A stretch of 64,000 bases of DNA. Source: Saprospiraceae bacterium. Lineage in GTDB: Bacteria > Bacteroidota > Bacteroidia > Chitinophagales > Saprospiraceae. The stretch is from assembly GCA_017985675.1 (NCBI GenBank), contig JAGNXB010000012.1:1-64000 (forward strand). Reading direction: 5' to 3'. Position 1 is the first letter of the stretch. Each line of letters begins with the position of its first letter. This document shows, in pieces, positions 1 through 64,000 of this stretch. The translations under genes and the position numbers were made by a program. The notes under the pieces were generated by a model that worked only from the letters and a program-made list of their open reading frames with translations, made no database searches and was not told where the DNA came from.

Positions 1-237
1 TTAACGCCGGTTGTTTACACAGCCAAAGTGGGATCGGGTTGGTTAGCAGAAGTGGTGCGCTGGAATCCGCTGACTTATTTAATTGGATTTAGCAGGGACC
101 TCTTGACAAAAGGGGAATATTATGAAACGCAACGTTATTTTCTATGTGCTGGAATGAGTCTCGTATGTTTCGGCATTGCGCTGGCATTTTTCAGGATGAC
201 AGCCAAACGGGTACTCGAACGTTTAACACTTGTTTGA
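1..237 (+). CDS. ABC-2 type polysaccharide export permease, C-terminal end (partial)
   Basis: The reading frame is open from the first base of the window and stops at 235-237, so only the last 78 residues of the gene are present. They contain the WNPLTYLIGFSRDLL stretch followed by one hydrophobic helix and a short basic tail, as at the C-terminus of Wzm/TagG/KpsM-type permeases of O-antigen, teichoic acid or capsule exporters. An ATP-binding subunit of the matching type starts 10 bases downstream, so the two very likely form one inner-membrane exporter for a surface polysaccharide. The family call rests on the short tail and on the neighbour. Confidence 0.7.
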   Translation, partial: LTPVVYTAKVGSGWLAEVVRWNPLTYLIGFSRDLLTKGEYYETQRYFLCAGMSLVCFGIALAFFRMTAKRVLERLTLV

Positions 238-246
238 AAATAACCT

Positions 247-1092
247 ATGGATGACAAGATGAATGTTACTAAACTGGTCTCCGTAGAGGGATTATCGAAA
301 AAGTTCTGCATGAACCTCAAGTACAATATGTACTATGGTATCATAGACCTATTTCGCCAGGGTTTGGGCCTGTCTGTAGGTAAAGGGCCTTTGCGTTCGC
401 ATGAATTTTATGCATTGAACCAAATCAATCTGGATATTTATGCTGGTCAAATTGTGGCGTTCATAGGTGCCAACGGATCAGGAAAAACAACGATGATGCG
501 ATTGATCTCAGGTATCTATACATTGGATGCCGGAAAAATAACTACCCAAGGAGTAGATCGGGTCACTTCCATTTTTGCATTAAATGCCGGATTAAATCCT
601 GTGTTTACGGGCTTGGAAAATATTTTCCTTACTGGAGCCATGTTTGGTATGACGAGGCAGGAAGTGTCGAGCAAGTTGAATTTCATTGTTGACTTTTCAG
701 AGCTGGAAGAATTTTTGCAATCACCGGTTGGGAATTATTCTTCAGGCATGCGCGCCAGATTGGCATATGCTGTGGCAATTGCTACGGATCCGAATCTTTT
801 TATCATTGATGAAGCCCTGGCGGTGGGCGATACGGTGTTCAAAGCAAAGTGTTATGAGCATTTGCAAGAATATGTAAAAGGTCCCAACCGGGCGGTTATT
901 TATGTGACTAACCGCATTAGTAAAGTAATGAATATTGCCAATAGGGTAGTAGTGCTTGATCATGGCAAAATCATATATGATTCACCGGATGCTACGGCAG
1001 GCCTGGAATTTTATATTGAAAATTGTCTCAGAGGGTTAGACGCAACTACGAAAGCCAATCGTATGCGAAAGATCAGGGAATTTGAGATGTAA
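247..1092 (+). CDS. ABC transporter ATP-binding protein, Wzt/TagH-like polysaccharide exporter
   Basis: This 281-aa cytoplasmic ATPase should power the permease whose end lies just upstream (9-base gap). Visible motifs are Walker A GANGSGKTT (residues 74-82), ABC signature YSSGMRAR (164-171), Walker B LFIIDEAL (184-191) and the D-loop LAVGD. The leader that contains FALNAGLNPVFTG is typical of the Wzt/TagH/KpsT subfamily. The protein has no C-terminal carbohydrate-binding domain, so it resembles the short Wzt/KpsT form. Oddity: the switch-loop histidine (normally VSH) is replaced by Asn222 in YVTNRISK. ATG at 259 is an alternative start. A surface glycan is the likely cargo, given the glycosyltransferase and sulfotransferase neighbours. 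Confidence 0.88.
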   Translation: MDDKMNVTKLVSVEGLSKKFCMNLKYNMYYGIIDLFRQGLGLSVGKGPLRSHEFYALNQINLDIYAGQIVAFIGANGSGKTTMMRLISGIYTLDAGKITTQGVDRVTSIFALNAGLNPVFTGLENIFLTGAMFGMTRQEVSSKLNFIVDFSELEEFLQSPVGNYSSGMRARLAYAVAIATDPNLFIIDEALAVGDTVFKAKCYEHLQEYVKGPNRAVIYVTNRISKVMNIANRVVVLDHGKIIYDSPDATAGLEFYIENCLRGLDATTKANRMRKIREFEM

Positions 1093-1096
1093 TGTA

Positions 1097-1255
1097 TTAA
1101 CCCTCCCTGACGATAGTAAATGCTTTTACTAATACCGGATGATTCATTATCTGCTCAATGAGTTCTTCAGCAAGTAATTGATGTCCTTTTTTATAAGGGT
1201 GTGAATCGTAATCGGCCAGTTTTAAAGCGGATGTTTCGAATGTCGGAACAACCAT
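1097..1255 (-). pseudogene. Relic C-terminal tail of a third SGNH-type acyltransferase
   Basis: A 52-codon minus-strand frame ends at TAA (1097-1099). Its translation contains ADYDSHPYKKGHQLLAEEL, which lines up with the catalytic block V of the two intact genes just upstream (DSHPNKAGHKLLAQAF and DIHPNAKGHQLVADEL). In-frame TAA at 1259-1261 cuts it off, and no upstream catalytic domain or membrane part remains. It is most simply the leftover 3' end of a third tandem paralogue, deleted or recombined away. It could be translated from ATG at 1255, but a 52-aa fragment could not be an active enzyme. The frame lies 4 bp from the convergent ABC ATPase gene. Confidence 0.7.
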
Positions 1256-1359
1256 GCCTTATGGGATGGACAGGTGCCTTTAACCTCTTTAGAAGTAATC
1301 TGGGAGGATATGACATGGTCAGTGACCATTGTTCACTGCTTTTATTTGCTGGAGTCAAA

Positions 1360-3864
1360 CTAATTGTTGCCTGGGTTAGGAAGAAGGAGTTTTGTTTCTT
1401 TGAAAATCTGGTATAATTCATCGGCAACTAACTGATGGCCTTTGGCATTAGGGTGAATATCTTTTTCGGACAATTGGATGTCCATAGATTCATTGTTTTT
1501 ATATACAGCATCTATATCTATAATGATGAATCCGGCTTTTCGGGCAATTTCCATGACCTTTTCCTTTTCAGTAAAATCTTCTAATCTTTTAGCTGGTGCC
1601 GGCCAATAAATCCATACAGGTGTAATGTTATTTGTTTTACATAATCTGAAAAGATAGTCGTAACTTTTGATAAGAATTTCTTCTTCAAAGAGTGAGAGTC
1701 TTTTTATCATTTCGGGTTCTGTCATTCCTGAATTTACCCCAGAGCGAGTAATAATATCCTGGAGATATCCAAGAGGAATAGGAATCCCTTTAGTCAGGCA
1801 TGTAGCAATGTCTTTGCTATTTTTGAAAAAATCCTTTCCGTGGGATATATAAAATAAATAGCTGGGTAAGAACTTGGCTATATTTTCTTGTTCAAAGTGA
1901 ATAATGCAATCAATCAAGTCATATGCCGGACACCCATAGTTTAAAAATTCATAATTTAATGAATCTGATGTACTGTTCATTCTGTTTTCAAGAATGACAT
2001 CAAATACTTCCGCATCGGCAACACCTGACCCCGCAACAAATGAGCCACCCATCAGCACGGACCGAATCGTTTTTGGAGACGCATTCAGAGCGTATTCCTT
2101 GTCCCTGAATCCCCACTGGTTTATGGTAAAGGTTTCATCCTTAAATAAAAAACTTGTGTCAGGACGCATAATAATATTCCGGTAATCAAAAATTGTAATA
2201 GCTCCCGGCGTGTTTCTGAATTGTCTGGTTTTTTGGGTGGATAAACCGACAGCAGGATTTGTAATGTTTGATCCCAGGAGGATGTCGGTGTAATATCCTT
2301 CCACTTGTTGTTGTTCATCGGCGATGGTTAACTTGTCTTTCAGGATCCCATCCATCTTCATTTGGGTGCTTTGCTCAATAAAGTTCGTCGAGGCAGGGAT
2401 TAATAAGAGTAGTAAGCCTCCCAACATGGACATAGACCAAAATGAAGCACTCGCTGACGCATGTGGCGGGTTGATCGTTTTGCTCAGATGGTACCGTTCT
2501 ATCAATAGGTATATGGATGTTCCCAAAATCCATGTTCCCCCTACAATTGAAACGAGGACCAGATAGGTATTCGAGTCGCTTGTCAATGCGATTTTTAGCA
2601 ATACAACCCATTCTTCAATAGTACTTGCAGACCATAATGACCATAGTAAACTCATTCCGGAAAAAGTCAGTATTATGTGTGCCGTGGTGATGGCTGCCCG
2701 AGAAAAATTGGATCGGGTCGTCGTTTGTCTGGATTTTCTTAAATCATAAATCGCATTGATTGCAACAAGGATCCCAAAAGTGTTCCAATAGATTGCGTCT
2801 GCCCATTTCCATGGGAAATTACCTTTAAACCAAAACCATTGTAAGGAATGAAGCATCCAAGAAATGAAAAATAGGGCCAGAATCGTTGCAAATATTGCAC
2901 GGACACTTCCAAATTTTCTGAGTTTAAAGTAGATAGGATAGTAAAATACTTTTACCATGAAATCCTTGAAATAGATATTGAGTCTTCGCCATAAATCACT
3001 AAACCCTGTCGCCAAAAAGTAATTATTGAATGTAGCCGGCATGTTGTAACCAAAGAGACATAGTATTCCGGCCGAAATATGGAATAGACCTGAAAGTCGA
3101 ATGACTAATGCGTAATTCATTGTTGCGTAACGACAGAAACTCAGTACATCTGTGACCTCAGAGGTGGGGATGAGTAAATTATAATAGACAAACCTATATA
3201 CAATGAGATGGAATGTGCCAAGTGTAATCCATTGAACGCCTTTTTTGTAAATGAGCAGATCCTTATCATCATACTGTTTTGAAATAAAATTTTTATAATC
3301 TACGGCGGGAAATAAGAGGAAGGCCAAGTTGGGCAACATAAAGAAATAAGAGATATTCTGTATGAATCCAGGGTTTTCCTTTTGATATTTTAGGTCATAT
3401 TGATATATCCATATTCTATATATGAACATAGATCCTGTTACAGATATAATAATAAAATGATCCTGAATCCATTTGTTCCCAATTAGCGCTAGCAAAGCAA
3501 TGACTCCAAATAAAACGGCAATGATGCTTAATCGCAACCACTGAACTTTAATATAGCTCGCCGCTGCAAAAAGGCTCAATCCGATTGCAATTACACCTAG
3601 CGCATTGATCCATCCAATGAAGATGAATAGTCCCGTCAGACTCAGGAGTAAAAAAAATATTGGTTTTATTGATTTGGGAAGTGCAAGTTGAATAATAAAA
3701 CCTATAACTGAAATCGACCAAAGCTCCATTAAATGGATAGATGATTCGATTTCAAATTTCCAAATCAGGTAACCAGTTATTACCAGTTGTGCAAGTAAAA
3801 ACAATAATGCAATTAATGGCTGATAGGGGGTTTTGGATTCCTGAGAGAAGATATTTAATAGCAT
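1360..3864 (-). CDS. MBOAT O-acyltransferase fused to an SGNH/GDSL domain (copy 1)
   Basis: This 834-aa protein has about 500 N-terminal residues of transmembrane helices and a C-terminal soluble domain. The membrane part shows MBOAT hallmarks: SDLWRRLNIYFKDFMVKVF (289-307), then the conserved His339 in WMLHSLQWFWF. The C-terminal domain has SGNH blocks: MGGSFVAGSG with nucleophile candidate Ser608, and DIHPNAKGH with Asp802 and His804. In alginate-type systems the MBOAT carries an acyl group across the membrane and an SGNH protein transfers it to the polymer. Here both halves are in one chain, which predicts O-acetylation (or another acylation) of the exported glycan. The oxyanion-hole Asn block is weak (SHGKD near 674). 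It is a tandem paralogue of the next gene upstream, 52 bp away. Confidence 0.8.
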   Translation of the reverse strand: MLLNIFSQESKTPYQPLIALLFLLAQLVITGYLIWKFEIESSIHLMELWSISVIGFIIQLALPKSIKPIFFLLLSLTGLFIFIGWINALGVIAIGLSLFAAASYIKVQWLRLSIIAVLFGVIALLALIGNKWIQDHFIIISVTGSMFIYRIWIYQYDLKYQKENPGFIQNISYFFMLPNLAFLLFPAVDYKNFISKQYDDKDLLIYKKGVQWITLGTFHLIVYRFVYYNLLIPTSEVTDVLSFCRYATMNYALVIRLSGLFHISAGILCLFGYNMPATFNNYFLATGFSDLWRRLNIYFKDFMVKVFYYPIYFKLRKFGSVRAIFATILALFFISWMLHSLQWFWFKGNFPWKWADAIYWNTFGILVAINAIYDLRKSRQTTTRSNFSRAAITTAHIILTFSGMSLLWSLWSASTIEEWVVLLKIALTSDSNTYLVLVSIVGGTWILGTSIYLLIERYHLSKTINPPHASASASFWSMSMLGGLLLLLIPASTNFIEQSTQMKMDGILKDKLTIADEQQQVEGYYTDILLGSNITNPAVGLSTQKTRQFRNTPGAITIFDYRNIIMRPDTSFLFKDETFTINQWGFRDKEYALNASPKTIRSVLMGGSFVAGSGVADAEVFDVILENRMNSTSDSLNYEFLNYGCPAYDLIDCIIHFEQENIAKFLPSYLFYISHGKDFFKNSKDIATCLTKGIPIPLGYLQDIITRSGVNSGMTEPEMIKRLSLFEEEILIKSYDYLFRLCKTNNITPVWIYWPAPAKRLEDFTEKEKVMEIARKAGFIIIDIDAVYKNNESMDIQLSEKDIHPNAKGHQLVADELYQIFKETKLLLPNPGNN

Positions 3865-3916
3865 ATGTATTTGCGTTTATCTGAGCTCTGTAGTTTTTAG
3901 ATTTATTAGTCAATAT

Positions 3917-6472
3917 TTATTGATCTAATTCTTTGATAATTTCCCTAATGATTTCAGGTTTTTCCTTAAGTTTTCTGATGAAAGCTTGGGCCAATAATTT
4001 ATGTCCGGCTTTGTTTGGGTGTGAGTCCCATGTGGCAATTTTGAGATTATCCAAATTTTGATTTTTATAGGCATCTTTAATGATCATCGTCATGATCCCT
4101 TTGGCATTAAGCAGTTCCTGGAGCGCCTCAGCTTCACCCGGAATTTCGTTATCGTCCAAAGTAGGTACATACAGCCATAATAATTTGGCCTGACTTCTTG
4201 CTACAGTATCCCGTAAATACTCGTATCCCCACATGGCTATTTCTTTATCTCTGTCCTTCATTTTTGCCATGAATTCAGTTTCGGTCGTTTTAGCAGTAAA
4301 GCCTCCATCTTTAATTAGATCTTTAAGGTAAGTGTATGAAAGATCACGCCCATTTTGATTGGCTTTAAATACACTGTAAAGGACCCGAAATGCTTCATTA
4401 GAGTGCGCCGTATAGATGACAATGTCTGGATTAAGTGTTGAAGCTTTCTCTTCAAACATTTTTATATTTTGATAAAGATGATTGTTTGATATAGCAAAAT
4501 TTAAGATTTCTACCTTTTTATCTGGTCCAAGTAATTTACTTTTGTTGAGTTCGTCCTCAATCAGATTCTCATAAGTTTCATTTGTATTTACACCTACACC
4601 CATTTCGATAGAGCCTCCTATTAAAACGATACGGATCGTGTTTGCCGGTTTTTCAGCAGTGTATTCTTTATCCCTGAAGCCCAGACTGTTGGTAGTAAAC
4701 AGAGCTCCTTTAAATGGTTTTTGCTGGTTTGGAAGCAATTCCTTCAACATGATGTCATCTCGTCTTTTCGCCACACCTAAAGAGCTGAATTGTTTCCAGT
4801 CATCCGGTTTTTCTACCTCAAGTTCCCAAAGCCTTGAATTCAGGTTATTGCCGACGAGGAGGGTTTCATAATACCCCTTATATTGTTGTTCCCTATCATA
4901 AGCATTTAGTTTTGTCGTCATTATTGGAGAAATGTCCATTCCCAAACGACTTGCAATGGGTTTATGCACCAGAGGTATTCCCAAGCCATTCAACCCTATT
5001 AGAAAGATGCATGCAACAACCCATTTGAGGGGATCGCTCAATGTTAATCCCCCATTTTTCGTTGTCCATTTAAATTGGACGAACTGAACGATTAAGCCAA
5101 TTCCAATTAAGCCCAACAAGCCGGATAGGATCACAATACTTTGGTTTAAGGTCATACTGGAGGATAAAGACATCATAACCAGCCATTCGGATATGGAGTA
5201 ACTTGTCCAGAATGACCATAAAATAGCCATCGTAAAAAACATCCCTATCACTTGAAGTACCATTTTTAAAGCATATCCCAGATGGAATTCGTCGGGTGAA
5301 GGTTTTTTTAACTTGCTTTTAGTTTGGATAATAGCATTAATGCCAACGGCTATTCCAAACAGGTTCCAAAAGATGACATCCTGCCAGGTTATGGGGAACT
5401 GCCCTCTTATCCAAAACCATTGGAAAGCATGTAATAGCCAATTAATGATAAAGACGATTATGGTAGCTAAAAATAGCATGGAAAGTCCTCCATACTTCTT
5501 TAGTCGAAAGTATATAGGGAAATAGAATACTTTCACTACAAAATCTCTCCAGTATATGTTGATTCTTCGCCAAATGTCCGTAAAGCTGCTTGCAAAAAAG
5601 TAATGGTCGAAAGTAGGTGGGAGGTAAAAGCCAAAAAGACATACGACTCCTGCAGCAAAGTGAAACATGCCAGCCAGGCGTACAATCAGCGCATATGAAG
5701 CGATGATGAATTGCAATAGGTTATAAACGTTTTCGATTTCACTGGGTGCCGGCAATAGATAATAGTAAATCAATCTGTACAACAGTAGGTGTAACAGACC
5801 ATTTGCCATCATAAGCAGACCTCGCCTGTACGTTTCAAAAGCTGGTTTGCTGTAATAGTTCCTGATAAACGTGGTGTAATCAACTACAGGAAATATGACG
5901 AAAACTAAATTGGGAAGGAGGAAAAAATAATTCAATTTTTTCCAGAATCCGGCAGATGCTTTCTCAAATTGCATTTCATATAAAAACACGATCATTCTAA
6001 ACGTGAACATCGTGCCCAGGATGGGCAAAATTAGGTTGCCATGATGTAAAGGCAACAAATCAACCCTTGTGGCTATTAAAATAACACCGGCAAGTGTTAC
6101 CAGGATTATGCGCCATTTAATAGCAATAGGTATGGTGGCCAAAAGAAACAACAACCCACCCAAACCAGTTAAAATCAACCCGTCTACCAGACCAAGCAGC
6201 CTAAGGATAGTTCCCAGCGTCAGCAAAAACAATCCTGGTAGTCTCATAGCCGTAGGCAGGAAACTATGAATTATAAACCCACCTATTACCAAAGGCATGA
6301 TCTCGATTAACCGGATATTTTCTTCGATATGGAAAAGGTGAATAGCCAGCCCTACAAGGGAAAGCGGTATAAATATCTTGAAAAAATCAACTAGCCGAAT
6401 AGTTGTATTCGGTGGTGTCGGCACGGACTGTGCAAGCGTACTATCCGGAGATATTACAGATGTGTTTGCCAT
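3917..6472 (-). CDS. MBOAT O-acyltransferase fused to an SGNH/GDSL domain (copy 2)
   Basis: This 851-aa paralogue of the preceding entry has the same layout. The multi-pass MBOAT region carries TDIWRRINIYWRDFVVKVF (298-316) and catalytic His348 in WLLHAFQWFWI. The C-terminal SGNH domain shows block I IGGSIEMGVG (Ser621), block III HSNE (690-693) and block V DSHPNKAGHK (Asp816, His818). Both catalytic sets look intact, more so than in copy 1. It probably acylates the polysaccharide made by this locus, acting at the inner membrane with the SGNH part in the periplasm (inferred). A promoter-like element sits about 50 bp upstream, so copies 2, 1 and the relic may form one transcript separate from the sulfotransferase operon. 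Confidence 0.82.
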   Translation of the reverse strand: MANTSVISPDSTLAQSVPTPPNTTIRLVDFFKIFIPLSLVGLAIHLFHIEENIRLIEIMPLVIGGFIIHSFLPTAMRLPGLFLLTLGTILRLLGLVDGLILTGLGGLLFLLATIPIAIKWRIILVTLAGVILIATRVDLLPLHHGNLILPILGTMFTFRMIVFLYEMQFEKASAGFWKKLNYFFLLPNLVFVIFPVVDYTTFIRNYYSKPAFETYRRGLLMMANGLLHLLLYRLIYYYLLPAPSEIENVYNLLQFIIASYALIVRLAGMFHFAAGVVCLFGFYLPPTFDHYFFASSFTDIWRRINIYWRDFVVKVFYFPIYFRLKKYGGLSMLFLATIIVFIINWLLHAFQWFWIRGQFPITWQDVIFWNLFGIAVGINAIIQTKSKLKKPSPDEFHLGYALKMVLQVIGMFFTMAILWSFWTSYSISEWLVMMSLSSSMTLNQSIVILSGLLGLIGIGLIVQFVQFKWTTKNGGLTLSDPLKWVVACIFLIGLNGLGIPLVHKPIASRLGMDISPIMTTKLNAYDREQQYKGYYETLLVGNNLNSRLWELEVEKPDDWKQFSSLGVAKRRDDIMLKELLPNQQKPFKGALFTTNSLGFRDKEYTAEKPANTIRIVLIGGSIEMGVGVNTNETYENLIEDELNKSKLLGPDKKVEILNFAISNNHLYQNIKMFEEKASTLNPDIVIYTAHSNEAFRVLYSVFKANQNGRDLSYTYLKDLIKDGGFTAKTTETEFMAKMKDRDKEIAMWGYEYLRDTVARSQAKLLWLYVPTLDDNEIPGEAEALQELLNAKGIMTMIIKDAYKNQNLDNLKIATWDSHPNKAGHKLLAQAFIRKLKEKPEIIREIIKELDQ

Positions 6473-6521
6473 TATTAAAAAAATACTGTACGTGTAATAT
6501 CAACAATACGATGACCTTGTA

Positions 6522-6551
6522 CAAGTATAGTGCCGTACTTTTTACTATCAA
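6522..6551 (-). promoter_or_regulatory. Candidate Bacteroidota-type promoter for the MBOAT-SGNH genes
   Basis: On the minus strand TTG (6551-6549) is followed after 19 bases by TATACTTG (6529-6522). This matches the Bacteroidota consensus TTTG-N19/20-TAnnTTTG with one mismatch in the -7 box. It lies about 50 bp before the ATG at 6472 in the 105-bp gap between the sulfotransferase and acyltransferase genes. Confidence 0.4.
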
Positions 6552-6577
6552 CAGCGTAACGTGTTAGTGATTGATTG

Positions 6578-7387
6578 TCAAACATTCGCAATCTGTTCCT
6601 TTGAATAGAATGTCAGCCAGGCACCATCGTATTTGGAGAGGCCTTGTTTAATCCTTTCCAAACTTTCAGGACTGTATAAGGCACTTCTGTTCCGATTTTG
6701 AAGAGGTTCTGTCAAAATGGATGCATCAGGTATCCAATTTTGTAAAGAGGCACCACCCGATGAAATCATGTCCTCGTACTTCAGGATGGTCAGATCAGGT
6801 TGGTTCACGTATTTCCTGAATAGCGCATCAAGCAGCCTGATTTGACGTTGGAGTAAATCAGGAATAGCTTCCAACTCCTGATGTAACGCTGGGTTAAGGG
6901 TTTGCAGAACGGTGAGTGTTCCTCTTGCTACCGGTGCCTGGATAGTATTCCAGGAGGCAATGATAGAAACAGGATTGCGTATGATGGCGGCACATGGATA
7001 CAATTGAACGAGCTCGTCCAGCAAAAACGTGAAGTGGGCATTTTGTTTCAGGACCAAATGAAAATCCTCCGAGAGGGGTTTCTTAAAATAGACCCAATCT
7101 TTTTGAACGATACTTTGCCGGATAGTTCCGATTTCCTGGGTAAATGGATTGTCGGGAATAGTTGATCCACTGGCCTTGGACAATGCTTTGCCCTCTTTTA
7201 AGAGGCTAAGACGCATGGCAATAAAAAAATCAGCGATGGACTTCAAACCGGATGGAGGGTCAGGGAACATCCGGAGGTTCATTGGTTCATGTAAAGCTAC
7301 CGTATTGGGTACTTTGTTGAGTAGGTAACAAGCCAGGGTCGTTCCTGACCTCGGTGGGCCGGTTAGTATGTAATTCTCCCGATTCAT
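6578..7387 (-). CDS. Sulfotransferase family protein
   Basis: This 269-aa cytosolic-type enzyme is predicted to move a sulfuryl group from PAPS to a sugar hydroxyl. The 5'-phosphosulfate-binding loop is GPPRSGTTL (10-18), and the 3'-phosphate site is IIRNPVSIIASW (135-146). Overall layout and length fit the bacterial Sulfotransfer_1/3 group. Its ATG overlaps the stop of the upstream paralogue (ATGA at 7384-7387), so the two are probably translationally coupled. The acceptor cannot be read from sequence; the exporter, glycosyltransferases and other sulfotransferases around it point to a surface polysaccharide. It is the last gene of a five-gene minus-strand operon. Confidence 0.83.
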   Translation of the reverse strand: MNRENYILTGPPRSGTTLACYLLNKVPNTVALHEPMNLRMFPDPPSGLKSIADFFIAMRLSLLKEGKALSKASGSTIPDNPFTQEIGTIRQSIVQKDWVYFKKPLSEDFHLVLKQNAHFTFLLDELVQLYPCAAIIRNPVSIIASWNTIQAPVARGTLTVLQTLNPALHQELEAIPDLLQRQIRLLDALFRKYVNQPDLTILKYEDMISSGGASLQNWIPDASILTEPLQNRNRSALYSPESLERIKQGLSKYDGAWLTFYSKEQIANV

Positions 7388-8229
7388 GATTGTTTCAGCA
7401 TGTCCTGTGATAAGGTAAGGATGGATTCATTTGAATAATAGGAATTCCATGCGCCACCCCGTGTGATTAGCGCCTGTGTCAACTGCTTAATCCTTCCAGT
7501 TTCATAAAGTGAACTGGTATTTCGGTCTTTTAAAGACCAAACGGGTACCTCACAATCCGTTATTTGACCCAGAATGGATCCATTACCCGAAACTACCTCT
7601 TCGTACCGTAGGACATGTTGCTCCGGTAGGGTAGTATACTGTTTGAAATACCAATCCAGTATAAAAAGCTGTTTTTCAAGTAACGTAGGTATTGCTTCAA
7701 TTGCCTCTGCAAAAGCGGGCAGGAGCCGAGTTGACTTGGCTACCTTACCACGGGAGACCGGTACATTAACCGTTGCCCATGAACTGAGCAGTGCCAAAGG
7801 GTTTCGAACTAATGCAAATACCTGGTATTGATCTGCCAATTCAGGAAGCAAAAGCGTAAACTCTGCACAGTGTTTCAAGGCGAGCTGAAACTCGGATGAA
7901 AGGGGTTTGTCAAAATGGATGTCCATCCGGTCAACGACGCGTGTTCGCAGCCCTTTAATTTCACTGTAAGCATTGTCCGTAATGGTTCCGTTTTCTACCC
8001 GCGCAGGTGCCGTACCATAATGAAGAAGGGAAGATCGGAATGAAGTAAAACTGCTGGCAATGTTGGCCAATGCGGTTCGCCGGTCAGGAAATACATCCGC
8101 AGAAAGCGGTTCGTTTAGTGCCACTACATTGTTACACTCACTGAGTAATCGGCATAATAAGGTTGTACCGGAACGTGGAATTCCGGTCAGTATAATGTTT
8201 TGGTTGTTTGCAACATTAACTTTGGTCAT
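7384..8229 (-). CDS. Sulfotransferase family protein
   Basis: This enzyme has 281 aa from the ATG at 8229. A longer frame to 8280 would overlap the upstream gene by 65 bp and adds no domain, so the shorter start is preferred. The PAPS loop is GIPRSGTTL (16-24), and the 3'-phosphate motif is VRNPLALLSSW (141-151). It is clearly paralogous to the downstream sulfotransferase (same spacing, same EP motif after the first helix, similar C-terminal aromatic region). It overlaps the glycosyltransferase gene by 14 bp and the next sulfotransferase by 4 bp (ATGA). Probable role: a second, differently specific sulfation of the glycan built by this locus. Confidence 0.83.
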   Translation of the reverse strand: MTKVNVANNQNIILTGIPRSGTTLLCRLLSECNNVVALNEPLSADVFPDRRTALANIASSFTSFRSSLLHYGTAPARVENGTITDNAYSEIKGLRTRVVDRMDIHFDKPLSSEFQLALKHCAEFTLLLPELADQYQVFALVRNPLALLSSWATVNVPVSRGKVAKSTRLLPAFAEAIEAIPTLLEKQLFILDWYFKQYTTLPEQHVLRYEEVVSGNGSILGQITDCEVPVWSLKDRNTSSLYETGRIKQLTQALITRGGAWNSYYSNESILTLSQDMLKQS

Positions 8230-9238
8230 GGAATAGTTTTTTATCGGCCCACAGTGAGTCTGCACGATCGAGCAACTCAAGTATTGCGATTCTTTCCTGT
8301 TCGATGGTATGGTTTTTACTCATAATTAGTGCCTGCTGGATGATATTCGTTTTATCAGAAATAGAAAGTGCCAATGCATTTACAATGGATTGGAAGATGG
8401 CATCTTCTGTATATTCAGGTTGTAAACAGGTGACATCGGGTATACAAAAATCCGAATTCCCAATGGCATAGGGGCAAACAACCAGTTTGCCCATGGCCAT
8501 ACCTTCTAGCGCAGGCAAATAGAATCCTTCAGAACCAAGTTCGGCTTCCAAGGGTAAATAGGCTACTGTTTTTGCTCTGTTGACCAGGTTTAAAAAATCA
8601 CTTCTTGTGGGTAATTTAGGGGGTACCTGTATAGCAATATTTAACGGTTTGCCGTCGCGGTCTGTAAGTGTTTGAAGCCTTCGTTCAAGGGCTTCTGCCA
8701 TAGGTTGATTTTTTAAACCCACGACGAGAATGTCCAGGTCTGGGTTTGGATTAGGCTTTGGCAGCAAATCCATATCAATAGCATCCGGAATGCAAAAAAC
8801 AGGCCCATTTACTCCATAGTCCTCCAATATCTTTTTTCCAATTTGACTTTTGGCTATCCGAATTGCAGGGTGTTTGAGAAACGCATTGCGTCTATCAGTG
8901 GGTGATACATGACGTGGTTGAGCAATATTTATAACAGGTACAGGTGGTTTCTTGCGCTCCTCAGGAGGCAGGACCAACCAATCCAATCCGGCAAAAAATA
9001 GGATATCCGATGGTTGTATTTCCCATGCAGGTTCGCCCAGGTGGCGGTAAGGAAGCCACAGATTGCCGGGATTTTCAAACCAAACTGTTTCGGGTCCGAA
9101 GTAAATATGTGGTTCAAAATCAGGTGATTGCATGGCATGTTCAAAGGCGTCACGCACTTTTAGTTGTCCGCCGCTGGTGCCTCCATTAAATTTGGTCCAG
9201 GATCGATGAAAAAGTACGCGCCTTTTGGAATTTGCCAT
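8216..9238 (-). CDS. Glycosyltransferase, GT4-like (GT-B fold)
   Basis: This 340-aa protein has the GT-B donor-site signature GSEGFYLPALEGMAMGK (235-251), with the Glu-x7-Glu pattern of GT4 retaining enzymes. The preceding VFCIPDAIDM segment matches the domain-linker motif of the family. The N-terminal domain is divergent (HRSWTKFNGGTSGGQ). It is sandwiched between two pairs of sulfotransferases: its start overlaps the stop of the upstream gene by one base (TAATG at 9237-9240), and its end overlaps the next start. A role in assembling the sulfated glycan is inferred from context; donor and acceptor are unknown. Confidence 0.75.
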   Translation of the reverse strand: MANSKRRVLFHRSWTKFNGGTSGGQLKVRDAFEHAMQSPDFEPHIYFGPETVWFENPGNLWLPYRHLGEPAWEIQPSDILFFAGLDWLVLPPEERKKPPVPVINIAQPRHVSPTDRRNAFLKHPAIRIAKSQIGKKILEDYGVNGPVFCIPDAIDMDLLPKPNPNPDLDILVVGLKNQPMAEALERRLQTLTDRDGKPLNIAIQVPPKLPTRSDFLNLVNRAKTVAYLPLEAELGSEGFYLPALEGMAMGKLVVCPYAIGNSDFCIPDVTCLQPEYTEDAIFQSIVNALALSISDKTNIIQQALIMSKNHTIEQERIAILELLDRADSLWADKKLFHDQS

Positions 9239-9900
9239 TAAGATGGATTGTTTAATTCAGCGTCTCTCAAAAATTGCGCCCGATTGTACAGTACCATATC
9301 CCATTCATTTAGAGCGCATATCTCGTCATATTCATGCGGCGTAACCTGATAATCTTTTCGAGAAGTATTCAACATTGGGGTTGGGATTGCGGGCCAATCC
9401 AATTTTTTAGCCAGTCGGGTCAAGTCATGCTCAAAATATTCTTGTAATCCACAAAAATAGATGTCGTCAATATTCAATCCTTCCAGGAAATAGGCCATGC
9501 GATTGCGATTTTCAGGCAATCTGGCATATTCCATTAAACGTTCATTTCGCCGATGTTGATTAATTCTGCTTACCTCGGGATTTATGCCGGGATGTGCAAG
9601 CCGGTCAATAAAAAAGCGATAATTAGAGATGACACGATCAGCCGGATGCCGCAGCCACGTTATAATCCGGGCGTTTGTAGATGTATGTAATGAACGAATT
9701 TCTGCATACCGAAAATGTCCGTGTACCACGCGAAAACCGGTAAGGTGTTTTAGTTCTATTTGTCCGTCCGGATCCATGATATCCTGAAGATCCATTCGAC
9801 GGTAGCCAGGGCTTAAGTCCAAACGATATACGTCGCTTAGCACCTTGTAAAAAGAGGTGCCCGCTGTTTTGGGGATATGAATGGAAATCAGTTCTATCAT
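9238..9900 (-). CDS. Sulfotransferase, Sulfotransfer_2 / heparan-sulfate-2-O-type family
   Basis: This 220-aa enzyme starts at the ATG at 9900, which overlaps the upstream stop as ATGA; a start at 9909 is possible but would lie inside the upstream gene. The 5'-phosphosulfate loop is SIHIPKTAGTSF (6-17), and the 3'-phosphate motif is WLRHPADRVISNY (82-94). Both are typical of the carbohydrate sulfotransferase group that includes HS2ST and chondroitin sulfotransferases and is different from the two PRSGTT-type enzymes downstream. It is a close paralogue of the next upstream gene. Predicted substrate: a sugar in the local polysaccharide (inference). Confidence 0.82.
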   Translation of the reverse strand: MIELISIHIPKTAGTSFYKVLSDVYRLDLSPGYRRMDLQDIMDPDGQIELKHLTGFRVVHGHFRYAEIRSLHTSTNARIITWLRHPADRVISNYRFFIDRLAHPGINPEVSRINQHRRNERLMEYARLPENRNRMAYFLEGLNIDDIYFCGLQEYFEHDLTRLAKKLDWPAIPTPMLNTSRKDYQVTPHEYDEICALNEWDMVLYNRAQFLRDAELNNPS

Positions 9901-10613
9901 CGCTGCCAATGAGCTTTTTCCCTCAAAACAAGTGCATGTTCATATAGAGCCACATCCTCCTGATTTAACGATCGAATGATATCCCGCTCCGTATCTGTGA
10001 TAGAAGAAGTATCTTTTCCTGTTTGATTATGGTGGAACACCGGATAATCTGCCCATGCCATACGGTTGGCCAGCGTCTTTAGATCCTCATCGTATTGTTC
10101 AACGATGCCTACAAAATGCATTGTTTCAAGGGACAGTCCTTCGAGGAATCGGCTCATTCGGTTTTGATTGGTCTCATCATGTGCATATTCAAGCAGTGAC
10201 CGCTGCATTTTTCTTAATATATTCAGACCACGCTGTTCTTCTTTGAGCTCTTCAGCAAGTCGTTTGGCCAGGTAATGATAATTGGAGACAACTCTGCGAA
10301 CAGGATCTCTGAGCCAGGTAATCACAGGTAATGCCGGATCCACATGAAAGTGTTGTGTGAGGAGTGGATACGAATAATGACCATGAATTACGCGTGTGCC
10401 CGGCGGCAAGGTACTTTCACTATATATTTTTTCTCTTATCCTGACTTCCTGTCTTACCAGGCCAATATCCAGACGGACGACCGCTTGGTCTCCATATACA
10501 CCAGCCAATGTGTTTCTAAAGGAGGTTCCGGCTGTTTTAGGGATATGAATGGAGATCAGCTCAAGTTGGGCCGACTGGTCCAGAGTGTTTTTTTTATTAT
10601 AAAAGGAAAACAT
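9897..10613 (-). CDS. Sulfotransferase, Sulfotransfer_2 / heparan-sulfate-2-O-type family
   Basis: This 238-aa protein is the first gene of the minus-strand sulfotransferase operon. It has the PAPS loop SIHIPKTAGTSFRNTL (21-36) and the 3'-phosphate motif WLRDPVRRVVSNYHYL (100-115). The two proteins of this pair share the same order of motifs, including the GLS/GLN-x-IH/DD-x-F-x-G-L segment near residue 160, so they probably arose by duplication. The gene is divergent from the sulfotransferase-glycosyltransferase fusion on the plus strand, and the 324-bp gap between them should hold both promoters. Confidence 0.82.
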   Translation of the reverse strand: MFSFYNKKNTLDQSAQLELISIHIPKTAGTSFRNTLAGVYGDQAVVRLDIGLVRQEVRIREKIYSESTLPPGTRVIHGHYSYPLLTQHFHVDPALPVITWLRDPVRRVVSNYHYLAKRLAEELKEEQRGLNILRKMQRSLLEYAHDETNQNRMSRFLEGLSLETMHFVGIVEQYDEDLKTLANRMAWADYPVFHHNQTGKDTSSITDTERDIIRSLNQEDVALYEHALVLREKAHWQR

Positions 10614-10937
10614 ATTTGATACTTAATGTTTAGTCACACAACGTATTATGTTGCCATAGCCTATTCCGTATGACGAGAAGTCAATCTTTCTATGGATTAT
10701 ACGGTGAACAGTTGCTTTTTGCTGCTATATGATATAAATTTATATAATATTTGCCACAATTGATGGCATTGGCGGGCTTTTTGTGTTAGACAGCCTTGAC
10801 GTATATTGATTTTCCTACATATGGACAACACAAACCTGGTCTTTATATGGAAATCCTTTTAAACAAGGCCATTTGATGAGTTTTGCTAAACGCGGAAATA
10901 CAATATCGATCCAACAATTATAGATCTGAAGGACAAA
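10614..10937. promoter_or_regulatory. Divergent intergenic region (two promoters expected)
   Basis: This 324-bp AT-rich stretch lies between divergent operons and contains no credible ORF. A weak candidate for the plus-strand promoter is TTTTTG at 10716-10721 and AATATTTG at 10746-10753, but the spacing (24) is long and the -7 box has one mismatch. No clear RNA structure or terminator was recognised. Confidence 0.35.
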
Positions 10938-13028
10938 ATGATTTGGCTAGCCTCATTCCCCCGTTCGGGCAATACATTCTTCCGGAATGTACTGTATGAA
11001 GTTTATGGTATCGAGTCCAGTACCTTTCATATGGAACCAAACTATCCGGTAGACGAACGTTATGATCAATTTCCGGTAGTAAAAACGCATTTGCTTCCCT
11101 CGCAGTTAAAACCTGGAGATCCCTCTATTAAAAAAGTTTACCTGGTGCGCGAGGGTAGGGATGCACTCGTATCCATTGCGCACCATCGTAAGGATATTAT
11201 TGACCCGGGCACAGATTTTTATGTAAATCTGTTGGAGGCTATCCTTGCTATGGAAGGCAGTTTTTTTGGTGGTTGGTCAGAAAACGTTAAGCAGTGGATG
11301 GACGAGGCGGATATCGTTATTCGTTTTGAAGATCTTATAGATGATCCAATTCGTGAGGTGGAAAAACTCCGATCAATCATGGATCTGCCTGAACCTCAGG
11401 TGGATAAATTACCAAGTTTTAAAGATTTAAAATTTGGCAATCCCAAATATGGTGCAGCCAGAAAGTTGTTGGACGAACGGCAGGTCGAAGAGCTGGCACG
11501 CAAGAACTTCCGCAGAGGCAAATCGGGGTCATGGAAAGATGAGATGCCTCCGGAAATTGAATCCTTATTCTGGGAGCTCCATGGGGAACAAATGGACGCA
11601 TTAGGGTATGCACGTGGTCCTATTGGCGATGCATGGGCTGCCAGGCTGGCTGATGGAGAAAACGAACCATATCGCATACTAATTGAAGGTAATAAAACTG
11701 AGGATGACCACATGGATGGTGTCCGCAGGTATCTGGAAGAACTTATCTATGGTTTGGGTGCTTTTCAAATGCGTCAGCCGGAAAAGTGGCGGATTGACAT
11801 CCTAACCTCGGGAAAAATCGAACCTATACTGCCGTATATTCAAAAGTTGGAGAGCCGGAGGGAAGCAGAACGCCGCAAGTATGGTGTTATTCAAAAAGAG
11901 CGACGGAGCCTAGAAAAATCCCTTCTTGATCTCAAAGCAGGCATTAAGGCGATCCTCCCGACCATTATTTATGATAACCTCAGTCCCATATACAGGGCAT
12001 TGCCCGTGAGGGATGTCCTTAGGTGGTTGCGTGGCGATACGGTGATGGACAAATATAGGAAGGCATGGAAGGATGCCAGTCGTACCCATCAGCTTGTACA
12101 CGTACCTCTTCCTCAGAATTATTACTTTGTGTCCAGGTTAAATCTGCCTTTTGTCTTTACTGTCCATGACCTTACCCACAAGCTCTATCCCCAATATCAC
12201 GATAAAGAAAATGTGCAATTAACCGAAAAAGGGATGCAGTTTATTGCAGATAAGGCCGCAGCAATTATAACGGTATCAGAAAGCACGCGTCAGGACCTAT
12301 TGGCTCATTACGCTATTGATGGAACAAAAGTCCAATTGGTTTACGAAGCGGCCAATGCAGATCGGTTTAATCCGAAACGAGATCCGGCCCAATGGGAAGA
12401 AGTTCGCAACCGGTATGCTATCCCCGACGGCCCATTTTTGATCAGTTTGTCCACGATTGAACCCCGGAAAAATCTAATAAATGTCATCAGGGCTTTTCTT
12501 GAGTTAGCAAAGGATCCCGATTGTGCCGGTTTGAATCTGGTGATCTGTGGCCGCAAAGGCTGGAAACATGAAGAATTTATTGGTCCATCCGATGCTGCTT
12601 CGAATCGAATTCATTTTACGGGCCATGTCATTGATGATGACCTGCCCTGGTTGTACAGTTATGCAACCGGCCTGTGTTACCTGGCACATTATGAAGGATT
12701 TGGACTCCCCCCTTTGGAAGCAATGCGTTGCGGTACGCCGGTGATTTATGGGAATAATAGTTCGCTTTCAGAGATTATAGGAACGGCCGGAATTCCTGCT
12801 GATCCGGATGATATTCAGGACATTGTAGCTCAAATGAAACGGATTCAACAGGATCTTTCATTTAGAGAAACGCTGGTCACAAAAGCGCATAGTCGGGCAA
12901 ATTATTTTTCATGGCTAAAAACGGCATTTCAAACATTGATCGTTTATGAAAAAACAATAAAAAGTTTGCCCTCCGAAGCGGACCAGGTTCGGATGTCCCG
13001 TATCCAAACGCAAGAATTGCGCCCATGA
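10938..13028 (+). CDS. Bifunctional sulfotransferase - GT4 glycosyltransferase fusion
   Basis: This 696-aa protein combines two enzymes. Residues 1-225 are a sulfotransferase: ASFPRSGNTFFRNVL (5-19), the 3'-phosphate motif YLVREGRDALVSI (68-80), and the family's late motif RRGKSGSWKDEM (192-203). Residues from about 228 to the end are a full-length GT4 enzyme: MDGVRRYLEELIYGL near the acceptor side, TVHDLTHKLYP, the linker STIEPRKNL, and the donor-site motif EGFGLPPLEAM (586-596). There is no stop or frameshift between them, so the fusion looks genuine. It implies that one sugar is added and sulfated by the same polypeptide. The stop overlaps the next gene (ATGA). A short charged helix (residues 310-340) lies within the GT part. 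Confidence 0.85.
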   Translation: MIWLASFPRSGNTFFRNVLYEVYGIESSTFHMEPNYPVDERYDQFPVVKTHLLPSQLKPGDPSIKKVYLVREGRDALVSIAHHRKDIIDPGTDFYVNLLEAILAMEGSFFGGWSENVKQWMDEADIVIRFEDLIDDPIREVEKLRSIMDLPEPQVDKLPSFKDLKFGNPKYGAARKLLDERQVEELARKNFRRGKSGSWKDEMPPEIESLFWELHGEQMDALGYARGPIGDAWAARLADGENEPYRILIEGNKTEDDHMDGVRRYLEELIYGLGAFQMRQPEKWRIDILTSGKIEPILPYIQKLESRREAERRKYGVIQKERRSLEKSLLDLKAGIKAILPTIIYDNLSPIYRALPVRDVLRWLRGDTVMDKYRKAWKDASRTHQLVHVPLPQNYYFVSRLNLPFVFTVHDLTHKLYPQYHDKENVQLTEKGMQFIADKAAAIITVSESTRQDLLAHYAIDGTKVQLVYEAANADRFNPKRDPAQWEEVRNRYAIPDGPFLISLSTIEPRKNLINVIRAFLELAKDPDCAGLNLVICGRKGWKHEEFIGPSDAASNRIHFTGHVIDDDLPWLYSYATGLCYLAHYEGFGLPPLEAMRCGTPVIYGNNSSLSEIIGTAGIPADPDDIQDIVAQMKRIQQDLSFRETLVTKAHSRANYFSWLKTAFQTLIVYEKTIKSLPSEADQVRMSRIQTQELRP

Positions 13029-14233
13029 AGATTGCCATCATAGCGGATCCTATCGATAACCAAAAGGGAGGGGTGCACGTATATACCAAAGAGGTCGTGA
13101 ATGGGTTGATTGCGGCCCACAGCCATCATACCTTTATGCTTGTGCGCGAACGAAAGGATCTGTCTTTGTTAAATGTAAAACAGATTGTTATTCCCAATAT
13201 CCGTATTGGGCTGGGTCTTGCAGCCCTTCGTTTATTTATTATTGTTCCCCTTGTTTTGTGGTGGAATAAGGTGGATGCGGTTTTTGAACCCGCACATTTT
13301 GGACCGTTTAATCTGCCCCGCAGAATTCGCCGCATCACCATGATCCACGATTTGACTCCTTTTTTGTTTCCACATTATCATCGGTTTCACAGCCAAATCT
13401 TACAAAAGATCTTTCTTCCCGGAATTTTAAGACGGGCAAATGTGATATTGGCTAATTCAGTACATACTGCTAAAGATATCCTCCGTTTTTTCCCGGATAC
13501 AAGGTCAAAGGTGGTTCCTATACTACTGGGATGTGATCCGATCTTTAAACCAATGCCCGCATCCCAATTCCTTGAGGAGGCCGGTATTCATAAACCCTAC
13601 TGGCTTGCGGTGGGCACCATTGAACCGCGAAAAAATTTAGTCCGACTTCTGGACGCATTTGCCCAGTGGAGAAAGATAAATGATAACAATGGGCAGTTAG
13701 TCATTGTCGGTCAAAAGGGTTGGAGGTCCGAAGCATTTTATGAAGCCCTTGAAAAACATCCTTATACATCGTCCATCGTTTTGACAGGTTATGTTTCCGA
13801 TGAATCATTGGCTGTTCTTTATACGCATGCAGTTGGTCTTATTTATCCTTCCGAATATGAAGGATTCGGTTTGCCCGTGCTGGAGGCATTAAACTGTGGC
13901 TGTCCGGTTATTTGTTCCGGGGTTTCAAGCTTACCCGAGGTGGGGGGCAGCGCCGTTTTGTATGTAGATCCGCTGGATATTTCCACCATTGTGACGCAAA
14001 TGACAACATTGTTTTCACTGTCCGAAGAGGAACGAAATGACAAAATTTCCGCAAGTCTTGCACAGGCTGCCAAATTCAGGTGGTCCAACCACGTCCAAAC
14101 CTTATTGAAGATACTTGATCAGTTAGAACTCCGGAAATCGCTGGATGAATGGACTATGGCGACAAACACGACAACACACTTTGGAATAAAAAAGGATATA
14201 TCATCATCCTCAAAAAAACTTAGTGCCAGCTAA
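13025..14233 (+). CDS. Glycosyltransferase family 4 protein
   Basis: This 402-aa GT-B enzyme has the N-terminal IADPIDNQKGGVHVYTKEVV acceptor-side motif, MIHDLTPFLFPHYH, the linker VGTIEPRKNLVRLLDAF and the donor site YEGFGLPVLEALNCG. It closely resembles the GT half of the fusion upstream, so the pair may be a duplication that act on successive sugars. It is translationally coupled to the fusion by an ATGA overlap at 13025-13028. It is cytoplasmic and presumably membrane-associated with the lipid-linked glycan. Donor and linkage are unknown. Confidence 0.87.
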   Translation: MKIAIIADPIDNQKGGVHVYTKEVVNGLIAAHSHHTFMLVRERKDLSLLNVKQIVIPNIRIGLGLAALRLFIIVPLVLWWNKVDAVFEPAHFGPFNLPRRIRRITMIHDLTPFLFPHYHRFHSQILQKIFLPGILRRANVILANSVHTAKDILRFFPDTRSKVVPILLGCDPIFKPMPASQFLEEAGIHKPYWLAVGTIEPRKNLVRLLDAFAQWRKINDNNGQLVIVGQKGWRSEAFYEALEKHPYTSSIVLTGYVSDESLAVLYTHAVGLIYPSEYEGFGLPVLEALNCGCPVICSGVSSLPEVGGSAVLYVDPLDISTIVTQMTTLFSLSEEERNDKISASLAQAAKFRWSNHVQTLLKILDQLELRKSLDEWTMATNTTTHFGIKKDISSSSKKLSAS

Positions 14234-14286
14234 TCCCAACTATTGAAGCCTGCTGGCGTAAACAAATAACTGGAATGTAACTCATT

Positions 14287-17200
14287 ATGAATGCAAATAT
14301 GAATAAATGGTTTTGGCTGGGATTCGCAGCCATTTGGACAGTACTAGTTGTCTTTTCCTATTGGAGTTTCCATCCTAATTATGCCGTTGCCTTTGGCGAT
14401 TTACCAAATGCCGGAATGGCATTTGTTTTACTTGCCGTATCTGCTGGGGTATGGTATACGCTCCAACGGACTAAGATAGTCATTAATGGCATTCGGATTT
14501 ATGGATTTCTTTTGTTTTTACAAATGCTTGTCTTTGGAATCTATGCCAGTTCCATGAATATATTTCCGGATGGGGTAGGCCAAAAAGTGACTTATTTTCT
14601 TGCGTTCAATGTACTCCTTCATGTGGCAACAGCCTTTATTTTCCTAGTCCATTATGCGCTAGGGGAATGGGTTGTACGACATTTAGCCACAAAGATTTCT
14701 TCTTCAAGTATTCCGGTCCTAAGCCTTGCCGTTGGAATTAGTATTTCAGGGTTTATTTTGGTTTTATTAGGCCTGGCGGGAGTCCTTCACGGCTGGGTCA
14801 TTTGGGTCTTGGCTGGAACAATTGTCCTTTTGCAGCGAAAAAAAGTGTTGGATATACTCAGGTTAGTCCTTCTCAAGCCAATGACGCCGCCTTCCGAATA
14901 TAAATGGAGTACTGTTCCTGTTTTTTTGATGCTTATTGCGATGGCGGTCAATAATGTTGGTATAGTGCAGGCGTTTCCAGTTGGTTTTGATGGAGCGGGC
15001 CTGTATATGAATACATCCCATCTCATTGCTCAAAGCCATGCTTTGCCATTGGTCGGTCAGGCATTCAACTGGGAAATATTTATGAGCCTGGGAGAGTTGA
15101 TGTTTGGGTTGGTTCCGCTATCTATTTTACTTTCTCATCTGGCCATTGTACTTGTCGTATTTGCAATGTATAGACTTGGTCGATTATTTATGGGGAAGGG
15201 TGCTTCCTGGCTTGCCGTTGCACTCCTGTATGTAAATCCCGCTTTTGCATTTCACGCCGGCCTCGATTCAAAAATTGACCTCGGACTGCTTTTCATTATA
15301 TTAAGTACGCTGCTGCTAATTACAGAATACTATTTTACTAAGCAGGATCCCAATATCACCCCAGAGCCCGTTATTCGTATTGGCAAAGTTTCTATTTCCC
15401 AGCAGGTAGCGCTATGGTCTATAGCAGGGTGGCTGTGTGGATATGCTTTTGGTGTAAAATACACAGCATTATTTGTAATGATCGCCGTGATAGCTGCGTA
15501 CTATTATAAGTCAGGCGGATTGAAGCAAGGCGCAGGTGCCTTGTTGCTGGGCATTGGCGGATTATATTTGACAGGCATAGATCGTTTTGCTTATCTGGAT
15601 TTAGGTGGTTCATCCTCATGGATTGTTGCATTAATCGCCCTTATTCCTGGCAGTATGCTTTTTGTGTGGGGAATAGTTGAACGAGGCACTCCAATAAAAC
15701 AGCTTGTAAAGCTTCCTGTTTTATTTGTTTTATTTGCTTTATTTGCTTTTTCGCCCTGGATGGGAAAACATTATGTGGAGAATAAAAAGTTCTCTATAAG
15801 TGCTTTGGTGCAGGGGAAAAAAGGTATTCCGGTCCTGGTAGAAAAATCATTCAGGGCGCCTGAATCCCAAAAAGCGAATCTGCAAAAACAAAAGGTTATT
15901 TCTGCACTCGAAAATCTTGGTATCGAGCTAGACCAACAACAGCTTGTAAATGCGGAAGCAATTATTTCCGGTTTTGATTTTGTAAACCTGGATCCGCAAA
16001 GTCGCCTTAATGCTTTATTGCAGGCCCGTAATGGAATTATAGCACAGGTCCTTACGGAGGAGCAGCGCACTATGGTTAATGGTGTACTTGCCAATTCAGG
16101 ACAGGATGCCAATATGATAAAGGAGGATAGTGAAGCAGCCCTTTCTTTAGTACAGCGAATTTTTGATCGCAGGGGAATTACACTTTCAGCAGAACAGCTT
16201 TCTCAAATCAGAGAAAAATTGGATTTTAGCATCCTGCAGGGTATTCAAATAAAGGGAAATAAAGAGTGGGCTACAAGCTTCAAAGCAGATGTCTTTGCTA
16301 ACGTACTTTCTGTAAGCCAAAAGGATCAAATGGCTGGACGCCGGCAGGCAGGTGATGTGACAGAAGAGTCTGGCGCGGCAAAACCAACATTATCCCTTGC
16401 AGAAGTTCAGCGTGAAGAGATTCAGCGATATATTGGTTATGAAAAGGGCCTGCCACTTTACATGTCGCTGCCTTATGACATAACTATGAATACTAACGTG
16501 TCTTTCTCCCGGTATCTGGATATTTCATTCCTGCTTCTTTTGTTATTGCCTTTTTTGTTTTGGTCCGGCAACTTGCTTAAAAATAGTTTGGTTAGTCTAC
16601 TCAGCATTGTTTTTTGGGTTGTTGCGGTCTATTCTGTTTATGTCGGCAAGGACATCACATCGGCAAGTGCATTTGGAGAGATTATAAGGCAGCAGACAGG
16701 GACTCATCCGGGAATGTTATCCGCCATGATTCTGCCTGTATTTGAATCCATACAGTGGGCTATTTATAATTTGGGCAAATCTATGGATGGACTCTATACT
16801 TCTATCTCCAGTATTCGATATATGTGGATCGTCCTGGTCATCTTCATAACATCGGGACTTTGCTGGTGGGCGTTAAAATCTAAATTGCACGCTGTTCCAA
16901 TAGTCATTAAATTTATTGGTGGATTTTTACTTGCCTTTGGTTTGCAATGGTTTTTATTTGGTAACGCGATCATTTGGTACGGATTTACCTTTTTTGCAGG
17001 GATGTTTTTAATAATGGCCTATTTGGCCTATCAGCCGGAACATTTCGGATTGAAAATATTGAGTGGATGGGTTGGGAACTGGTGGCGCATCAGTGTTGGT
17101 CTTTCATTGATTTTGGGGCTGTCTATCTTTTTTGTAAGTGGCATACAGGAACAAAGCAGAGCAGCATATTTATTCCAAACCCCCTTCCTCAAATATGCCA

Positions 17201-17697
17201 GCCAACGGCAATCACTACAAAAAACGCAGGCTCAGTTTATGCCTTATATGGATAAGGTAATTACCACGCTAAATGCGGACACTAAATCAAATATCTATCG
17301 CGTAGGCACATTTTTCCACTATCATATCGCACGCAATGATCGGAGGGTATTGGAGGATAATCAATTAGGCGTATTTGCCCAGATTACGGATAAACTTGAA
17401 AATAAGGAAGATTTTATTCGTATTTTGAAAGAAAGCGGATTTCGGTATATCCTGTTTGATATCAACACGGCAGCCATTGATAAAACGCCGGAAAAATCGC
17501 TGACACGGAAAGCGAACGAATTTTATTTAACCTTGTCCGGTTCTACTTTGGTAAGGCCATTGTTTACCGATAATTTTATCAAAGATCCGGCTGTTCCTTT
17601 TACGAAAGTAGGGGATGTTAATGTGCCCGGCAGACCAGGAATGGGTGGAGAAACAACCATGATTGGCCACTTTATTTTGTTCGAAATATTAGAATAA
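14287..17697 (+). CDS. Large GT-C-like polytopic membrane protein with a periplasmic helical insert
   Basis: This 1136-aa protein has many transmembrane helices at residues 1-490 and again from about 740 to 990, plus a C-terminal soluble part. The region with VGFDGAGLYMNTSHLIAQ and the later LYVNPAFAFHAGLDSKID resembles membrane glycosyltransferases of the GT39/PMT (GT-C) type that use polyprenyl-phosphate sugars; I cannot assign a family with certainty. Between the membrane blocks, residues 495-735 form a polar, Gln/Glu-rich helical insert with two similar halves carrying LTEEQ (about 588), LSAEQ (about 633) and LSVSQ (about 673). Start ATG 14287; ATG at 14299 is an alternative. The GT2 gene 12 bases downstream could supply the polyprenyl-phosphate sugar. 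Confidence 0.65.
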   Translation: MNANMNKWFWLGFAAIWTVLVVFSYWSFHPNYAVAFGDLPNAGMAFVLLAVSAGVWYTLQRTKIVINGIRIYGFLLFLQMLVFGIYASSMNIFPDGVGQKVTYFLAFNVLLHVATAFIFLVHYALGEWVVRHLATKISSSSIPVLSLAVGISISGFILVLLGLAGVLHGWVIWVLAGTIVLLQRKKVLDILRLVLLKPMTPPSEYKWSTVPVFLMLIAMAVNNVGIVQAFPVGFDGAGLYMNTSHLIAQSHALPLVGQAFNWEIFMSLGELMFGLVPLSILLSHLAIVLVVFAMYRLGRLFMGKGASWLAVALLYVNPAFAFHAGLDSKIDLGLLFIILSTLLLITEYYFTKQDPNITPEPVIRIGKVSISQQVALWSIAGWLCGYAFGVKYTALFVMIAVIAAYYYKSGGLKQGAGALLLGIGGLYLTGIDRFAYLDLGGSSSWIVALIALIPGSMLFVWGIVERGTPIKQLVKLPVLFVLFALFAFSPWMGKHYVENKKFSISALVQGKKGIPVLVEKSFRAPESQKANLQKQKVISALENLGIELDQQQLVNAEAIISGFDFVNLDPQSRLNALLQARNGIIAQVLTEEQRTMVNGVLANSGQDANMIKEDSEAALSLVQRIFDRRGITLSAEQLSQIREKLDFSILQGIQIKGNKEWATSFKADVFANVLSVSQKDQMAGRRQAGDVTEESGAAKPTLSLAEVQREEIQRYIGYEKGLPLYMSLPYDITMNTNVSFSRYLDISFLLLLLLPFLFWSGNLLKNSLVSLLSIVFWVVAVYSVYVGKDITSASAFGEIIRQQTGTHPGMLSAMILPVFESIQWAIYNLGKSMDGLYTSISSIRYMWIVLVIFITSGLCWWALKSKLHAVPIVIKFIGGFLLAFGLQWFLFGNAIIWYGFTFFAGMFLIMAYLAYQPEHFGLKILSGWVGNWWRISVGLSLILGLSIFFVSGIQEQSRAAYLFQTPFLKYASQRQSLQKTQAQFMPYMDKVITTLNADTKSNIYRVGTFFHYHIARNDRRVLEDNQLGVFAQITDKLENKEDFIRILKESGFRYILFDINTAAIDKTPEKSLTRKANEFYLTLSGSTLVRPLFTDNFIKDPAVPFTKVGDVNVPGRPGMGGETTMIGHFILFEILE

Positions 17698-17709
17698 ACG
17701 CATGAGGAA

Positions 17710-18405
17710 ATGATTAAGCCGGAGGATATCTGGATTGTAATCCCGGCCTATAATGAAGGGCCGGCAGTTGGGGAAGTGGTTCGTCGAATACGATCCTGCG
17801 GGTATCCTCATGTACTAGTGGTAAATGATGGCAGCACGGATAATACAAAGGAGGAAGCTACACGTGCCGGAGCTCGTGTAGTGTCACACCTTGTCAATCG
17901 GGGCGCTGGTGCTGTAACGCAAACGGGCATCGCACTCGCGAGGCGAGAAGGTGTTTCTTACATCATCCAATTGGATGCCGACGGTCAGCATTATCCGGAG
18001 GATATTAGCCGTCTGGTCAAAGCAATGTCTGCTGCAGATTGCGATATTATTATAGGTAGTCGGTTTATGGATAAAAGTGAGGGTGTCCCTGCCATTCGTG
18101 TGGTTTATAATTCAATTTCCAATGTATTTACCAACTGGTTTTGCCATACCTGGTATTCAGATACCCAGTCGGGATTTAGAATGCTTAACCGGCGCGCAAT
18201 CGAACACCTCAATCTACGTTTAGACGGATTTGGTTATTGTAGTGAAATGATCGTACAGGCTGAGCAATGGGGGCTGATGATTTTGGAGGTGCCTATACGT
18301 GTTCAGTATACTGCTTATTCAATGAGCAAAGGACAAGACCTACACACAGGTATTATTACCGCATTAAATTTGCTTTGGAAGTTGGTCTTTTATCCCAAAC
18401 ACTAA
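17710..18405 (+). CDS. GT2 family glycosyltransferase, polyprenyl-phosphate sugar synthase-like (DPM1-like)
   Basis: This 231-aa GT-A enzyme has VIPAYNEGPAVGEVVRR at the N-terminus, the nucleotide-binding VVNDGSTDNTKE, the metal-binding QLDADGQHYPEDI and the DTQSGFRMLNRRA acceptor motif of the dolichyl/undecaprenyl-phosphate mannose or glucose synthase group. It lacks C-terminal membrane helices, so it is the soluble form. The next gene encodes a small DUF2304 membrane protein, a common partner that could anchor it. Likely role: makes a lipid-phosphate-linked sugar for the GT-C protein upstream (inference from context). Confidence 0.87.
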   Translation: MIKPEDIWIVIPAYNEGPAVGEVVRRIRSCGYPHVLVVNDGSTDNTKEEATRAGARVVSHLVNRGAGAVTQTGIALARREGVSYIIQLDADGQHYPEDISRLVKAMSAADCDIIIGSRFMDKSEGVPAIRVVYNSISNVFTNWFCHTWYSDTQSGFRMLNRRAIEHLNLRLDGFGYCSEMIVQAEQWGLMILEVPIRVQYTAYSMSKGQDLHTGIITALNLLWKLVFYPKH

Positions 18406-18411
18406 TATGCC

Positions 18412-18762
18412 ATGAAATTAGAAATTTATCAAATCATTGTTCCTTTTGCAGGAGTATTGTTTATCCTCGGATTGCTGCGAAGGTTTTGGATGTCGAAAGC
18501 GAGCTGGCAGGAAGCGCTTGTAGGTTGCACGTTCTGGCTGGGCATTATCCTCTTCGCACTTTTTCCGGATTTTTTTTCTAACCTGATTGCGCGTATTTTT
18601 GGTATTAAGAGCAATATTAATGCGGTAATATTTTTCTGTATCGGTTTGATTTTTTTCATTCAGTACCGATTGTTTTTTATGCTTAAAAAACAGGAGACCG
18701 CTCTAACTACATTAACGCGCAGACTGGCTTTAGAAGAAGCACAAAAGAAATCTGCGACGTGA
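18412..18762 (+). CDS. DUF2304 family small membrane protein
   Basis: This 116-aa protein has three predicted hydrophobic helices (residues 6-24, 34-53, 64-87) and a charged C-terminal tail rich in Lys/Glu/Thr (LKKQETALTTLTRRLALEE). Size, layout and position right after a DPM1-like glycosyltransferase fit DUF2304, whose members are regularly encoded beside such enzymes; their molecular function is not established. It begins 6 bases after the GT2 stop, and its stop overlaps the GTG start of the next gene (GTGA at 18759-18762), showing tight coupling. Confidence 0.75.
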   Translation: MKLEIYQIIVPFAGVLFILGLLRRFWMSKASWQEALVGCTFWLGIILFALFPDFFSNLIARIFGIKSNINAVIFFCIGLIFFIQYRLFFMLKKQETALTTLTRRLALEEAQKKSAT

Positions 18763-19844
18763 GGATTCTTTTTGTGCTGGAGCACTTTCATCCCTATATT
18801 GGAGGTGCAGAAAATCTGTTTTGGGAACTGGGCCGCTCTCTGGTCCTGCAGGGCCATTCTGTCGGTGTGGTGACGACCAGGTTTCGGAATGATCTCCCTG
18901 TCAAAGAAATTGTTTCCGGAATTACTATTTATCGCGTTTCATGTTACAATCGCTTTTTCTTTTCATTTCTGAGTTTGCGTCAGATCTTAAAGGTGTTGCC
19001 GGATTATGAGATCATTCAAACGACATCGTACAACGCCGCTTTACCTGCCTGGATAGCTGGTTTATTGCATAAAAAGCCAGTGGTTATTACCTTTCATGAA
19101 GTCTGGGGTAGATTATGGTGGAAATTGCCCTTCATATCCTTGCCGCTTCGGGTGGGCTTTTTTCTTTGGGAGCAAATGGTACTTCGTTTGCCTTATGCGA
19201 AAGTTGTTGCGGTTTCTGATGCTACCCGCCAATCACTTATTAAATCAGGCCTTCGTCCAGACAATGTGGAGCTCATCTACAATGGTCTGGATTATTCTGA
19301 ATTTGAAGGCCTTGCCTGGGAGCCACCCACACAATTTACATATACCTATTTTGGACGATTGGGAACATCCAAAGGACTTGAATTACTTATGCCAGCTGCT
19401 TCAAAGTTTGCGCTGACTCACCCGGATAGTCGATTTAAATTGATTATTCCAAAATATCCTGTTGCCATTTATAACTGGGTGAAAGCTAAAATTAAACAAT
19501 GGCATATGGAGGATCATGTCATTTTACTGCATGACCTTTCACGTAAAGCGTTGTTCAGCGAGGTTCGTACATCTTCCTGTGTTGTCATTCCATCACATAG
19601 TGAAGGATTTTGTTTTGTAGCTGCAGAAGTTGTTGCTCTTCAGGTGCCAATTATTTCGTCCCAACGCACAGCACTCAAAGAAGTAGCCGGAGGAAAGCTG
19701 ATTGAAATAGGTGATTTGGATGAAAACGGTGTTTATAAAGGCCTTGTGGAAGCATATAATCAGCAATGGGAGGAGATAACGCCCATACAATTCGCACTTT
19801 CTGCTTCTGTGGCACAATATGTACGACTATTTCAATCACTTTAA
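18759..19844 (+). CDS. Glycosyltransferase family 4 protein
   Basis: This 361-aa GT-B enzyme starts at GTG 18759, overlapping the DUF2304 stop. Motifs: LEHFHPYIGGAENLFWEL at the N-terminus, VSDATRQSLIKSGL, IYNGLDY in the linker, FGRLGTSKGLELLM, and the donor site HSEGFCFVAAEVVALQVP with the Glu-x7-Glu pattern. It belongs to the group of GT4 enzymes that build cell-surface glycans or glycolipids. It is the last gene of the plus-strand glycan operon. The next convergent gene ends about 116 bp further, and the terminator in between has its U-tract on the other strand. Confidence 0.87.
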   Translation: MRILFVLEHFHPYIGGAENLFWELGRSLVLQGHSVGVVTTRFRNDLPVKEIVSGITIYRVSCYNRFFFSFLSLRQILKVLPDYEIIQTTSYNAALPAWIAGLLHKKPVVITFHEVWGRLWWKLPFISLPLRVGFFLWEQMVLRLPYAKVVAVSDATRQSLIKSGLRPDNVELIYNGLDYSEFEGLAWEPPTQFTYTYFGRLGTSKGLELLMPAASKFALTHPDSRFKLIIPKYPVAIYNWVKAKIKQWHMEDHVILLHDLSRKALFSEVRTSSCVVIPSHSEGFCFVAAEVVALQVPIISSQRTALKEVAGGKLIEIGDLDENGVYKGLVEAYNQQWEEITPIQFALSASVAQYVRLFQSL

Positions 19845-19846
19845 TG

Positions 19847-19886
19847 AAAAAAGCCTTTGACAACCATTACTTGGTTGCCAAAGGCT
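19847..19886 (-). terminator. Intrinsic terminator of the LTxxQ lipoprotein gene
   Basis: The stem AGCCTTTGACAACC (19852-19865) pairs with GGTTGCCAAAGGCT (19873-19886) with one A-C mismatch and a 7-base loop. On the minus strand the hairpin is followed by a run of six T (19852-19847), so it terminates the minus-strand lipoprotein transcript. On the plus strand there is no U-tract, though the stem could still slow read-through from the glycan operon. Confidence 0.8.
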
Positions 19887-19959
19887 CCTTTAAAGCGGAT
19901 GGTTTTACTTTGTTAATGGGTAAATACCCATGTATTTCGAACAATCCTTTTAGACAAAA

Positions 19960-20364
19960 TCAATTATTCGCTTCGCGCTTCTGTTTGTTTTCTTGCTGCT
20001 TTTGTTTGTATGCAGCGGCCTGCTCTGGGGTTAGCACTGTAGATGTTACTTCAGCCTGAAATTGAGCGATTTTTGCCCGGCGTGTTTCCTTGTCAGTAGC
20101 CGCCTGAAGGTCGTACTTCGCAGCGATATCAGTGATTTGTTGTGACTGTTCAGGAGTTAGTGCAAGTCCCAATTGGTCGAAAATTTTTGTAAAGCGCTCT
20201 GCAGGATTTGCAGCTTTGGTGTTTTGCTGTGGCGCCTGGGCAGCTGGTTCGCCAGATTGTTCTGTGCCGGTAGCATCTTCTGTTGATGCCGTTTTGGGAT
20301 CATTGCAAGCAGCTATAAAGCCTAGCAAACTCAGGACAAGTCCAAAAAGAAAGATGTTTTTCAT
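19960..20364 (-). CDS. Small lipoprotein with Spy/CpxP-like LTxxQ motifs
   Basis: The protein has 134 aa from ATG 20364; the upstream in-frame start at 20409 would precede the signal peptide by 15 residues and is less likely. A lipoprotein signal peptide ends in the lipobox GFIAAC (Cys20). It is followed by a low-complexity Thr/Gln/Ala linker and a helical, Gln/Lys/Ala-rich domain with two LTPEQ motifs. LTxxQ repeats are the mark of Spy/CpxP-type periplasmic chaperones, so an envelope-stress or chaperone role is possible, but the similarity is short. It is transcribed alone, with its own terminator. Confidence 0.7.
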   Translation of the reverse strand: MKNIFLFGLVLSLLGFIAACNDPKTASTEDATGTEQSGEPAAQAPQQNTKAANPAERFTKIFDQLGLALTPEQSQQITDIAAKYDLQAATDKETRRAKIAQFQAEVTSTVLTPEQAAAYKQKQQENKQKREANN

Positions 20365-20540
20365 AGTGAAAAAGTTTAGGGATAAAATTACAAGTGATGA
20401 ATAGTACATTAAGGTCGAAAACCATTTGGCATGAGCGCTTCAGGTTTTGGTCTTTTGAAATTTAAGTTACAAATTTAGCCATTGTTCTATCAATTCATTG
20501 ATTTTGTCCATCAATAATTGAAAGTTATTGCATTTGGGGG

Positions 20541-21893
20541 TTAAGCCATTGCTGCATTCACCGCACATAATTGGATGAGATCTGCTTCTTTGCTATGATC
20601 TTTCAGATTTCTGAATTTTTCAATCATGTTGGCACTTCGCAAAGATGCAATCGCCTTCCGGTAGCGTTCACTTTGATTGAAAAAGTCACCCGCCAAAAGC
20701 AAATGATACACAGAATAAATCGCTTCCAATTGTTCATGGCCGATACCGTCTGATCCGGCAAGTTCAGGAAAATGAATGGCGGAAGGCTCATAAAATGCGG
20801 TAATAAGGTCTTCTACGACTTTATATCCATTTTCCATTAGCTCATACCCCGATTGCAATCCGGCCAGATTGCCTTCACGGATAGCCTGTACAATACCGGG
20901 GGTTATAACCTTGGCACTTTTGAGGCCGAGATAGATCCCACTGGAAAAAATTGGATCCAGGAATGCTGCAGCATCACCTACTATGGCATGTGTAGGCCCA
21001 TATTTTTCAGAGGCATAATAGGAGAAATCACCATTACTCACAACATCCCAACACATCGAAGCATCTTTGATAATGCTGGATACCAAAGGTGATTCACTGA
21101 GCTCCTGAAGGTAAAAGGCTTCTTGCCATTTTCTTGCGCCGTGTTCCTTCATTAAAATCTGCCGCTGTTCCTGGGCATAGTCCATATTGATGGCAAGTCC
21201 AACACTCAATCGATTATCGTTCAAAGGGATCAGCCAAATCCAACCCAGCTTTTTACCTCCAAAATGGACGATGGTAATATTGCCGTTGGCAAGCGAAGGG
21301 GTCAGATGAACATTCTCCCAATGTGAACTCAACGCAAGACGCACGTTGAGACTTTCAAATTTTTTCTGGATGCCTAGTTTTTTGGCCAGAAAGCAGTCCT
21401 GCCCGGAGGCATCCACAAGAAACTTGGCCCTGATGTCTAACATGCCCTTTTCAGGATGCTTGGCCTTAACTAAAACACCGCCTCCCGGTGCTTGAAGATC
21501 CGCTTCAACAACCTGCATCTCTTCCCAGGCTTCGGCACCTTCTTTGCGACTGTTGTTGAGCATCATTTCATCAAAATGGGCCCGGCGCGCATGGAATGAA
21601 ATACTTTCCGGTCCATCCAGCATTTTATCAAAACACCAATGTGAGCTTTTTGCACCATCCGGATTAGAGAAGGTGACGCCGGGTTTGCGAGAAAAACGCC
21701 GCTTCATTTCATCCAGAACGCCTAACTCATCAAATAAACTGTAGCAATAGGGTAACATCGATTCACCGACATGTTCCCGCGGAAATTTTTCTTTTTCAAG
21801 GACAAGTACGTTGACACCTTCCCTTGTTAAAAAAGTAGCCAGAGAGGATCCTGTAGGGCCCCCACCAATGATGATGACATCAAACTCGTTCAT
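20541..21893 (-). CDS. Flavin-dependent halogenase-like enzyme (PltA/phenol-pyrrole type)
   Basis: This 450-aa FAD enzyme shows the Rossmann motif IIGGGPTGSSLA (9-20), FPREHVGESMLP (37-48), the halogenase signature WIWLIP (218-223, consensus WxWxIP), a lysine in SRKPGVTF (Lys70) where the halogenase active-site Lys is expected, and GDAAAFLDPIFSSG, which is very close to the same segment of pyrrole halogenases. It is the last gene of an operon that encodes an adenylation enzyme, a PltE-like dehydrogenase and a carrier protein. The predicted reaction is chlorination or bromination of a carrier-bound pyrrole using FADH2, O2 and halide. A related non-halogenating monooxygenase or reductase (geranylgeranyl-reductase superfamily) is the main alternative. 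No flavin reductase is nearby. Confidence 0.72.
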   Translation of the reverse strand: MNEFDVIIIGGGPTGSSLATFLTREGVNVLVLEKEKFPREHVGESMLPYCYSLFDELGVLDEMKRRFSRKPGVTFSNPDGAKSSHWCFDKMLDGPESISFHARRAHFDEMMLNNSRKEGAEAWEEMQVVEADLQAPGGGVLVKAKHPEKGMLDIRAKFLVDASGQDCFLAKKLGIQKKFESLNVRLALSSHWENVHLTPSLANGNITIVHFGGKKLGWIWLIPLNDNRLSVGLAINMDYAQEQRQILMKEHGARKWQEAFYLQELSESPLVSSIIKDASMCWDVVSNGDFSYYASEKYGPTHAIVGDAAAFLDPIFSSGIYLGLKSAKVITPGIVQAIREGNLAGLQSGYELMENGYKVVEDLITAFYEPSAIHFPELAGSDGIGHEQLEAIYSVYHLLLAGDFFNQSERYRKAIASLRSANMIEKFRNLKDHSKEADLIQLCAVNAAMA

Positions 21894-21983
21894 GAGATTG
21901 CATTAAATAGTAAAAAAGATATGTTCCGTCTTCAGGGGAGAAAAACACCCCATTAACAGGAAGTTTGGTTGTTTTGTTCTTGT

Positions 21984-23132
21984 TCATAATCCCATTGATT
22001 GTGCAATAATTGTTTTTTGCATTTCAGAGGTACCTGAATAGATTGTACTACTCAGAGCATCCATTTGGGATTGTTCTACATCCGCATCAAAAATACCCGC
22101 AGATTGAAAGATGGCAGATATGCGCAGTGTTGACATTTTGTATAATTCACTAATCTGAAATTTCACCATTGCAGCTTCACGACCAACTGATTTGCCTTGA
22201 TCCATTTTCCAGGCTGTAGCGTAAGCTAACAAGCGGGTTGCTTCCAGGCGCGATTGAATTTCAGCCAGTTCATGGCTAACTGCCTGTCGGCTTTCTCTGG
22301 CCAGGCCATTGCTATACTGCTGCCTTACCAGACCCACGGATTTTTCTACTAGCCGTTGGAGGTTACCCATATGACAACCGCCCAGACATACTCGTTCCCA
22401 TTCCATGGACCTGTTGAATATGTGGGCACCACGACCTGCCTGCCCCACTAAAAAAGATGGATCAACCTTGGTCTGCGTAAAATAGAGGCTACTTAATGCG
22501 CTGCTCTTTAATCCGGCCTTTTCCAACTCTGGGCCCGAAGTAAATTCATGCATCGTTCGATCCAGCCAAAATGCACTTATCCCACCCATAAATCCGCGGC
22601 CCGGGTCAGTAGCCGCATACAAAAGCAGCGTGTCAGCAACTGGTCCATTGCTCACAAAGGATTTTGTACCATTAATCTCATAACCCTGATTGCCTAGTAT
22701 GGCCGTTGTTTGCATTTTAAATGCATCAGATCCTGCATTGGGCTCACTCATTGCATTTGCTGCAATTAGATTGCCGTTGGATAAACGATGTAAATACTTT
22801 TCTTTCAACTCAGCAGAGCCAAATAACCAAAGAGGCACTACACAGGCTAGCAAATGGGCACTTATAGCAAAATTGAATCCATTGTCACGGCTGGTGTGTC
22901 CAAGAGCTTCCAAAGCTATCAGCGTATCCAGTGCTCCCAAACCCCTTCCCCCAAATGCCTCCGGTATAGAGAGACCAGGAAGTTTTAATGCGCCACTTCG
23001 TTCCCATTTTTTGCGATCAAAGGATTCATAATAGCCTGATCCAGTGGACGTATCAGAAAGATGTACTGCTACAAACCCCCGGATGTCGTCCAGTAGCACA
23101 CGTTGGGTGATGTCAGGGGTGAAGGAATACAT
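21984..23132 (-). CDS. Acyl-CoA dehydrogenase fold, prolyl-carrier-protein dehydrogenase-like (PltE/RedW type)
   Basis: This 382-aa flavoprotein belongs to the acyl-CoA dehydrogenase superfamily: LSIPEAFGGRGLGALDT (54-70), AMSEPNAGSDAFKM (127-140), KSFVSNGPVADTLL (157-170). The usual catalytic Glu position in the C-terminal YEGT motif is YSGTSEMQ here, as in PltE-type enzymes. A Glu in the MEWERVCLG segment (Glu246) is the likely catalytic base, as in isovaleryl-CoA and prolyl-PCP dehydrogenases. Predicted reaction: oxidation of carrier-bound L-proline to pyrrole-2-carboxyl thioester. It sits between the adenylation enzyme (23-bp gap) and the halogenase-like gene (90-bp gap). Confidence 0.75.
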   Translation of the reverse strand: MYSFTPDITQRVLLDDIRGFVAVHLSDTSTGSGYYESFDRKKWERSGALKLPGLSIPEAFGGRGLGALDTLIALEALGHTSRDNGFNFAISAHLLACVVPLWLFGSAELKEKYLHRLSNGNLIAANAMSEPNAGSDAFKMQTTAILGNQGYEINGTKSFVSNGPVADTLLLYAATDPGRGFMGGISAFWLDRTMHEFTSGPELEKAGLKSSALSSLYFTQTKVDPSFLVGQAGRGAHIFNRSMEWERVCLGGCHMGNLQRLVEKSVGLVRQQYSNGLARESRQAVSHELAEIQSRLEATRLLAYATAWKMDQGKSVGREAAMVKFQISELYKMSTLRISAIFQSAGIFDADVEQSQMDALSSTIYSGTSEMQKTIIAQSMGL

Positions 23133-23155
23133 ACTGTTATATTATCGTTTTAGGG

Positions 23156-24682
23156 TTAGAGTGATGCAGATAAAGCCGGATAATTAACCTTGAACGTGCT
23201 GGTTTTGGGTATTTCCTGGAGATGAAAAAACTGGTCAGGTAACATATACACAGGAATAAATCCAGTCAGAAATTCCTGTAGCTGGATCATGGATATCTCT
23301 TCCCCAGTCTGGCTTCCATAAAATGCAATGATTTGTGTTTCTGTACCATTCACGCCCTTTTGATGATTGATCACCCCCGCCTCACTGATTTGGGGATGAG
23401 CGTGCAAAGCTGCTTCTATTTCACCCAATTCAATGCGGTATCCATTCCGCTTTACCATGCGGTCCTTACGACCATGATAATGGATGGCCAGGTTTTCATC
23501 AATACGCACTAAATCACCCGTGCGGTAATACCGTTCGCCCTGGAAATCCAGCAGGCTCTCTTCATTCCGCTCCGGATTATTTAAATAACCTGCCATGACC
23601 GATTGGCCACCGACAAGTAGTTCGCCTTCCAACCCTGACTCAAGGGGCTGAGGAGTGTCACCGACTAAAATATAACACGATGCATAAGGGCAGGCAATGC
23701 CAATGGGGAAAGGTTCCTCCTGATGAGGATTTATCGTGTCTGGCAATGCGAAAAAGGTGCATACATTCGTTTCAGTAGGTCCATAAAGGTTATAAAATGC
23801 GGCATGGGACCAACGAGATCGCAGTTCATTCAGTGGGGCCATCGGAAAAACCTCCCCGGCAAATAAAATCAAACGAAGACTATCAAACTGATATCGCTCC
23901 ATCCGACCAAAACGAAGCATCATTTTCAAAGTAGTCGGCGTCGCATACCAGCAAGTAATGCTAAAACGCTGTATTACCTCACATAGTAACATGGGATTTT
24001 TTACGGATGCAGCATCAAGGAGCACTACACTCGCGCCTCTGCTTATTGCCGTATATAAATCGAAAATAGACAAGTCAAAATGGAAGGGAGCGATCGATGA
24101 AAAGATATCCGAAGAAGTTATTTCAAATTGATTGGCGCACCAATGGATAAAGCACAGGGCATTCGAATGGGTTATCATGACCCCCTTAGGCTTTCCTGTC
24201 GATCCGGAGGTATATAAGATATAAGCTAAATCGGCAGGAATTTTTAACACCTCTTCACTGGTGCGTTTCCATTGCAAAAGCACTAATTCCTTTCCGAATA
24301 ACGAAAAGGAACGCACAAGAAAAGGAGAATGGTCAGGCGTTAGCGCCTTAGCCCATTCAGGGGTAGTAAGAATGGCTGACGCCCGGGCATCAGAAAGGAT
24401 AAAACTGTTTCGACCGACAGGCGCATCCACATCCAGCGGAAGATAGGCCGCACCTGCTTTCACTGCGCCAAAAAGACATGCTACTGAACTTATGGACTTT
24501 GGGAGGCAAACGGCCACCCGGTCCGTTGGTTGAATGAAGGGTCGCAACATTCCAGATACAGATTCACTCCCTTCGGCAAGCTGACGATAGGTAGCCGATT
24601 CGCCATCAAGTTGGTAAAATGCAATACGGTCAGGATAGCCCTGTAGGGCTTCCTCAATAAGTTGACGCAGCGTATTCATCAT
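23156..24682 (-). CDS. Stand-alone adenylation enzyme, predicted L-prolyl-AMP ligase (PltF-like)
   Basis: This 508-aa ANL-superfamily enzyme has the P-loop YTSGSTGKPKG (157-167), YGPTETNVC (300-308), YRTGDLVR (386-393) and the A10 lysine Lys498. Aligning its A3-A6 region with GrsA-PheA gives the ten specificity residues D203, L204, F207, Y246, L273, A275, L299, V307, C308, K498 (D-L-F-Y-L-A-L-V-C-K). From memory this is the L-proline code of pyrrole-forming pathways such as clorobiocin and pyoluteorin. It would load proline on the 81-aa carrier protein encoded 6 bp upstream. There are no condensation or thioesterase domains. ATG at 24679 is an equally good start. Confidence 0.8.
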   Translation of the reverse strand: MMNTLRQLIEEALQGYPDRIAFYQLDGESATYRQLAEGSESVSGMLRPFIQPTDRVAVCLPKSISSVACLFGAVKAGAAYLPLDVDAPVGRNSFILSDARASAILTTPEWAKALTPDHSPFLVRSFSLFGKELVLLQWKRTSEEVLKIPADLAYILYTSGSTGKPKGVMITHSNALCFIHWCANQFEITSSDIFSSIAPFHFDLSIFDLYTAISRGASVVLLDAASVKNPMLLCEVIQRFSITCWYATPTTLKMMLRFGRMERYQFDSLRLILFAGEVFPMAPLNELRSRWSHAAFYNLYGPTETNVCTFFALPDTINPHQEEPFPIGIACPYASCYILVGDTPQPLESGLEGELLVGGQSVMAGYLNNPERNEESLLDFQGERYYRTGDLVRIDENLAIHYHGRKDRMVKRNGYRIELGEIEAALHAHPQISEAGVINHQKGVNGTETQIIAFYGSQTGEEISMIQLQEFLTGFIPVYMLPDQFFHLQEIPKTSTFKVNYPALSASL

Positions 24683-24688
24683 TGCGCC

Positions 24689-24934
24689 TTATTGCCTCTC
24701 CTTAATAAATGCTTCTATGAGTTCCAATGAGTCCAGATTGTCATTGCTGACTTCATGGGGCTGAAATTGGATGTTGAATTCTTTTTCAAGAAATTCAACT
24801 AACAGTAGCGCTGAAATTGAATCGATGAGCCGACTGCTTAGCAGTGGGGTAGTACTTGATAATTCGCCAGCTTTTACCGGCAAATTGAGTTCATTTAACA
24901 AATAGGCTCTTACGGTTTCCTGGATAGCTGACAT
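24689..24934 (-). CDS. Free-standing acyl/peptidyl carrier protein
   Basis: This 81-aa protein has the carrier-protein fold pattern: helix 1 (QETVRAYLLNELNL), then SSRLIDSISALLLVEFLE with the phosphopantetheine attachment Ser39 (DS motif), then the acidic helix 3 (LDSLELIEAFI). It is the first gene of the adenylation / dehydrogenase / halogenase-like operon and is the expected tether for the aminoacyl or pyrrolyl intermediate. It must be activated by a phosphopantetheinyl transferase encoded elsewhere. It is distinct from a housekeeping AcpP: DSIS instead of DSLD around the serine, and it is not linked to fatty-acid genes. Confidence 0.85.
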   Translation of the reverse strand: MSAIQETVRAYLLNELNLPVKAGELSSTTPLLSSRLIDSISALLLVEFLEKEFNIQFQPHEVSNDNLDSLELIEAFIKERQ

Positions 24935-25280
24935 TAGGTCTTAAATTAAGTTGAAAATCGATTGTCATGTTGAATAAACCCCTCCTTTAAGCCCTATCCA
25001 GATAGTCAATGAACAGTCTTTAGATTGAACTTTAGAGGAAGGATAACTTCCCGAGCACCGCCGATGCAATAGTTCTCAACAGCAATTTGTTGCATGAACT
25101 ACGCTATTCCGTTGACGCACATATTATAATTTAATCAAATAAGATGCCAATATCGAGCGCTCTATGCTGTTGGGTGACCGGTCATTAAGCTCAATTTTTA
25201 CCCAATCCCGATGTTGAGGATGAACAATTGGTCGTTTCTTTGCGTACATATTGCGCATTCTATTGCGTTAGAACGACATC
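24935..25280. other. Intergenic region between divergent operons
   Basis: This 346-bp non-coding stretch separates the pyrrole-type cassette from the BatA-like gene. I find no ORF, no strong hairpin and no clear consensus promoter on either strand. TTTCTTTG, about 50 bp before the ATG at 25281, is only a weak -7-like element. Promoters for both directions are expected here from gene orientation. Confidence 0.4.
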
Positions 25281-27308
25281 ATGCAGTTTATATTTCCGGC
25301 TTTCCTTATAGCAGGTCTTGCGATAGCAATTCCCATCCTGATTCACCTTTTTTACTTTCGCAAGTTTAAACAGGTGTATTTTACAAATGTACGTTTCCTA
25401 AAAGAGATTAAGGAGGAAACAGCATCCCGATCCAGGCTCAAAAATCTCCTTGTTTTATTGATGCGTATTCTTGCGATCCTGGCTATGGTGGCTGCTTTTG
25501 CGCAACCTTTTTTACCCAGAGGAGAAGCAGCAGGCTCAGGACCTAAAGCTGTGGCAATCTACATTGATAATTCGTTTAGCATGCAAGCCCAAAGCAAGGA
25601 TGTAGCGCTAATGGAAGTCGCGAAATCCAAAGCAAGGCAGCTTGTTGAGGGATATAATACGACAGACAAATTTCAGATCATTACAAATACGTTTTCCGGA
25701 AAAAGTCAGCGTCTGGTCAGTCAGGATGAAGCATTGGCCATGATTGATGAAATCACGGTTAGCCCTGTTGTCCAAACCCTGCCTACTATATTGGTAAGGC
25801 AACAACAAATTCTTAAGTCTGAAGCGGATAGAAAACCAATTCATTACCTCATATCCGATTTCCAGGAAAGTATTACTGGTTTGCCCGAAACAAGAGACTC
25901 CACAGCTGAAATATATGTCATACCATTGAAAGCGATCCAGGAACAGAATGTTAGTATCGACTCATTATGGTTTGAAGGCCCCGTATTAATCAACAAGCAG
26001 CCAAATACTATGATTGTGCGTGTAAAAAATCATGGCGCTGCATCGGTTGAGCAAGTAAGACTGTCCTTGTTAGATGGTCCCCAGGAAAAACCGGTTGGGA
26101 CTATGAATATTCCAGCCAACAGTCAGGTTTTTGATACAATCATTTATACCCCTCAACAAAGCGGGTGGCAGGCTCTCGAATTGCGCATCAACGATTATCC
26201 GATCCAATTTGATGACCATTTCTATGCGGCTTCAAACGTCCTTGACCGGCTACGGGTACTAGTCATACACGATCTCCAACCCAACCGCTTTTTGCAAAAA
26301 AGTCTGGAAAACCGAAACGCCATGGAAGGTGTGTTTCAATTGTCAGGTCGCATTGATTATGACCAAATGGGAACCTTCCAGCTTATCGTTTTGGATGGAT
26401 TGCCCGAACTTTCGTCCGGACTGCAAGAAGCGTTGAAGGCTTTCCTCAAAGCTGGTGGAAATGTGCTGATCTTCCCTCCCGCAAAAAAGAATAACCTGCC
26501 AGGCTATAATGAGTTCTTTAAAATAACCGGAGCCCGTCAGTTAGGGTCTTGGCTTGAAAACGCCCGCGATGTGGGGCAAATAAATACAAATTCGTTTGTT
26601 TTTCGGGATGTTTATATGAATTCCGGTGCAAACCTGACGTTGCCTTCGACCAAAGCAAATTACAGCTGGAGCGGGTCTGGTGCAGTTCCCGAAGAACAAT
26701 TATTGATATACCGCGACGGACAAACGATGATAGGCCGTTATGTCCAGGGTACCGGAAATCTATTTCTGAGCGCTGCCCCTTTGGATGAGGCATATAGTTC
26801 ACTAGGCAAAAGCGGAGAAGTGTTCATACCGATGCTCTATAAAATGGCTCTATCTGGTAATAGGCGGAACGCAGTTTCTTATACGATTGGAGTGGATGAA
26901 GAGGTGGCTTTGCAAGTGCCTGTTACAGGTAGTGCCGAACGTTTATTGCGATTGCGTTCTGATGAGATAGAGTTTGTTCCCCAACAACGCTTTGTAGGAT
27001 CAGAAGTTCGGCTGGGCATTCAAAACGGGTTGGAGCAGGCAGGCAACTACGCTTTGATCACAGATAAAGAAGAGGTCCAGGGCATGTTGGGTATGAATTT
27101 CAACAGGCTGGAATCAGTGCAGGAATTTCTCACCCCAGAGGATTTGGAGACGCTGGGTTTTAACGTTGTGGACGATGTGGCAGCGGCGGATTTATCTGTT
27201 TGGGTTGGCGAAAAGGAACGAGGCATTGTATTATGGCGCTTGTGTGTAATTTTGGCTTTGGTATTTTTAGGAATTGAAACGCTCTTGTTGCGTTTTTGGA
27301 AAACCTGA
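25281..27308 (+). CDS. BatA-type protein: N-terminal double-TM domain, VWA-like domain, C-terminal TM
   Basis: This 675-aa membrane protein has a hydrophobic N-terminal segment (4-26), a basic stretch VYFTNVRFLKEIKEE, and a second helix (about 60-75). That arrangement is the aerotolerance-regulator (BatA) N-terminal double-transmembrane domain common in Bacteroidota. A VWA-like domain follows with AIYIDNSFSMQA, where DNSFS fits a MIDAS DxSxS metal site. The rest is beta-rich and periplasmic, followed by a C-terminal helix near residue 655. The physiological role of these proteins is not well defined. It is followed closely by the dihydroorotase-like gene. Confidence 0.75.
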   Translation: MQFIFPAFLIAGLAIAIPILIHLFYFRKFKQVYFTNVRFLKEIKEETASRSRLKNLLVLLMRILAILAMVAAFAQPFLPRGEAAGSGPKAVAIYIDNSFSMQAQSKDVALMEVAKSKARQLVEGYNTTDKFQIITNTFSGKSQRLVSQDEALAMIDEITVSPVVQTLPTILVRQQQILKSEADRKPIHYLISDFQESITGLPETRDSTAEIYVIPLKAIQEQNVSIDSLWFEGPVLINKQPNTMIVRVKNHGAASVEQVRLSLLDGPQEKPVGTMNIPANSQVFDTIIYTPQQSGWQALELRINDYPIQFDDHFYAASNVLDRLRVLVIHDLQPNRFLQKSLENRNAMEGVFQLSGRIDYDQMGTFQLIVLDGLPELSSGLQEALKAFLKAGGNVLIFPPAKKNNLPGYNEFFKITGARQLGSWLENARDVGQINTNSFVFRDVYMNSGANLTLPSTKANYSWSGSGAVPEEQLLIYRDGQTMIGRYVQGTGNLFLSAAPLDEAYSSLGKSGEVFIPMLYKMALSGNRRNAVSYTIGVDEEVALQVPVTGSAERLLRLRSDEIEFVPQQRFVGSEVRLGIQNGLEQAGNYALITDKEEVQGMLGMNFNRLESVQEFLTPEDLETLGFNVVDDVAAADLSVWVGEKERGIVLWRLCVILALVFLGIETLLLRFWKT

Positions 27309-27319
27309 GCCCATTGCTA

Positions 27320-28597
27320 ATGAATATTTTACTGCGCAACGCTACGATTATTGATCCGGGTAATTCCTTTCATCTTCAATGTAAAGACCTGCTGTTTAAA
27401 GAGGGCATCCTGGCAGAAATAGGCGACCATCTGCTGGCAGAAGGTGCTCAAATCTGGGAAGGCAATGCATTATTTGTATCTCCCGGATGGCTGGATATTG
27501 GTGCCTATACCATGGATCCCGGGTTTGAGCATCGGGAAGATCTTTTATCCTTTTGCCAGGCCGCAGTTGCAGGTGGATACACTGCTGTTGCAGTTTTCCC
27601 AAACACGGATCCATTTGTCCATAGTAAAGGCGAAGTGCTTTACCTGAAAGGACATTCCAAATCATTGCCCGTCCGGATTCTGCCGATTGGCGCCATTTCC
27701 CGGGATGGGGCAGGAGAAGATATTGCTGAAATATATGATATGCACATGGCCGGGGCTGTAGCCTATTCAGATGGTTCCAATCCCGTCCAAAAATCAGGAT
27801 TGTTGCTTCGGGCGTTGCAGTATGTCAAAGCTATAGATGGATTGGTTATTGATCAGCCGCTTGATCTTTCATTAGCATCAAAGGGCCAGATTCATGAGGG
27901 ACCTGTCAGTACCGCACTGGGCATGCGTGGCATTCCATCCCTCGCAGAATCTTCACAGGTCTACAGAAATATTCAATTACTCCGTTACGCCGAATCCAAA
28001 TTGTTGCTTCATGCCATTTCCAGTGAAGAAAGTATGGATATGATCCAGGCAGCCAGGCAAGAAGGCTTGCAATTGGGTGTGACAGTTCCCGCAATGAACC
28101 TGGTCTTCACAGATCATGAATTGGATACATTTGATACCCAATTCAAGGTAATGCCGCCTCTTCGGTCCGAGCGGGATCTTAAGGCACTGCGCACAGGGCT
28201 GGCAAATAACTCGATTGATGCTATTGTTTCTAATCACTTGCCGCTGGAAGAGGATCAGAAGGATGTGGAATTTCCGTATGCCGGTTTTGGTGCCAGTGGA
28301 CTGGAAACAACCTTTGCATTGACTCATACCCATTTGGTACCGGGCACGTTGAGCCTTACGCAATTGATCACGAAATTGAGTCATCATCCTCGTCAGGCAT
28401 TGGGGTTGGCTCCTGTCCCACTGCAAGTCGGATCACTTGCAAATGTGACTGTTTTTCAGCCCGATAAGTCCTGGACCTTTAATGTTCAGAGCCAATTTTC
28501 GAAAGGGCGGAATAATCCCCTTGATGGCAAAATACTTAAAGGGAAAGTATTTGGTACTATCCTCGGCACAACCCACTTTCGAAATGAACTTTCCTGA
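27320..28597 (+). CDS. Dihydroorotase homologue lacking metal-binding histidines (PyrC-like, probably non-catalytic)
   Basis: The protein has 425 aa from ATG 27320, 11 bp after the preceding stop; an upstream start at 27296 would lie inside that gene. The amidohydrolase fold is clear: NATIIDPGNSFH at the start, PNTDP, and the late AGFGASGLETTF motif of dihydroorotases. However, the metal-binding DxHxH is D-I-G-A-Y (59-63), followed by the usual PGFEHREDL, and TDHAPH is replaced by SNHLPLE. Loss of both first histidines predicts no zinc centre and hence no catalysis; such pseudo-dihydroorotases can be structural partners of aspartate carbamoyltransferase. Many databases would still label it dihydroorotase. 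Confidence 0.8.
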   Translation: MNILLRNATIIDPGNSFHLQCKDLLFKEGILAEIGDHLLAEGAQIWEGNALFVSPGWLDIGAYTMDPGFEHREDLLSFCQAAVAGGYTAVAVFPNTDPFVHSKGEVLYLKGHSKSLPVRILPIGAISRDGAGEDIAEIYDMHMAGAVAYSDGSNPVQKSGLLLRALQYVKAIDGLVIDQPLDLSLASKGQIHEGPVSTALGMRGIPSLAESSQVYRNIQLLRYAESKLLLHAISSEESMDMIQAARQEGLQLGVTVPAMNLVFTDHELDTFDTQFKVMPPLRSERDLKALRTGLANNSIDAIVSNHLPLEEDQKDVEFPYAGFGASGLETTFALTHTHLVPGTLSLTQLITKLSHHPRQALGLAPVPLQVGSLANVTVFQPDKSWTFNVQSQFSKGRNNPLDGKILKGKVFGTILGTTHFRNELS

Positions 28598-28649
28598 AAA
28601 GTATATTTTCCTTAGCTCCTCCTATCTTTAACCGTCAAAAGCGCATCAA

Positions 28650-29177
28650 ATGAACACAAACCAAACAAGTATCAATTATGGATTTATAGGCGGTATGGCA
28701 ACCATTGCCTTGTCCCTTCTCTATTATTTGTTAAATGTCCGCGGATTCATTGCCTATGGAAGTTGGATTGTGACTTTAACACTAGGTGCTACAATGGTGA
28801 TGGCTGCACTGGCTGTTCGGAAAGAACAGGATGGGATTATAGAATTTAAGGAGGCGTTGAAGGTTACCTTTCTTGTTTGGGTGATCGGCTCCTTATGTTC
28901 CACGATTTTCCTGTATGTATTACATAATTTTATTGACACCGGTCTGGAGGAAATCCAACGAGAGGTGGTTACAGAGATGATGGATTCATTTATGGCTAGT
29001 GCTGATGAAGCTACACTCGAAACCATAACGGAGGCAATGGAAGAACAAGGATTTGGCCTGGATCTGAAAAAAAGTTTCCTGGGTTATGGATTTGGTCTGA
29101 TCTTTCCCGGCTTTATACTGGCTCTGATTATTTCTGCTATTTTGAAGAAAAAAAGAACGCCGGAAATTGAATTTTAG
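28650..29177 (+). CDS. DUF4199 domain membrane protein
   Basis: This 175-aa protein has four predicted helices: GFIGGMATIALSLLYYLL (11-28), the next around 37-56, VTFLVWVIGSLCSTIFLYVL (72-91) and a C-terminal one (about 145-166). An acidic amphipathic loop (Glu/Asp rich) precedes the last helix. This pattern, with GFIxG at the start, matches DUF4199, a Bacteroidota family of unknown function that is very often encoded next to a dolichol-phosphate-mannose-synthase-like GT2, as here (9-bp gap). Confidence 0.75.
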   Translation: MNTNQTSINYGFIGGMATIALSLLYYLLNVRGFIAYGSWIVTLTLGATMVMAALAVRKEQDGIIEFKEALKVTFLVWVIGSLCSTIFLYVLHNFIDTGLEEIQREVVTEMMDSFMASADEATLETITEAMEEQGFGLDLKKSFLGYGFGLIFPGFILALIISAILKKKRTPEIEF

Positions 29178-29186
29178 TAACTACGT

Positions 29187-30125
29187 ATGGATCTAAGTTT
29201 AGTCATTCCCCTGCTCAATGAGAAGGAGTCCTTGCCGGAGCTACATGCTTGGATTCGACGAGTCATTGACCCTATTGGTTGGCAATGGGAAGTCATATTT
29301 ATTGATGACGGCAGTAAGGATGGCTCATGGGAGATTATTCAATCTCTGGCACAGCAGGACAATCATGTGAAAGGCATCCGATTTAGTCGCAATTATGGTA
29401 AATCTGCGGCACTCCAAACAGCATTTAGTGTCACCCAAGGGGAGGTAGTCATCACCATGGATGCTGATCTCCAGGATAGTCCGGAAGAAATACCTGAACT
29501 AGTTCGTATGATCCGGGAGGATGGCTTTGATCTGGTTTCGGGTTGGAAGAAAAAAAGGCTTGATCCGGCCCTGACTAAAAATCTCCCGAGTAAATTTTAC
29601 AACTGGACCGTCCGCTTGATGAGTGGCATCCAACTCAATGATTTCAATTGCGGTCTTAAAGCCTACAAATCAGATGTTGTCAAGGCCATTGAAGTATACG
29701 GTGACATGCACCGTTACATTCCGGTATTGGCAAAATGGGCTGGATTTAGCCGGATTGGCGAAAAAGTGGTCCAGCACCAGGAAAGAAAGTTTGGGACATC
29801 CAAATTTGGAATGGAACGATTCATTCGTGGTCCTCTTGACCTGATGTCAGTGATTTTTATCTCCAAGTTTGGCAAACGGCCCATGCATTTGTTTGGTCCT
29901 TTGGGGGTCTTGTTTTTTATTATAGGCTTTGGTATTCTGGCCTGGTTGTCTTACCAAAAGTTGGTCATAAATGAATACGGCATAGCCGACCGGCCGCTAT
30001 TTTATTTTGGTATTCTTGCATTGATCATTGGCACCCAATTGTTTTTAACCGGATTTTTAGCTGAGCTGATTTCCCGCAATTCGGCACAACGTAACGATTA
30101 CCTGATCCGAGATCGAATTGAATAG
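29187..30125 (+). CDS. GT2 glycosyltransferase with two C-terminal membrane helices (GtrB/ArnC-like)
   Basis: This 312-aa protein contains the GT-A motifs VIPLLNEKESLPEL, FIDDGSKDGSW, TMDADLQDSPEEIPE and DFNCGLKAYKSD, followed by two transmembrane segments (about 232-255 and 268-292). This is the layout of polyprenyl-phosphate sugar transferases such as GtrB and ArnC. It probably makes an undecaprenyl-phosphate-linked sugar at the cytoplasmic face of the inner membrane. It follows DUF4199 by 9 bp, a frequent Bacteroidota pair, and converges on a GT4 gene 9 bp away. Confidence 0.88.
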   Translation: MDLSLVIPLLNEKESLPELHAWIRRVIDPIGWQWEVIFIDDGSKDGSWEIIQSLAQQDNHVKGIRFSRNYGKSAALQTAFSVTQGEVVITMDADLQDSPEEIPELVRMIREDGFDLVSGWKKKRLDPALTKNLPSKFYNWTVRLMSGIQLNDFNCGLKAYKSDVVKAIEVYGDMHRYIPVLAKWAGFSRIGEKVVQHQERKFGTSKFGMERFIRGPLDLMSVIFISKFGKRPMHLFGPLGVLFFIIGFGILAWLSYQKLVINEYGIADRPLFYFGILALIIGTQLFLTGFLAELISRNSAQRNDYLIRDRIE

Positions 30126-30134
30126 TTCTGAACT

Positions 30135-31289
30135 TTACTTCTTTAATTGCTCCATTATCTGCGTAAATACAGATCCGATTTGGGCAAATCCATTTCTGGC
30201 AGCCCTGGCACGAATAAGAGCTGCAAAATCTGTCGTTTCTTTTAAATTGTAAAAGCGTTTAATCCCTTGCGCGATAGAAGTTGCCGTTGCTTCAGGAACA
30301 AGCACTCCGGTTTTGCCATCTTCAATAAATTCGCTCAATCCACCCACATCAGTACAAACAACGGGCTTTTCAAAACCATAAGCCATATTCAATATCCCAC
30401 TTTGCGTGGCTGATCGGTAGGGGAGAAGTACTACATCGGATGCCTTAAACCATTTATATACTGCTTCATTATCGATATAACTATTCTCAAAAACCACCCG
30501 CTCACTCAGGTTGTTTGCTGCAATGAATGTGGTTATGGGACCTACATCTTCATAACTTTCACCGGCTATTAGTAAGGCATAGGTGGGATCTTTCTGTAAA
30601 AGAAGGACTAAAGAATCAAGCAGTAGATCCAGTCCTTTGTAATGCCGGATATAGCCAAAAAACAAGAGCACTTTATCGTCAGGATGGAATCCAAATGCCT
30701 TGCGACATTGCGCTCCGGATTGATTTGGATCATTGCGATAACCTATGAATATCGGAAGTTCAGACCTGAAAACCGGTTTGTGGTGAGAAAAGGCTTTGAT
30801 GTCCTTGGCTACTTGATCAGATAAGGCAAGGAAGCCATTTGACCAAAAAAGCCCAACTTTCGTGAGTATATGATCCACCTTTCGGGCCTCATGTGATATA
30901 ACATTCTCGGTAATAAATAGGATGCGCTGGCGAAGTCGCTTTGGTAAAAAGAAGCCAATGCCGAAATACATTGGACCAAAAAAAGGTTGGTACCAATCAA
31001 AAACAATCAGATCCGGATTCAGTCGGCGGATATGCCTGGCGGTTTGCCACCAATACCATGGGTTCAAACTATGCAACAATCGAGGTCCGGGTACTTTTTG
31101 ATAATATTCCTGACTAAGATCCAAAGTCGTCGTTCCAGGGAAAAGCAGACTTGGATACATCATCCTGAAATTCACAAAATCAACGTGAAAATCACGGCTA
31201 AGTGACTCGTATAAAAACGTCATAAATAATGCCGGTCCACCCCGATAGGGCCAAGCCGGACCAAGAAGGACAATGTGGGTTTTGTGCAT
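30135..31289 (-). CDS. Glycosyltransferase family 4 protein
   Basis: The protein has 384 aa from ATG 31289, which begins directly with the fold (MHKTHIVLLGPAWPYRGG); the longer frame to 31466 adds 59 residues without similarity. GT4 features: GGPALFMTFLYESL near the N-terminus, ENVISHEARKVD, FFGYIRHYKGLDLLLDSL in the donor domain, VLLPYRSATQSGILNMAYGF and PVVCTDVGGLSEFIEDGKTG. The acidic EGFG-type motif is replaced by SATQSG, as in a known GT4 subgroup. The acceptor is unknown. It is convergent with the GT2 gene and appears monocistronic. Confidence 0.83.
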   Translation of the reverse strand: MHKTHIVLLGPAWPYRGGPALFMTFLYESLSRDFHVDFVNFRMMYPSLLFPGTTTLDLSQEYYQKVPGPRLLHSLNPWYWWQTARHIRRLNPDLIVFDWYQPFFGPMYFGIGFFLPKRLRQRILFITENVISHEARKVDHILTKVGLFWSNGFLALSDQVAKDIKAFSHHKPVFRSELPIFIGYRNDPNQSGAQCRKAFGFHPDDKVLLFFGYIRHYKGLDLLLDSLVLLLQKDPTYALLIAGESYEDVGPITTFIAANNLSERVVFENSYIDNEAVYKWFKASDVVLLPYRSATQSGILNMAYGFEKPVVCTDVGGLSEFIEDGKTGVLVPEATATSIAQGIKRFYNLKETTDFAALIRARAARNGFAQIGSVFTQIMEQLKK

Positions 31290-31495
31290 TAAGGGCAAAG
31301 ATAAGGTTCTACTTTTGTCAGTACTGACATCCTGATCATGTATTCCTTTCCGGCATTGCTCAATTAAAAGAGCACTACCTGTAAGTTGAATAACAAACAG
31401 GTAGTGCGAGGTAAATTTAAAGGGTTGACGTCCAAGATGGCTTCGTTGTGCCTCTAGCAATATCAACTATTTGAGACGCGTATTAAATCAATCAA

Positions 31496-32206
31496 TCACA
31501 TATGGATAGTATTGTCATCCGGGACAATGGGATTTGGTTTTTTGTCTGGTTTGCTCTTTGTCATTCCGAAAACTATCATCATTATCCCACAGACAATAGA
31601 TGCAATGGACATCAATAACATGAATACGGTGCTTGAATCATAGATTCCACAAGAAAGGGCACAAGATGCTCCTGAAAAAATAACAAGGCCAATAATGAGT
31701 AATATTGATCCCAAAATTATTGCACCCGCTTTTGAGCCAGTGGTTGCTGATTTTTTGTAGGAAGCCGTCTTTTGATAAAGCCATTTTACTGGTTTGGATA
31801 AGAGTGCGGTAGTCAAAGAGGGATGGTTTTCGATAGGCGTATCAGGTCTTAATGCAACTGTTCTAGCCTCAACCTGGAAGTCGTCTGTATACAATGGTTC
31901 ATAGATTCGTGCCAGGTCTAACCCAAAATAAAATAACACACCGATATACCCAAGGGACATAAGCGCATGGCCTCTTACCCTTTGGTAATAATTAGTCCGG
32001 TGAATACCTTTTGGAAAAAACGCAATACCCAGGAAAAAAAGGAAGGCCCCACCGTATTTTAGCAAAACCAGACTGTCCATTTGAGGTTGCCATAGCAGCA
32101 GACCGAGTGTGACAGGTACAACCAGAAAGATCAACCTTGTGAGCACGATGAGGAAGCGCGCTGCATACCGATGTTCTTTAGCCCAATGTGAAATGTGTAA
32201 AAGCAT
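31496..32206 (-). CDS. Hypothetical membrane protein
   Basis: The protein has 236 aa from ATG 32206; the frame extends to 32275 but the extra 23 residues are not needed for the first helix. Four to five hydrophobic segments are visible: 17-40, 48-65, 82-100, then 160-180 and 186-210 after a polar loop of about 60 residues that contains EARTVALRPDTP. The last two helices are rich in Gly/Ser/Cys (GASCALSCG). I recognise no family. It is transcribed away from gmhA. Confidence 0.5.
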   Translation of the reverse strand: MLLHISHWAKEHRYAARFLIVLTRLIFLVVPVTLGLLLWQPQMDSLVLLKYGGAFLFFLGIAFFPKGIHRTNYYQRVRGHALMSLGYIGVLFYFGLDLARIYEPLYTDDFQVEARTVALRPDTPIENHPSLTTALLSKPVKWLYQKTASYKKSATTGSKAGAIILGSILLIIGLVIFSGASCALSCGIYDSSTVFMLLMSIASIVCGIMMIVFGMTKSKPDKKPNPIVPDDNTIHM

Positions 32207-32366
32207 GATAGTTATTTTTACACAAAATTCGGAGTGGTTGAGCACGATTTGAAGTAAATTTCGCTTCAAACACATATTTATTTATTGAATATCAATTTAA
32301 AATTTTAACATTTCATCCTATTTGCACTTGAATATGTCAGTAGTCAACAATGATAAATCAATAATC

Positions 32367-32398
32367 TTGGGCTGTTGGCACAGCGTTGTCTACTTTTG
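32367..32398 (+). promoter_or_regulatory. Bacteroidota-type promoter of the gmhA operon
   Basis: TTGG at 32367-32370 is followed after 20 bases by TACTTTTG at 32391-32398, a full match to the -7 consensus TAnnTTTG with a good -33 element and correct spacing. The ATG of gmhA is 17 bases further on, so the leader would be very short (about 10 nt). Confidence 0.65.
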
Positions 32399-32414
32399 AC
32401 CTAAATTCCAAGGG

Positions 32415-32996
32415 ATGGACCAACATATACAAAGAGCAATCCAGGAAAGTATTCAGCTACGACAGGAAATCATGGCGGATACTTTTTTAATGGCGCAAAT
32501 TGAAGCTGTTGCACAGGTTTGGGTCAATGCCTTTCTTGCTGGCCAAAAACTCTTATTTTGTGGAAATGGGGGTAGTGCCGCAGATGCACAGCATTTATCT
32601 GCGGAGCTGAGCGGTCGGTATTATATCGATCGCGAGCCACTGCCCGCAGAGGCCTTACATGTCAATACCTCCTATTTGACGGCTGTAGCAAATGATTATA
32701 GTTTTGAAGAAGTGTACGCTCGAATGGTTAGAGCACTGGGTCTGCCTGGAGATGTACTTGTGGCTCTCTCCACAAGTGGACATTCACCTAATATCCTACG
32801 GGCTTTGAAGGATGCCAGGCAAAAGAAGATGGTCACCGTGGGCTTTACGGGTAAAACCGGAGGCGAAATGGCTGAATACTGCGATTATCTCATCAAAATT
32901 CCATCGACCGATACCCCGCGTATTCAGGAGTGTCACATGCTCATTGGCCATATATTATGCGAACAGACGGAAAGACAAATTTTTTCTAAGCCATGA
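32415..32996 (+). CDS. gmhA: Sedoheptulose-7-phosphate isomerase
   Basis: This 193-aa SIS-domain enzyme converts sedoheptulose 7-phosphate to D-glycero-D-manno-heptose 7-phosphate, the first step to ADP- or GDP-heptose. It shows the family's FCGNGGSAADAQHLSAEL (about 48-65), an ALSTSGHSPNILRAL phosphate-binding loop and the C-terminal IQECHMLIGHILCEQ helix with the conserved Glu and His of GmhA. Length is standard. It is coupled to the next gene by an ATGA overlap at 32993-32996, and a clear promoter precedes it. The heptose could feed LPS or the sulfated surface glycan. Confidence 0.93.
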   Translation: MDQHIQRAIQESIQLRQEIMADTFLMAQIEAVAQVWVNAFLAGQKLLFCGNGGSAADAQHLSAELSGRYYIDREPLPAEALHVNTSYLTAVANDYSFEEVYARMVRALGLPGDVLVALSTSGHSPNILRALKDARQKKMVTVGFTGKTGGEMAEYCDYLIKIPSTDTPRIQECHMLIGHILCEQTERQIFSKP

Positions 32997-34063
32997 CTGG
33001 CGTTGCTGCATTAATTGGACACCACATGGATCCGATAATGAATCTATCCGATTTTTACAGAGTGGTCAGTGCACAAAAAGAAATATTGCATCAGTTGGGC
33101 ATTGACCAAATTGTTGTCATAGAAGGCGATCCTGACAGCACACCAATCACACTTCAGGTATTGATTCAAACGTTTGATAGGCTGGATGTTGGCACTATTC
33201 TGATCATCCCTCCATCAACCTTTTCTAAAGAAGATCTTGAAGCGTTTATGGATGTGCATCGTGCTTGTGCAACCGGGTGTACCCTTAGTCTTAGTCCTGA
33301 TAAGCTGCGCGAAGAATTAGGGTTAGTCCTCGATACATTAGGTCATATAAATCCTTTAACTATCCAAAACCGGGATAAAAAAAGATGGTTTTGGAATGGA
33401 GGTATAATGGTGGATCGCAAGTGTATGGAGCAATCCATGCAGGCCTGTCCCATATTGGATTTATCATCGTGGTTAAAGGGTTATTTAAATTTAGGGACTA
33501 TTTGCGGTTGCCCCAAAGCCAGTCCATCGCCTCTAAATTTGATGGAAGTAGACCAGACATGGACCTTGTTCCTTGATCGGGATGGGGTGATCAATGAACG
33601 CATTATCGGTGGTTATATTCAAAAACCTGAACAATTTGTTTTCCTGCCTGGCGTGATCGATGCGATTAAAGCCCTCCGGCCTTTTTTTGGCCGAATCGTA
33701 GTGGTGACCAATCAGCAAGGGATAGGGAAAGGGATCATGACCATGGATAATCTGGCCGCTGTGCATCAGCACATGTTGAATGAACTAGATCATCAGCATA
33801 TTTTAATTGACGCAATATATTTTTGTCCGGGTTTGGCGATGGATAATCCCATTTGTCGTAAGCCGCTTCCGGGTATGGCATACCAGGCGTTGGATCAATT
33901 CCCTGAAATAGATTTGGCCAGGTCTGTTATGGTGGGTGATAGTGTTAGCGATATCGGCTTCGGCCGCAGATTAGGGATGGTCACAGTGAAGATTGGCGAA
34001 CCTACAGGAATGGAGGATTTGCAATTAGATAGTCTGGCAAACTTGCCTGGATATATCTCCTAA
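32993..34063 (+). CDS. Fusion: remnant nucleotidyltransferase-like domain + GmhB-type heptose bisphosphate phosphatase
   Basis: This protein has 356 aa. Residues 185-356 are a HAD phosphatase of the GmhB/histidinol-phosphatase type: FLDRDGVINE with both catalytic Asp, VVTNQQGIGKG and VMVGDSVSDI. The zinc loop usual in GmhB (CPHxP...CxCRKP) is reduced to CPGLAMDNPICRKP, so the His and one Cys are missing. Residues 15-170 resemble the C-terminal two thirds of HddC/RmlA nucleotidyltransferases (IDQIVVIEGD, EDLEAFMDVHRA, FWNGGIMV) but lack the N-terminal GGxGTR nucleotide-binding loop. It probably dephosphorylates heptose bisphosphate; the N-terminal part is likely not catalytic. ATG at 33026 or 33038 could also be used. 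Confidence 0.75.
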   Translation: MTGVAALIGHHMDPIMNLSDFYRVVSAQKEILHQLGIDQIVVIEGDPDSTPITLQVLIQTFDRLDVGTILIIPPSTFSKEDLEAFMDVHRACATGCTLSLSPDKLREELGLVLDTLGHINPLTIQNRDKKRWFWNGGIMVDRKCMEQSMQACPILDLSSWLKGYLNLGTICGCPKASPSPLNLMEVDQTWTLFLDRDGVINERIIGGYIQKPEQFVFLPGVIDAIKALRPFFGRIVVVTNQQGIGKGIMTMDNLAAVHQHMLNELDHQHILIDAIYFCPGLAMDNPICRKPLPGMAYQALDQFPEIDLARSVMVGDSVSDIGFGRRLGMVTVKIGEPTGMEDLQLDSLANLPGYIS

Positions 34064-34084
34064 GGCCTTTTATAGTTCTTAAGG

Positions 34085-35827
34085 TTAGTTTTTGCTAATG
34101 ATAGCAGAATGAAGCATTTGCCCCTCTTCACTCTTTAGTGCCAGAGTATAGAGACCTGATGGAAGGAAGTGTATTGGAATGGTCGATTGGGATACACTCA
34201 GTTGGGTGGATAGCACTTGCACGCCGAGCATATTTATAAGTTCCATTTTCAGGGGAGTTGCCGACTTGGCATTTATAAATAGGAGATTACCGGCAGGATT
34301 GGGGTAGATGGTTACTTGGGGATGGCTGTCAAGTTGATCAAGGTTTGATGTTAACCCACATTCGTCTAGGCCGGATACTAAATAATTGGACAAGCAATTC
34401 AGGTAACATTCTAAATTAGTATAGCCGGCCACTCCAGTGAGTTGTATAGACAAATTGAGTCCATTATGGTCCTGAATGCCGGGGTTTAGACCATGGTGAT
34501 TCTCCCAATAATCTGGCATGCCGTCAAGATCTGTATCCTGAGGATAGCCGGTAGTATTGTTTGGTATATTGAAGGCATCATTTGCCGCCGCCTGATTGAC
34601 GGGTATTTGGGCAAAGGTATTTGTTTGAAGAGCACCTAATAGGCGGTTGTCCATCGGATCTCTGGGAAAGGCACCTGTATGGGCATAAATATAGGATTGG
34701 AGGTCCTGGGCAGGAATGCCTTCCAATACTGGAAAATTATGCGGTTGGGAAGCAATTTGACAAATACCATTATCCGTATTCGCACCATTGGTGTCAAAAT
34801 CATTACAACAGTAAAACAGGTCTAAATCAGCAAATGCAGGATAAAGGTTAAGTGCATTGCCATTGACATATAAGTGGTTGAAGGCAACATCCAGTAGACC
34901 ATGATGAAACATCCCATTTGTAAAAGAGGGCTGTGCAATACTGAGATTATCGAGGATATTCATCGTCACATAAAAACGCCCATTATTCCCAAAGCCTGTT
35001 TCACCGGTGTACCATGTTTCAATTTGCGGATCCCACATCAGATTGGATACCATTTCGATGTGAATGCGATGGTTGTTGCAAGCGGGACTTTCACAGGATA
35101 TCTCAGGCATTCGGCCACCCATTCGGTTCCAGTTATTATAAAGCAGACTGATGCTGTCTAATCGACTTTGAGGGGATGAATAATTAATAAGCATACCGCC
35201 CAGGTATCCATGTTCGCCCAATGTCTCTGCAAGTAGGCAATGTTGAATGGTAATTCCCGAAGACCTGGAAATATCAATTGCTTCATCATCCGCATGAGCC
35301 ATGGAGCAATGGTCGATGATGGCATTGTGCACACCGCCCAATGTGAGCCCGTCGCCAGAGATCCAGTTAGGTGTAGGGTGGAGTATTTGATCGCCGGGAC
35401 GCAAGCGTAAATGACGGATAATGAGGTTGGATGCCGTCGGTAACTCGTCATTATAAGCGGAAAGCCCCCTGACAATAATACCATGAGGAGAGGTCTGGCC
35501 TGCAATGGTTATGTTGCTTGTGCCGGGTGGGATTTCGAGCGTTGTTGGTATAGTACCACTTACCTGAAATAAAATATAGGATGGTCCGGGAGTTTCCAAG
35601 GCCTCCTGAAATGATCCTGGACCGGAGGGATTTAGGTTAGTGACATAAATTACCTTGCCGCCGCGGCCCCCTGTGGCCTGAGCCCCAAAGCCATTTGCTC
35701 CGGGAAATGCAGGTATTGGTTGTCCCAAAAGGGTAATGGATACACCCAGGAAGACAAAAAAAAGGGCTAGTGATTTGATAGTGAAGGCAGTTGAATACCT
35801 CGATGGCTTCGAAAAGGAATTGGACAT
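34085..35827 (-). CDS. Pectate-lyase-like secreted protein with T9SS type A sorting domain
   Basis: The protein has 580 aa from ATG 35827; the frame extends to 35890 but the internal Met gives a normal signal peptide (about 17-37, SLALFFVFLGVSITLL). The mature part begins PAFPGANGFGAQATGGRGGK and continues with VTNLNPSGPGSFQEAL and IIDHCSMAHADDE, characteristic of polysaccharide lyase family 1-like right-handed beta-helix proteins. A DTDLDGMPDYWE calcium-binding segment follows (about 445), then a C-terminal T9SS sorting domain: TIYPNPAGNLLFIN ... GLYTLAL. It is therefore exported by T9SS and attached or released at the cell surface. Substrate is unproven: pectate or another uronic-acid glycan. 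Confidence 0.82.
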   Translation of the reverse strand: MSNSFSKPSRYSTAFTIKSLALFFVFLGVSITLLGQPIPAFPGANGFGAQATGGRGGKVIYVTNLNPSGPGSFQEALETPGPSYILFQVSGTIPTTLEIPPGTSNITIAGQTSPHGIIVRGLSAYNDELPTASNLIIRHLRLRPGDQILHPTPNWISGDGLTLGGVHNAIIDHCSMAHADDEAIDISRSSGITIQHCLLAETLGEHGYLGGMLINYSSPQSRLDSISLLYNNWNRMGGRMPEISCESPACNNHRIHIEMVSNLMWDPQIETWYTGETGFGNNGRFYVTMNILDNLSIAQPSFTNGMFHHGLLDVAFNHLYVNGNALNLYPAFADLDLFYCCNDFDTNGANTDNGICQIASQPHNFPVLEGIPAQDLQSYIYAHTGAFPRDPMDNRLLGALQTNTFAQIPVNQAAANDAFNIPNNTTGYPQDTDLDGMPDYWENHHGLNPGIQDHNGLNLSIQLTGVAGYTNLECYLNCLSNYLVSGLDECGLTSNLDQLDSHPQVTIYPNPAGNLLFINAKSATPLKMELINMLGVQVLSTQLSVSQSTIPIHFLPSGLYTLALKSEEGQMLHSAIISKN

Positions 35828-35893
35828 GTCAAAACAACAAGTGGAGAAAAGAAATTTATAATCTAAATGCAAGGGTTTGCATTCAGGCACAAT

Positions 35894-36097
35894 TTACAAT
35901 CCTTCGTTATCTTTTGAAGACTTTTTAGATTGCAGCTTCTTCATCTGATCTGCGGCAATTCGTCCTTTTTCTTGAAGGTATCTGGTTATAATCCATTCCA
36001 GTTGGCCATTAACACTACGAAACTCATCGGCCGCCCACTTTTCTAGGGCGGCCATTGTTGTTGAGTCTATACGTAACACAAATTTCTTTTTTTCCAT
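35894..36097 (-). CDS. Small Arc-like (ribbon-helix-helix) protein
   Basis: This 67-aa basic protein has a beta-strand KKKFVLRIDSTTMAALEKWA followed by a helical pair VNGQLEWIITRYLQEKGR, a typical ribbon-helix-helix arrangement. The C-terminus is Lys/Ser-rich. It lies 21 bp after the SPFH-domain gene in the same direction, an association I know from many bacterial genomes (SPFH plus Arc-like protein); the functional link is unknown. It could bind DNA and autoregulate the pair. It is not an obvious toxin-antitoxin unit because no toxin is adjacent. Confidence 0.65.
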   Translation of the reverse strand: MEKKKFVLRIDSTTMAALEKWAADEFRSVNGQLEWIITRYLQEKGRIAADQMKKLQSKKSSKDNEGL

Positions 36098-36118
36098 GCG
36101 GACTAGTTCCCCGGTGTT

Positions 36119-36970
36119 TTATTGATGAAGGGTACCTGTATTAATTACAGGGGCTACCTCATGGTCTCCACAAAGAACTACCATCAGATTACTAACCATT
36201 GCGGCTTTACGATCGGAATCGAGATCAATCAGATTTTTACTGCTCATCATTTTTAATGCCTCTTCGACCATGCCGACGGCGCCCTCAACGATTTTTAGTC
36301 GGGCTGCGACGATGGCTTCTGCTTGCTGGCGTTTCAACATGGCGCTGGCGATTTCCGGAGCATAAGCCAGATAGCCTATACGTGCTTCGATAACCTCAAT
36401 ACCGGCAATGGACAGACGTTCGTCGAGCTCTCTTTCCAGATTGTGGTTCACCTCTTCCAGACCTGAACGGAGTGTAATTTCCTGTTGCTCGTCATCAAAA
36501 TTATCATACGGATACTTGGCTGCAAGTTTCCTGACAGCTGAGTCTGTCTGCACCTTTACAAAGCTTTCAAAATTGTCAACATCAAATGCCGCGCGGTACG
36601 TTTCTTGAACACGCCAGACCAGAATGACTGATATCAGGACAGGGTTGCCCATTTTGTCATTCACTTTAAGCCGCTCGGAGTCAAAATTTCGGGCTCTCAA
36701 TGAAATGGCCTTTCGTGCATAAAAGGGGTTGACCCAGTAAAATCCGTTTTGGCGAACGGTCCCCTTATACTCTCCAAAAAGGGTCATTACCGCCGAGCCG
36801 TTGGGGTTGATGAAAAAGAACCCGCCGAGCATGCCGAGCGCTAGGATTCCAATGATCACCGCTGGAATAAAAAAGCTTTCGATGAACAGATAAGCTGTTA
36901 ATCCGAAAAGGGCTGACAGGATGACAAGCATCAGGTAGCCTGACAAAGGTTTGGATGTTGTTTCACTCAT
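36119..36970 (-). CDS. SPFH / band 7 domain membrane protein
   Basis: The protein has 283 aa from ATG 36970; a longer frame to 37072 has no upstream support. Two N-terminal helices (about 9-30 and 36-56) are followed by the SPFH core: FFINPNGSAVMTLFGEYKG, NGFYWVNPF, LISVILVWRVQETYRAAFDV, then a helical AYAPEIASAMLKRQQAEAIV stretch and an acidic/basic tail. These proteins form oligomeric rings on the inner membrane and organise membrane microdomains. The protein resembles the family that is often annotated as SPFH domain-containing protein with an Arc-like partner downstream. Confidence 0.85.
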   Translation of the reverse strand: MSETTSKPLSGYLMLVILSALFGLTAYLFIESFFIPAVIIGILALGMLGGFFFINPNGSAVMTLFGEYKGTVRQNGFYWVNPFYARKAISLRARNFDSERLKVNDKMGNPVLISVILVWRVQETYRAAFDVDNFESFVKVQTDSAVRKLAAKYPYDNFDDEQQEITLRSGLEEVNHNLERELDERLSIAGIEVIEARIGYLAYAPEIASAMLKRQQAEAIVAARLKIVEGAVGMVEEALKMMSSKNLIDLDSDRKAAMVSNLMVVLCGDHEVAPVINTGTLHQ

Positions 36971-37154
36971 AGTAGTTGATATTAAAATGATATCACAATA
37001 GTATGAAAATGTTATTAATGTAGGTCGCGTTTTTCGATGAATTTTCATTATTTTTAGATGAAAGGTGATCAAGTCTCCTCTTCTCCACTCGTTGAGCTAA
37101 TTTGTGCCCTTATTTCGCTGGGTAAAACAAGAAATATACTTGCAAAGCACCAAA

Positions 37155-37973
37155 ATGGATTGTATGGATAAGATAACAGAAGCTCCATCGCCCTATCGGC
37201 ATCTGGAGACCTGGTCCTCATTGGAGATCCTTGAAGCGATGAATAAAGAGGACCAGACGGTAGCTCAATCCGTAGCTAGGGTGCTGCCGGAGATTGAAAA
37301 ACTGATTGAAGTGATCGTTGCAGCTATGACTGCCGGTGGCAGATTATTTTATCTGGGTGCAGGTACAAGCGGGCGTTTGGGCATATTGGACGCATCGGAG
37401 TGTCCACCCACATTTGGCATTCCGGCGACTTGGGTAACGGGACTTATTGCAGGAGGGGATCAGGCCATTCGCAAAGCAGTTGAAGGTGCAGAAGACAACC
37501 ATACATTGGCCTGGAGCGATCTGGAGGATGCAGGTGCATCAGCGGGAGATGTAGTGATAGGTATTGCAGCCTCCGGTACAACTCCCTACGTTATTCATGG
37601 ACTCAAATCTTGCCGTATAAAGGGCATTATTACAGCATGCATCACATGTAATGCTCATTCACCCGTTGCTCAGGAGGCGGATCATCCGATATGTGTGCTT
37701 ACTGGTCCTGAATTTTTGACGGGGAGCACCCGATTAAAAGCGGGAACAGCACAGAAGTTGGTCCTCAATATGATTAGTACAACTACCATGATTCGATTGG
37801 GACGTGTCATGGACAATAAAATGGTCGACATGCAACTGACGAATGCAAAGCTGGTCGAGCGAGGCATCCAAATGCTTGTTCAGGTACTGGGCATTTCTCC
37901 TGTTGCGGCCAGGCAAGCGCTTCTTGAAGCAGGTTCTGTAAGGGAAGCTATGCGAAAATATCAGGGTCTTTGA
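37155..37973 (+). CDS. murQ: N-acetylmuramic acid 6-phosphate etherase
   Basis: The protein has 272 aa from ATG 37155; ATG 37164 (MDKITEAPSPYRHLE) is equally possible, and the frame up to 37104 is too long. The SIS-fold enzyme cleaves the lactyl ether of MurNAc-6-P in cell-wall recycling. Visible features: GAGTSGRLGILDASECPPTFG (active-site and phosphate motif), the acidic AEDNHTLAW, and GTTPYVIHGL; the C-terminal LNMISTTTMIRLGRV is conserved. Length is slightly under the usual 300. A weak TATACTTG at 37135-37142 could be its -7 element. The neighbouring S9 peptidase gene converges 4 bp away. Confidence 0.93.
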   Translation: MDCMDKITEAPSPYRHLETWSSLEILEAMNKEDQTVAQSVARVLPEIEKLIEVIVAAMTAGGRLFYLGAGTSGRLGILDASECPPTFGIPATWVTGLIAGGDQAIRKAVEGAEDNHTLAWSDLEDAGASAGDVVIGIAASGTTPYVIHGLKSCRIKGIITACITCNAHSPVAQEADHPICVLTGPEFLTGSTRLKAGTAQKLVLNMISTTTMIRLGRVMDNKMVDMQLTNAKLVERGIQMLVQVLGISPVAARQALLEAGSVREAMRKYQGL

Positions 37974-37977
37974 CTAT

Positions 37978-40341
37978 TTAGCGCAGGTAGGTCTGGAACA
38001 GTTGGTGTATACGCCTGTATTCATCGGTCCAGGAGCTTGCCTCCCTAAAACCATGATCCTCCATAGGGTAAACGGCCATTTCCCAATTCGTCTTTCCTAG
38101 CTCAATAAGGCGTTGGCTAAGTCGGACAACATCCTGGAACTGCACATTCACATCTGCCATACCATGTAATATTAGAAGGGGATCGCGCAATCCTTCGGCA
38201 AATAGGATAGGGGAGGACCGCTGGTATGACAAGCTATCGGTCACTGGTGTATTGAGAATGTTTGCTGTATAGGGGTGATTATAATGTGCCCAGTCCGTCA
38301 CGGATCGGAGTGCCGCGCCACATGCAAATACACCGGGATATTTAAATAGTGCCATAAGCGTAATGAATCCGCCGTATGAACCGCCATAAACACCAACACG
38401 ATCGCGGTCCACACCATGTTGATCAACAAGGTATCTGACGCCATCTATGTGATCTTCAAGGTCTCGACCTCCCATATGTCTGTATATAGCCGTGCGCCAT
38501 TCCCGTCCATATCCACTACTAGCCCTGTAGTCCATATCGAGTACGACATATCCTTCGTCACATAGCATGTTATGAAACATATATTCCCTAAAATAGGAAC
38601 TCCACCAATGGTGTACATTTTGGAGGTATCCGGCTCCGTGCACGAAGATCACTGCAGCGCCATTGGATTTACCATCTTCGGGCAGATAAATCCGAGCTGG
38701 CACCATGGCGCCGTCACTTGCAGGTACTTGTACGATTTGGGGTTCACGCCATGGATATGAATTAAAAGCTTCCGTCGTTGACCGGGTTATTTGTATCATA
38801 GGTGAACCGGCTTTGTTCTCCATTACAAAAAGTTCCCAGGGCTTATTACTTGCGGAGTATCGAACGGCAAGCCAACGTTCATCGGGTGAAACCACCACTT
38901 CATGGTTACCCTTGTCTGCTGTTATTAGAATCATCTCGCCTCCTTTGACAGGCAGATGATAAAAATGCTGTTCAAAGGGACTTTTTGCATTGGCCCTGAT
39001 AAAAAAGGTAGATTTATTTTTTGAGAGGGCCACATCCAAAACTTCGAATTTTCCTGAAGTCAATGCTTTTTTAGTGGATGTAGGTACGTGTAATGTGTAT
39101 AGATGAGAATAGCCTGTTTCTTCCGATTGATACCAAATGGTTTCACCATCTGAGAGCCAACCACAATTGCCGGACACACTGGTCCATCCACTAATGCCGG
39201 GTCCACCAATCCATGCATCATCATGCTGATGGACCAAAGTCTGAAATTCATTCTTTTCAGGGTCGAAGCGGACCAACCACCGGTCCTTGTTATCCAGTGC
39301 CTTAATCTCCAACAAAGCCCAACCTTTTACGGACCAATAAGGACCGTAGAATAGCAGATCTCTGGGTTTGGTATAATGGGTTTCATATGGAATGGTGTCT
39401 GAATGATAATCTTCCATATACTCCGGTTTCTTGAAAATGTCCGGTAAACTATCGACGGGAGGGGTATAAAAAGTGTCCTTTAGCCGGTCATAACAAAAGA
39501 AAGTATGCCGATCCATATCCTGGCCGACTTTGGGGCGCCCGGACAGAGAAGCTGTATATCCAGATTCGGTGACAAACTCCGGCACAAGGGTAGCTTTAGT
39601 TGTAGCATCTGCAATTAATGAATAGGTAATAAACCGACCGGTCGGATCTGAATTTAAGTTGACGATGCGCTGATCACCAATGTAAATGGGTTTAGGTAAA
39701 TCCGGTAATCGCAGCGAATCACGCAACGCTTTTGAAGCTGTTTCCCTGGCTTTGCGATCGACCAGGATTGCTGAATGCTTCATTTGATCCTTCGTCAAAA
39801 ATTTATCCTGATCGTTCAGTTTGGTGTCTTTTTTTGCGGTGCCTTTGCGAAAGTCGGAAAGTTGATAGAGGACTCCGGATTTTAGTGATCTTTTGTAAAG
39901 ATTTCCTTCAGACTCATATATGAGTGCTTCACTATCCGAGGAAAACAAAGGGTTGAACTCCTTCGTCACCGTTGAAGTAAGCCGAGTTGTTTTATTTCCG
40001 GATGTAGAATATAGGAAGAGATCACCTTGCAATTCATAAACACCTTGGTCAAAAGTGGAATTCCAAATGATGGATGCTGACGGTGTTAACTTACGTTCGC
40101 CCAAGCTGAGCTTCCGAACATTGCCTTTCCGGTCTGTGGCATAGAGGGAGGAAAGGATGTCCTGATCTGGATTCCAGGTATAATAGAGTGTTTGTCCGTT
40201 AGCGGACCAATAGGGCGCCTCGGGCAAATGGCCAACAAAGGCATCGCCCTTCATAATCTGATCCAACATCAAAGGTGATTGGGCTTGCAGGATTTCTGTA
40301 GTGATGAGGCAAAGCAAGAGCAGATTTCGGAATGGCATCAT
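37978..40341 (-). CDS. S9 family (prolyl-oligopeptidase/DPP-IV-like) peptidase
   Basis: The protein has 787 aa from ATG 40341; the only upstream in-frame start is a TTG at 40350. A signal peptide (MMPFRNLLLLCLITTEILQA) sends it across the inner membrane. Residues about 30-500 are a beta-propeller (repeated W-S/SxDG-type blades with LYSTSG, IWYQSEETGYSHLY). The C-terminal alpha/beta-hydrolase domain has GGSYGG with catalytic Ser654, Asp730 in HGMADVN and His763 in EDHGFRE. The propeller and triad fit secreted dipeptidyl or oligopeptidases that cut after Pro/Ala. The function is periplasmic peptide degradation. Confidence 0.88.
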   Translation of the reverse strand: MMPFRNLLLLCLITTEILQAQSPLMLDQIMKGDAFVGHLPEAPYWSANGQTLYYTWNPDQDILSSLYATDRKGNVRKLSLGERKLTPSASIIWNSTFDQGVYELQGDLFLYSTSGNKTTRLTSTVTKEFNPLFSSDSEALIYESEGNLYKRSLKSGVLYQLSDFRKGTAKKDTKLNDQDKFLTKDQMKHSAILVDRKARETASKALRDSLRLPDLPKPIYIGDQRIVNLNSDPTGRFITYSLIADATTKATLVPEFVTESGYTASLSGRPKVGQDMDRHTFFCYDRLKDTFYTPPVDSLPDIFKKPEYMEDYHSDTIPYETHYTKPRDLLFYGPYWSVKGWALLEIKALDNKDRWLVRFDPEKNEFQTLVHQHDDAWIGGPGISGWTSVSGNCGWLSDGETIWYQSEETGYSHLYTLHVPTSTKKALTSGKFEVLDVALSKNKSTFFIRANAKSPFEQHFYHLPVKGGEMILITADKGNHEVVVSPDERWLAVRYSASNKPWELFVMENKAGSPMIQITRSTTEAFNSYPWREPQIVQVPASDGAMVPARIYLPEDGKSNGAAVIFVHGAGYLQNVHHWWSSYFREYMFHNMLCDEGYVVLDMDYRASSGYGREWRTAIYRHMGGRDLEDHIDGVRYLVDQHGVDRDRVGVYGGSYGGFITLMALFKYPGVFACGAALRSVTDWAHYNHPYTANILNTPVTDSLSYQRSSPILFAEGLRDPLLILHGMADVNVQFQDVVRLSQRLIELGKTNWEMAVYPMEDHGFREASSWTDEYRRIHQLFQTYLR

Positions 40342-40527
40342 GAATATCAATATTAAGATTCACAAGCTACAAAATCCTTATGCAACCCATATGCCCCCTT
40401 TGCCGTATGAGGGTACAAGTTCCTGAATTTAATAATATGAATGGTATTAAGTATGCGTATACCATTTATTTTCAGTTTGGTACGGATATTGTAAAATACA
40501 TATATTGCAATTGTATAATGTGAAGCC

Positions 40528-43500
40528 ATGAATAAACGTCGGATAAGTATTTTAGGACTATTTGCGCTATTATTAATGTCCCTTTCTCTCTTTGCGGAAG
40601 GCTCTAAGGACCTTGTAACCAATAAAGGGTATAGGCTCTTTTTTAATGCCCAGCAACGTCAGCAGCTCAAAGTTTATGCTGAAGAAGGAGAATTTATTCA
40701 GGTAGGTTCAAGCCATGTTGGTATTGCCGGTGGATTTATGCGTGTCATTAGACCTGACGGTACAGAACACACCATTTATAACAACACCGGACCCACGGCA
40801 GGAATGGCAATTATCTTCAACAGGACCCAGGAGTTTGCGGGACCGACAGGGGGAGGTATGCTTAATGGCCCGGGTTACATTCCGGGTGTCATACCTGTAG
40901 AGGAAGGAGAGGGTGGTGTTTGGACCATAACGTTGGAATATCCGAGTTACAGTACAAGTGCGTTTGCTAATAAACTAAACACCGACAACTGGATCCGTAT
41001 TCTCGACCAACCAAATAACCAGCGGGTGGTTCTGGCCTGGGACATCACTGTTTCAAAATTGTTGCCAGCAAATGATGGAGGTCAAATGCTATCGGGTCGC
41101 GTATTTACACAGGAATATAGCTCGGTAGTAAATGAGAATGGTAACCTCACTGATGCGAGGTTTTTTGTCATAAGCGATGAGGGTATTCAATATAAGCTGG
41201 AGATGGACGATATTGATCCCTGGGGATGGTTCATCACTAGTAACAACAGGGGGTTGGTGAACAGCCAGCGTCTGCCTGTCCTTCAATCAAAAAGTAATGA
41301 CCAATATATTCGTTCCTGGATGCCACAGAATTGGCAATCCGGCGAATTATATCATTACGAGCCCCAGACAAAGGATAATGGGCACTTAAAAAACAACAAA
41401 ATGTTTTTTAATTTACCTGATCCTGATTTGCCAGAGGAGGCTTTGGTGTATGATGTTTTTAGACAATTAGCCTATCAAACCTGGTTGAATCCTTCCATTC
41501 CCAATTATAGTGATCCGCTTTATAATGTGAATTTTTCTGCATTGACCGGTCCGGATTCCATCTATAGCATTTGCGGAGGCTTGGTAATGGGTGTTGGGCA
41601 GGGTGGTTTTGTGACATTTGAGACAATTGGATGGGGTACTGTAGAACTCCGATTGGATTTGAATCAAAATGGCCAATACAACGACCCGGAAGACGTCATT
41701 TTATCCAAAACCGTTACCGGGGGATTGGATTCTATATTTTGGAACGGGTTGGATAATATGGGTGTACCTGTCCCTGCACAAGACCAATTTCCGCTAAATC
41801 TCAGTTTTTCCGGAATTATTTATAGCGGAGAAATGCACTTCATGATCTTTGATGTTGAGAACACAAATGGCGGAATTTCCATAACCAGATTAAATGGACC
41901 TGATCCAGGCATTGTCGACTATTATTACGACCACTCTGAATTTGGTGGAGGCGTAAGTGGAGGTGGTACACCTGGAAATGCGTTGCCAACAAACCAAAAA
42001 TATACTTACGCTGGATTTGAAGGTGATGAAAAGATGATGGACTATTGGTCCTATATATCCGCCAATGAAGTTTCTGCTAATGTGACCGTATTAATAAAAA
42101 TAGTAGATGATTGCACCGACGGTGATTTGGACTCTGACGATGACGACATCATCGATATTTTTGACCTGGACGATGATAATGATGGTATTCCCGATTACCT
42201 GGAATATTGTATGCCAGCTGGCGGATTTTCTTGTTTGCCAGGTGGTTTAGACCCCTCAGGCGATGAAGACCAGGACAAAATTCTAAACTTCAGGGATGCT
42301 CAGGATACTACATTTGCTAATCCATGTGACGATTTGAATGGCGATGGCATTTGTGATAATTTACCAGCCATTTACGATCTGGATGGAGATGGTGTCCCTG
42401 ATCACCTGGATCTTGATTCAGACAACGATGGTATCTCTGACCTGGATGAAGCAGCCCATGGAGCACCTGATGTCTTGCCGCGGAATGGTCGTATTGATGG
42501 TCCCGATATAGATTTTGGCGATAATGGGTTTTATAATGCGATTTCCAACAAGCCGAATGGGTTGGATGCAGTAGCTAATTATAACTTACCCGACAGGGAT
42601 AATGACGGTGTGCCGGATAATGATGACCGCGATGCGGATAATGACGGCATCCATGATGTAACAGAAAATGATATGGCCGACCTGGATAGCAATAATGATG
42701 GCGCTATCGATGATGGCTCAGGTAATCCGGGCGTCGATGCGCAAGGTATCCCTAATCAGGTTTCGCCATCTATGGGTAATGTACTCCCTTTGCCCGTGGA
42801 TTTTGATGGAGATGGCGTGCGCAACCAAAATGACCGGGACTCAGATAATGATGGATTAATGGATGTAACAGAAACCATCAATCCAGATGGCGATGGTGAT
42901 GGAATCATTGGCATAGGGGTACCCACTATAGATGGATTTGGTCGACCAATAACAGACGCCTTGAATAATCCATTGATTTGCACTTCAATCACAGACAATA
43001 CGGACAATACAGATGGTCCGGATTTCCAGGATCTGGATAGTGACGGGGATGGTATTTGGGATACATATGAAGCAGAGGTTTATGATCCGGACATGGACGG
43101 CATCGCCGGAAAAGGTGTGCCACAAGTAGATGAACATGGCGTTCCGTTTTTAGACGAAAACGGAGACCCCATAGTCCATGTTAACATGCCAAATGATAAT
43201 GATAACGATGGCTTGCCAGATTATAAGGATGTAGACAGTGATAACGATAGCATTTCGGATGGCTATGAATGTTTTGATATTGAAAACAATTACACAATGT
43301 TGCCCTGTCTCGACACAGATGGTGACGGCGTTCCGGATATTTTTGATCTGGATTCGGATGATGATGGGCTTTTAGATCAGGACGAATGTCCAGGTGGAGA
43401 TAATCCGGATTGTCCTGATTCCACCGGGAATGGCATAGACGACTTCCGAGATCCTAATATGTTTGTCAATGCAGATACAGATGGCGATGGTGTTCCCAAT

Positions 43501-45912
43501 ATACTTGACCTTGATAATGATAATGATGGCATCCCTGATGTGTTGGAGTTTTGCGGGGGTAACGGTTTATCTTGTTTGCCAGGCGGATTACATCCGGACG
43601 CTGATGCTGACAATGATCAGGTGCCCAATTTTATGGACGCTGATGATCCCGCTGTCAACAACCCATGTACCGATGTGAATGGCGATGGGATTTGTGACCG
43701 TGTAGCGGGCATTTTCGATTTGGATGGAGACGGCATAGCCAATTTTAATGATCTGGATGCAGACAATGACGGTATACCTGACATGTATGAAGCCGGACAC
43801 ACAGCGCCTGATACAGATGGCAACGGTATGATAGATGGTGGGCCAGCGATATTTGGTCTTAATGGACTCTATAACCCAATTTCATCAGATCCCAACTCCT
43901 TCCTTGCGGTTATCATTTATGTAGTGCGCAACAGTGATGGAGATCATATTTTCGATTTTCTGGATCTGGACGCCGATAATGATGGGATCCATGATGTGGC
44001 AGAAATAGGTTACCAGGCGTGGGACAGTAATGATGATGGTATAATTGACAATGGTTTTGGCCTGCCTGATATCAGTTGGTTGGGTATACCTAAAGTTGTT
44101 AGCTCTGTGTGGACGGGACTCCCTATTCCCAAACCCCGCGACAAAGACCTGGACGGTGTACCTGATTTTCGGGATGTAGACAGTGATAACGATGGCATCT
44201 ACGATGTGGCCGAGCAAAAAGTTGTGGACAATGACAATGATGGTGAACCGGGCACCGGGCCAATTGGTCCTTTGCAGGTAGATGCGGCGGGCAGGGTATC
44301 AACAGATGCTTTAGGCCAGGTATATCCATCAACATCAAGTCTTATTGACACGGATGGCGATGGTACGCCTGATGTAATTGATACAGATTCAGACGGAGAC
44401 AATATACCCGATGTGTTGGAAGCTCAATTTGACGACAATGATCAGGATGGCGAGCCCGGATATAGTCCGATTACCACCAATAGTCGTGGAGCAGTACTTT
44501 ATGATTTTTTTGGAACTACATATGCACCGCTATCTGATCCACGTGATTTAGATGCTGATGGAATGCCTGATTTCCAGGATATCGATAGGGATGGCGATGG
44601 TATCCGGGATGGATATGAGTGTTATTCCCCTTACAACTGTGTTGATACGGATGCTGATGGAATGCCTGATGTCGATGATCTGAATAGTGATGGTGATTGC
44701 GATACAGATGAAATGGAATGTCCTGGAGGCGATCCGTGTCCGGACATTAATGCCAATGGTGTTCCTGATTTCAGACAGTTTGATTGCTGCCCTGGATTCA
44801 TACCTACCCTAACGGATATTGAACCGGCCATTATTGCCTGTTCTGGAAAACCCGTCGTATTGACAACTATGAATACTACACCGTTTGGATCGGATCTTAC
44901 ATATACATGGAATGGTCCGGGATACACATATACCAATACGGTGTCCAATCAATCGCCGCTAACGGCTACTATACTTCCTGCTGTGACGAATGCGGGAACA
45001 TATACATTGACGGTCACTTCTGGCCAAGGTTGTACGGGTAATGTTTTAAGTGTTGACTTGACAGTCAAACCTACGCCTTTGCAACCTGTCTTGCAAGTGG
45101 ATCCTACTGTAATTTGTATAGGCGATGAAATATATCTCTCTACACAGGTTTACACTGGACCTGGCTTGGGATACACCTGGCAATTCACGCCAGTTGGCGG
45201 TTCAATAACGGACCTGGCTAACACGGTTGAGCCGTTATACATCATCCCTGGCGCCAGCGTGACCAATTCAGGAATTTATACAGTAGCTGTTACTATTGAC
45301 GGATGTACTTCAGATGCATCCGGTACAGTTGTGGTCAGTGTATTACCTCCTGCGGACCTTCAGGCAGTGCAGGACAGCTTTGTACTTTTCATTGAAGATA
45401 AAATAGTAGAAAGCAATGTCTTGACGAATGACTACTTCAATACAGGATCTGCATTTGTAGCAATAGTGGAGCCGCCCAACTCAGGTTCAGTGCTGCTCTT
45501 GGCAAATGGCGATTTTAAGTATACGGCAGAGCCTGGTTTTTCTGGCAGAGTTGAATTTAAATATGAATTGTGTGGGGAGCTCTGTGAGCGGGATTGTGAT
45601 ACGGCAAAAGTTGTCATCATTATTTCGAAAGATAATGTCTCCGACACCTGCCATGTATTTAACATCATCTCTCCAAATAATGATGGGGTGAATGACTTTC
45701 TGGAGATTCCATGCCTGGAATATTTTCCTGACCATGACCTCCAAATATTCAATCGCTGGGGAGATCTGATCTATAAAACGGTGGATTATAAACAAGATTG
45801 GAATGCCCAATGGAAAGGTCATCCACTACCACCGGGCACCTACTTCTACTTATTGCAAGTCTTTGGTGACAATGCGCATGAATTGCAAGGGTATATCACG
45901 ATCATCCGATAA
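40528..45912 (+). CDS. Large T9SS type B cargo with thrombospondin type 3-like calcium-binding repeats
   Basis: This 1794-aa surface protein has a signal peptide (MNKRRISILGLFALLLMSLS), an N-terminal beta-rich domain (about 30-525), and a long Asp-rich section (about 528-1425) of DxDxDGxxD and DNDGIPD motifs, which are calcium-binding TSP3-like repeats. Next come two immunoglobulin/PKD-like domains (about 1430-1615), a cadherin-like module (DSFVLFIEDKIVESNVLTND), and a C-terminal type B sorting domain with SPNNDGVNDFLEI, FNRWGDLIY and PPGTYFYLL. It is probably exported by T9SS and bound to the surface, as an adhesin or gliding-type protein. Its repeat region is a two-fold super-repeat of about 447 aa. 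The PorP/SprF-like gene follows directly, with no gap. Confidence 0.87.
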   Translation: MNKRRISILGLFALLLMSLSLFAEGSKDLVTNKGYRLFFNAQQRQQLKVYAEEGEFIQVGSSHVGIAGGFMRVIRPDGTEHTIYNNTGPTAGMAIIFNRTQEFAGPTGGGMLNGPGYIPGVIPVEEGEGGVWTITLEYPSYSTSAFANKLNTDNWIRILDQPNNQRVVLAWDITVSKLLPANDGGQMLSGRVFTQEYSSVVNENGNLTDARFFVISDEGIQYKLEMDDIDPWGWFITSNNRGLVNSQRLPVLQSKSNDQYIRSWMPQNWQSGELYHYEPQTKDNGHLKNNKMFFNLPDPDLPEEALVYDVFRQLAYQTWLNPSIPNYSDPLYNVNFSALTGPDSIYSICGGLVMGVGQGGFVTFETIGWGTVELRLDLNQNGQYNDPEDVILSKTVTGGLDSIFWNGLDNMGVPVPAQDQFPLNLSFSGIIYSGEMHFMIFDVENTNGGISITRLNGPDPGIVDYYYDHSEFGGGVSGGGTPGNALPTNQKYTYAGFEGDEKMMDYWSYISANEVSANVTVLIKIVDDCTDGDLDSDDDDIIDIFDLDDDNDGIPDYLEYCMPAGGFSCLPGGLDPSGDEDQDKILNFRDAQDTTFANPCDDLNGDGICDNLPAIYDLDGDGVPDHLDLDSDNDGISDLDEAAHGAPDVLPRNGRIDGPDIDFGDNGFYNAISNKPNGLDAVANYNLPDRDNDGVPDNDDRDADNDGIHDVTENDMADLDSNNDGAIDDGSGNPGVDAQGIPNQVSPSMGNVLPLPVDFDGDGVRNQNDRDSDNDGLMDVTETINPDGDGDGIIGIGVPTIDGFGRPITDALNNPLICTSITDNTDNTDGPDFQDLDSDGDGIWDTYEAEVYDPDMDGIAGKGVPQVDEHGVPFLDENGDPIVHVNMPNDNDNDGLPDYKDVDSDNDSISDGYECFDIENNYTMLPCLDTDGDGVPDIFDLDSDDDGLLDQDECPGGDNPDCPDSTGNGIDDFRDPNMFVNADTDGDGVPNILDLDNDNDGIPDVLEFCGGNGLSCLPGGLHPDADADNDQVPNFMDADDPAVNNPCTDVNGDGICDRVAGIFDLDGDGIANFNDLDADNDGIPDMYEAGHTAPDTDGNGMIDGGPAIFGLNGLYNPISSDPNSFLAVIIYVVRNSDGDHIFDFLDLDADNDGIHDVAEIGYQAWDSNDDGIIDNGFGLPDISWLGIPKVVSSVWTGLPIPKPRDKDLDGVPDFRDVDSDNDGIYDVAEQKVVDNDNDGEPGTGPIGPLQVDAAGRVSTDALGQVYPSTSSLIDTDGDGTPDVIDTDSDGDNIPDVLEAQFDDNDQDGEPGYSPITTNSRGAVLYDFFGTTYAPLSDPRDLDADGMPDFQDIDRDGDGIRDGYECYSPYNCVDTDADGMPDVDDLNSDGDCDTDEMECPGGDPCPDINANGVPDFRQFDCCPGFIPTLTDIEPAIIACSGKPVVLTTMNTTPFGSDLTYTWNGPGYTYTNTVSNQSPLTATILPAVTNAGTYTLTVTSGQGCTGNVLSVDLTVKPTPLQPVLQVDPTVICIGDEIYLSTQVYTGPGLGYTWQFTPVGGSITDLANTVEPLYIIPGASVTNSGIYTVAVTIDGCTSDASGTVVVSVLPPADLQAVQDSFVLFIEDKIVESNVLTNDYFNTGSAFVAIVEPPNSGSVLLLANGDFKYTAEPGFSGRVEFKYELCGELCERDCDTAKVVIIISKDNVSDTCHVFNIISPNNDGVNDFLEIPCLEYFPDHDLQIFNRWGDLIYKTVDYKQDWNAQWKGHPLPPGTYFYLLQVFGDNAHELQGYITIIR
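42115..44790 (+). repeat. Two-fold super-repeat inside the Asp-rich protein gene
   Basis: The Asp-rich region consists of two diverged copies of about 447 codons each. Equivalent landmarks: SCLPGGL at 42229 and 43570, NPCDDLNGDGICD / NPCTDVNGDGICD, YDLDGDGVPD / FDLDGDGIAN, GYECF at 43261 / GYECY at 44611, and the closing DECPGG / MECPGG. Spacing between landmarks is 1341-1350 bp. Copies are clearly homologous at the protein level but not identical. Confidence 0.7.
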
Positions 45913-46845
45913 ATGACAACTATGCAAAAGATAATTGTATCCTGTCTGATTTGTTTGTCTGCTTTGACAAGTGTCACGGCACAACAAGCTGGCCACTTTT
46001 CTCAATACACGTTCAATAAACTCAACTTTAATCCGGCCTTGCTGGGTGCTTATGAAGCATTGACCCTGAGTGGCTTTTACAGGCACCAATGGTTTGGTGT
46101 GGCTGGCGCACCGAGGACTGGCCTTTTAAACGTCATTGCCCCTTTGACTCGACACAATACCGTATTGGGTATGTCTTTGAGTTATGACCAAATAGGTATG
46201 ACCCAAACTGGACAAGCGGCCGCATCTTATACCTATGTGGTGCGCATGAATAATGGTATGCAGCTCATGGGCGGACTCAATGGCATGGTTGAATATGGTC
46301 GAGTGGACTGGACCTTGGCAGATCCTTCCAATCCACAAGATGGACTTATTGGCGATGGAGCTGAAAATGTCTGGAAACCTAACTTTGGAGCAGGACTGGG
46401 AATAAATACCAGATCCTGGTATGCAGGATTGTCAGTACCTCGTTTCCTGAAAAACCATTTGTTCAGAGGAAACCAGGTTGATGAACCAAAAGCAATTGCT
46501 TTTAATGAGATTTATTTGATGGGTGGTGTTGATTTCCGATTGGGCAATAATGTCCGGTTCCGACCAAGCCTGTTGATCAGTTATAACCCATCGGCACCAT
46601 TGGACATTGCAGGGGATGCCAGCTTCCTAATGTTCAATCGGCTCATCCTGGGAGCAGCATATCGTCTTGAAGATGCAGCCACTGCATTTGTTCAATACCG
46701 ATTTAGCCCACAATGGAAAATGGGTGTCGCTTATGATTTTACCTTATCCGATCTGAACCATTTCTCGAACGGCTCGGCTGAGTTTATGATGGAATACACC
46801 TTTGATCGTGCTGAAGATGGCACTCGTCATATTCGCTTCTTTTAA
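45913..46845 (+). CDS. PorP/SprF family T9SS membrane protein
   Basis: This 310-aa outer-membrane protein has a signal peptide (ends at about SVTAQ) and the family's opening HFSQYTFNKLNFNPALLGAYE, followed by FYRHQWFGVAGAPRTG. Beta-strand pairs with aromatic ends run through to a terminal phenylalanine. PorP/SprF proteins help specific type B cargo (such as SprB in Flavobacterium) reach the surface. The ATG follows the stop codon of the large cargo gene directly, and ATG 45922 gives a more typical signal peptide. The position after a type B cargo and before a PorE-like gene is the classic T9SS-associated order. Confidence 0.9.
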   Translation: MTTMQKIIVSCLICLSALTSVTAQQAGHFSQYTFNKLNFNPALLGAYEALTLSGFYRHQWFGVAGAPRTGLLNVIAPLTRHNTVLGMSLSYDQIGMTQTGQAAASYTYVVRMNNGMQLMGGLNGMVEYGRVDWTLADPSNPQDGLIGDGAENVWKPNFGAGLGINTRSWYAGLSVPRFLKNHLFRGNQVDEPKAIAFNEIYLMGGVDFRLGNNVRFRPSLLISYNPSAPLDIAGDASFLMFNRLILGAAYRLEDAATAFVQYRFSPQWKMGVAYDFTLSDLNHFSNGSAEFMMEYTFDRAEDGTRHIRFF

Positions 46846-46856
46846 TCCCGGAAATA

Positions 46857-49370
46857 ATGAGAATACACTATATCAACATCATTTTGGTCTTATCGTTGAC
46901 AGGCACGGCTTATGGCCAGTCTGGCTTCGAATACACTTCCAAAGCCTACCTGAAAAAAAAGGATCCTTATGGACTTCCCTCAACAGGGGCTTATGCCTTA
47001 TCTACTCAGAAGTACAAAGACAAATACGGGGAAACACCCGTCTCTGGTGCGGCTATGTTGCAACTTGGCGATAATTATCGCTTAAATGGTCAACCTATGG
47101 AAGCTGCGCTTTGGTATTCCAGAGGCATTGATCAGGCTCGTGTCCCCGAGGATTATCTCCATTTTGCTCATGTGCTCAAGATGATTGGACAATGCGATGA
47201 AGCAAACAATAAGTATCGTCAATATCTTAAAGCAAAAGGGGAGATTGAAGCAGATATCTGCACGCCTATTGAAGCAAAAGAGCTTGACCTGCAGGTGAAT
47301 ATGGAGATATTGGCCTTCATTAATTCAGAAGGTTCTGATTTTGCTGCTGTACCATGGGGCGATAAATTATTATTTACCTCTGATCGTTCGTTCAGCCGTC
47401 CGGGTGTCATCCAGGATCCATGGACCATGCGAAATTTTACAGGCATATTTTTGACCGAACGCAATAATGAAGGGGAATGGCGTGGGGTGAAGCGCTTGCT
47501 CAATCTTGACACGAGATATCATGATGGTACGGCAGTTCCTGATCCAGGTGGGGATGTATTGTATTTTACAAGGACATTTTCAGATGGATTCAATGCCAAG
47601 GATATGCGCGATCTCGAAATCCGTCAAGTGGAGCGAAAAGGAAATGGATGGAAAGACGAGGGACGTTTACCTTTTTCCAGTAAGGATTATGGCATTTGTC
47701 ACCCTGCAATTAGCGCTGATGGAAAAACCTTAGTATTTGCTTCCGATATGCCGGGAGGATTGGGAGGATTGGATTTGTATCGGGTGGAGCGTATCGGGAA
47801 AACATGGGGCGCACCTATTAATTTGGGTGATCAGATAAATAGTATCGGCAATGAAATTTTTCCCTCAATCAGCTCGGACGGTTATTTGTTTTATGCATCG
47901 GATGGCATCATCGGGATGGGTGGATTAGATGTTTTTGCGTCCGCGCCAGAGGAAAATGGAAAGTGGGAATCAGGTTACAACCTGGGGCCCCAAGTCAATA
48001 CAAACTATGATGATTTTTCGTTGGTGCCTTTGTCAGGTCGCCGAAGTGGCTACATCAGCAGTAATCGTCCAGGGGGTATCGGCCTGGATGACATCTATTT
48101 CTGGACATCCAACAAACCGTTAGGCGATAGGGCCTACGCTGCCGGAGATATTCTGATTGTTGATGCTGAAACTGGACTGCCTATCCCCGGAGCCAGGATA
48201 GAATTTGGAAAAAATATTCTAAATTCTAATGATGCAGGCCGGCTTAAATTAAAATCCATCACACCCGGCATGCATGCCATAAAGGTCGAATCTCTTGGTT
48301 ATTTTCCAGGATCTTATTCTGTAGATCTTCCTGCAACAACTTTACAAACCATCAAGCTCAATCCGGGTGTTTATCAACCTTATATTTTTGATGCTCGTGA
48401 TATTAATACTGGTTTGGCTGTCGATAACCCAACTATTGAATTATTTGAAGTGACACCTGGCGGACGCTTGGTACCTATGAAAAAACAAATTAGTGCTGAA
48501 AATGGCGCAACCAGTCCGGAAGATGGAGCTGGGAAATCTGCATCATCCCCGGACAAACTCCCAGAAGGTGCACAAGTGATTGGCGGAAGTTTGTTCCAGG
48601 TCAAAGACAACAAAACAGGGGCTGCACTGGAAAATGCCATACTCATGCCTAATGAAAAAGTAAACGGTGTTATTCCCAATGTAGGTGTAAAAGAACGTAC
48701 CAAATGGGTAGAAGAAAATTACTCAGTAAGACGCATTAAAGACTTTTCGCAAATTCCATGGGATGAAGTCGCGCTTGCAGAGGCAAATGGATCTACAACT
48801 TCACAAGGAACGGATGCCACTGCAAATGATGATTTGCCATGGATGATGGATGTGCGTAAACGCTATCAAATACGAGCAAAAGCAGAAGGATATCAGAGCA
48901 ATACAATTGAATTGAGTGCTCCGGAAATCATCGCTATGGGACCTTTAGTACGCAAGCTCATACCACTTGAACCCTTGATACTTGGCATTAAAGAGGAGGA
49001 TTTGGAAGCAGGCGCAAAATTTCGTCTGGACGGCATCTACTATGATTACAACAAAGCCAACATTCGTATTGATGCCCGGTTTAACCTCGACGAACTAGCG
49101 CGGCTCATGAAAAAATTCCCTGAAATGACGATCGAATTAAGTTCGCATACGGACAGCCGGGGTAAAGACGGATATAATCTCGATCTTTCGCAACGTCGGG
49201 CAGATTCCGCTATCGCATACCTCAACCAGCTAGGGATTGCGTCTAGTAGATTAGTTGCACGCGGTTATGGCGAACGCCAACCAGTGAACCATTGTCGAGA
49301 CGGTGTTAAGTGTTCAGAAGAAGAACATCAGCTCAATCGACGTACCGAATTCAAAATAATAAAGATGTAA
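46857..49370 (+). CDS. PorE-like OmpA family lipid-free envelope protein (TPR + beta-propeller + carboxypeptidase-like + OmpA)
   Basis: This 837-aa protein has a signal peptide (ends near TAYGQ). A TPR-like helical segment (about 60-130) is followed by a WD40/PD40 propeller (about 150-420, with LYFTRTFSDG, TLVFASDMPGG, LFYASDG). Next is a carboxypeptidase-regulatory-like domain (AETGLPIPGARIEFG), and a C-terminal OmpA domain with IELSSHTDSRGKDGYN and LNRRTEFKI binds peptidoglycan. This order matches PorE of the T9SS, which links the secretion machine to the cell wall. It completes a cargo / PorP-SprF / PorE-like unit. The bidirectional terminator follows two bases after the stop. Confidence 0.85.
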   Translation: MRIHYINIILVLSLTGTAYGQSGFEYTSKAYLKKKDPYGLPSTGAYALSTQKYKDKYGETPVSGAAMLQLGDNYRLNGQPMEAALWYSRGIDQARVPEDYLHFAHVLKMIGQCDEANNKYRQYLKAKGEIEADICTPIEAKELDLQVNMEILAFINSEGSDFAAVPWGDKLLFTSDRSFSRPGVIQDPWTMRNFTGIFLTERNNEGEWRGVKRLLNLDTRYHDGTAVPDPGGDVLYFTRTFSDGFNAKDMRDLEIRQVERKGNGWKDEGRLPFSSKDYGICHPAISADGKTLVFASDMPGGLGGLDLYRVERIGKTWGAPINLGDQINSIGNEIFPSISSDGYLFYASDGIIGMGGLDVFASAPEENGKWESGYNLGPQVNTNYDDFSLVPLSGRRSGYISSNRPGGIGLDDIYFWTSNKPLGDRAYAAGDILIVDAETGLPIPGARIEFGKNILNSNDAGRLKLKSITPGMHAIKVESLGYFPGSYSVDLPATTLQTIKLNPGVYQPYIFDARDINTGLAVDNPTIELFEVTPGGRLVPMKKQISAENGATSPEDGAGKSASSPDKLPEGAQVIGGSLFQVKDNKTGAALENAILMPNEKVNGVIPNVGVKERTKWVEENYSVRRIKDFSQIPWDEVALAEANGSTTSQGTDATANDDLPWMMDVRKRYQIRAKAEGYQSNTIELSAPEIIAMGPLVRKLIPLEPLILGIKEEDLEAGAKFRLDGIYYDYNKANIRIDARFNLDELARLMKKFPEMTIELSSHTDSRGKDGYNLDLSQRRADSAIAYLNQLGIASSRLVARGYGERQPVNHCRDGVKCSEEEHQLNRRTEFKIIKM

Positions 49371-49371
49371 T

Positions 49372-49407
49372 AAAAAATGGCCGCCAATGTGGCGGCCATT
49401 TTTTTTA
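49372..49407. terminator. Bidirectional intrinsic terminator
   Basis: The perfect stem AAAAAATGGCCGCC (49372-49385) / GGCGGCCATTTTTT (49391-49404) has a 5-base loop AATGT. It has a T-run on the plus strand and an A-run on the other side, so it ends both the PorE-like transcript (plus) and the giant HYR gene transcript (minus). It fills the 37-bp gap between the two convergent genes. Confidence 0.92.
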
Positions 49408-52400
49408 TTAACGGTGGATTTGTAAAAATCCGGAGTAGGTTTCTCCTTCGCCATCTTTGAGGAAGTAAAAATACGTTCCATCAGGTAGCAAGCCACCATC
49501 CCAGGTGCCACTCCAGTTGTTTTTGTAACCTTTCTGGAAGTAAACCTGATTGCCCCATCTGTTGAAGATGGTCAATTCATTCTTAGGATAGTCTTCGATG
49601 CCGTCGATCGTAAAGTTGTCGTTAATGTTATCGTAATTGGGCGACATACCTGTATGTACTATCAGCCCCTGGCAAAGTACATCGATCGTAACCATAGCGT
49701 TATCACATGTTTCCGGATCTGTACAGATCCTATATTCAAATGAATCCTTACCACAGAAATCATTGTCCGGGAAATACAGCACATTCAAATTGGACTGGAC
49801 TTCCACACGGCCATGAATCGGTTGTTTTGTGATGTCAAACGCTTCGATGGATTGACCCGTTGGCACAATGTCATTGAATAGTACAGGAATTTGGATGACC
49901 TGATTTTTTCTAGTTTTCGTTGTATCATCTAAAGCTATTAGCTCTTCCTCGGAGCATGTCACTGTTATAATCCTGCTATCAAAACATTGGGTTGGAATGT
50001 GCGTGATTTCCAGATCAAACTGGCCAACACCTAATTGAATCCCAACTGTATTCGGTCCACATGGTGTCACCTGTCCGGCATACGCTGCACCATCAATCAG
50101 AATTTGGTATTCACTCACAAGCGAAGGTGATATCATCAGACAGATCTTGGCTTCATCCGTGCAGTTTGGCAAATTCAAATTGTAAACACTGTTGCTAAAT
50201 ACGGGATCGCATGGTTGCAATGCGTTTATAGTGATGAAGATGTAAGTCGTATCGCATACCTCGGGCACTTCATCATTGCAATGAATTACACATACTTCTG
50301 CTGATCCTGTAAATCCTTGTGCAGGCAAGAGGAGGACACATGGCGAACCTGGCTGAACAATCACACCTACCTCATTTGCATCTTGTCCACAGATTTCCGC
50401 AGAGACAACATCACCACCAAAGTCCAATACCTCTTCTAAACAGGCAGTATATGGATCATTTATCGGAATATTTACATAAACCGTATCTACACATGTACCC
50501 TCTTCCACTAGTGTGACATTTAGCTTAGTGAAACAGTTAGATGCCTTTGGATCTTGAACCAAAATTGAATATTGTCCCTTGCTCAAGCCGCTCCTTATGT
50601 TTCCAACGGCATTTCCTTGGCCCTTTGCAGGAATCCATATGTAGTCGTAGAGTGTCGGGTCATTCACGGTGATTACAGTGATCACACCATTTGGCTCACC
50701 ACAATCCGGGTTTTGAACAATAACCGTATCAATTTCTGGTAACACACAAGGGCATGCTTGTTTTACGGTTACTTTTTGCGTTAGTGCTGCAGTGTTGCCG
50801 CAATCGTCCGTTGCTATCCACAACCGGTTAACGATTTTTCCGCAGTCCGCACCGGGCTGCTCCGTCGAGGTATAGGATACAGTCCAATCACTACAATCAT
50901 CGGATGCAGTTACACTTGGTGGGGCGGGTATCTGCTGTCCCAGGTCAAGGTCTACGGTTATGTCCGCAACCGAGGTTGTGAAGTAAGGTGCTTCAATATC
51001 CGTTACCCTGATGAGTTGATGGGTAGTAGCACTATTTCCACACTCGTCGACGGCCGTCCAGGTTCTGGTGATTAAATAACCACAATCAAGATCAGTCTGT
51101 ACGTCATTTTCAGTCATACTGATTGTCGAAGCACAATTATCCGAAGTTGTAGGTTCTTCAGATGGCAATGGATCTTCGCAGGTTATGGTCACATTTGCCG
51201 GAACATTTGTGAAGACGGGGGCCTCATTATCTGTGATTTTTACAGTAATGCGGAACGTGCTGGCATTCCCACATGCATCAGTTGCCGTCCAAGTGCACAC
51301 CATCAATAAATAATACCCGTCTGTCGCGCAATTACCCTGCTCAATTTCTTCTTTGAAGGTGATTACAGGAAATTCATCACAGTTATCATCAGCAGTAAAG
51401 GCATCCTCACCCAAAGCAGGCGCTTCAGCACAATCGAACTCTAAAGTGGTGTCGTTTGGAAGGCCTACCAGAATTGGGTCATTTGGAATAAGGATCGGAG
51501 CCTCATTGTCAACGACACCGATGAGTTGCACCGCGGATGAAGTGTTTCCACAATCATCCGTTGCCGTGAAAATCCTTAACAACGTATATTCTTGTGGGCA
51601 TTTGCCTGGAACTTTTGTTTCATGAAGACTAATTGCTACATCGTCATCGCAGTTATCCATTGCCTCTGGTTCAGGGAAGTCATGAATTTCATCACACGAA
51701 ACCACGATTTTCTGGTCAAACGGCTTAAATACAGGTGGAACTGTGTCAATCAATAAAATATTCTGGATTGCAGTGGCTTCATTGCCACATTCATCCGTGA
51801 TTTTAATGATCCGGCGATCAAGAATGTTATCACATGGTTTTCCTCCTTCGATCGTAATTTGTTCAGAAATTACCGATGAGCAATTATCCACAGCCTCATA
51901 ATCAACCACAGGCCAAGGCAGGTCACATGCTATGGTCAAGTCATTAGGCAACTGGGTGAATACCGGTGCCTGTGTATCACTAACCGTGATTTTCTGGGTT
52001 CCTACCACTTCATTACCACAATCATCCGTTGCAGTCCAAGTACGGATGAGGACGTAGTTATACAAGCAATTGCCGTTAATACGCTGTTGATCGTATACCA
52101 CATCAACAACAAGATCACAATTGTCTGCTGCTTTTACATTAGCAGGGGTGGGTACATTCGAACATTCTACTGTTACGTCGCTCGGAACACCCAGCAAAAT
52201 AGGGGCCTTCGTATCTACGACAGTAATTTTTTGGGTAACAGTAGCCACATTGCCGCAATCATCCTCCGCCTGCCAGATACGCAGCAGGATGTATTCCTGC
52301 GGGCAGTTGCCATCCTGACGAGCTTCTTTAAATTCAAGTGTTGGATTCGGGTCGCAATTATCTGTCGCAGTAACATTAGCCGGGTTTGGAAGCGGCTGAT

Positions 52401-55400
52401 CGCATTCGATCGTCAGATCATCAGGAACACCAACAATTTCAGGGGCTGTCGTGTCCTGAACTTTGATTTTTTGTTGCGCGGTAGCCGTGTTGCCGCAATC
52501 ATCCGTTGCGGTCCAGGTACGTGTAATGGTGTAATTCTGTTTGCAGTTGCCAATGGCGATTTGCTCGGCCACAGTGATTGTTACATTCTCGGTACAGTTG
52601 TCACTTGCCGTTACAACGGAAGTGCCCGGAAGTGGTTGATCACATTCGATGGTCACATTAGCCGGTACATTATGCAGGACGGGAGGAGTAGTGTCAACAA
52701 TACGGACGACAATATAAAACGAGCTGCTGTTGCCACAATCGTCGGTTGCCGTCCAGGTACAACGCATCTGGAGGATAAAACCATCCTGAATACAATCGCC
52801 TTGTGTCACGATTTCATCAAAGGATACTAACGGATTTGGGTCACAATTGTCTGTAGCTTTGACATCATCCACATCATAAATGATGGCGTCATCACATTCG
52901 AAATAAATGGTATCCCCACTGCTGATTGTCGACAATTCCGGGTGCAGCGTCATAATGGCAGGAGGAGTGGTGTCTTTTACCTTAATCACCTGTTGCGCTG
53001 TAGCACTATTGCCACAATTGTCTTCAGCAGTCCACACTCTGATGAGGGTGTATTCCTGCTCACATTGACCGGGAATAGTCGTTTCTTCCAGTGTTACCTG
53101 TGGATTATTGTCGCAATTGTCTTTAACCCCAGGTTGTTGAGAAGGAATAGGGTCACTGCATTCGAGTTCGAGGGTAGGCGGAACATTGACAAAAACAGGT
53201 GCCTTAGTATCTCTTACGGTTATCGTTTGCGAGCCAGTGCTTGAGTTGCCACAGGCATCTGTCGCGGTCCAGGTACGAACCAGGACATAAGCTTCCGGAC
53301 AATTGCCGGGAAGGGTAACTACTGCAAGTGAAACGGTAGGATTATTGTCACAATTGTCTTGTGCATTGACAACGGGAGGTGTAGGAATGGGTTGATCGCA
53401 TTCCAAGGTGATATTGGCAGGAATACCTGCTAGCACCGGTGCCTGTGTATCACGAACCGTGATTTTCTGGGTTCCTACCACTTCATTGCCACAATCATCT
53501 GTTGCAGTCCAGGTGCGAATAAGCACATAGTTGTATAGGCAATTGCCATTGATACGCTGTTGATCGTATACCACATCAACAACAAGATCACAATTGTCTG
53601 CTGCTTTTACATTAGCAGGGGTGGGTACATTCGAACATTCTACCGTTACGTCGCTCGGAACACCCAGCAAAATAGGGGCCTTCGTATCTACGACAGTAAT
53701 TTTTTGGGTAACAGTAGCCACATTGCCGCAATCATCCTCCGCCTGCCAGATCCGCAACAGGATGTATTCCTGCGGGCAGTTGCCATCCTGACGAGCTTCT
53801 TTAAATTCAAGTGTTGGATTCGGGTCGCAATTATCTGTCGCAGTAACATTAGCCGGGTTTGGAAGCGGCTGATCACATTCGATCGTCAGATCATCAGGAA
53901 CGCCAACAATTTCAGGGGCTGTCGTGTCCTGAACTTTGATTTTTTGTTGCGCGGTAGCCGTGTTGCCGCAATCATCCGTTGCGGTCCAGGTACGTGTAAT
54001 GGTGTAATTCTGTTTGCAGTTGCCAATGGCGATTTGCTCGGCCACAGTGATTGTTACATTCTCGGTACAGTTGTCACTTGCCGTTACAACGGAAGTGCCC
54101 GGAAGTGGTTGATCACATTCGATGGTCACATTAGCCGGTACATTATGCAGGACGGGAGGAGTAGTGTCAACAATACGGACGACAATATAAAACGAGCTGC
54201 TGTTGCCACAATCGTCGGTTGCCGTCCAGGTACAACGCATCTGGAGGATAAAACCATCCTGAATACAATCGCCTTGTGTCACGATTTCATCAAAGGATAC
54301 TAACGGATTTGGGTCACAATTGTCTGTAGCTTTGACATCATCCACATCATAAATGATGGCGTCATCACATTCGAAATAAATGGTATCCCCACTGCTGATT
54401 GTCGACAATTCCGGGTGCAGCGTCATAATGACAGGAGGAGTGGTGTCTTTTACCTTAATCACCTGTTGTGCTGTAGCACTATTGCCACAATTGTCTTCAG
54501 CAGTCCACACTCTGATGAGGGTGTATTCCTGCTCACATTGACCGGGAATAGTCGTTTCTTCCAGTGTTAACTGCGGATTATTGTCGCAATTGTCTTTAAC
54601 CTCAGGTTGTTGAGAAGGAATAGGGTCACTGCATTCGAGTTCGAGTGTAGGCGGAATATTGACAAAAACAGGTGCCTTGCTATCTCTTACGGTTATTGTT
54701 TGTGAGCCAGTGCTTGAGTTGCCACAGGCATCGGCCGCGGTCCAGGTACGAACCAGGACATAAGCTTCCGGACAATTGCCGGGAAGGGTAACTACTGCAA
54801 GTGAAACGGTAGGATTATTGTCACAATTGTCCTGTGCATTGATAACGGGAGGTGTAGGAATGGGTTGGTCGCATTCCAACGTGATATTTGCAGGAATACC
54901 CGCTAGCACCGGGGCCTGTGTATCACGAACCGTGATTTTTTGTGTACGGATTACCTGATTGCTACAATCGTCTGTTGCGGTCCAGGTGCGAAACAGGGTA
55001 TAATTGTTGAGACAATTACCATTGACACGTTGTTCTGCTAGGATGGCGTCCACATTTGGATCACAATTGTCAGCGGCTTTCACATTGGCAGGAGCAGGCA
55101 CATTTGAACATTCTACGGTGACATCGGCCGGGAAACCTAGGAGTAAGGGTGGAGTCGTGTCCTCTACAGTAATAATTTGCAAGGTTGTTGATTGGTTGCC
55201 ACAATCATCAGTTGCCGTCCATTCCCTTAGGATCAGATAACTTCCGATGCAATTACCAGTCGCTGTTTTTTCAGCTGAGGTGATAGTCACATTCATGTCA
55301 CAATTATCTGTAGCCAAAGGCTGACCAGCTGGGACGGTTTCATCACATTCTATAGTGATGTTTTCAGGTACTAGCGTGAAGAGGGGAGCTGTATGGTCAA

Positions 55401-58400
55401 CAATTGTAATTTTCTGTGACTTTTGAGCAAGATTACCGCAAGCGTCTGTAGCACTCCATGAATTAATCATCATGTACTCTTGTGGACAAGAACCAGGTAG
55501 GTTTTGGCTGGTGAAGTTAACTGGTACTTCACCATCACAATTGTCAAATGCTGTCACAGTCGGTAAAATAGGCAGCGGTTGCTCACATGACAGGGTTAGG
55601 TCCTTAGGCGTCATGGATATTACAGGTGGAGTTTTATCCGTAATAATGGCAACGACCACAAAAGTTGTACTATTTCCACAGTTGTCCGTCGCGGTCCAGG
55701 TGCAAACCATTTTAATGATATACCCGTCCGTAGTACAATCCCCTGTTACTATTTCCTCTACAAACGTTTTAGTAACATCCTGATCGCAGTTGTCCTTTGC
55801 AAGCAGATCATCTGCTTCTAAGAGTACTGTGCCGTCACATTCAAAAAACAGGGTGTCACCACTGGTGAATCCAACCAAAATCGGATGCATGGGCATCCAA
55901 ACTGGAGGCTTTGTGTCCCTAATGGTTAATTTTTGGGATTTGGTCACCTTGTTGCCACATTCGTCTTCTGCAGACCATGTACGAATGATCATATAATTTT
56001 CAGGGCAAGAACCGGGAATGATAACCTGACTGTAAGTGACAGTAATGTTTTTTGTACAATTGTCTGTCGTGGTGACATTTGCAGGTGGAGGTACAGGTTG
56101 GTCACATTCCAAGGTCAAATCTGCAGGAACACCAACTAAAACTGGGGGTTCGTCATCACCGATTAAATAATAAAATGAAAGCGTGCTGATATTGCCACAT
56201 TCATCCTGTGCAACAAAGGTGCAGAGCATAAAAATGACACATGGGCCAACCTCTATGAGCTCTTCCTCCATCCAAAGTTCTGGATCCGGATCGCAATTAT
56301 CCGTTACAGATACATCTTCCAGGTCAAAAATTACGGGTTTGTCACAAGCGATTTTAAATGTATCGCCATCTTGTAGGCCCACTAATAGGGGGTGGATAAA
56401 TTCAATTACCGGAGGCAGTGCATCAATGACGACCACATTTTGCGTGGCTGTGGCCATATTTCCACATTGGTCCGTTACCTTCCAACGACGCATGAGTGTA
56501 TAGGCAATAGGACAATTCCCTGGTGTGCTCATTTCTGTGTATACGATGTCGGGATCACTATCGCAATCATCGTTAATAAAAGGTTCTTCCAAATTGGGGA
56601 CGTCTGCGCAATCGACGGTAATATCAGCAGGAGGGATGATCACTGGCGGAGCATCGTCCAGGATTGTGATCATTTGCGCAAGAATGACTGAATTGCCACA
56701 TTGATCAGTGACAGTCCATACCCTGCCTAACATTTGTGGATCGCATACCTGACCATTAATGAACTCCTGATACTTAATGTCAACATTTCCATTTCCACAG
56801 TCATCAACAACTTGGAGCATCGGGATAGCAGGAGGCATGAGTGAGCAACTGATCGTTAAATCAGCAGGTGGATTCAGAATCACAGGAGGTTGATCATCCT
56901 TGACAAAGATATTCTGGATGACCTGTTTCGTATTTCCACAAGCATCCTCTGCAATCCAGGTACGGGTGATCACCTGCGGGTCACAAACATCTCCCTGAAT
57001 AGTCTCTGAAAACTGAAGATTTGGCGCAGGGTCACAAGCATCAGATGCAGTTACAGCCGCCGGATTAGGAATGTTGCCGCATTCAACGGTCACGTCCATA
57101 GGCATTGCCGAGATGGAAGGCGAATTATTGTCCGTGACTGTGATTAACTGTTGTGTTGATGCGGTATTACCACACGGATCAGAAGCGGTCCATGTCCTGA
57201 CCAGCAAATAAGATTGTGGGCATCCACCTTGTACAATATTTTCACTTAAATTCACTGCAAGGGGCAGACCACAAGCATCAGCGGCATTGACATTTGCCGG
57301 ATTTGGTATTGCATTGCAAGCTGATGAAACATCGGCAGGGACATTATGAAATTCAATGTCTCCCATAATTTTTACTGTCACTAGTTGGCTGGCAGTACTT
57401 GTGTTTCCGCAACCATCGGTAGCAGTCCAGATACGCCGTAAAAGCACATCCTGTCCACAACCGCCACCAGACAATATTTCATCATGCACGGTCAGGTCGG
57501 GATTGTTATCACAATTATCACTGGCAGATGGACCTGCTGGTTGAGGAGCGTTGCAGGTAACCGTAATGTTGGCCGGCACATTGTTTATAACCGGAGGTGA
57601 ATCGTCTCTTACAGATATAGTCTGGGTTGCGGTTACAGTATTGCCACAACCATCATTTGCTGTAAATATGCGCGTAATCGTATAAAATACCGGGCAGACG
57701 CCAGGTGTTTGAGTTTCAGACTGCGTAATAATTACATCAGGGTTGCATGCATCAATTGCTTTGACATGAACTCCGGGGACAGCTTGCGGGATCGGATCAT
57801 TGCAGGATACGGTCAGATTAGGTGGCACTAATGTAAACGTTGGGCCTCCAACATCTTTAATGGTGACAACCTGAACATGGAAGTTAGCATTATCACAATT
57901 ATCTCTTATTACCCAAAGCCTCGTCAGGTTGTAAGTGCCAAAACATGGGCCGGGCAATTGCGTTTCTACCAAAAGAGAAAATACGTTATTGTCACAATTA
58001 TCGCTTGCCTGAATCGCAGGAATTGGTGGGATAGGGTTGCATTCACCACTAATATCTCCGGGAGGATTTATGAAAAAGGGTGGGGTAGTGTCGACTACTT
58101 TAACAAGCTGGGTTGTTTTGGCGGTATTGCCACATTCATCTGTAGCCAGCCATTCGCGTATAAGCGTATAGTCGTCTCCACAAATAGTACCGATATCCTT
58201 TATCTCGCTGAAGGAAATGGATGAAATCGGGCAGCAGCTTGAAGCTGTAACGTTGTTTGCAACAGGCGGCACCTGATCGCATTCAACTGTAACGTTTGCC
58301 GGGACATTCTGAAAAACCGGCGGGCACTGTTGTTTGAGTCCAGCGTTATCTAAGGGAAGATTACTGACCGGCCACGCTGAAGTGACCGAAGGAACAGCAA

Positions 58401-58458
58401 GAAAACAACAAAGAGCAATTATAGAAAAGGAGCGATGTAAAATGTAAGTTTTCAGCAT
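49408..58458 (-). CDS. Giant HYR-type repeat protein with T9SS type B sorting domain
   Basis: The protein has 3016 aa from ATG 58458; the frame also runs to a TTG at 58470, but the ATG gives a clean signal peptide (LKTYILHRSFSIIALCCFLA). About 31 tandem modules of roughly 80 aa follow, with the pattern DxxPPVxxxxPxxxTxxC...DNC...GxC...RTWTATDxCGN...Q.ITVxD, close to the HYR (hyalin) Ig-like repeat with paired cysteines. A conserved tail follows: CPCVLPEID, a SprB-like segment (NGVITVITVNDPTLYDYIW), a cadherin-like module, and the type B sorting domain NRWGNQVYFQKGY ... LPDGTYFYFL. It is a surface adhesin candidate. It contains a nearly identical 1473-bp tandem duplication (51963-54908). Confidence 0.88.
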   Translation of the reverse strand: MLKTYILHRSFSIIALCCFLAVPSVTSAWPVSNLPLDNAGLKQQCPPVFQNVPANVTVECDQVPPVANNVTASSCCPISSISFSEIKDIGTICGDDYTLIREWLATDECGNTAKTTQLVKVVDTTPPFFINPPGDISGECNPIPPIPAIQASDNCDNNVFSLLVETQLPGPCFGTYNLTRLWVIRDNCDNANFHVQVVTIKDVGGPTFTLVPPNLTVSCNDPIPQAVPGVHVKAIDACNPDVIITQSETQTPGVCPVFYTITRIFTANDGCGNTVTATQTISVRDDSPPVINNVPANITVTCNAPQPAGPSASDNCDNNPDLTVHDEILSGGGCGQDVLLRRIWTATDGCGNTSTASQLVTVKIMGDIEFHNVPADVSSACNAIPNPANVNAADACGLPLAVNLSENIVQGGCPQSYLLVRTWTASDPCGNTASTQQLITVTDNNSPSISAMPMDVTVECGNIPNPAAVTASDACDPAPNLQFSETIQGDVCDPQVITRTWIAEDACGNTKQVIQNIFVKDDQPPVILNPPADLTISCSLMPPAIPMLQVVDDCGNGNVDIKYQEFINGQVCDPQMLGRVWTVTDQCGNSVILAQMITILDDAPPVIIPPADITVDCADVPNLEEPFINDDCDSDPDIVYTEMSTPGNCPIAYTLMRRWKVTDQCGNMATATQNVVVIDALPPVIEFIHPLLVGLQDGDTFKIACDKPVIFDLEDVSVTDNCDPDPELWMEEELIEVGPCVIFMLCTFVAQDECGNISTLSFYYLIGDDEPPVLVGVPADLTLECDQPVPPPANVTTTDNCTKNITVTYSQVIIPGSCPENYMIIRTWSAEDECGNKVTKSQKLTIRDTKPPVWMPMHPILVGFTSGDTLFFECDGTVLLEADDLLAKDNCDQDVTKTFVEEIVTGDCTTDGYIIKMVCTWTATDNCGNSTTFVVVAIITDKTPPVISMTPKDLTLSCEQPLPILPTVTAFDNCDGEVPVNFTSQNLPGSCPQEYMMINSWSATDACGNLAQKSQKITIVDHTAPLFTLVPENITIECDETVPAGQPLATDNCDMNVTITSAEKTATGNCIGSYLILREWTATDDCGNQSTTLQIITVEDTTPPLLLGFPADVTVECSNVPAPANVKAADNCDPNVDAILAEQRVNGNCLNNYTLFRTWTATDDCSNQVIRTQKITVRDTQAPVLAGIPANITLECDQPIPTPPVINAQDNCDNNPTVSLAVVTLPGNCPEAYVLVRTWTAADACGNSSTGSQTITVRDSKAPVFVNIPPTLELECSDPIPSQQPEVKDNCDNNPQLTLEETTIPGQCEQEYTLIRVWTAEDNCGNSATAQQVIKVKDTTPPVIMTLHPELSTISSGDTIYFECDDAIIYDVDDVKATDNCDPNPLVSFDEIVTQGDCIQDGFILQMRCTWTATDDCGNSSSFYIVVRIVDTTPPVLHNVPANVTIECDQPLPGTSVVTASDNCTENVTITVAEQIAIGNCKQNYTITRTWTATDDCGNTATAQQKIKVQDTTAPEIVGVPDDLTIECDQPLPNPANVTATDNCDPNPTLEFKEARQDGNCPQEYILLRIWQAEDDCGNVATVTQKITVVDTKAPILLGVPSDVTVECSNVPTPANVKAADNCDLVVDVVYDQQRINGNCLYNYVLIRTWTATDDCGNEVVGTQKITVRDTQAPVLAGIPANITLECDQPIPTPPVVNAQDNCDNNPTVSLAVVTLPGNCPEAYVLVRTWTATDACGNSSTGSQTITVRDTKAPVFVNVPPTLELECSDPIPSQQPGVKDNCDNNPQVTLEETTIPGQCEQEYTLIRVWTAEDNCGNSATAQQVIKVKDTTPPAIMTLHPELSTISSGDTIYFECDDAIIYDVDDVKATDNCDPNPLVSFDEIVTQGDCIQDGFILQMRCTWTATDDCGNSSSFYIVVRIVDTTPPVLHNVPANVTIECDQPLPGTSVVTASDNCTENVTITVAEQIAIGNCKQNYTITRTWTATDDCGNTATAQQKIKVQDTTAPEIVGVPDDLTIECDQPLPNPANVTATDNCDPNPTLEFKEARQDGNCPQEYILLRIWQAEDDCGNVATVTQKITVVDTKAPILLGVPSDVTVECSNVPTPANVKAADNCDLVVDVVYDQQRINGNCLYNYVLIRTWTATDDCGNEVVGTQKITVSDTQAPVFTQLPNDLTIACDLPWPVVDYEAVDNCSSVISEQITIEGGKPCDNILDRRIIKITDECGNEATAIQNILLIDTVPPVFKPFDQKIVVSCDEIHDFPEPEAMDNCDDDVAISLHETKVPGKCPQEYTLLRIFTATDDCGNTSSAVQLIGVVDNEAPILIPNDPILVGLPNDTTLEFDCAEAPALGEDAFTADDNCDEFPVITFKEEIEQGNCATDGYYLLMVCTWTATDACGNASTFRITVKITDNEAPVFTNVPANVTITCEDPLPSEEPTTSDNCASTISMTENDVQTDLDCGYLITRTWTAVDECGNSATTHQLIRVTDIEAPYFTTSVADITVDLDLGQQIPAPPSVTASDDCSDWTVSYTSTEQPGADCGKIVNRLWIATDDCGNTAALTQKVTVKQACPCVLPEIDTVIVQNPDCGEPNGVITVITVNDPTLYDYIWIPAKGQGNAVGNIRSGLSKGQYSILVQDPKASNCFTKLNVTLVEEGTCVDTVYVNIPINDPYTACLEEVLDFGGDVVSAEICGQDANEVGVIVQPGSPCVLLLPAQGFTGSAEVCVIHCNDEVPEVCDTTYIFITINALQPCDPVFSNSVYNLNLPNCTDEAKICLMISPSLVSEYQILIDGAAYAGQVTPCGPNTVGIQLGVGQFDLEITHIPTQCFDSRIITVTCSEEELIALDDTTKTRKNQVIQIPVLFNDIVPTGQSIEAFDITKQPIHGRVEVQSNLNVLYFPDNDFCGKDSFEYRICTDPETCDNAMVTIDVLCQGLIVHTGMSPNYDNINDNFTIDGIEDYPKNELTIFNRWGNQVYFQKGYKNNWSGTWDGGLLPDGTYFYFLKDGEGETYSGFLQIHR
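51963..53435 (-). repeat. Tandem duplication copy A (1473 bp, six HYR modules)
   Basis: This is the copy nearer the 3' end of the gene of a 1473-bp (491-codon) direct repeat in the giant HYR gene. It matches 53436-54908 base for base over most of its length. Within 52087-52830 / 53560-54303, the other strand's frame differs at only 4 of 247 codons. Each copy encodes six modules. The length is a multiple of three, so the frame is preserved. Confidence 0.85.
53436..54908 (-). repeat. Tandem duplication copy B (1473 bp, six HYR modules)
   Basis: This is the second copy of the 1473-bp repeat. The boundary is defined by the conserved CCGGTGCCTGTGTATCAC at 53436, which also begins copy A at 51963; a third, partial start of the same kind follows at 54909 but diverges after about 35 bases. 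The central part of the unit is almost unchanged between A and B, while the outermost module varies more. Confidence 0.82.
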
Positions 58459-58463
58459 AGGAT

Positions 58464-58540
58464 ATCCCAATTAAGCAGAAATAATATACGCCAGACATGT
58501 CTCAACATGACTGAAGTGATTCTTTCGCGGTAATTGGGAT
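58464..58540 (-). repeat. Leader inverted repeat upstream of the giant HYR gene
   Basis: ATCCCAATTA at 58464-58473 is the exact reverse complement of TAATTGGGAT at 58531-58540. In the transcript this gives a 10-bp stem enclosing 57 bases, ending 5 bases before the ATG at 58458. A palindrome AGACATGTCT-type element lies inside the loop. It may mask the ribosome-binding region. Confidence 0.45.
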
Positions 58541-58578
58541 GTACGCAAAAAGGCAAGCCAGTAAATGACTTATCGCAA

Positions 58579-58609
58579 CAAAATTATCCTAATACTTTGT
58601 ATAAACAAA
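58579..58609 (-). promoter_or_regulatory. Bacteroidota-type promoter of the giant HYR gene
   Basis: On the minus strand TTTG (58609-58606) is followed after 19 bases by TAATTTTG (58586-58579), an exact match to TTTG-N19-TAnnTTTG. Transcription should start near 58572, leaving a leader of about 115 nt that includes the inverted repeat next to the start codon. Confidence 0.6.
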
Positions 58610-58689
58610 ATATACAGAAATATTTATAACTACCATTTATAATGTGTTATTATTGAATAATTAATATTTAAATTATAATTCACATACAT

Positions 58690-58723
58690 AAAAAAATGAT
58701 CTACATGTGATTGTAGATCATTT
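58690..58723 (-). terminator. Intrinsic terminator of the 1697-aa HYR gene
   Basis: The perfect 12-bp stem AAATGATCTACA (58694-58705) / TGTAGATCATTT (58712-58723) has the loop TGTGAT. On the minus strand it is followed by seven T. It lies 40 bp after the stop codon at 58763 and separates this gene from the promoter of the giant HYR gene (58579-58609). The rest of the 304-bp gap (58459-58762) is AT-rich and holds only these elements. Confidence 0.9.
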
Positions 58724-58762
58724 ATTAATTTCACCTTGCAAACAATGAAGTTCTACTTTGGA

Positions 58763-61700
58763 TCAGCGGTTGATTTGGACATATCCTCTGTAAAGTTGTC
58801 CTGTTCCATCATCGAACAAATAGAAGTAGGTTCCATCCGGAAGGTCTCCTCCTTCCCATGTTCCAAGCCATTGGTTTTTATATCCTTTTTGCTTGTATAC
58901 TTCATTCCCCCATCGGTTGAAGACGATTAGCTCATTTTCGGGAAATGCCTCAATGCCAGTAATTGCAAAGCCATCATTGATCCCGTCCCCATTGGGCGAA
59001 AATCCATTGTGAATGACCAATTGCCCGCAATTCACCGTTATCCAAACAGTAGCTGTGTCGCAATTTATATTATTGCAAATGACATACTTAAACGAATCTA
59101 CATCGCAAAAATCACTATTCGGCAGGTAGAGGATCTGATGGTCGGGTCGAATCATCACCGTGCCGTTAACAGGATAGGAGAGTATGAACATATCTGTCAG
59201 GATCCCACCAGGGATAATATCATTTTGAATGACAGGAATAATCATGGATTGATTACCCGTCGTTGTCGCAGCATCATCCACTGCATTGATAGAATCAGGT
59301 TTGCCGATACAAGTGACTGAAAGGAAGATTTCATCTTTACAACCAGTGGCTTTATGAGTGCTCTGAAATAGATGTTCTCCTTCTGTGGCAAACACAATTG
59401 TTCCCTGAGGAATGTTTAACTGCTGCAAACCAAGACTGACCACATTGTTGGTATTGAGCTGCCGAATGATCAAGGGTCCATAAATATTTTCGGCATTTCC
59501 GCCAAGTATTTGCCCTGTAGAAGCATCAAAATACCAGTTGCCCGTAGGATCCCTTTGGTTCATCCAAATTAAAAGCGTTACAATATTGTCAAAAAAACCA
59601 GTAGAAGATAGGCCATTGATCATCCATGTATCAATGGCATAAGGACCCAGATTTCCTCCGGCAGGAATGGCTACCTGGTTGTAACTGAATGTGGATAGAA
59701 AATCACAACCCTCAGCAGGTTGAGAATAGGCCACGCCATCCAAAGAGAAATCATATTGACTGAAGAGCAATGGGGTGATCGGCAGACAAATGCCTGCTTC
59801 TAGATCACAGTTTTCTGTTTCACCATTGTAAAGTGAAGCTGTAAACAAATCTTCGCAAGGTTTGATGCCTGTCACACTTATAATCAGGTAAGTTGTATCA
59901 CATATACTTGGGTTGCTGTTGTCACAGTGGATGACGCATATTTCGGTTTGGCCCACAAAATCGTCTTTTGGATCTATCGTAACACAACCGGAAGGCAGAC
60001 TAAATACGACCGAGGAAATGACGCTTGAATCCAATCCACACAATATTGCCGTAGTCGTATTTCCTGGATAATCCAATACAGAATCAACACAAGCCTCATA
60101 AGGATCTCCAATTGGTATGGAAAGGTAAACCGTATCAATGCAGCTCCATCTCATCTCCAGTGTTAGCGTCAATTTCACAAAACAGCTCGCATCTGCCAGC
60201 GGATCCTTTATGAAGAGTTGGTAGGTTCCTTCAGGCAGGTTCGTTTTACTATTACCTATATTATTTGTCACGCCCAGATCTGGAATCCACAAATAGGAGT
60301 AGTTTGATTCATCCTGGACCAAATCGATGGTTATTGATCCGTTTGAGAGGCCATACTTTGGGTCAATGATGTCAATCGACGCAACGGTAGGCTTTTGGCA
60401 TGGGCAACCCTCGATTACAGTTATTTGTTGAGATACAGTAGAGCTATTTCCACAATCATCTATTGCCGTCCAGGTCCTTTGAAGCAAATAACCACAATCC
60501 TGTTGGAGGATCGTTTCTTCTAAAGTTACTTTAGGCTCAGGATCACAAGCATCAATAAACAGGACTTGAGCCGGTGCAGGTACCTGCTCCCCATTTTTTA
60601 CATTGATGGTAATATCAGAAAGGTTACCACTAAAAACCGGTGCTTTGGTATCGACCACACGAACAAAAATAGTATAAGAGGCACTGTTGCCACAGCTATC
60701 TGTGGCTGTCCATGTGCAGGTGAGTTTATATAAGAACCCATCTATCGAGCAATCGCCATGTTCTACCAGTTCAGTAAACGTGACTTCCGGGTTTGGATCA
60801 CATTGATCAACTGTTTGCACATCAGTGACTGACATAATGGGCACATTATCACACTCTGCGGTAAGTTCCGTTCCATTTGGCACATTAATTATTGCCGGAT
60901 GGAGAGGTGTAAGAACAGGTGGAGTTGAATCGACAACATGAAATATTTGGGTTGCTGTTGCCGTATTATTGCAATTGTCGGTTGCCGTCCAGGTTGCCAA
61001 TAAGGTGTATGTTCCAACGCAATGACCATTTTGTTGAATGACGGACGTGTAAGTTAGTGTTACCTCATCATCACAATTGTCCGTCACTTTGGGCTCGGGT
61101 AATGGATTTATTTCACTACATTCTATAGTTAGATTCTGCGGTAACATGTCAAACACAGGCGGCTCTTCATCAACTACAACCAACTTTTGAACATGGGTTG
61201 TAGTATTCCCACATCCATCATTGGCAGTAAAGACGCGAGCAAGAAAATAACTATTTTCGCAAGATCCATTGACTCTGTTATTCTCCACTGTTATGTTCAC
61301 CTGTCCTGAACAATTGTCAGTAGCTGTAACATTTCCTATTCCGGAAGGTACATCATCACATGATACCGTGCCATCAACAGGAAGAGTTATAAATGTTGGA
61401 GGCGTAATGTCTCTTACCGTTATTCGCTGTGTTTTGGTAGCGGTATTGCCACAATTATCTGTTGCTGTCCACCGTCTGATGATTTCGTAATTGCCTGGGC
61501 AGTTTCCGGGAATCGTTGTAGCACTCAGTTGGATGATTGGATTCAAATCGCAGTTGTCAGTGACTGGGATGATGGGTGATGCTGGAATCGGATCTTCGCA
61601 AAATAGAGTAATGTCAGACGGAATTTGGCCTATTACTGGAGCTGTATTGTCGATAACTGTTATGCGTTGGATGGAAGTTGTGAAGTTGCCACATTGGTCG

Positions 61701-63856
61701 GTGGCTCTCCAGGTACGGTCTATCCGATAACCGCAAGCCAGATTTACAGTCACCTGAGTTTGCGTAATGACCACAGGTGGCGAACAGGCATCCGAGGCAG
61801 AAGGCTGAGTAGAAGGTGGTTGCTGATCACAAGAAATAGTTACTTCTCCCGGAAATGTGGTGAATACAGGTGGCGTCGTATCCTTTACCCGAATATAAAT
61901 AGTGTAAGTCGATTGGTTGCCGCAATCATCAACAGCAACCCAGGTATAGGTTATTTGTCGGAGATAACCATCTTGTTGGCAATTCGCATTTGTAACGCTG
62001 GATGAAAGGGTAATCGTAGGAGTCAAATCACAATTGTCTATGGAAGTGAATGCTCCTGCAGTAAATACTGGTTCGCTGCCGCATTCGACAGAAAGGATGG
62101 ATCCATTTGGTTTTCCGATCAAGAGCGGATGCACTGCTGTCATTACGGGTGCCTGATTGTCCACAACTGTTATGACCTGGCTTTTTGTTGAAGTATTTCC
62201 ACAAAAATCATTCGCAGTCCACGTACGGATAATCTGATAAGATTGAGGGCATGGGCCGGGAACTATTGTTTCTAGCAAATTTAGCTTGGGTCCAAGATCA
62301 CAATCATCCTTAACAGTCGGATTTCCTGAGCCAGGAATGGAAGCGTTACAGGCTATCGTAATATTTGCAGGTACTCCTGTAATGACGGGAGCAGTAAAGT
62401 CACCAACAAGCATGAAAAAGATAAAACTGCTCACATTGCCACAAAAATCCGTTGCCCGCCATTCGCAATAAAGTAATTTTTTACATCCGTCATCAAAAAT
62501 TAAGGAATCGATGAAGATAACTTCAGGCGCATTATCGCAAACATCAATAACAGTTGCATCGTTGACTCCAAAAATTACGGAAGCTTCACAGGCTACTTTC
62601 ATCGTGTCACCATTAGCAAGTGATGCAAGTAAAGGATGGGAAAATGTAATGATTGGCGCTTTTGTATCCGTTACGGCTATAGATTGAGATGCTGTGCTCG
62701 AATTGCCACATTCATCCAATGCCGTCCATGTTTTAATAAGCGTGTAATTGCCGGGGCATGATCCTGGAATAATTGTACTGGATACGTTTAGCAACGGTTG
62801 TTGATCGCAATCATCCATTACATTTGGTTCATCCTCTGGTAAAGTACCACATTCGGCTGTTGTGTTTGCGGGAATATTCGACAAAACGGGCGGACCTGCA
62901 TCCGTTTGGATAATGGTCTGCGTATGGGTGTTTACATTGCCGCACATATCTTCAGCTGTCCAGGTGCGCACACGCGTTATTGTGTTGCAATATGATCCGC
63001 CGGATAGACTCTCTGTAAACGTGAACCATACCTGCTGGGAACAGTTGTCTTCAGTCATAATAGTGTCAACCGGTGGGGCTGGTGCCAGACAATGGATGGT
63101 CAGATCCTGCGGTGGTGTAATGAATTCTGGTGCCTGATGGTCCTGGACTAAAACCATTTGTTGCGTATACGATGAGTTTTGACAGGCATCACGAGCTATC
63201 CAGGTTCTGTTAATGACATATTGTTGCGCACAGATACCAGGAACAATTATAGATGATGCTGTTATGGTTACTTGTCCATTGCAGTCATCTGATGCCTGTA
63301 TATCAATGCCTATAACTGGTACAGAGGGAATGGCATCGCAGCTTACGGTCAAATTGGGGGGTGATTGCGTAAATACAGGAGGTTGATTGTCCATTACAGT
63401 GACAAACTGTTGATCACTCAGTGAATCACCACATTCATCAGCAACGGTCCATGTACGGACAAGAGTAAAAAGTACGGGACAAACTCCTGGTATGGTATCC
63501 AATTCCAAAGTAAGCGTTACAGGATCGCAACAATCCGCGTTGGCATCCATGACGACCGGATCACCCAGATTGCCTAGTTCAGTGCAATCAATGGTCACAT
63601 CATCCGGGACGAAGTAGAGGTTTAGCTCACAAATAATAGATCCTTGATCCTTAGATGGTAGTTTACTATTCGCTCCGATGCCTGGTTCGGACCACGATGG
63701 TACTACGCCTGTAACCAGGTTGGAGTGTATCCGCAGCCCTGCATCATTTGCGACGTGGGCAGCGGCATTCAGAAAGGGACAAAAAACCAATCCGGCGAAT
63801 ACCAGGATATTGGTCAGTAAGCGGCGATTGTTTTTGCTGGACATCAACGATTCCAT
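58763..63856 (-). CDS. HYR-type repeat protein with T9SS type B sorting domain (paralogue)
   Basis: This 1697-aa surface protein is a tandem paralogue of the giant HYR protein. Signal peptide: LLTNILVFAGLVFCPFLNAAA. About 13 HYR-like modules run from roughly 85 to 1180, each with two to four cysteines and the RTWTATDxCGN motif. The tail has the same order as in the giant protein: CPCQKPTVAS, NGSITIDLVQDESNYSYLW, DTVYLSIPIGDPYEACV, IPVIQNDI and the type B sorting domain NRWGNEVYKQKGYK ... LPDGTYFYLF. It differs by an extra insert of about 100 aa (near 1380-1480) that contains TWMINGLSSTGFFDN. It has its own terminator. A start at ATG 63844 is possible. Confidence 0.88.
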   Translation of the reverse strand: MESLMSSKNNRRLLTNILVFAGLVFCPFLNAAAHVANDAGLRIHSNLVTGVVPSWSEPGIGANSKLPSKDQGSIICELNLYFVPDDVTIDCTELGNLGDPVVMDANADCCDPVTLTLELDTIPGVCPVLFTLVRTWTVADECGDSLSDQQFVTVMDNQPPVFTQSPPNLTVSCDAIPSVPVIGIDIQASDDCNGQVTITASSIIVPGICAQQYVINRTWIARDACQNSSYTQQMVLVQDHQAPEFITPPQDLTIHCLAPAPPVDTIMTEDNCSQQVWFTFTESLSGGSYCNTITRVRTWTAEDMCGNVNTHTQTIIQTDAGPPVLSNIPANTTAECGTLPEDEPNVMDDCDQQPLLNVSSTIIPGSCPGNYTLIKTWTALDECGNSSTASQSIAVTDTKAPIITFSHPLLASLANGDTMKVACEASVIFGVNDATVIDVCDNAPEVIFIDSLIFDDGCKKLLYCEWRATDFCGNVSSFIFFMLVGDFTAPVITGVPANITIACNASIPGSGNPTVKDDCDLGPKLNLLETIVPGPCPQSYQIIRTWTANDFCGNTSTKSQVITVVDNQAPVMTAVHPLLIGKPNGSILSVECGSEPVFTAGAFTSIDNCDLTPTITLSSSVTNANCQQDGYLRQITYTWVAVDDCGNQSTYTIYIRVKDTTPPVFTTFPGEVTISCDQQPPSTQPSASDACSPPVVITQTQVTVNLACGYRIDRTWRATDQCGNFTTSIQRITVIDNTAPVIGQIPSDITLFCEDPIPASPIIPVTDNCDLNPIIQLSATTIPGNCPGNYEIIRRWTATDNCGNTATKTQRITVRDITPPTFITLPVDGTVSCDDVPSGIGNVTATDNCSGQVNITVENNRVNGSCENSYFLARVFTANDGCGNTTTHVQKLVVVDEEPPVFDMLPQNLTIECSEINPLPEPKVTDNCDDEVTLTYTSVIQQNGHCVGTYTLLATWTATDNCNNTATATQIFHVVDSTPPVLTPLHPAIINVPNGTELTAECDNVPIMSVTDVQTVDQCDPNPEVTFTELVEHGDCSIDGFLYKLTCTWTATDSCGNSASYTIFVRVVDTKAPVFSGNLSDITINVKNGEQVPAPAQVLFIDACDPEPKVTLEETILQQDCGYLLQRTWTAIDDCGNSSTVSQQITVIEGCPCQKPTVASIDIIDPKYGLSNGSITIDLVQDESNYSYLWIPDLGVTNNIGNSKTNLPEGTYQLFIKDPLADASCFVKLTLTLEMRWSCIDTVYLSIPIGDPYEACVDSVLDYPGNTTTAILCGLDSSVISSVVFSLPSGCVTIDPKDDFVGQTEICVIHCDNSNPSICDTTYLIISVTGIKPCEDLFTASLYNGETENCDLEAGICLPITPLLFSQYDFSLDGVAYSQPAEGCDFLSTFSYNQVAIPAGGNLGPYAIDTWMINGLSSTGFFDNIVTLLIWMNQRDPTGNWYFDASTGQILGGNAENIYGPLIIRQLNTNNVVSLGLQQLNIPQGTIVFATEGEHLFQSTHKATGCKDEIFLSVTCIGKPDSINAVDDAATTTGNQSMIIPVIQNDIIPGGILTDMFILSYPVNGTVMIRPDHQILYLPNSDFCDVDSFKYVICNNINCDTATVWITVNCGQLVIHNGFSPNGDGINDGFAITGIEAFPENELIVFNRWGNEVYKQKGYKNQWLGTWEGGDLPDGTYFYLFDDGTGQLYRGYVQINR

Positions 63857-64000
63857 TAAGGGGGTTCAAGGGATGTGCGTATAATTGACAATATTGGTTG
63901 CCCAATGCTACACTAACGTTTTGAAATTCAGCAAAATAGATCAAATGTGATTTAATGTTATTTCTAAAATGCTGAACAACAGGTTGGTGTATATGTCGAT
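63857..64000. other. Upstream region of the 1697-aa HYR gene (cut by window edge)
   Basis: This AT-rich stretch has no ORF I support. It should hold the promoter of the HYR gene; near-consensus CACATTTG on the minus strand is only a weak -7 candidate. The window ends here. Confidence 0.3.

Follow-up and report, generated by a model that had tools for sequence, protein, structure and literature searches.

A Saprospiraceae locus joining sulfotransferases to a pyrrolyl-carrier pathway: a candidate system for a sulfated and pyrrole-acylated surface polysaccharide

The 64,000-nucleotide stretch of Saprospiraceae DNA analysed here (the window) carries one locus that may direct the formation of a surface polysaccharide that is both sulfated and esterified with (halo)pyrrole by a Dlt-like system, a reading to which we assign a probability of roughly 0.55. 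The gene identities, motifs, linkage, co-occurrence patterns and PAPS genes on which it is built are read from the sequence. A preliminary description had presented the region as a locus for a sulfated exopolysaccharide. A sulfated, ABC-exported glycan is still the best reading of the sulfotransferase half, as predicted from its genes; the unusualness of the sulfotransferase density had been overstated for this order, and the pyrrole link of the neighbouring 'acyltransferases' had been missed. Because these belong with a (halo)pyrrolyl-carrier pathway, we predict a polymer that bears pyrrole acyl groups as well as sulfate.

Sulfotransferases, exporter and PAPS supply

Five sulfotransferase (ST) domains belonging to three Pfam families all lie within positions 6578-13028. 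They are listed below with the glycosyltransferases (GTs) of the same cassette.

6578..7387, minus strand: sulfotransferase ST3a (PF13469, 33.3 bits, above the cutoff of 27 bits)
7384..8280, minus strand: sulfotransferase ST3b (PF13469, 23.7 bits, below the cutoff of 27; 40% identity to ST3a)
8216..9238, minus strand: GT-B-like glycosyltransferase (weak PF13692/PF00534 matches)
9238..9909, minus strand: sulfotransferase ST2a (PF03567, 25.1 bits, above the cutoff of 22 bits)
9897..10613, minus strand: sulfotransferase ST2b (PF03567, 29.5 bits, above the cutoff of 22 bits)
10938..13028, plus strand: ST1-GT4 fusion of a sulfotransferase and a GT4 (PF00685, 68 bits; GT4 PF00534, 85 bits)
13025..14233, plus strand: GT4 glycosyltransferase (PF00534)

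Four of the five STs pass the curated Pfam cutoff, ST3b being the exception. In alignments of the ST1, ST2 and ST3 orthologues the PAPS-binding motifs 5'-PSB and 3'-PB are invariant; PRSGTT and RNP..S are invariant in ST3, and the ST2 motif is HIPKT.G.S. Membrane segments are absent from all five, which are predicted PAPS-dependent sulfotransferases, and the original claim of five ST domains in 6.5 kb is borne out by these motifs and the Pfam matches. The gene order of the cassette is kept across several Saprospiraceae genera. Orthologues of the GT-B-like protein (46-67%) lie within the same cassette of other genomes, the GT4 gene comes after the ST1-GT4 fusion in most loci, and orthologues of that fusion share 44-63% identity, with one more interrupted by a contig end. 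Such density had been called unusual for bacteria. This holds against 14 distant control genomes, where PF13469 or PF00685 is present in two and PF03567 in none, but not within the order: among 61 relatives PF13469 occurs in 48, PF00685 in 46 and PF03567 in 21, dense clusters are common, and clusters of comparable density were found in G038, G058 and G059.

The STs stand beside Wzm/Wzt, as previously noted, and further genes follow the cassette.

1..237, plus strand: Wzm-like ABC-2 permease, last 78 codons only (open-ended reading frame at the contig edge)
247..1092, plus strand: Wzt-like polysaccharide-export ATPase, 281 aa (PF00005)
14287..17697, plus strand: 1136-aa polytopic membrane protein, possible GT-C enzyme (no Pfam match)
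17710..18405, plus strand: polyprenyl-phosphate-sugar synthase-like GT2 (PF00535; PpgS model 183 bits, under cutoff)
18412..18762, plus strand: DUF2304 small membrane protein (PF10066)
18759..19844, plus strand: GT4 glycosyltransferase (PF13439)

Wzm is only partial because the contig starts at base 1 of the window; full-length orthologues adjoin Wzt in L048, L063, L152, L153 and L156, and the combination of Wzm/Wzt, GTs and STs in one locus is intact in L048/L030, L063, L152, L153 and L156. In many genomes the STs share a locus with Wzm/Wzt and GTs. The top NCBIfam models for Wzt are TagH and galactan Wzt, both scoring under cutoff. The AF2 model of the 1136-aa protein matches the AglB oligosaccharyltransferase weakly (E 6e-4) and is only fair (pLDDT 69), and therefore the GT-C label is tentative.

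The window was found to hold no PAPS synthesis genes, in agreement with the preliminary description, which had placed the supply elsewhere and called for a PAPS-synthase search of the genome. That search located a cysC-cysD-cysN operon on contig C45, beside a gene for a TviB-like dehydrogenase; the sole APS kinase and the sole PF01507 match of the genome are both on this contig. Because the genome can make PAPS and no PAPS reductase (CysH) was found in it, a sulfated polymer is likely, with the STs of the locus as its likely catalysts. In one related genus, sulfatase genes share the locus with STs. Counting against this reading, the congeners G002 and G003 carry STs but yielded no APS kinase match, and G017 gave a trace match only.

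Fusion acyltransferases and pyrrolyl-carrier genes

The second half of the locus comprises two acyltransferase genes and a set of four genes on the same strand.

1360..3864, minus strand: MBOAT-SGNH fusion acyltransferase 1 (DltB-like membrane half and SGNH half)
3917..6472, minus strand: MBOAT-SGNH fusion acyltransferase 2 (30% identity to copy 1; invariant residues shared)
20541..21893, minus strand: FADH2-dependent halogenase, PltA-like (top PDB match PltA 5dbj; WIWLIP motif)
21984..23132, minus strand: L-prolyl-carrier-protein dehydrogenase (best PDB profile match the prolyl-ACP dehydrogenase 4irn, 394 bits)
23156..24682, minus strand: L-proline-type adenylation enzyme, PltF-like (best single-domain PDB match PltF 6o6e)
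24689..24934, minus strand: carrier protein, 81 aa (phosphopantetheine Ser in a DSI motif)

The 'acyltransferases' at 1360-6472 are MBOAT-SGNH fusions, with a membrane half whose model comes closest to DltB. The AF2 model of fusion 1 (pLDDT 82) has DltB 8jem as its best PDB match (E 5e-7), and the MBOAT half also matches HHAT and PORCN; the Pfam MBOAT model does not match the fusions despite the MBOAT fold and the catalytic His (His339). His339, Tyr524, Tyr525, Ser608, Asn642 and His804 are present in all 25 aligned fusions and Asp802 in 24. The linker with the invariant Tyr pair is disordered in the model (pLDDT < 50) and reads GYY..[ILM], which does not fit the published FXYXXF shuttle motif.

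Judged by gene content, the genes spanning 24934-20541 are a complete pyrrolyl-carrier set. The adenylation code is DLFYLALVC, compared with DLLYLALVC in PltF (a literature search for the code strings returned no match), and the DS motif of the carrier is kept in 18 of 18 aligned sequences. NCBIfam PigA/RedW models match the dehydrogenase best, under their equivalog cutoffs (PigA, 352 bits). Carrier, adenylation enzyme and dehydrogenase very likely form a pyrrolyl-carrier, and the pyrrole is perhaps chlorinated or brominated. The halogenase carries both GxGxxG and WxWxIP (as WIWLIP). The latter motif is missing from the halogenase orthologues of L149 and L150; two stand-alone acylation operons encode a halogenase-like protein lacking it.

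Taken together, these genes suggest the following scheme. The GTs would assemble the chain in the cytoplasm, where the five STs would sulfate it using PAPS, and Wzm/Wzt would export it; outside the cell, the GT-C-like enzyme may extend the glycan by further sugars supplied as polyprenyl-phosphate sugar. In parallel, L-proline would be activated and loaded onto the carrier (genes 23156-24934), converted by the dehydrogenase to pyrrolyl-2-carboxyl-S-carrier and then probably halogenated. The MBOAT half would accept the (halo)pyrrolyl group from its carrier and move it through the membrane, perhaps by way of the invariant pair Tyr524/525; the SGNH serine would receive it and esterify the exported glycan with (halo)pyrrole-2-carboxylate. 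The scheme would resemble the D-alanylation carried out by DltABCD, except that DltB and DltD are fused into one protein and proline would be converted to pyrrole.

Co-occurrence and alternative explanations

A close dehydrogenase homologue (at least 255 bits, a cut set after the data were seen) occurs in 21 of 398 family genomes, all 21 of which also encode the MBOAT-SGNH fusion; the fusion is found in 24 genomes in total, so that 21 of 24 fusion genomes, from 13 of 14 genera, have both, on the same contig in about 15, all counts being uncorrected for phylogeny. The dehydrogenase of G001 is split across two contigs and was counted from its parts, and a 22nd genome, G373, has a weaker dehydrogenase close to its fusion. 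In the set of 61 relatives, fusion and pathway coincide when the G002 halogenase at a contig edge is counted in. Co-occurrence and operon structure support the use of a carrier-bound acyl group by the MBOAT, and the fusion is the likely pyrrolyl transferase.

The two halves are not always paired. Three genomes (G091, G112 and G230) have the fusion and pathway genes in compact operons without adjoining STs. Conversely, L064, L065, L066 and G040 encode the ST1-GT4 fusion but no close homologue of the dehydrogenase, so sulfation and pyrrole formation are separable. It is thus conceivable, although we consider it unlikely, that the fusion moves pyrrolyl to another acceptor (an outer-membrane lipid, LPS core or a small glycoside) and that the STs are a separate neighbouring pathway. 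The ST-free operons indicate that the acylation module is independent of STs, and the ST2 genes of G002 and G003 do not share a contig with the ST1-GT4 fusion. However, the window, G033, G389, G256, G299 and L063 have their MBOAT-SGNH genes intermixed with those for STs and Wzm/Wzt, and ST and pyrrole genes form a combined locus on one contig in G011, G033, G389 and the Phaeodactylibacter MAG L063, as well as in G299 with one end cut. We infer from this arrangement that the polysaccharide is the acceptor.

It is quite improbable that the locus makes a plain sulfated exopolysaccharide, with the fusions acting as acetyl-CoA O-acetyltransferases and the pyrrole genes making an unrelated metabolite, adjacent by chance. 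Characterised MBOAT/SGNH systems besides Dlt do run on acyl-CoA (PMC12148441), and L064 and L065 carry STs without pyrrole genes, but the joint occurrence of fusion and dehydrogenase described above, and operons in G091, G112 and G230 that contain little else, argue against this reading. It is highly improbable that the product is a small natural product, a glycosylated and sulfated pyrrole, in place of a polymer. In favour of this, pathways with pyrrolyl-carrier genes usually lead to natural products (pyoluteorin and prodigiosin, for instance), and STs are able to act on small molecules. Against it, Wzm/Wzt, several GTs and the GT-C-like protein are machinery for polymers, and positions 1-25300 showed no PKS or NRPS assembly line.

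Comparison with known systems

The synechan xss cluster of Synechocystis (PMC8205485) shares STs, GTs and an export system with this locus, and the sulfated capsule region of Vibrio KMM 8419 (PMC11641403) shares STs, GTs, ABC export and cysNDC. Synechan has two STs and the Vibrio region three, compared with five here, and in the parts of these reports consulted neither is described as including a pyrrole module. The pyoluteorin (PltF, PltL, PltE, PltA), prodigiosin and anatoxin pathways use the same four enzyme types; PltF, whose code differs by one residue, PltA and 4irn are the nearest structures. Unlike those pathways, the locus links them to membrane acyltransferases and polysaccharide genes, with no PKS/NRPS seen adjoining. 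A literature search, with bioRxiv and most subscription journals outside its reach, returned nothing relevant on pyrrole-acylated polysaccharides, and the combination of STs, a pyrrole pathway and Dlt-like attachment to a surface sugar appears to be undescribed. The more specific proposal, an undescribed Saprospiraceae envelope-acylation system in which a carrier-fed MBOAT-SGNH fusion attaches halopyrrole-2-carboxylate through an ester bond to an exported polysaccharide that is multiply sulfated, is plausible at slightly less than even odds. If true, it would yield the first surface polysaccharide carrying halopyrrole, would let bacteria equip an anionic polymer of their surface with an ester that is aromatic and possibly halogenated, would connect the fields of polysaccharide sulfation and halopyrrole natural products, and would provide enzymes to make sulfated or pyrrole-modified polysaccharides.

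The Dlt system (DltA, DltB, DltC, DltD, DltX), which D-alanylates teichoic acid, shares with the locus an A-domain enzyme, a small carrier, a DltB-like MBOAT and an SGNH partner, together with the proposed transfer of an aminoacyl-type group from carrier to extracellular polymer. A strict Dlt system is ruled out by the L-proline-type A domain, where DltA is D-alanine-specific, and by the fusion into one protein of what are separate DltB and DltD; no separate DltX-like gene was noted among the genes listed above; furthermore, a dehydrogenase and halogenase here alter the loaded residue, the host is Gram-negative and the polymer is probably different. AlmEFG, which esterifies lipid A with glycine, likewise feeds a Gram-negative envelope esterification from an A-domain and carrier, as proposed here, but with another transferase type and acceptor and without dehydrogenase or halogenase. 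The PatA/PatB and AlgI-type O-acetyltransferases (PMC12148441) have in common with the fusions the MBOAT His, the SGNH catalytic residues and an invariant Tyr after the membrane domain; in those systems the proteins are separate and draw on acyl-CoA with no carrier protein, whereas here a single polypeptide is tied to a carrier operon. According to the same 2025 study (PMC12148441), MBOAT/SGNH pathways besides Dlt lack a carrier protein. The Saprospiraceae locus, if it functions as proposed, would hence represent a second carrier-dependent MBOAT-SGNH system besides Dlt, one whose transferase is fused and whose acyl group comes from secondary metabolism.

Sulfotransferase cassette and PAPS supply

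The five sulfotransferase (ST) genes that the preliminary description placed at 6578-13028 were confirmed at these positions by ORF calling and Pfam searches.

Sulfotransferase genes, with Pfam matches
6578-7387, minus: ST3a, Sulfotransfer_3, 33.3 bits (cutoff 27)
7384-8280, minus: ST3b, Sulfotransfer_3, weak, 23.7 bits (cutoff 27)
9238-9909, minus: ST2a, Sulfotransfer_2, 25.1 bits (cutoff 22)
9897-10613, minus: ST2b, Sulfotransfer_2, 29.5 bits (cutoff 22)
10938-13028, plus: ST1-GT4 fusion, Sulfotransfer_1 and GT4 domains

When aligned with orthologues from other genera, the PAPS-binding motifs of ST3 (LTGxPRSGTTL and RxPxxxxxSW), ST2 (HIPKTxGxS and RxPxxRVxSN) and ST1 (SxPRSGNT and RxGRDxxVS) are invariant. 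No membrane segment was found in any of the five window STs, which should thus be cytoplasmic enzymes with access to the PAPS present there. The Wzm/Wzt exporter described beside them holds for Wzt, which is complete; Wzm is incomplete since the window starts at the first base of the contig.

A genome search for PAPS synthesis, as the preliminary description had proposed, found a single APS kinase, outside the window, in a cysC-cysD-cysN operon on contig C45. This operon is adjoined by a TviB-like UDP-GlcNAc 6-dehydrogenase and by a NusG/UpxY-looking ORF with no NCBIfam match at the cutoff used. The sole PF01507 match in the genome (assembly 94% complete) is CysD on C45, so this search found no PAPS or APS reductase, which suggests that PAPS would serve sulfation rather than cysteine. 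Among ST-bearing relatives, APS kinase was not detected in G002 and G003 and gave only a trace match in G017, reflecting either an assembly gap or another PAPS source.

The density of STs, previously called unusual, is so against 14 distant named control genomes (PF13469 in 2, PF00685 in 2 and PF03567 in 0) but not within the order, where these families occur in 48, 46 and 21 of 61 genomes, respectively. Clusters of like density are present in relatives G038 (C1), G058 (C321/C355) and G059 (C23), and another locus of the genome that holds the window, on contig C38, has three STs (L036; 2537-3403, 6544-7464 and 9516-10328). Flippase-like and O-antigen-polymerase-like proteins accompany the latter, which suggests a second sulfated polymer of the Wzx/Wzy type.

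Among 60 relatives searched, each of the four congeners has an orthologue of the ST1-GT4 fusion, as do five further genomes (44-63%); an additional one, in G040 (41%), is cut by the contig end. The block ST1-GT4 / ST2b, ST2a, GT, ST3b, ST3a / MBOAT-SGNH is largely kept in G004, G005, G011, G033 and G299, and a locus homologue (L063) lies in a public MAG labelled Phaeodactylibacter (CAJXNH010000034.1), by which the family of the window is assigned to the Saprospirales. In one genus, three genomes have sulfatases (PF00884) within this locus. Outside Saprospiraceae, the ST1-GT4 fusion is found in Cryomorphaceae and Planctomycetaceae MAGs (L064, 10001-12136; L065; L066), without a close pyrrole-dehydrogenase homologue.

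Predicted (halo)pyrrolyl-carrier genes

The preliminary description saw the STs but missed four genes lying directly past the glycosyltransferase block, from 24934 down to 20541.

Predicted pyrrole-pathway genes
24689-24934, minus: carrier protein, 81 aa, DSI motif
23156-24682, minus: adenylation enzyme, PltF-like
21984-23132, minus: dehydrogenase, acyl-CoA-dehydrogenase type
20541-21893, minus: flavin halogenase

The best single-domain PDB match of the adenylation enzyme is the L-proline ligase PltF (6o6e; PMC11253843). In profile comparison PltF reaches 390 bits versus 302 bits for DltA. With positions assigned by the standard GrsA numbering, the specificity code read off aligned motifs is D-L-F-Y-L-A-L-V-C, versus D-L-L-Y-L-A-L-V-C in 6o6e; several of 20 adenylation homologues have V at the last position and a few differ elsewhere. 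The dehydrogenase is closest to the prolyl-ACP dehydrogenase 4irn (394 bits), with PigA and RedW ranking first in NCBIfam, both under equivalog cutoffs. For the halogenase, which carries the WIWLIP motif, the nearest match is PltA (5dbj). Judged by these similarities, the four enzymes together are the predicted set for converting L-proline to a (halo)pyrrolyl-2-carboxyl-S-carrier. A natural-product pyrrole pathway as known was rejected, since no assembly line was seen by the locus (window 1-25300).

In many relatives the halogenase is followed by a methyltransferase-like gene (L028, 1626-2384; L043, 3728-4435; L151, 6561-7280; L152, 13778-14524; L157, 16107-16856), absent at that place in the window, which may methylate the pyrrole or a sugar. 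A small conserved lipoprotein (19960-20409) adjoins the window halogenase, and its homologues in relatives are weakly similar to the large membrane protein (14287-17697). In G008, a prolyl-dehydrogenase-like gene (L056, 8422-10389) lies next to an ST-like ORF amid NRPS genes, possibly for a sulfated pyrrole natural product. Elsewhere in the window, two giant proteins (49408-58470, 3020 aa; 58763-63856, 1697 aa) contain HYR_4C repeats together with type IX secretion signal domains of the CHU_C type and are likely secreted adhesins.

MBOAT-SGNH fusions and their co-occurrence with the pathway

Two large genes occupy 1360-6472 (ACYLTRANSFERASES).

Fusion genes
1360-3864, minus: MBOAT-SGNH acyltransferase
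3917-6472, minus: MBOAT-SGNH acyltransferase

Neither matches the Pfam MBOAT family, and the SGNH lipase match is weak. Compared with the PDB, a model of the first fusion, built from a 15-sequence alignment (pLDDT 82), matches DltB best (8jem, E 5e-7), followed by HHAT and PORCN, and its C-terminal half matches SGNH esterases. His339 (MBOAT), Ser608, Asn642 and His804 (SGNH) and the linker pair Tyr524-Tyr525 are invariant in 25/25 fusion homologues, and Asp802 is present in 24/25. Acyl transfer from MBOAT to SGNH is reported to proceed via a Tyr in an FXYXXF motif, and Dlt is stated to be the one MBOAT/SGNH system with a carrier protein (PMC12148441). The fusion linker, GYYxx[ILM], has a like position but does not match this motif.

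The full-length fusion family is present in 10 of 61 relatives and a close dehydrogenase homologue in nine, all with the fusion; the tenth fusion genome, G002, has a halogenase at a contig edge. Across 398 family genomes, the fusion occurs in 24 and a dehydrogenase scoring 255 bits or more in 21 (that of G001 counted by its two parts), and all 21 also have the fusion (Fisher p ~4e-32 by genome and ~4e-16 by genus, not corrected for tree shape). This cut was chosen after the data were seen; without it, at E<=1e-60, the proportion is 21/41 (p ~1e-20). G373, which has the fusion but is not among the 21, carries a 30% dehydrogenase together with carrier and A domain within a few kb of it.

Fusion and dehydrogenase share a contig in ~15 of the 21 genomes, ~2 to 17 kb apart. 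G091 has a five-gene operon (fusion-carrier-A domain-dehydrogenase-halogenase-like), G230 has the same five genes with the fusion ORF split, and G112 has A domain, dehydrogenase, halogenase-like gene and fusion together, with no carrier seen in its operon, where the contig ends. The co-occurrence and compact operons argue that the fusion is functionally tied to the carrier pathway. No ST lies beside the acylation operon in these three genomes, which indicates that the carrier-fusion module is separable from sulfation.

Proposed mechanism and known systems

The genes identified here are linked in one locus, and we propose that the glycan would first be assembled and sulfated in the cytoplasm and then exported by Wzm/Wzt. 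Outside, it would perhaps be glycosylated further by the GT-C-like membrane protein (14287-17697, plus), with a polyprenyl-phosphate sugar supplied by the GT2 (17710-18405, plus); this protein weakly matches AglB, and its modelled assignment as GT-C-like is tentative. The pyrrolyl-carrier would be made inside in parallel, and the fusion would carry the acyl group across the membrane to the glycan outside; we infer the halogenation, the transfer by the fusion and the identity of the acceptor.

No description of such a system was found in the part of the literature searched, and our reading, in which a sulfated-polysaccharide locus is combined with envelope acylation of the MBOAT/SGNH kind fed by a carrier, is apparently undescribed. 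The locus would work like the Dlt system, but its A domain is not of the D-alanine type and its proteins are fused, and on these grounds it is distinguished from the Dlt system proper.
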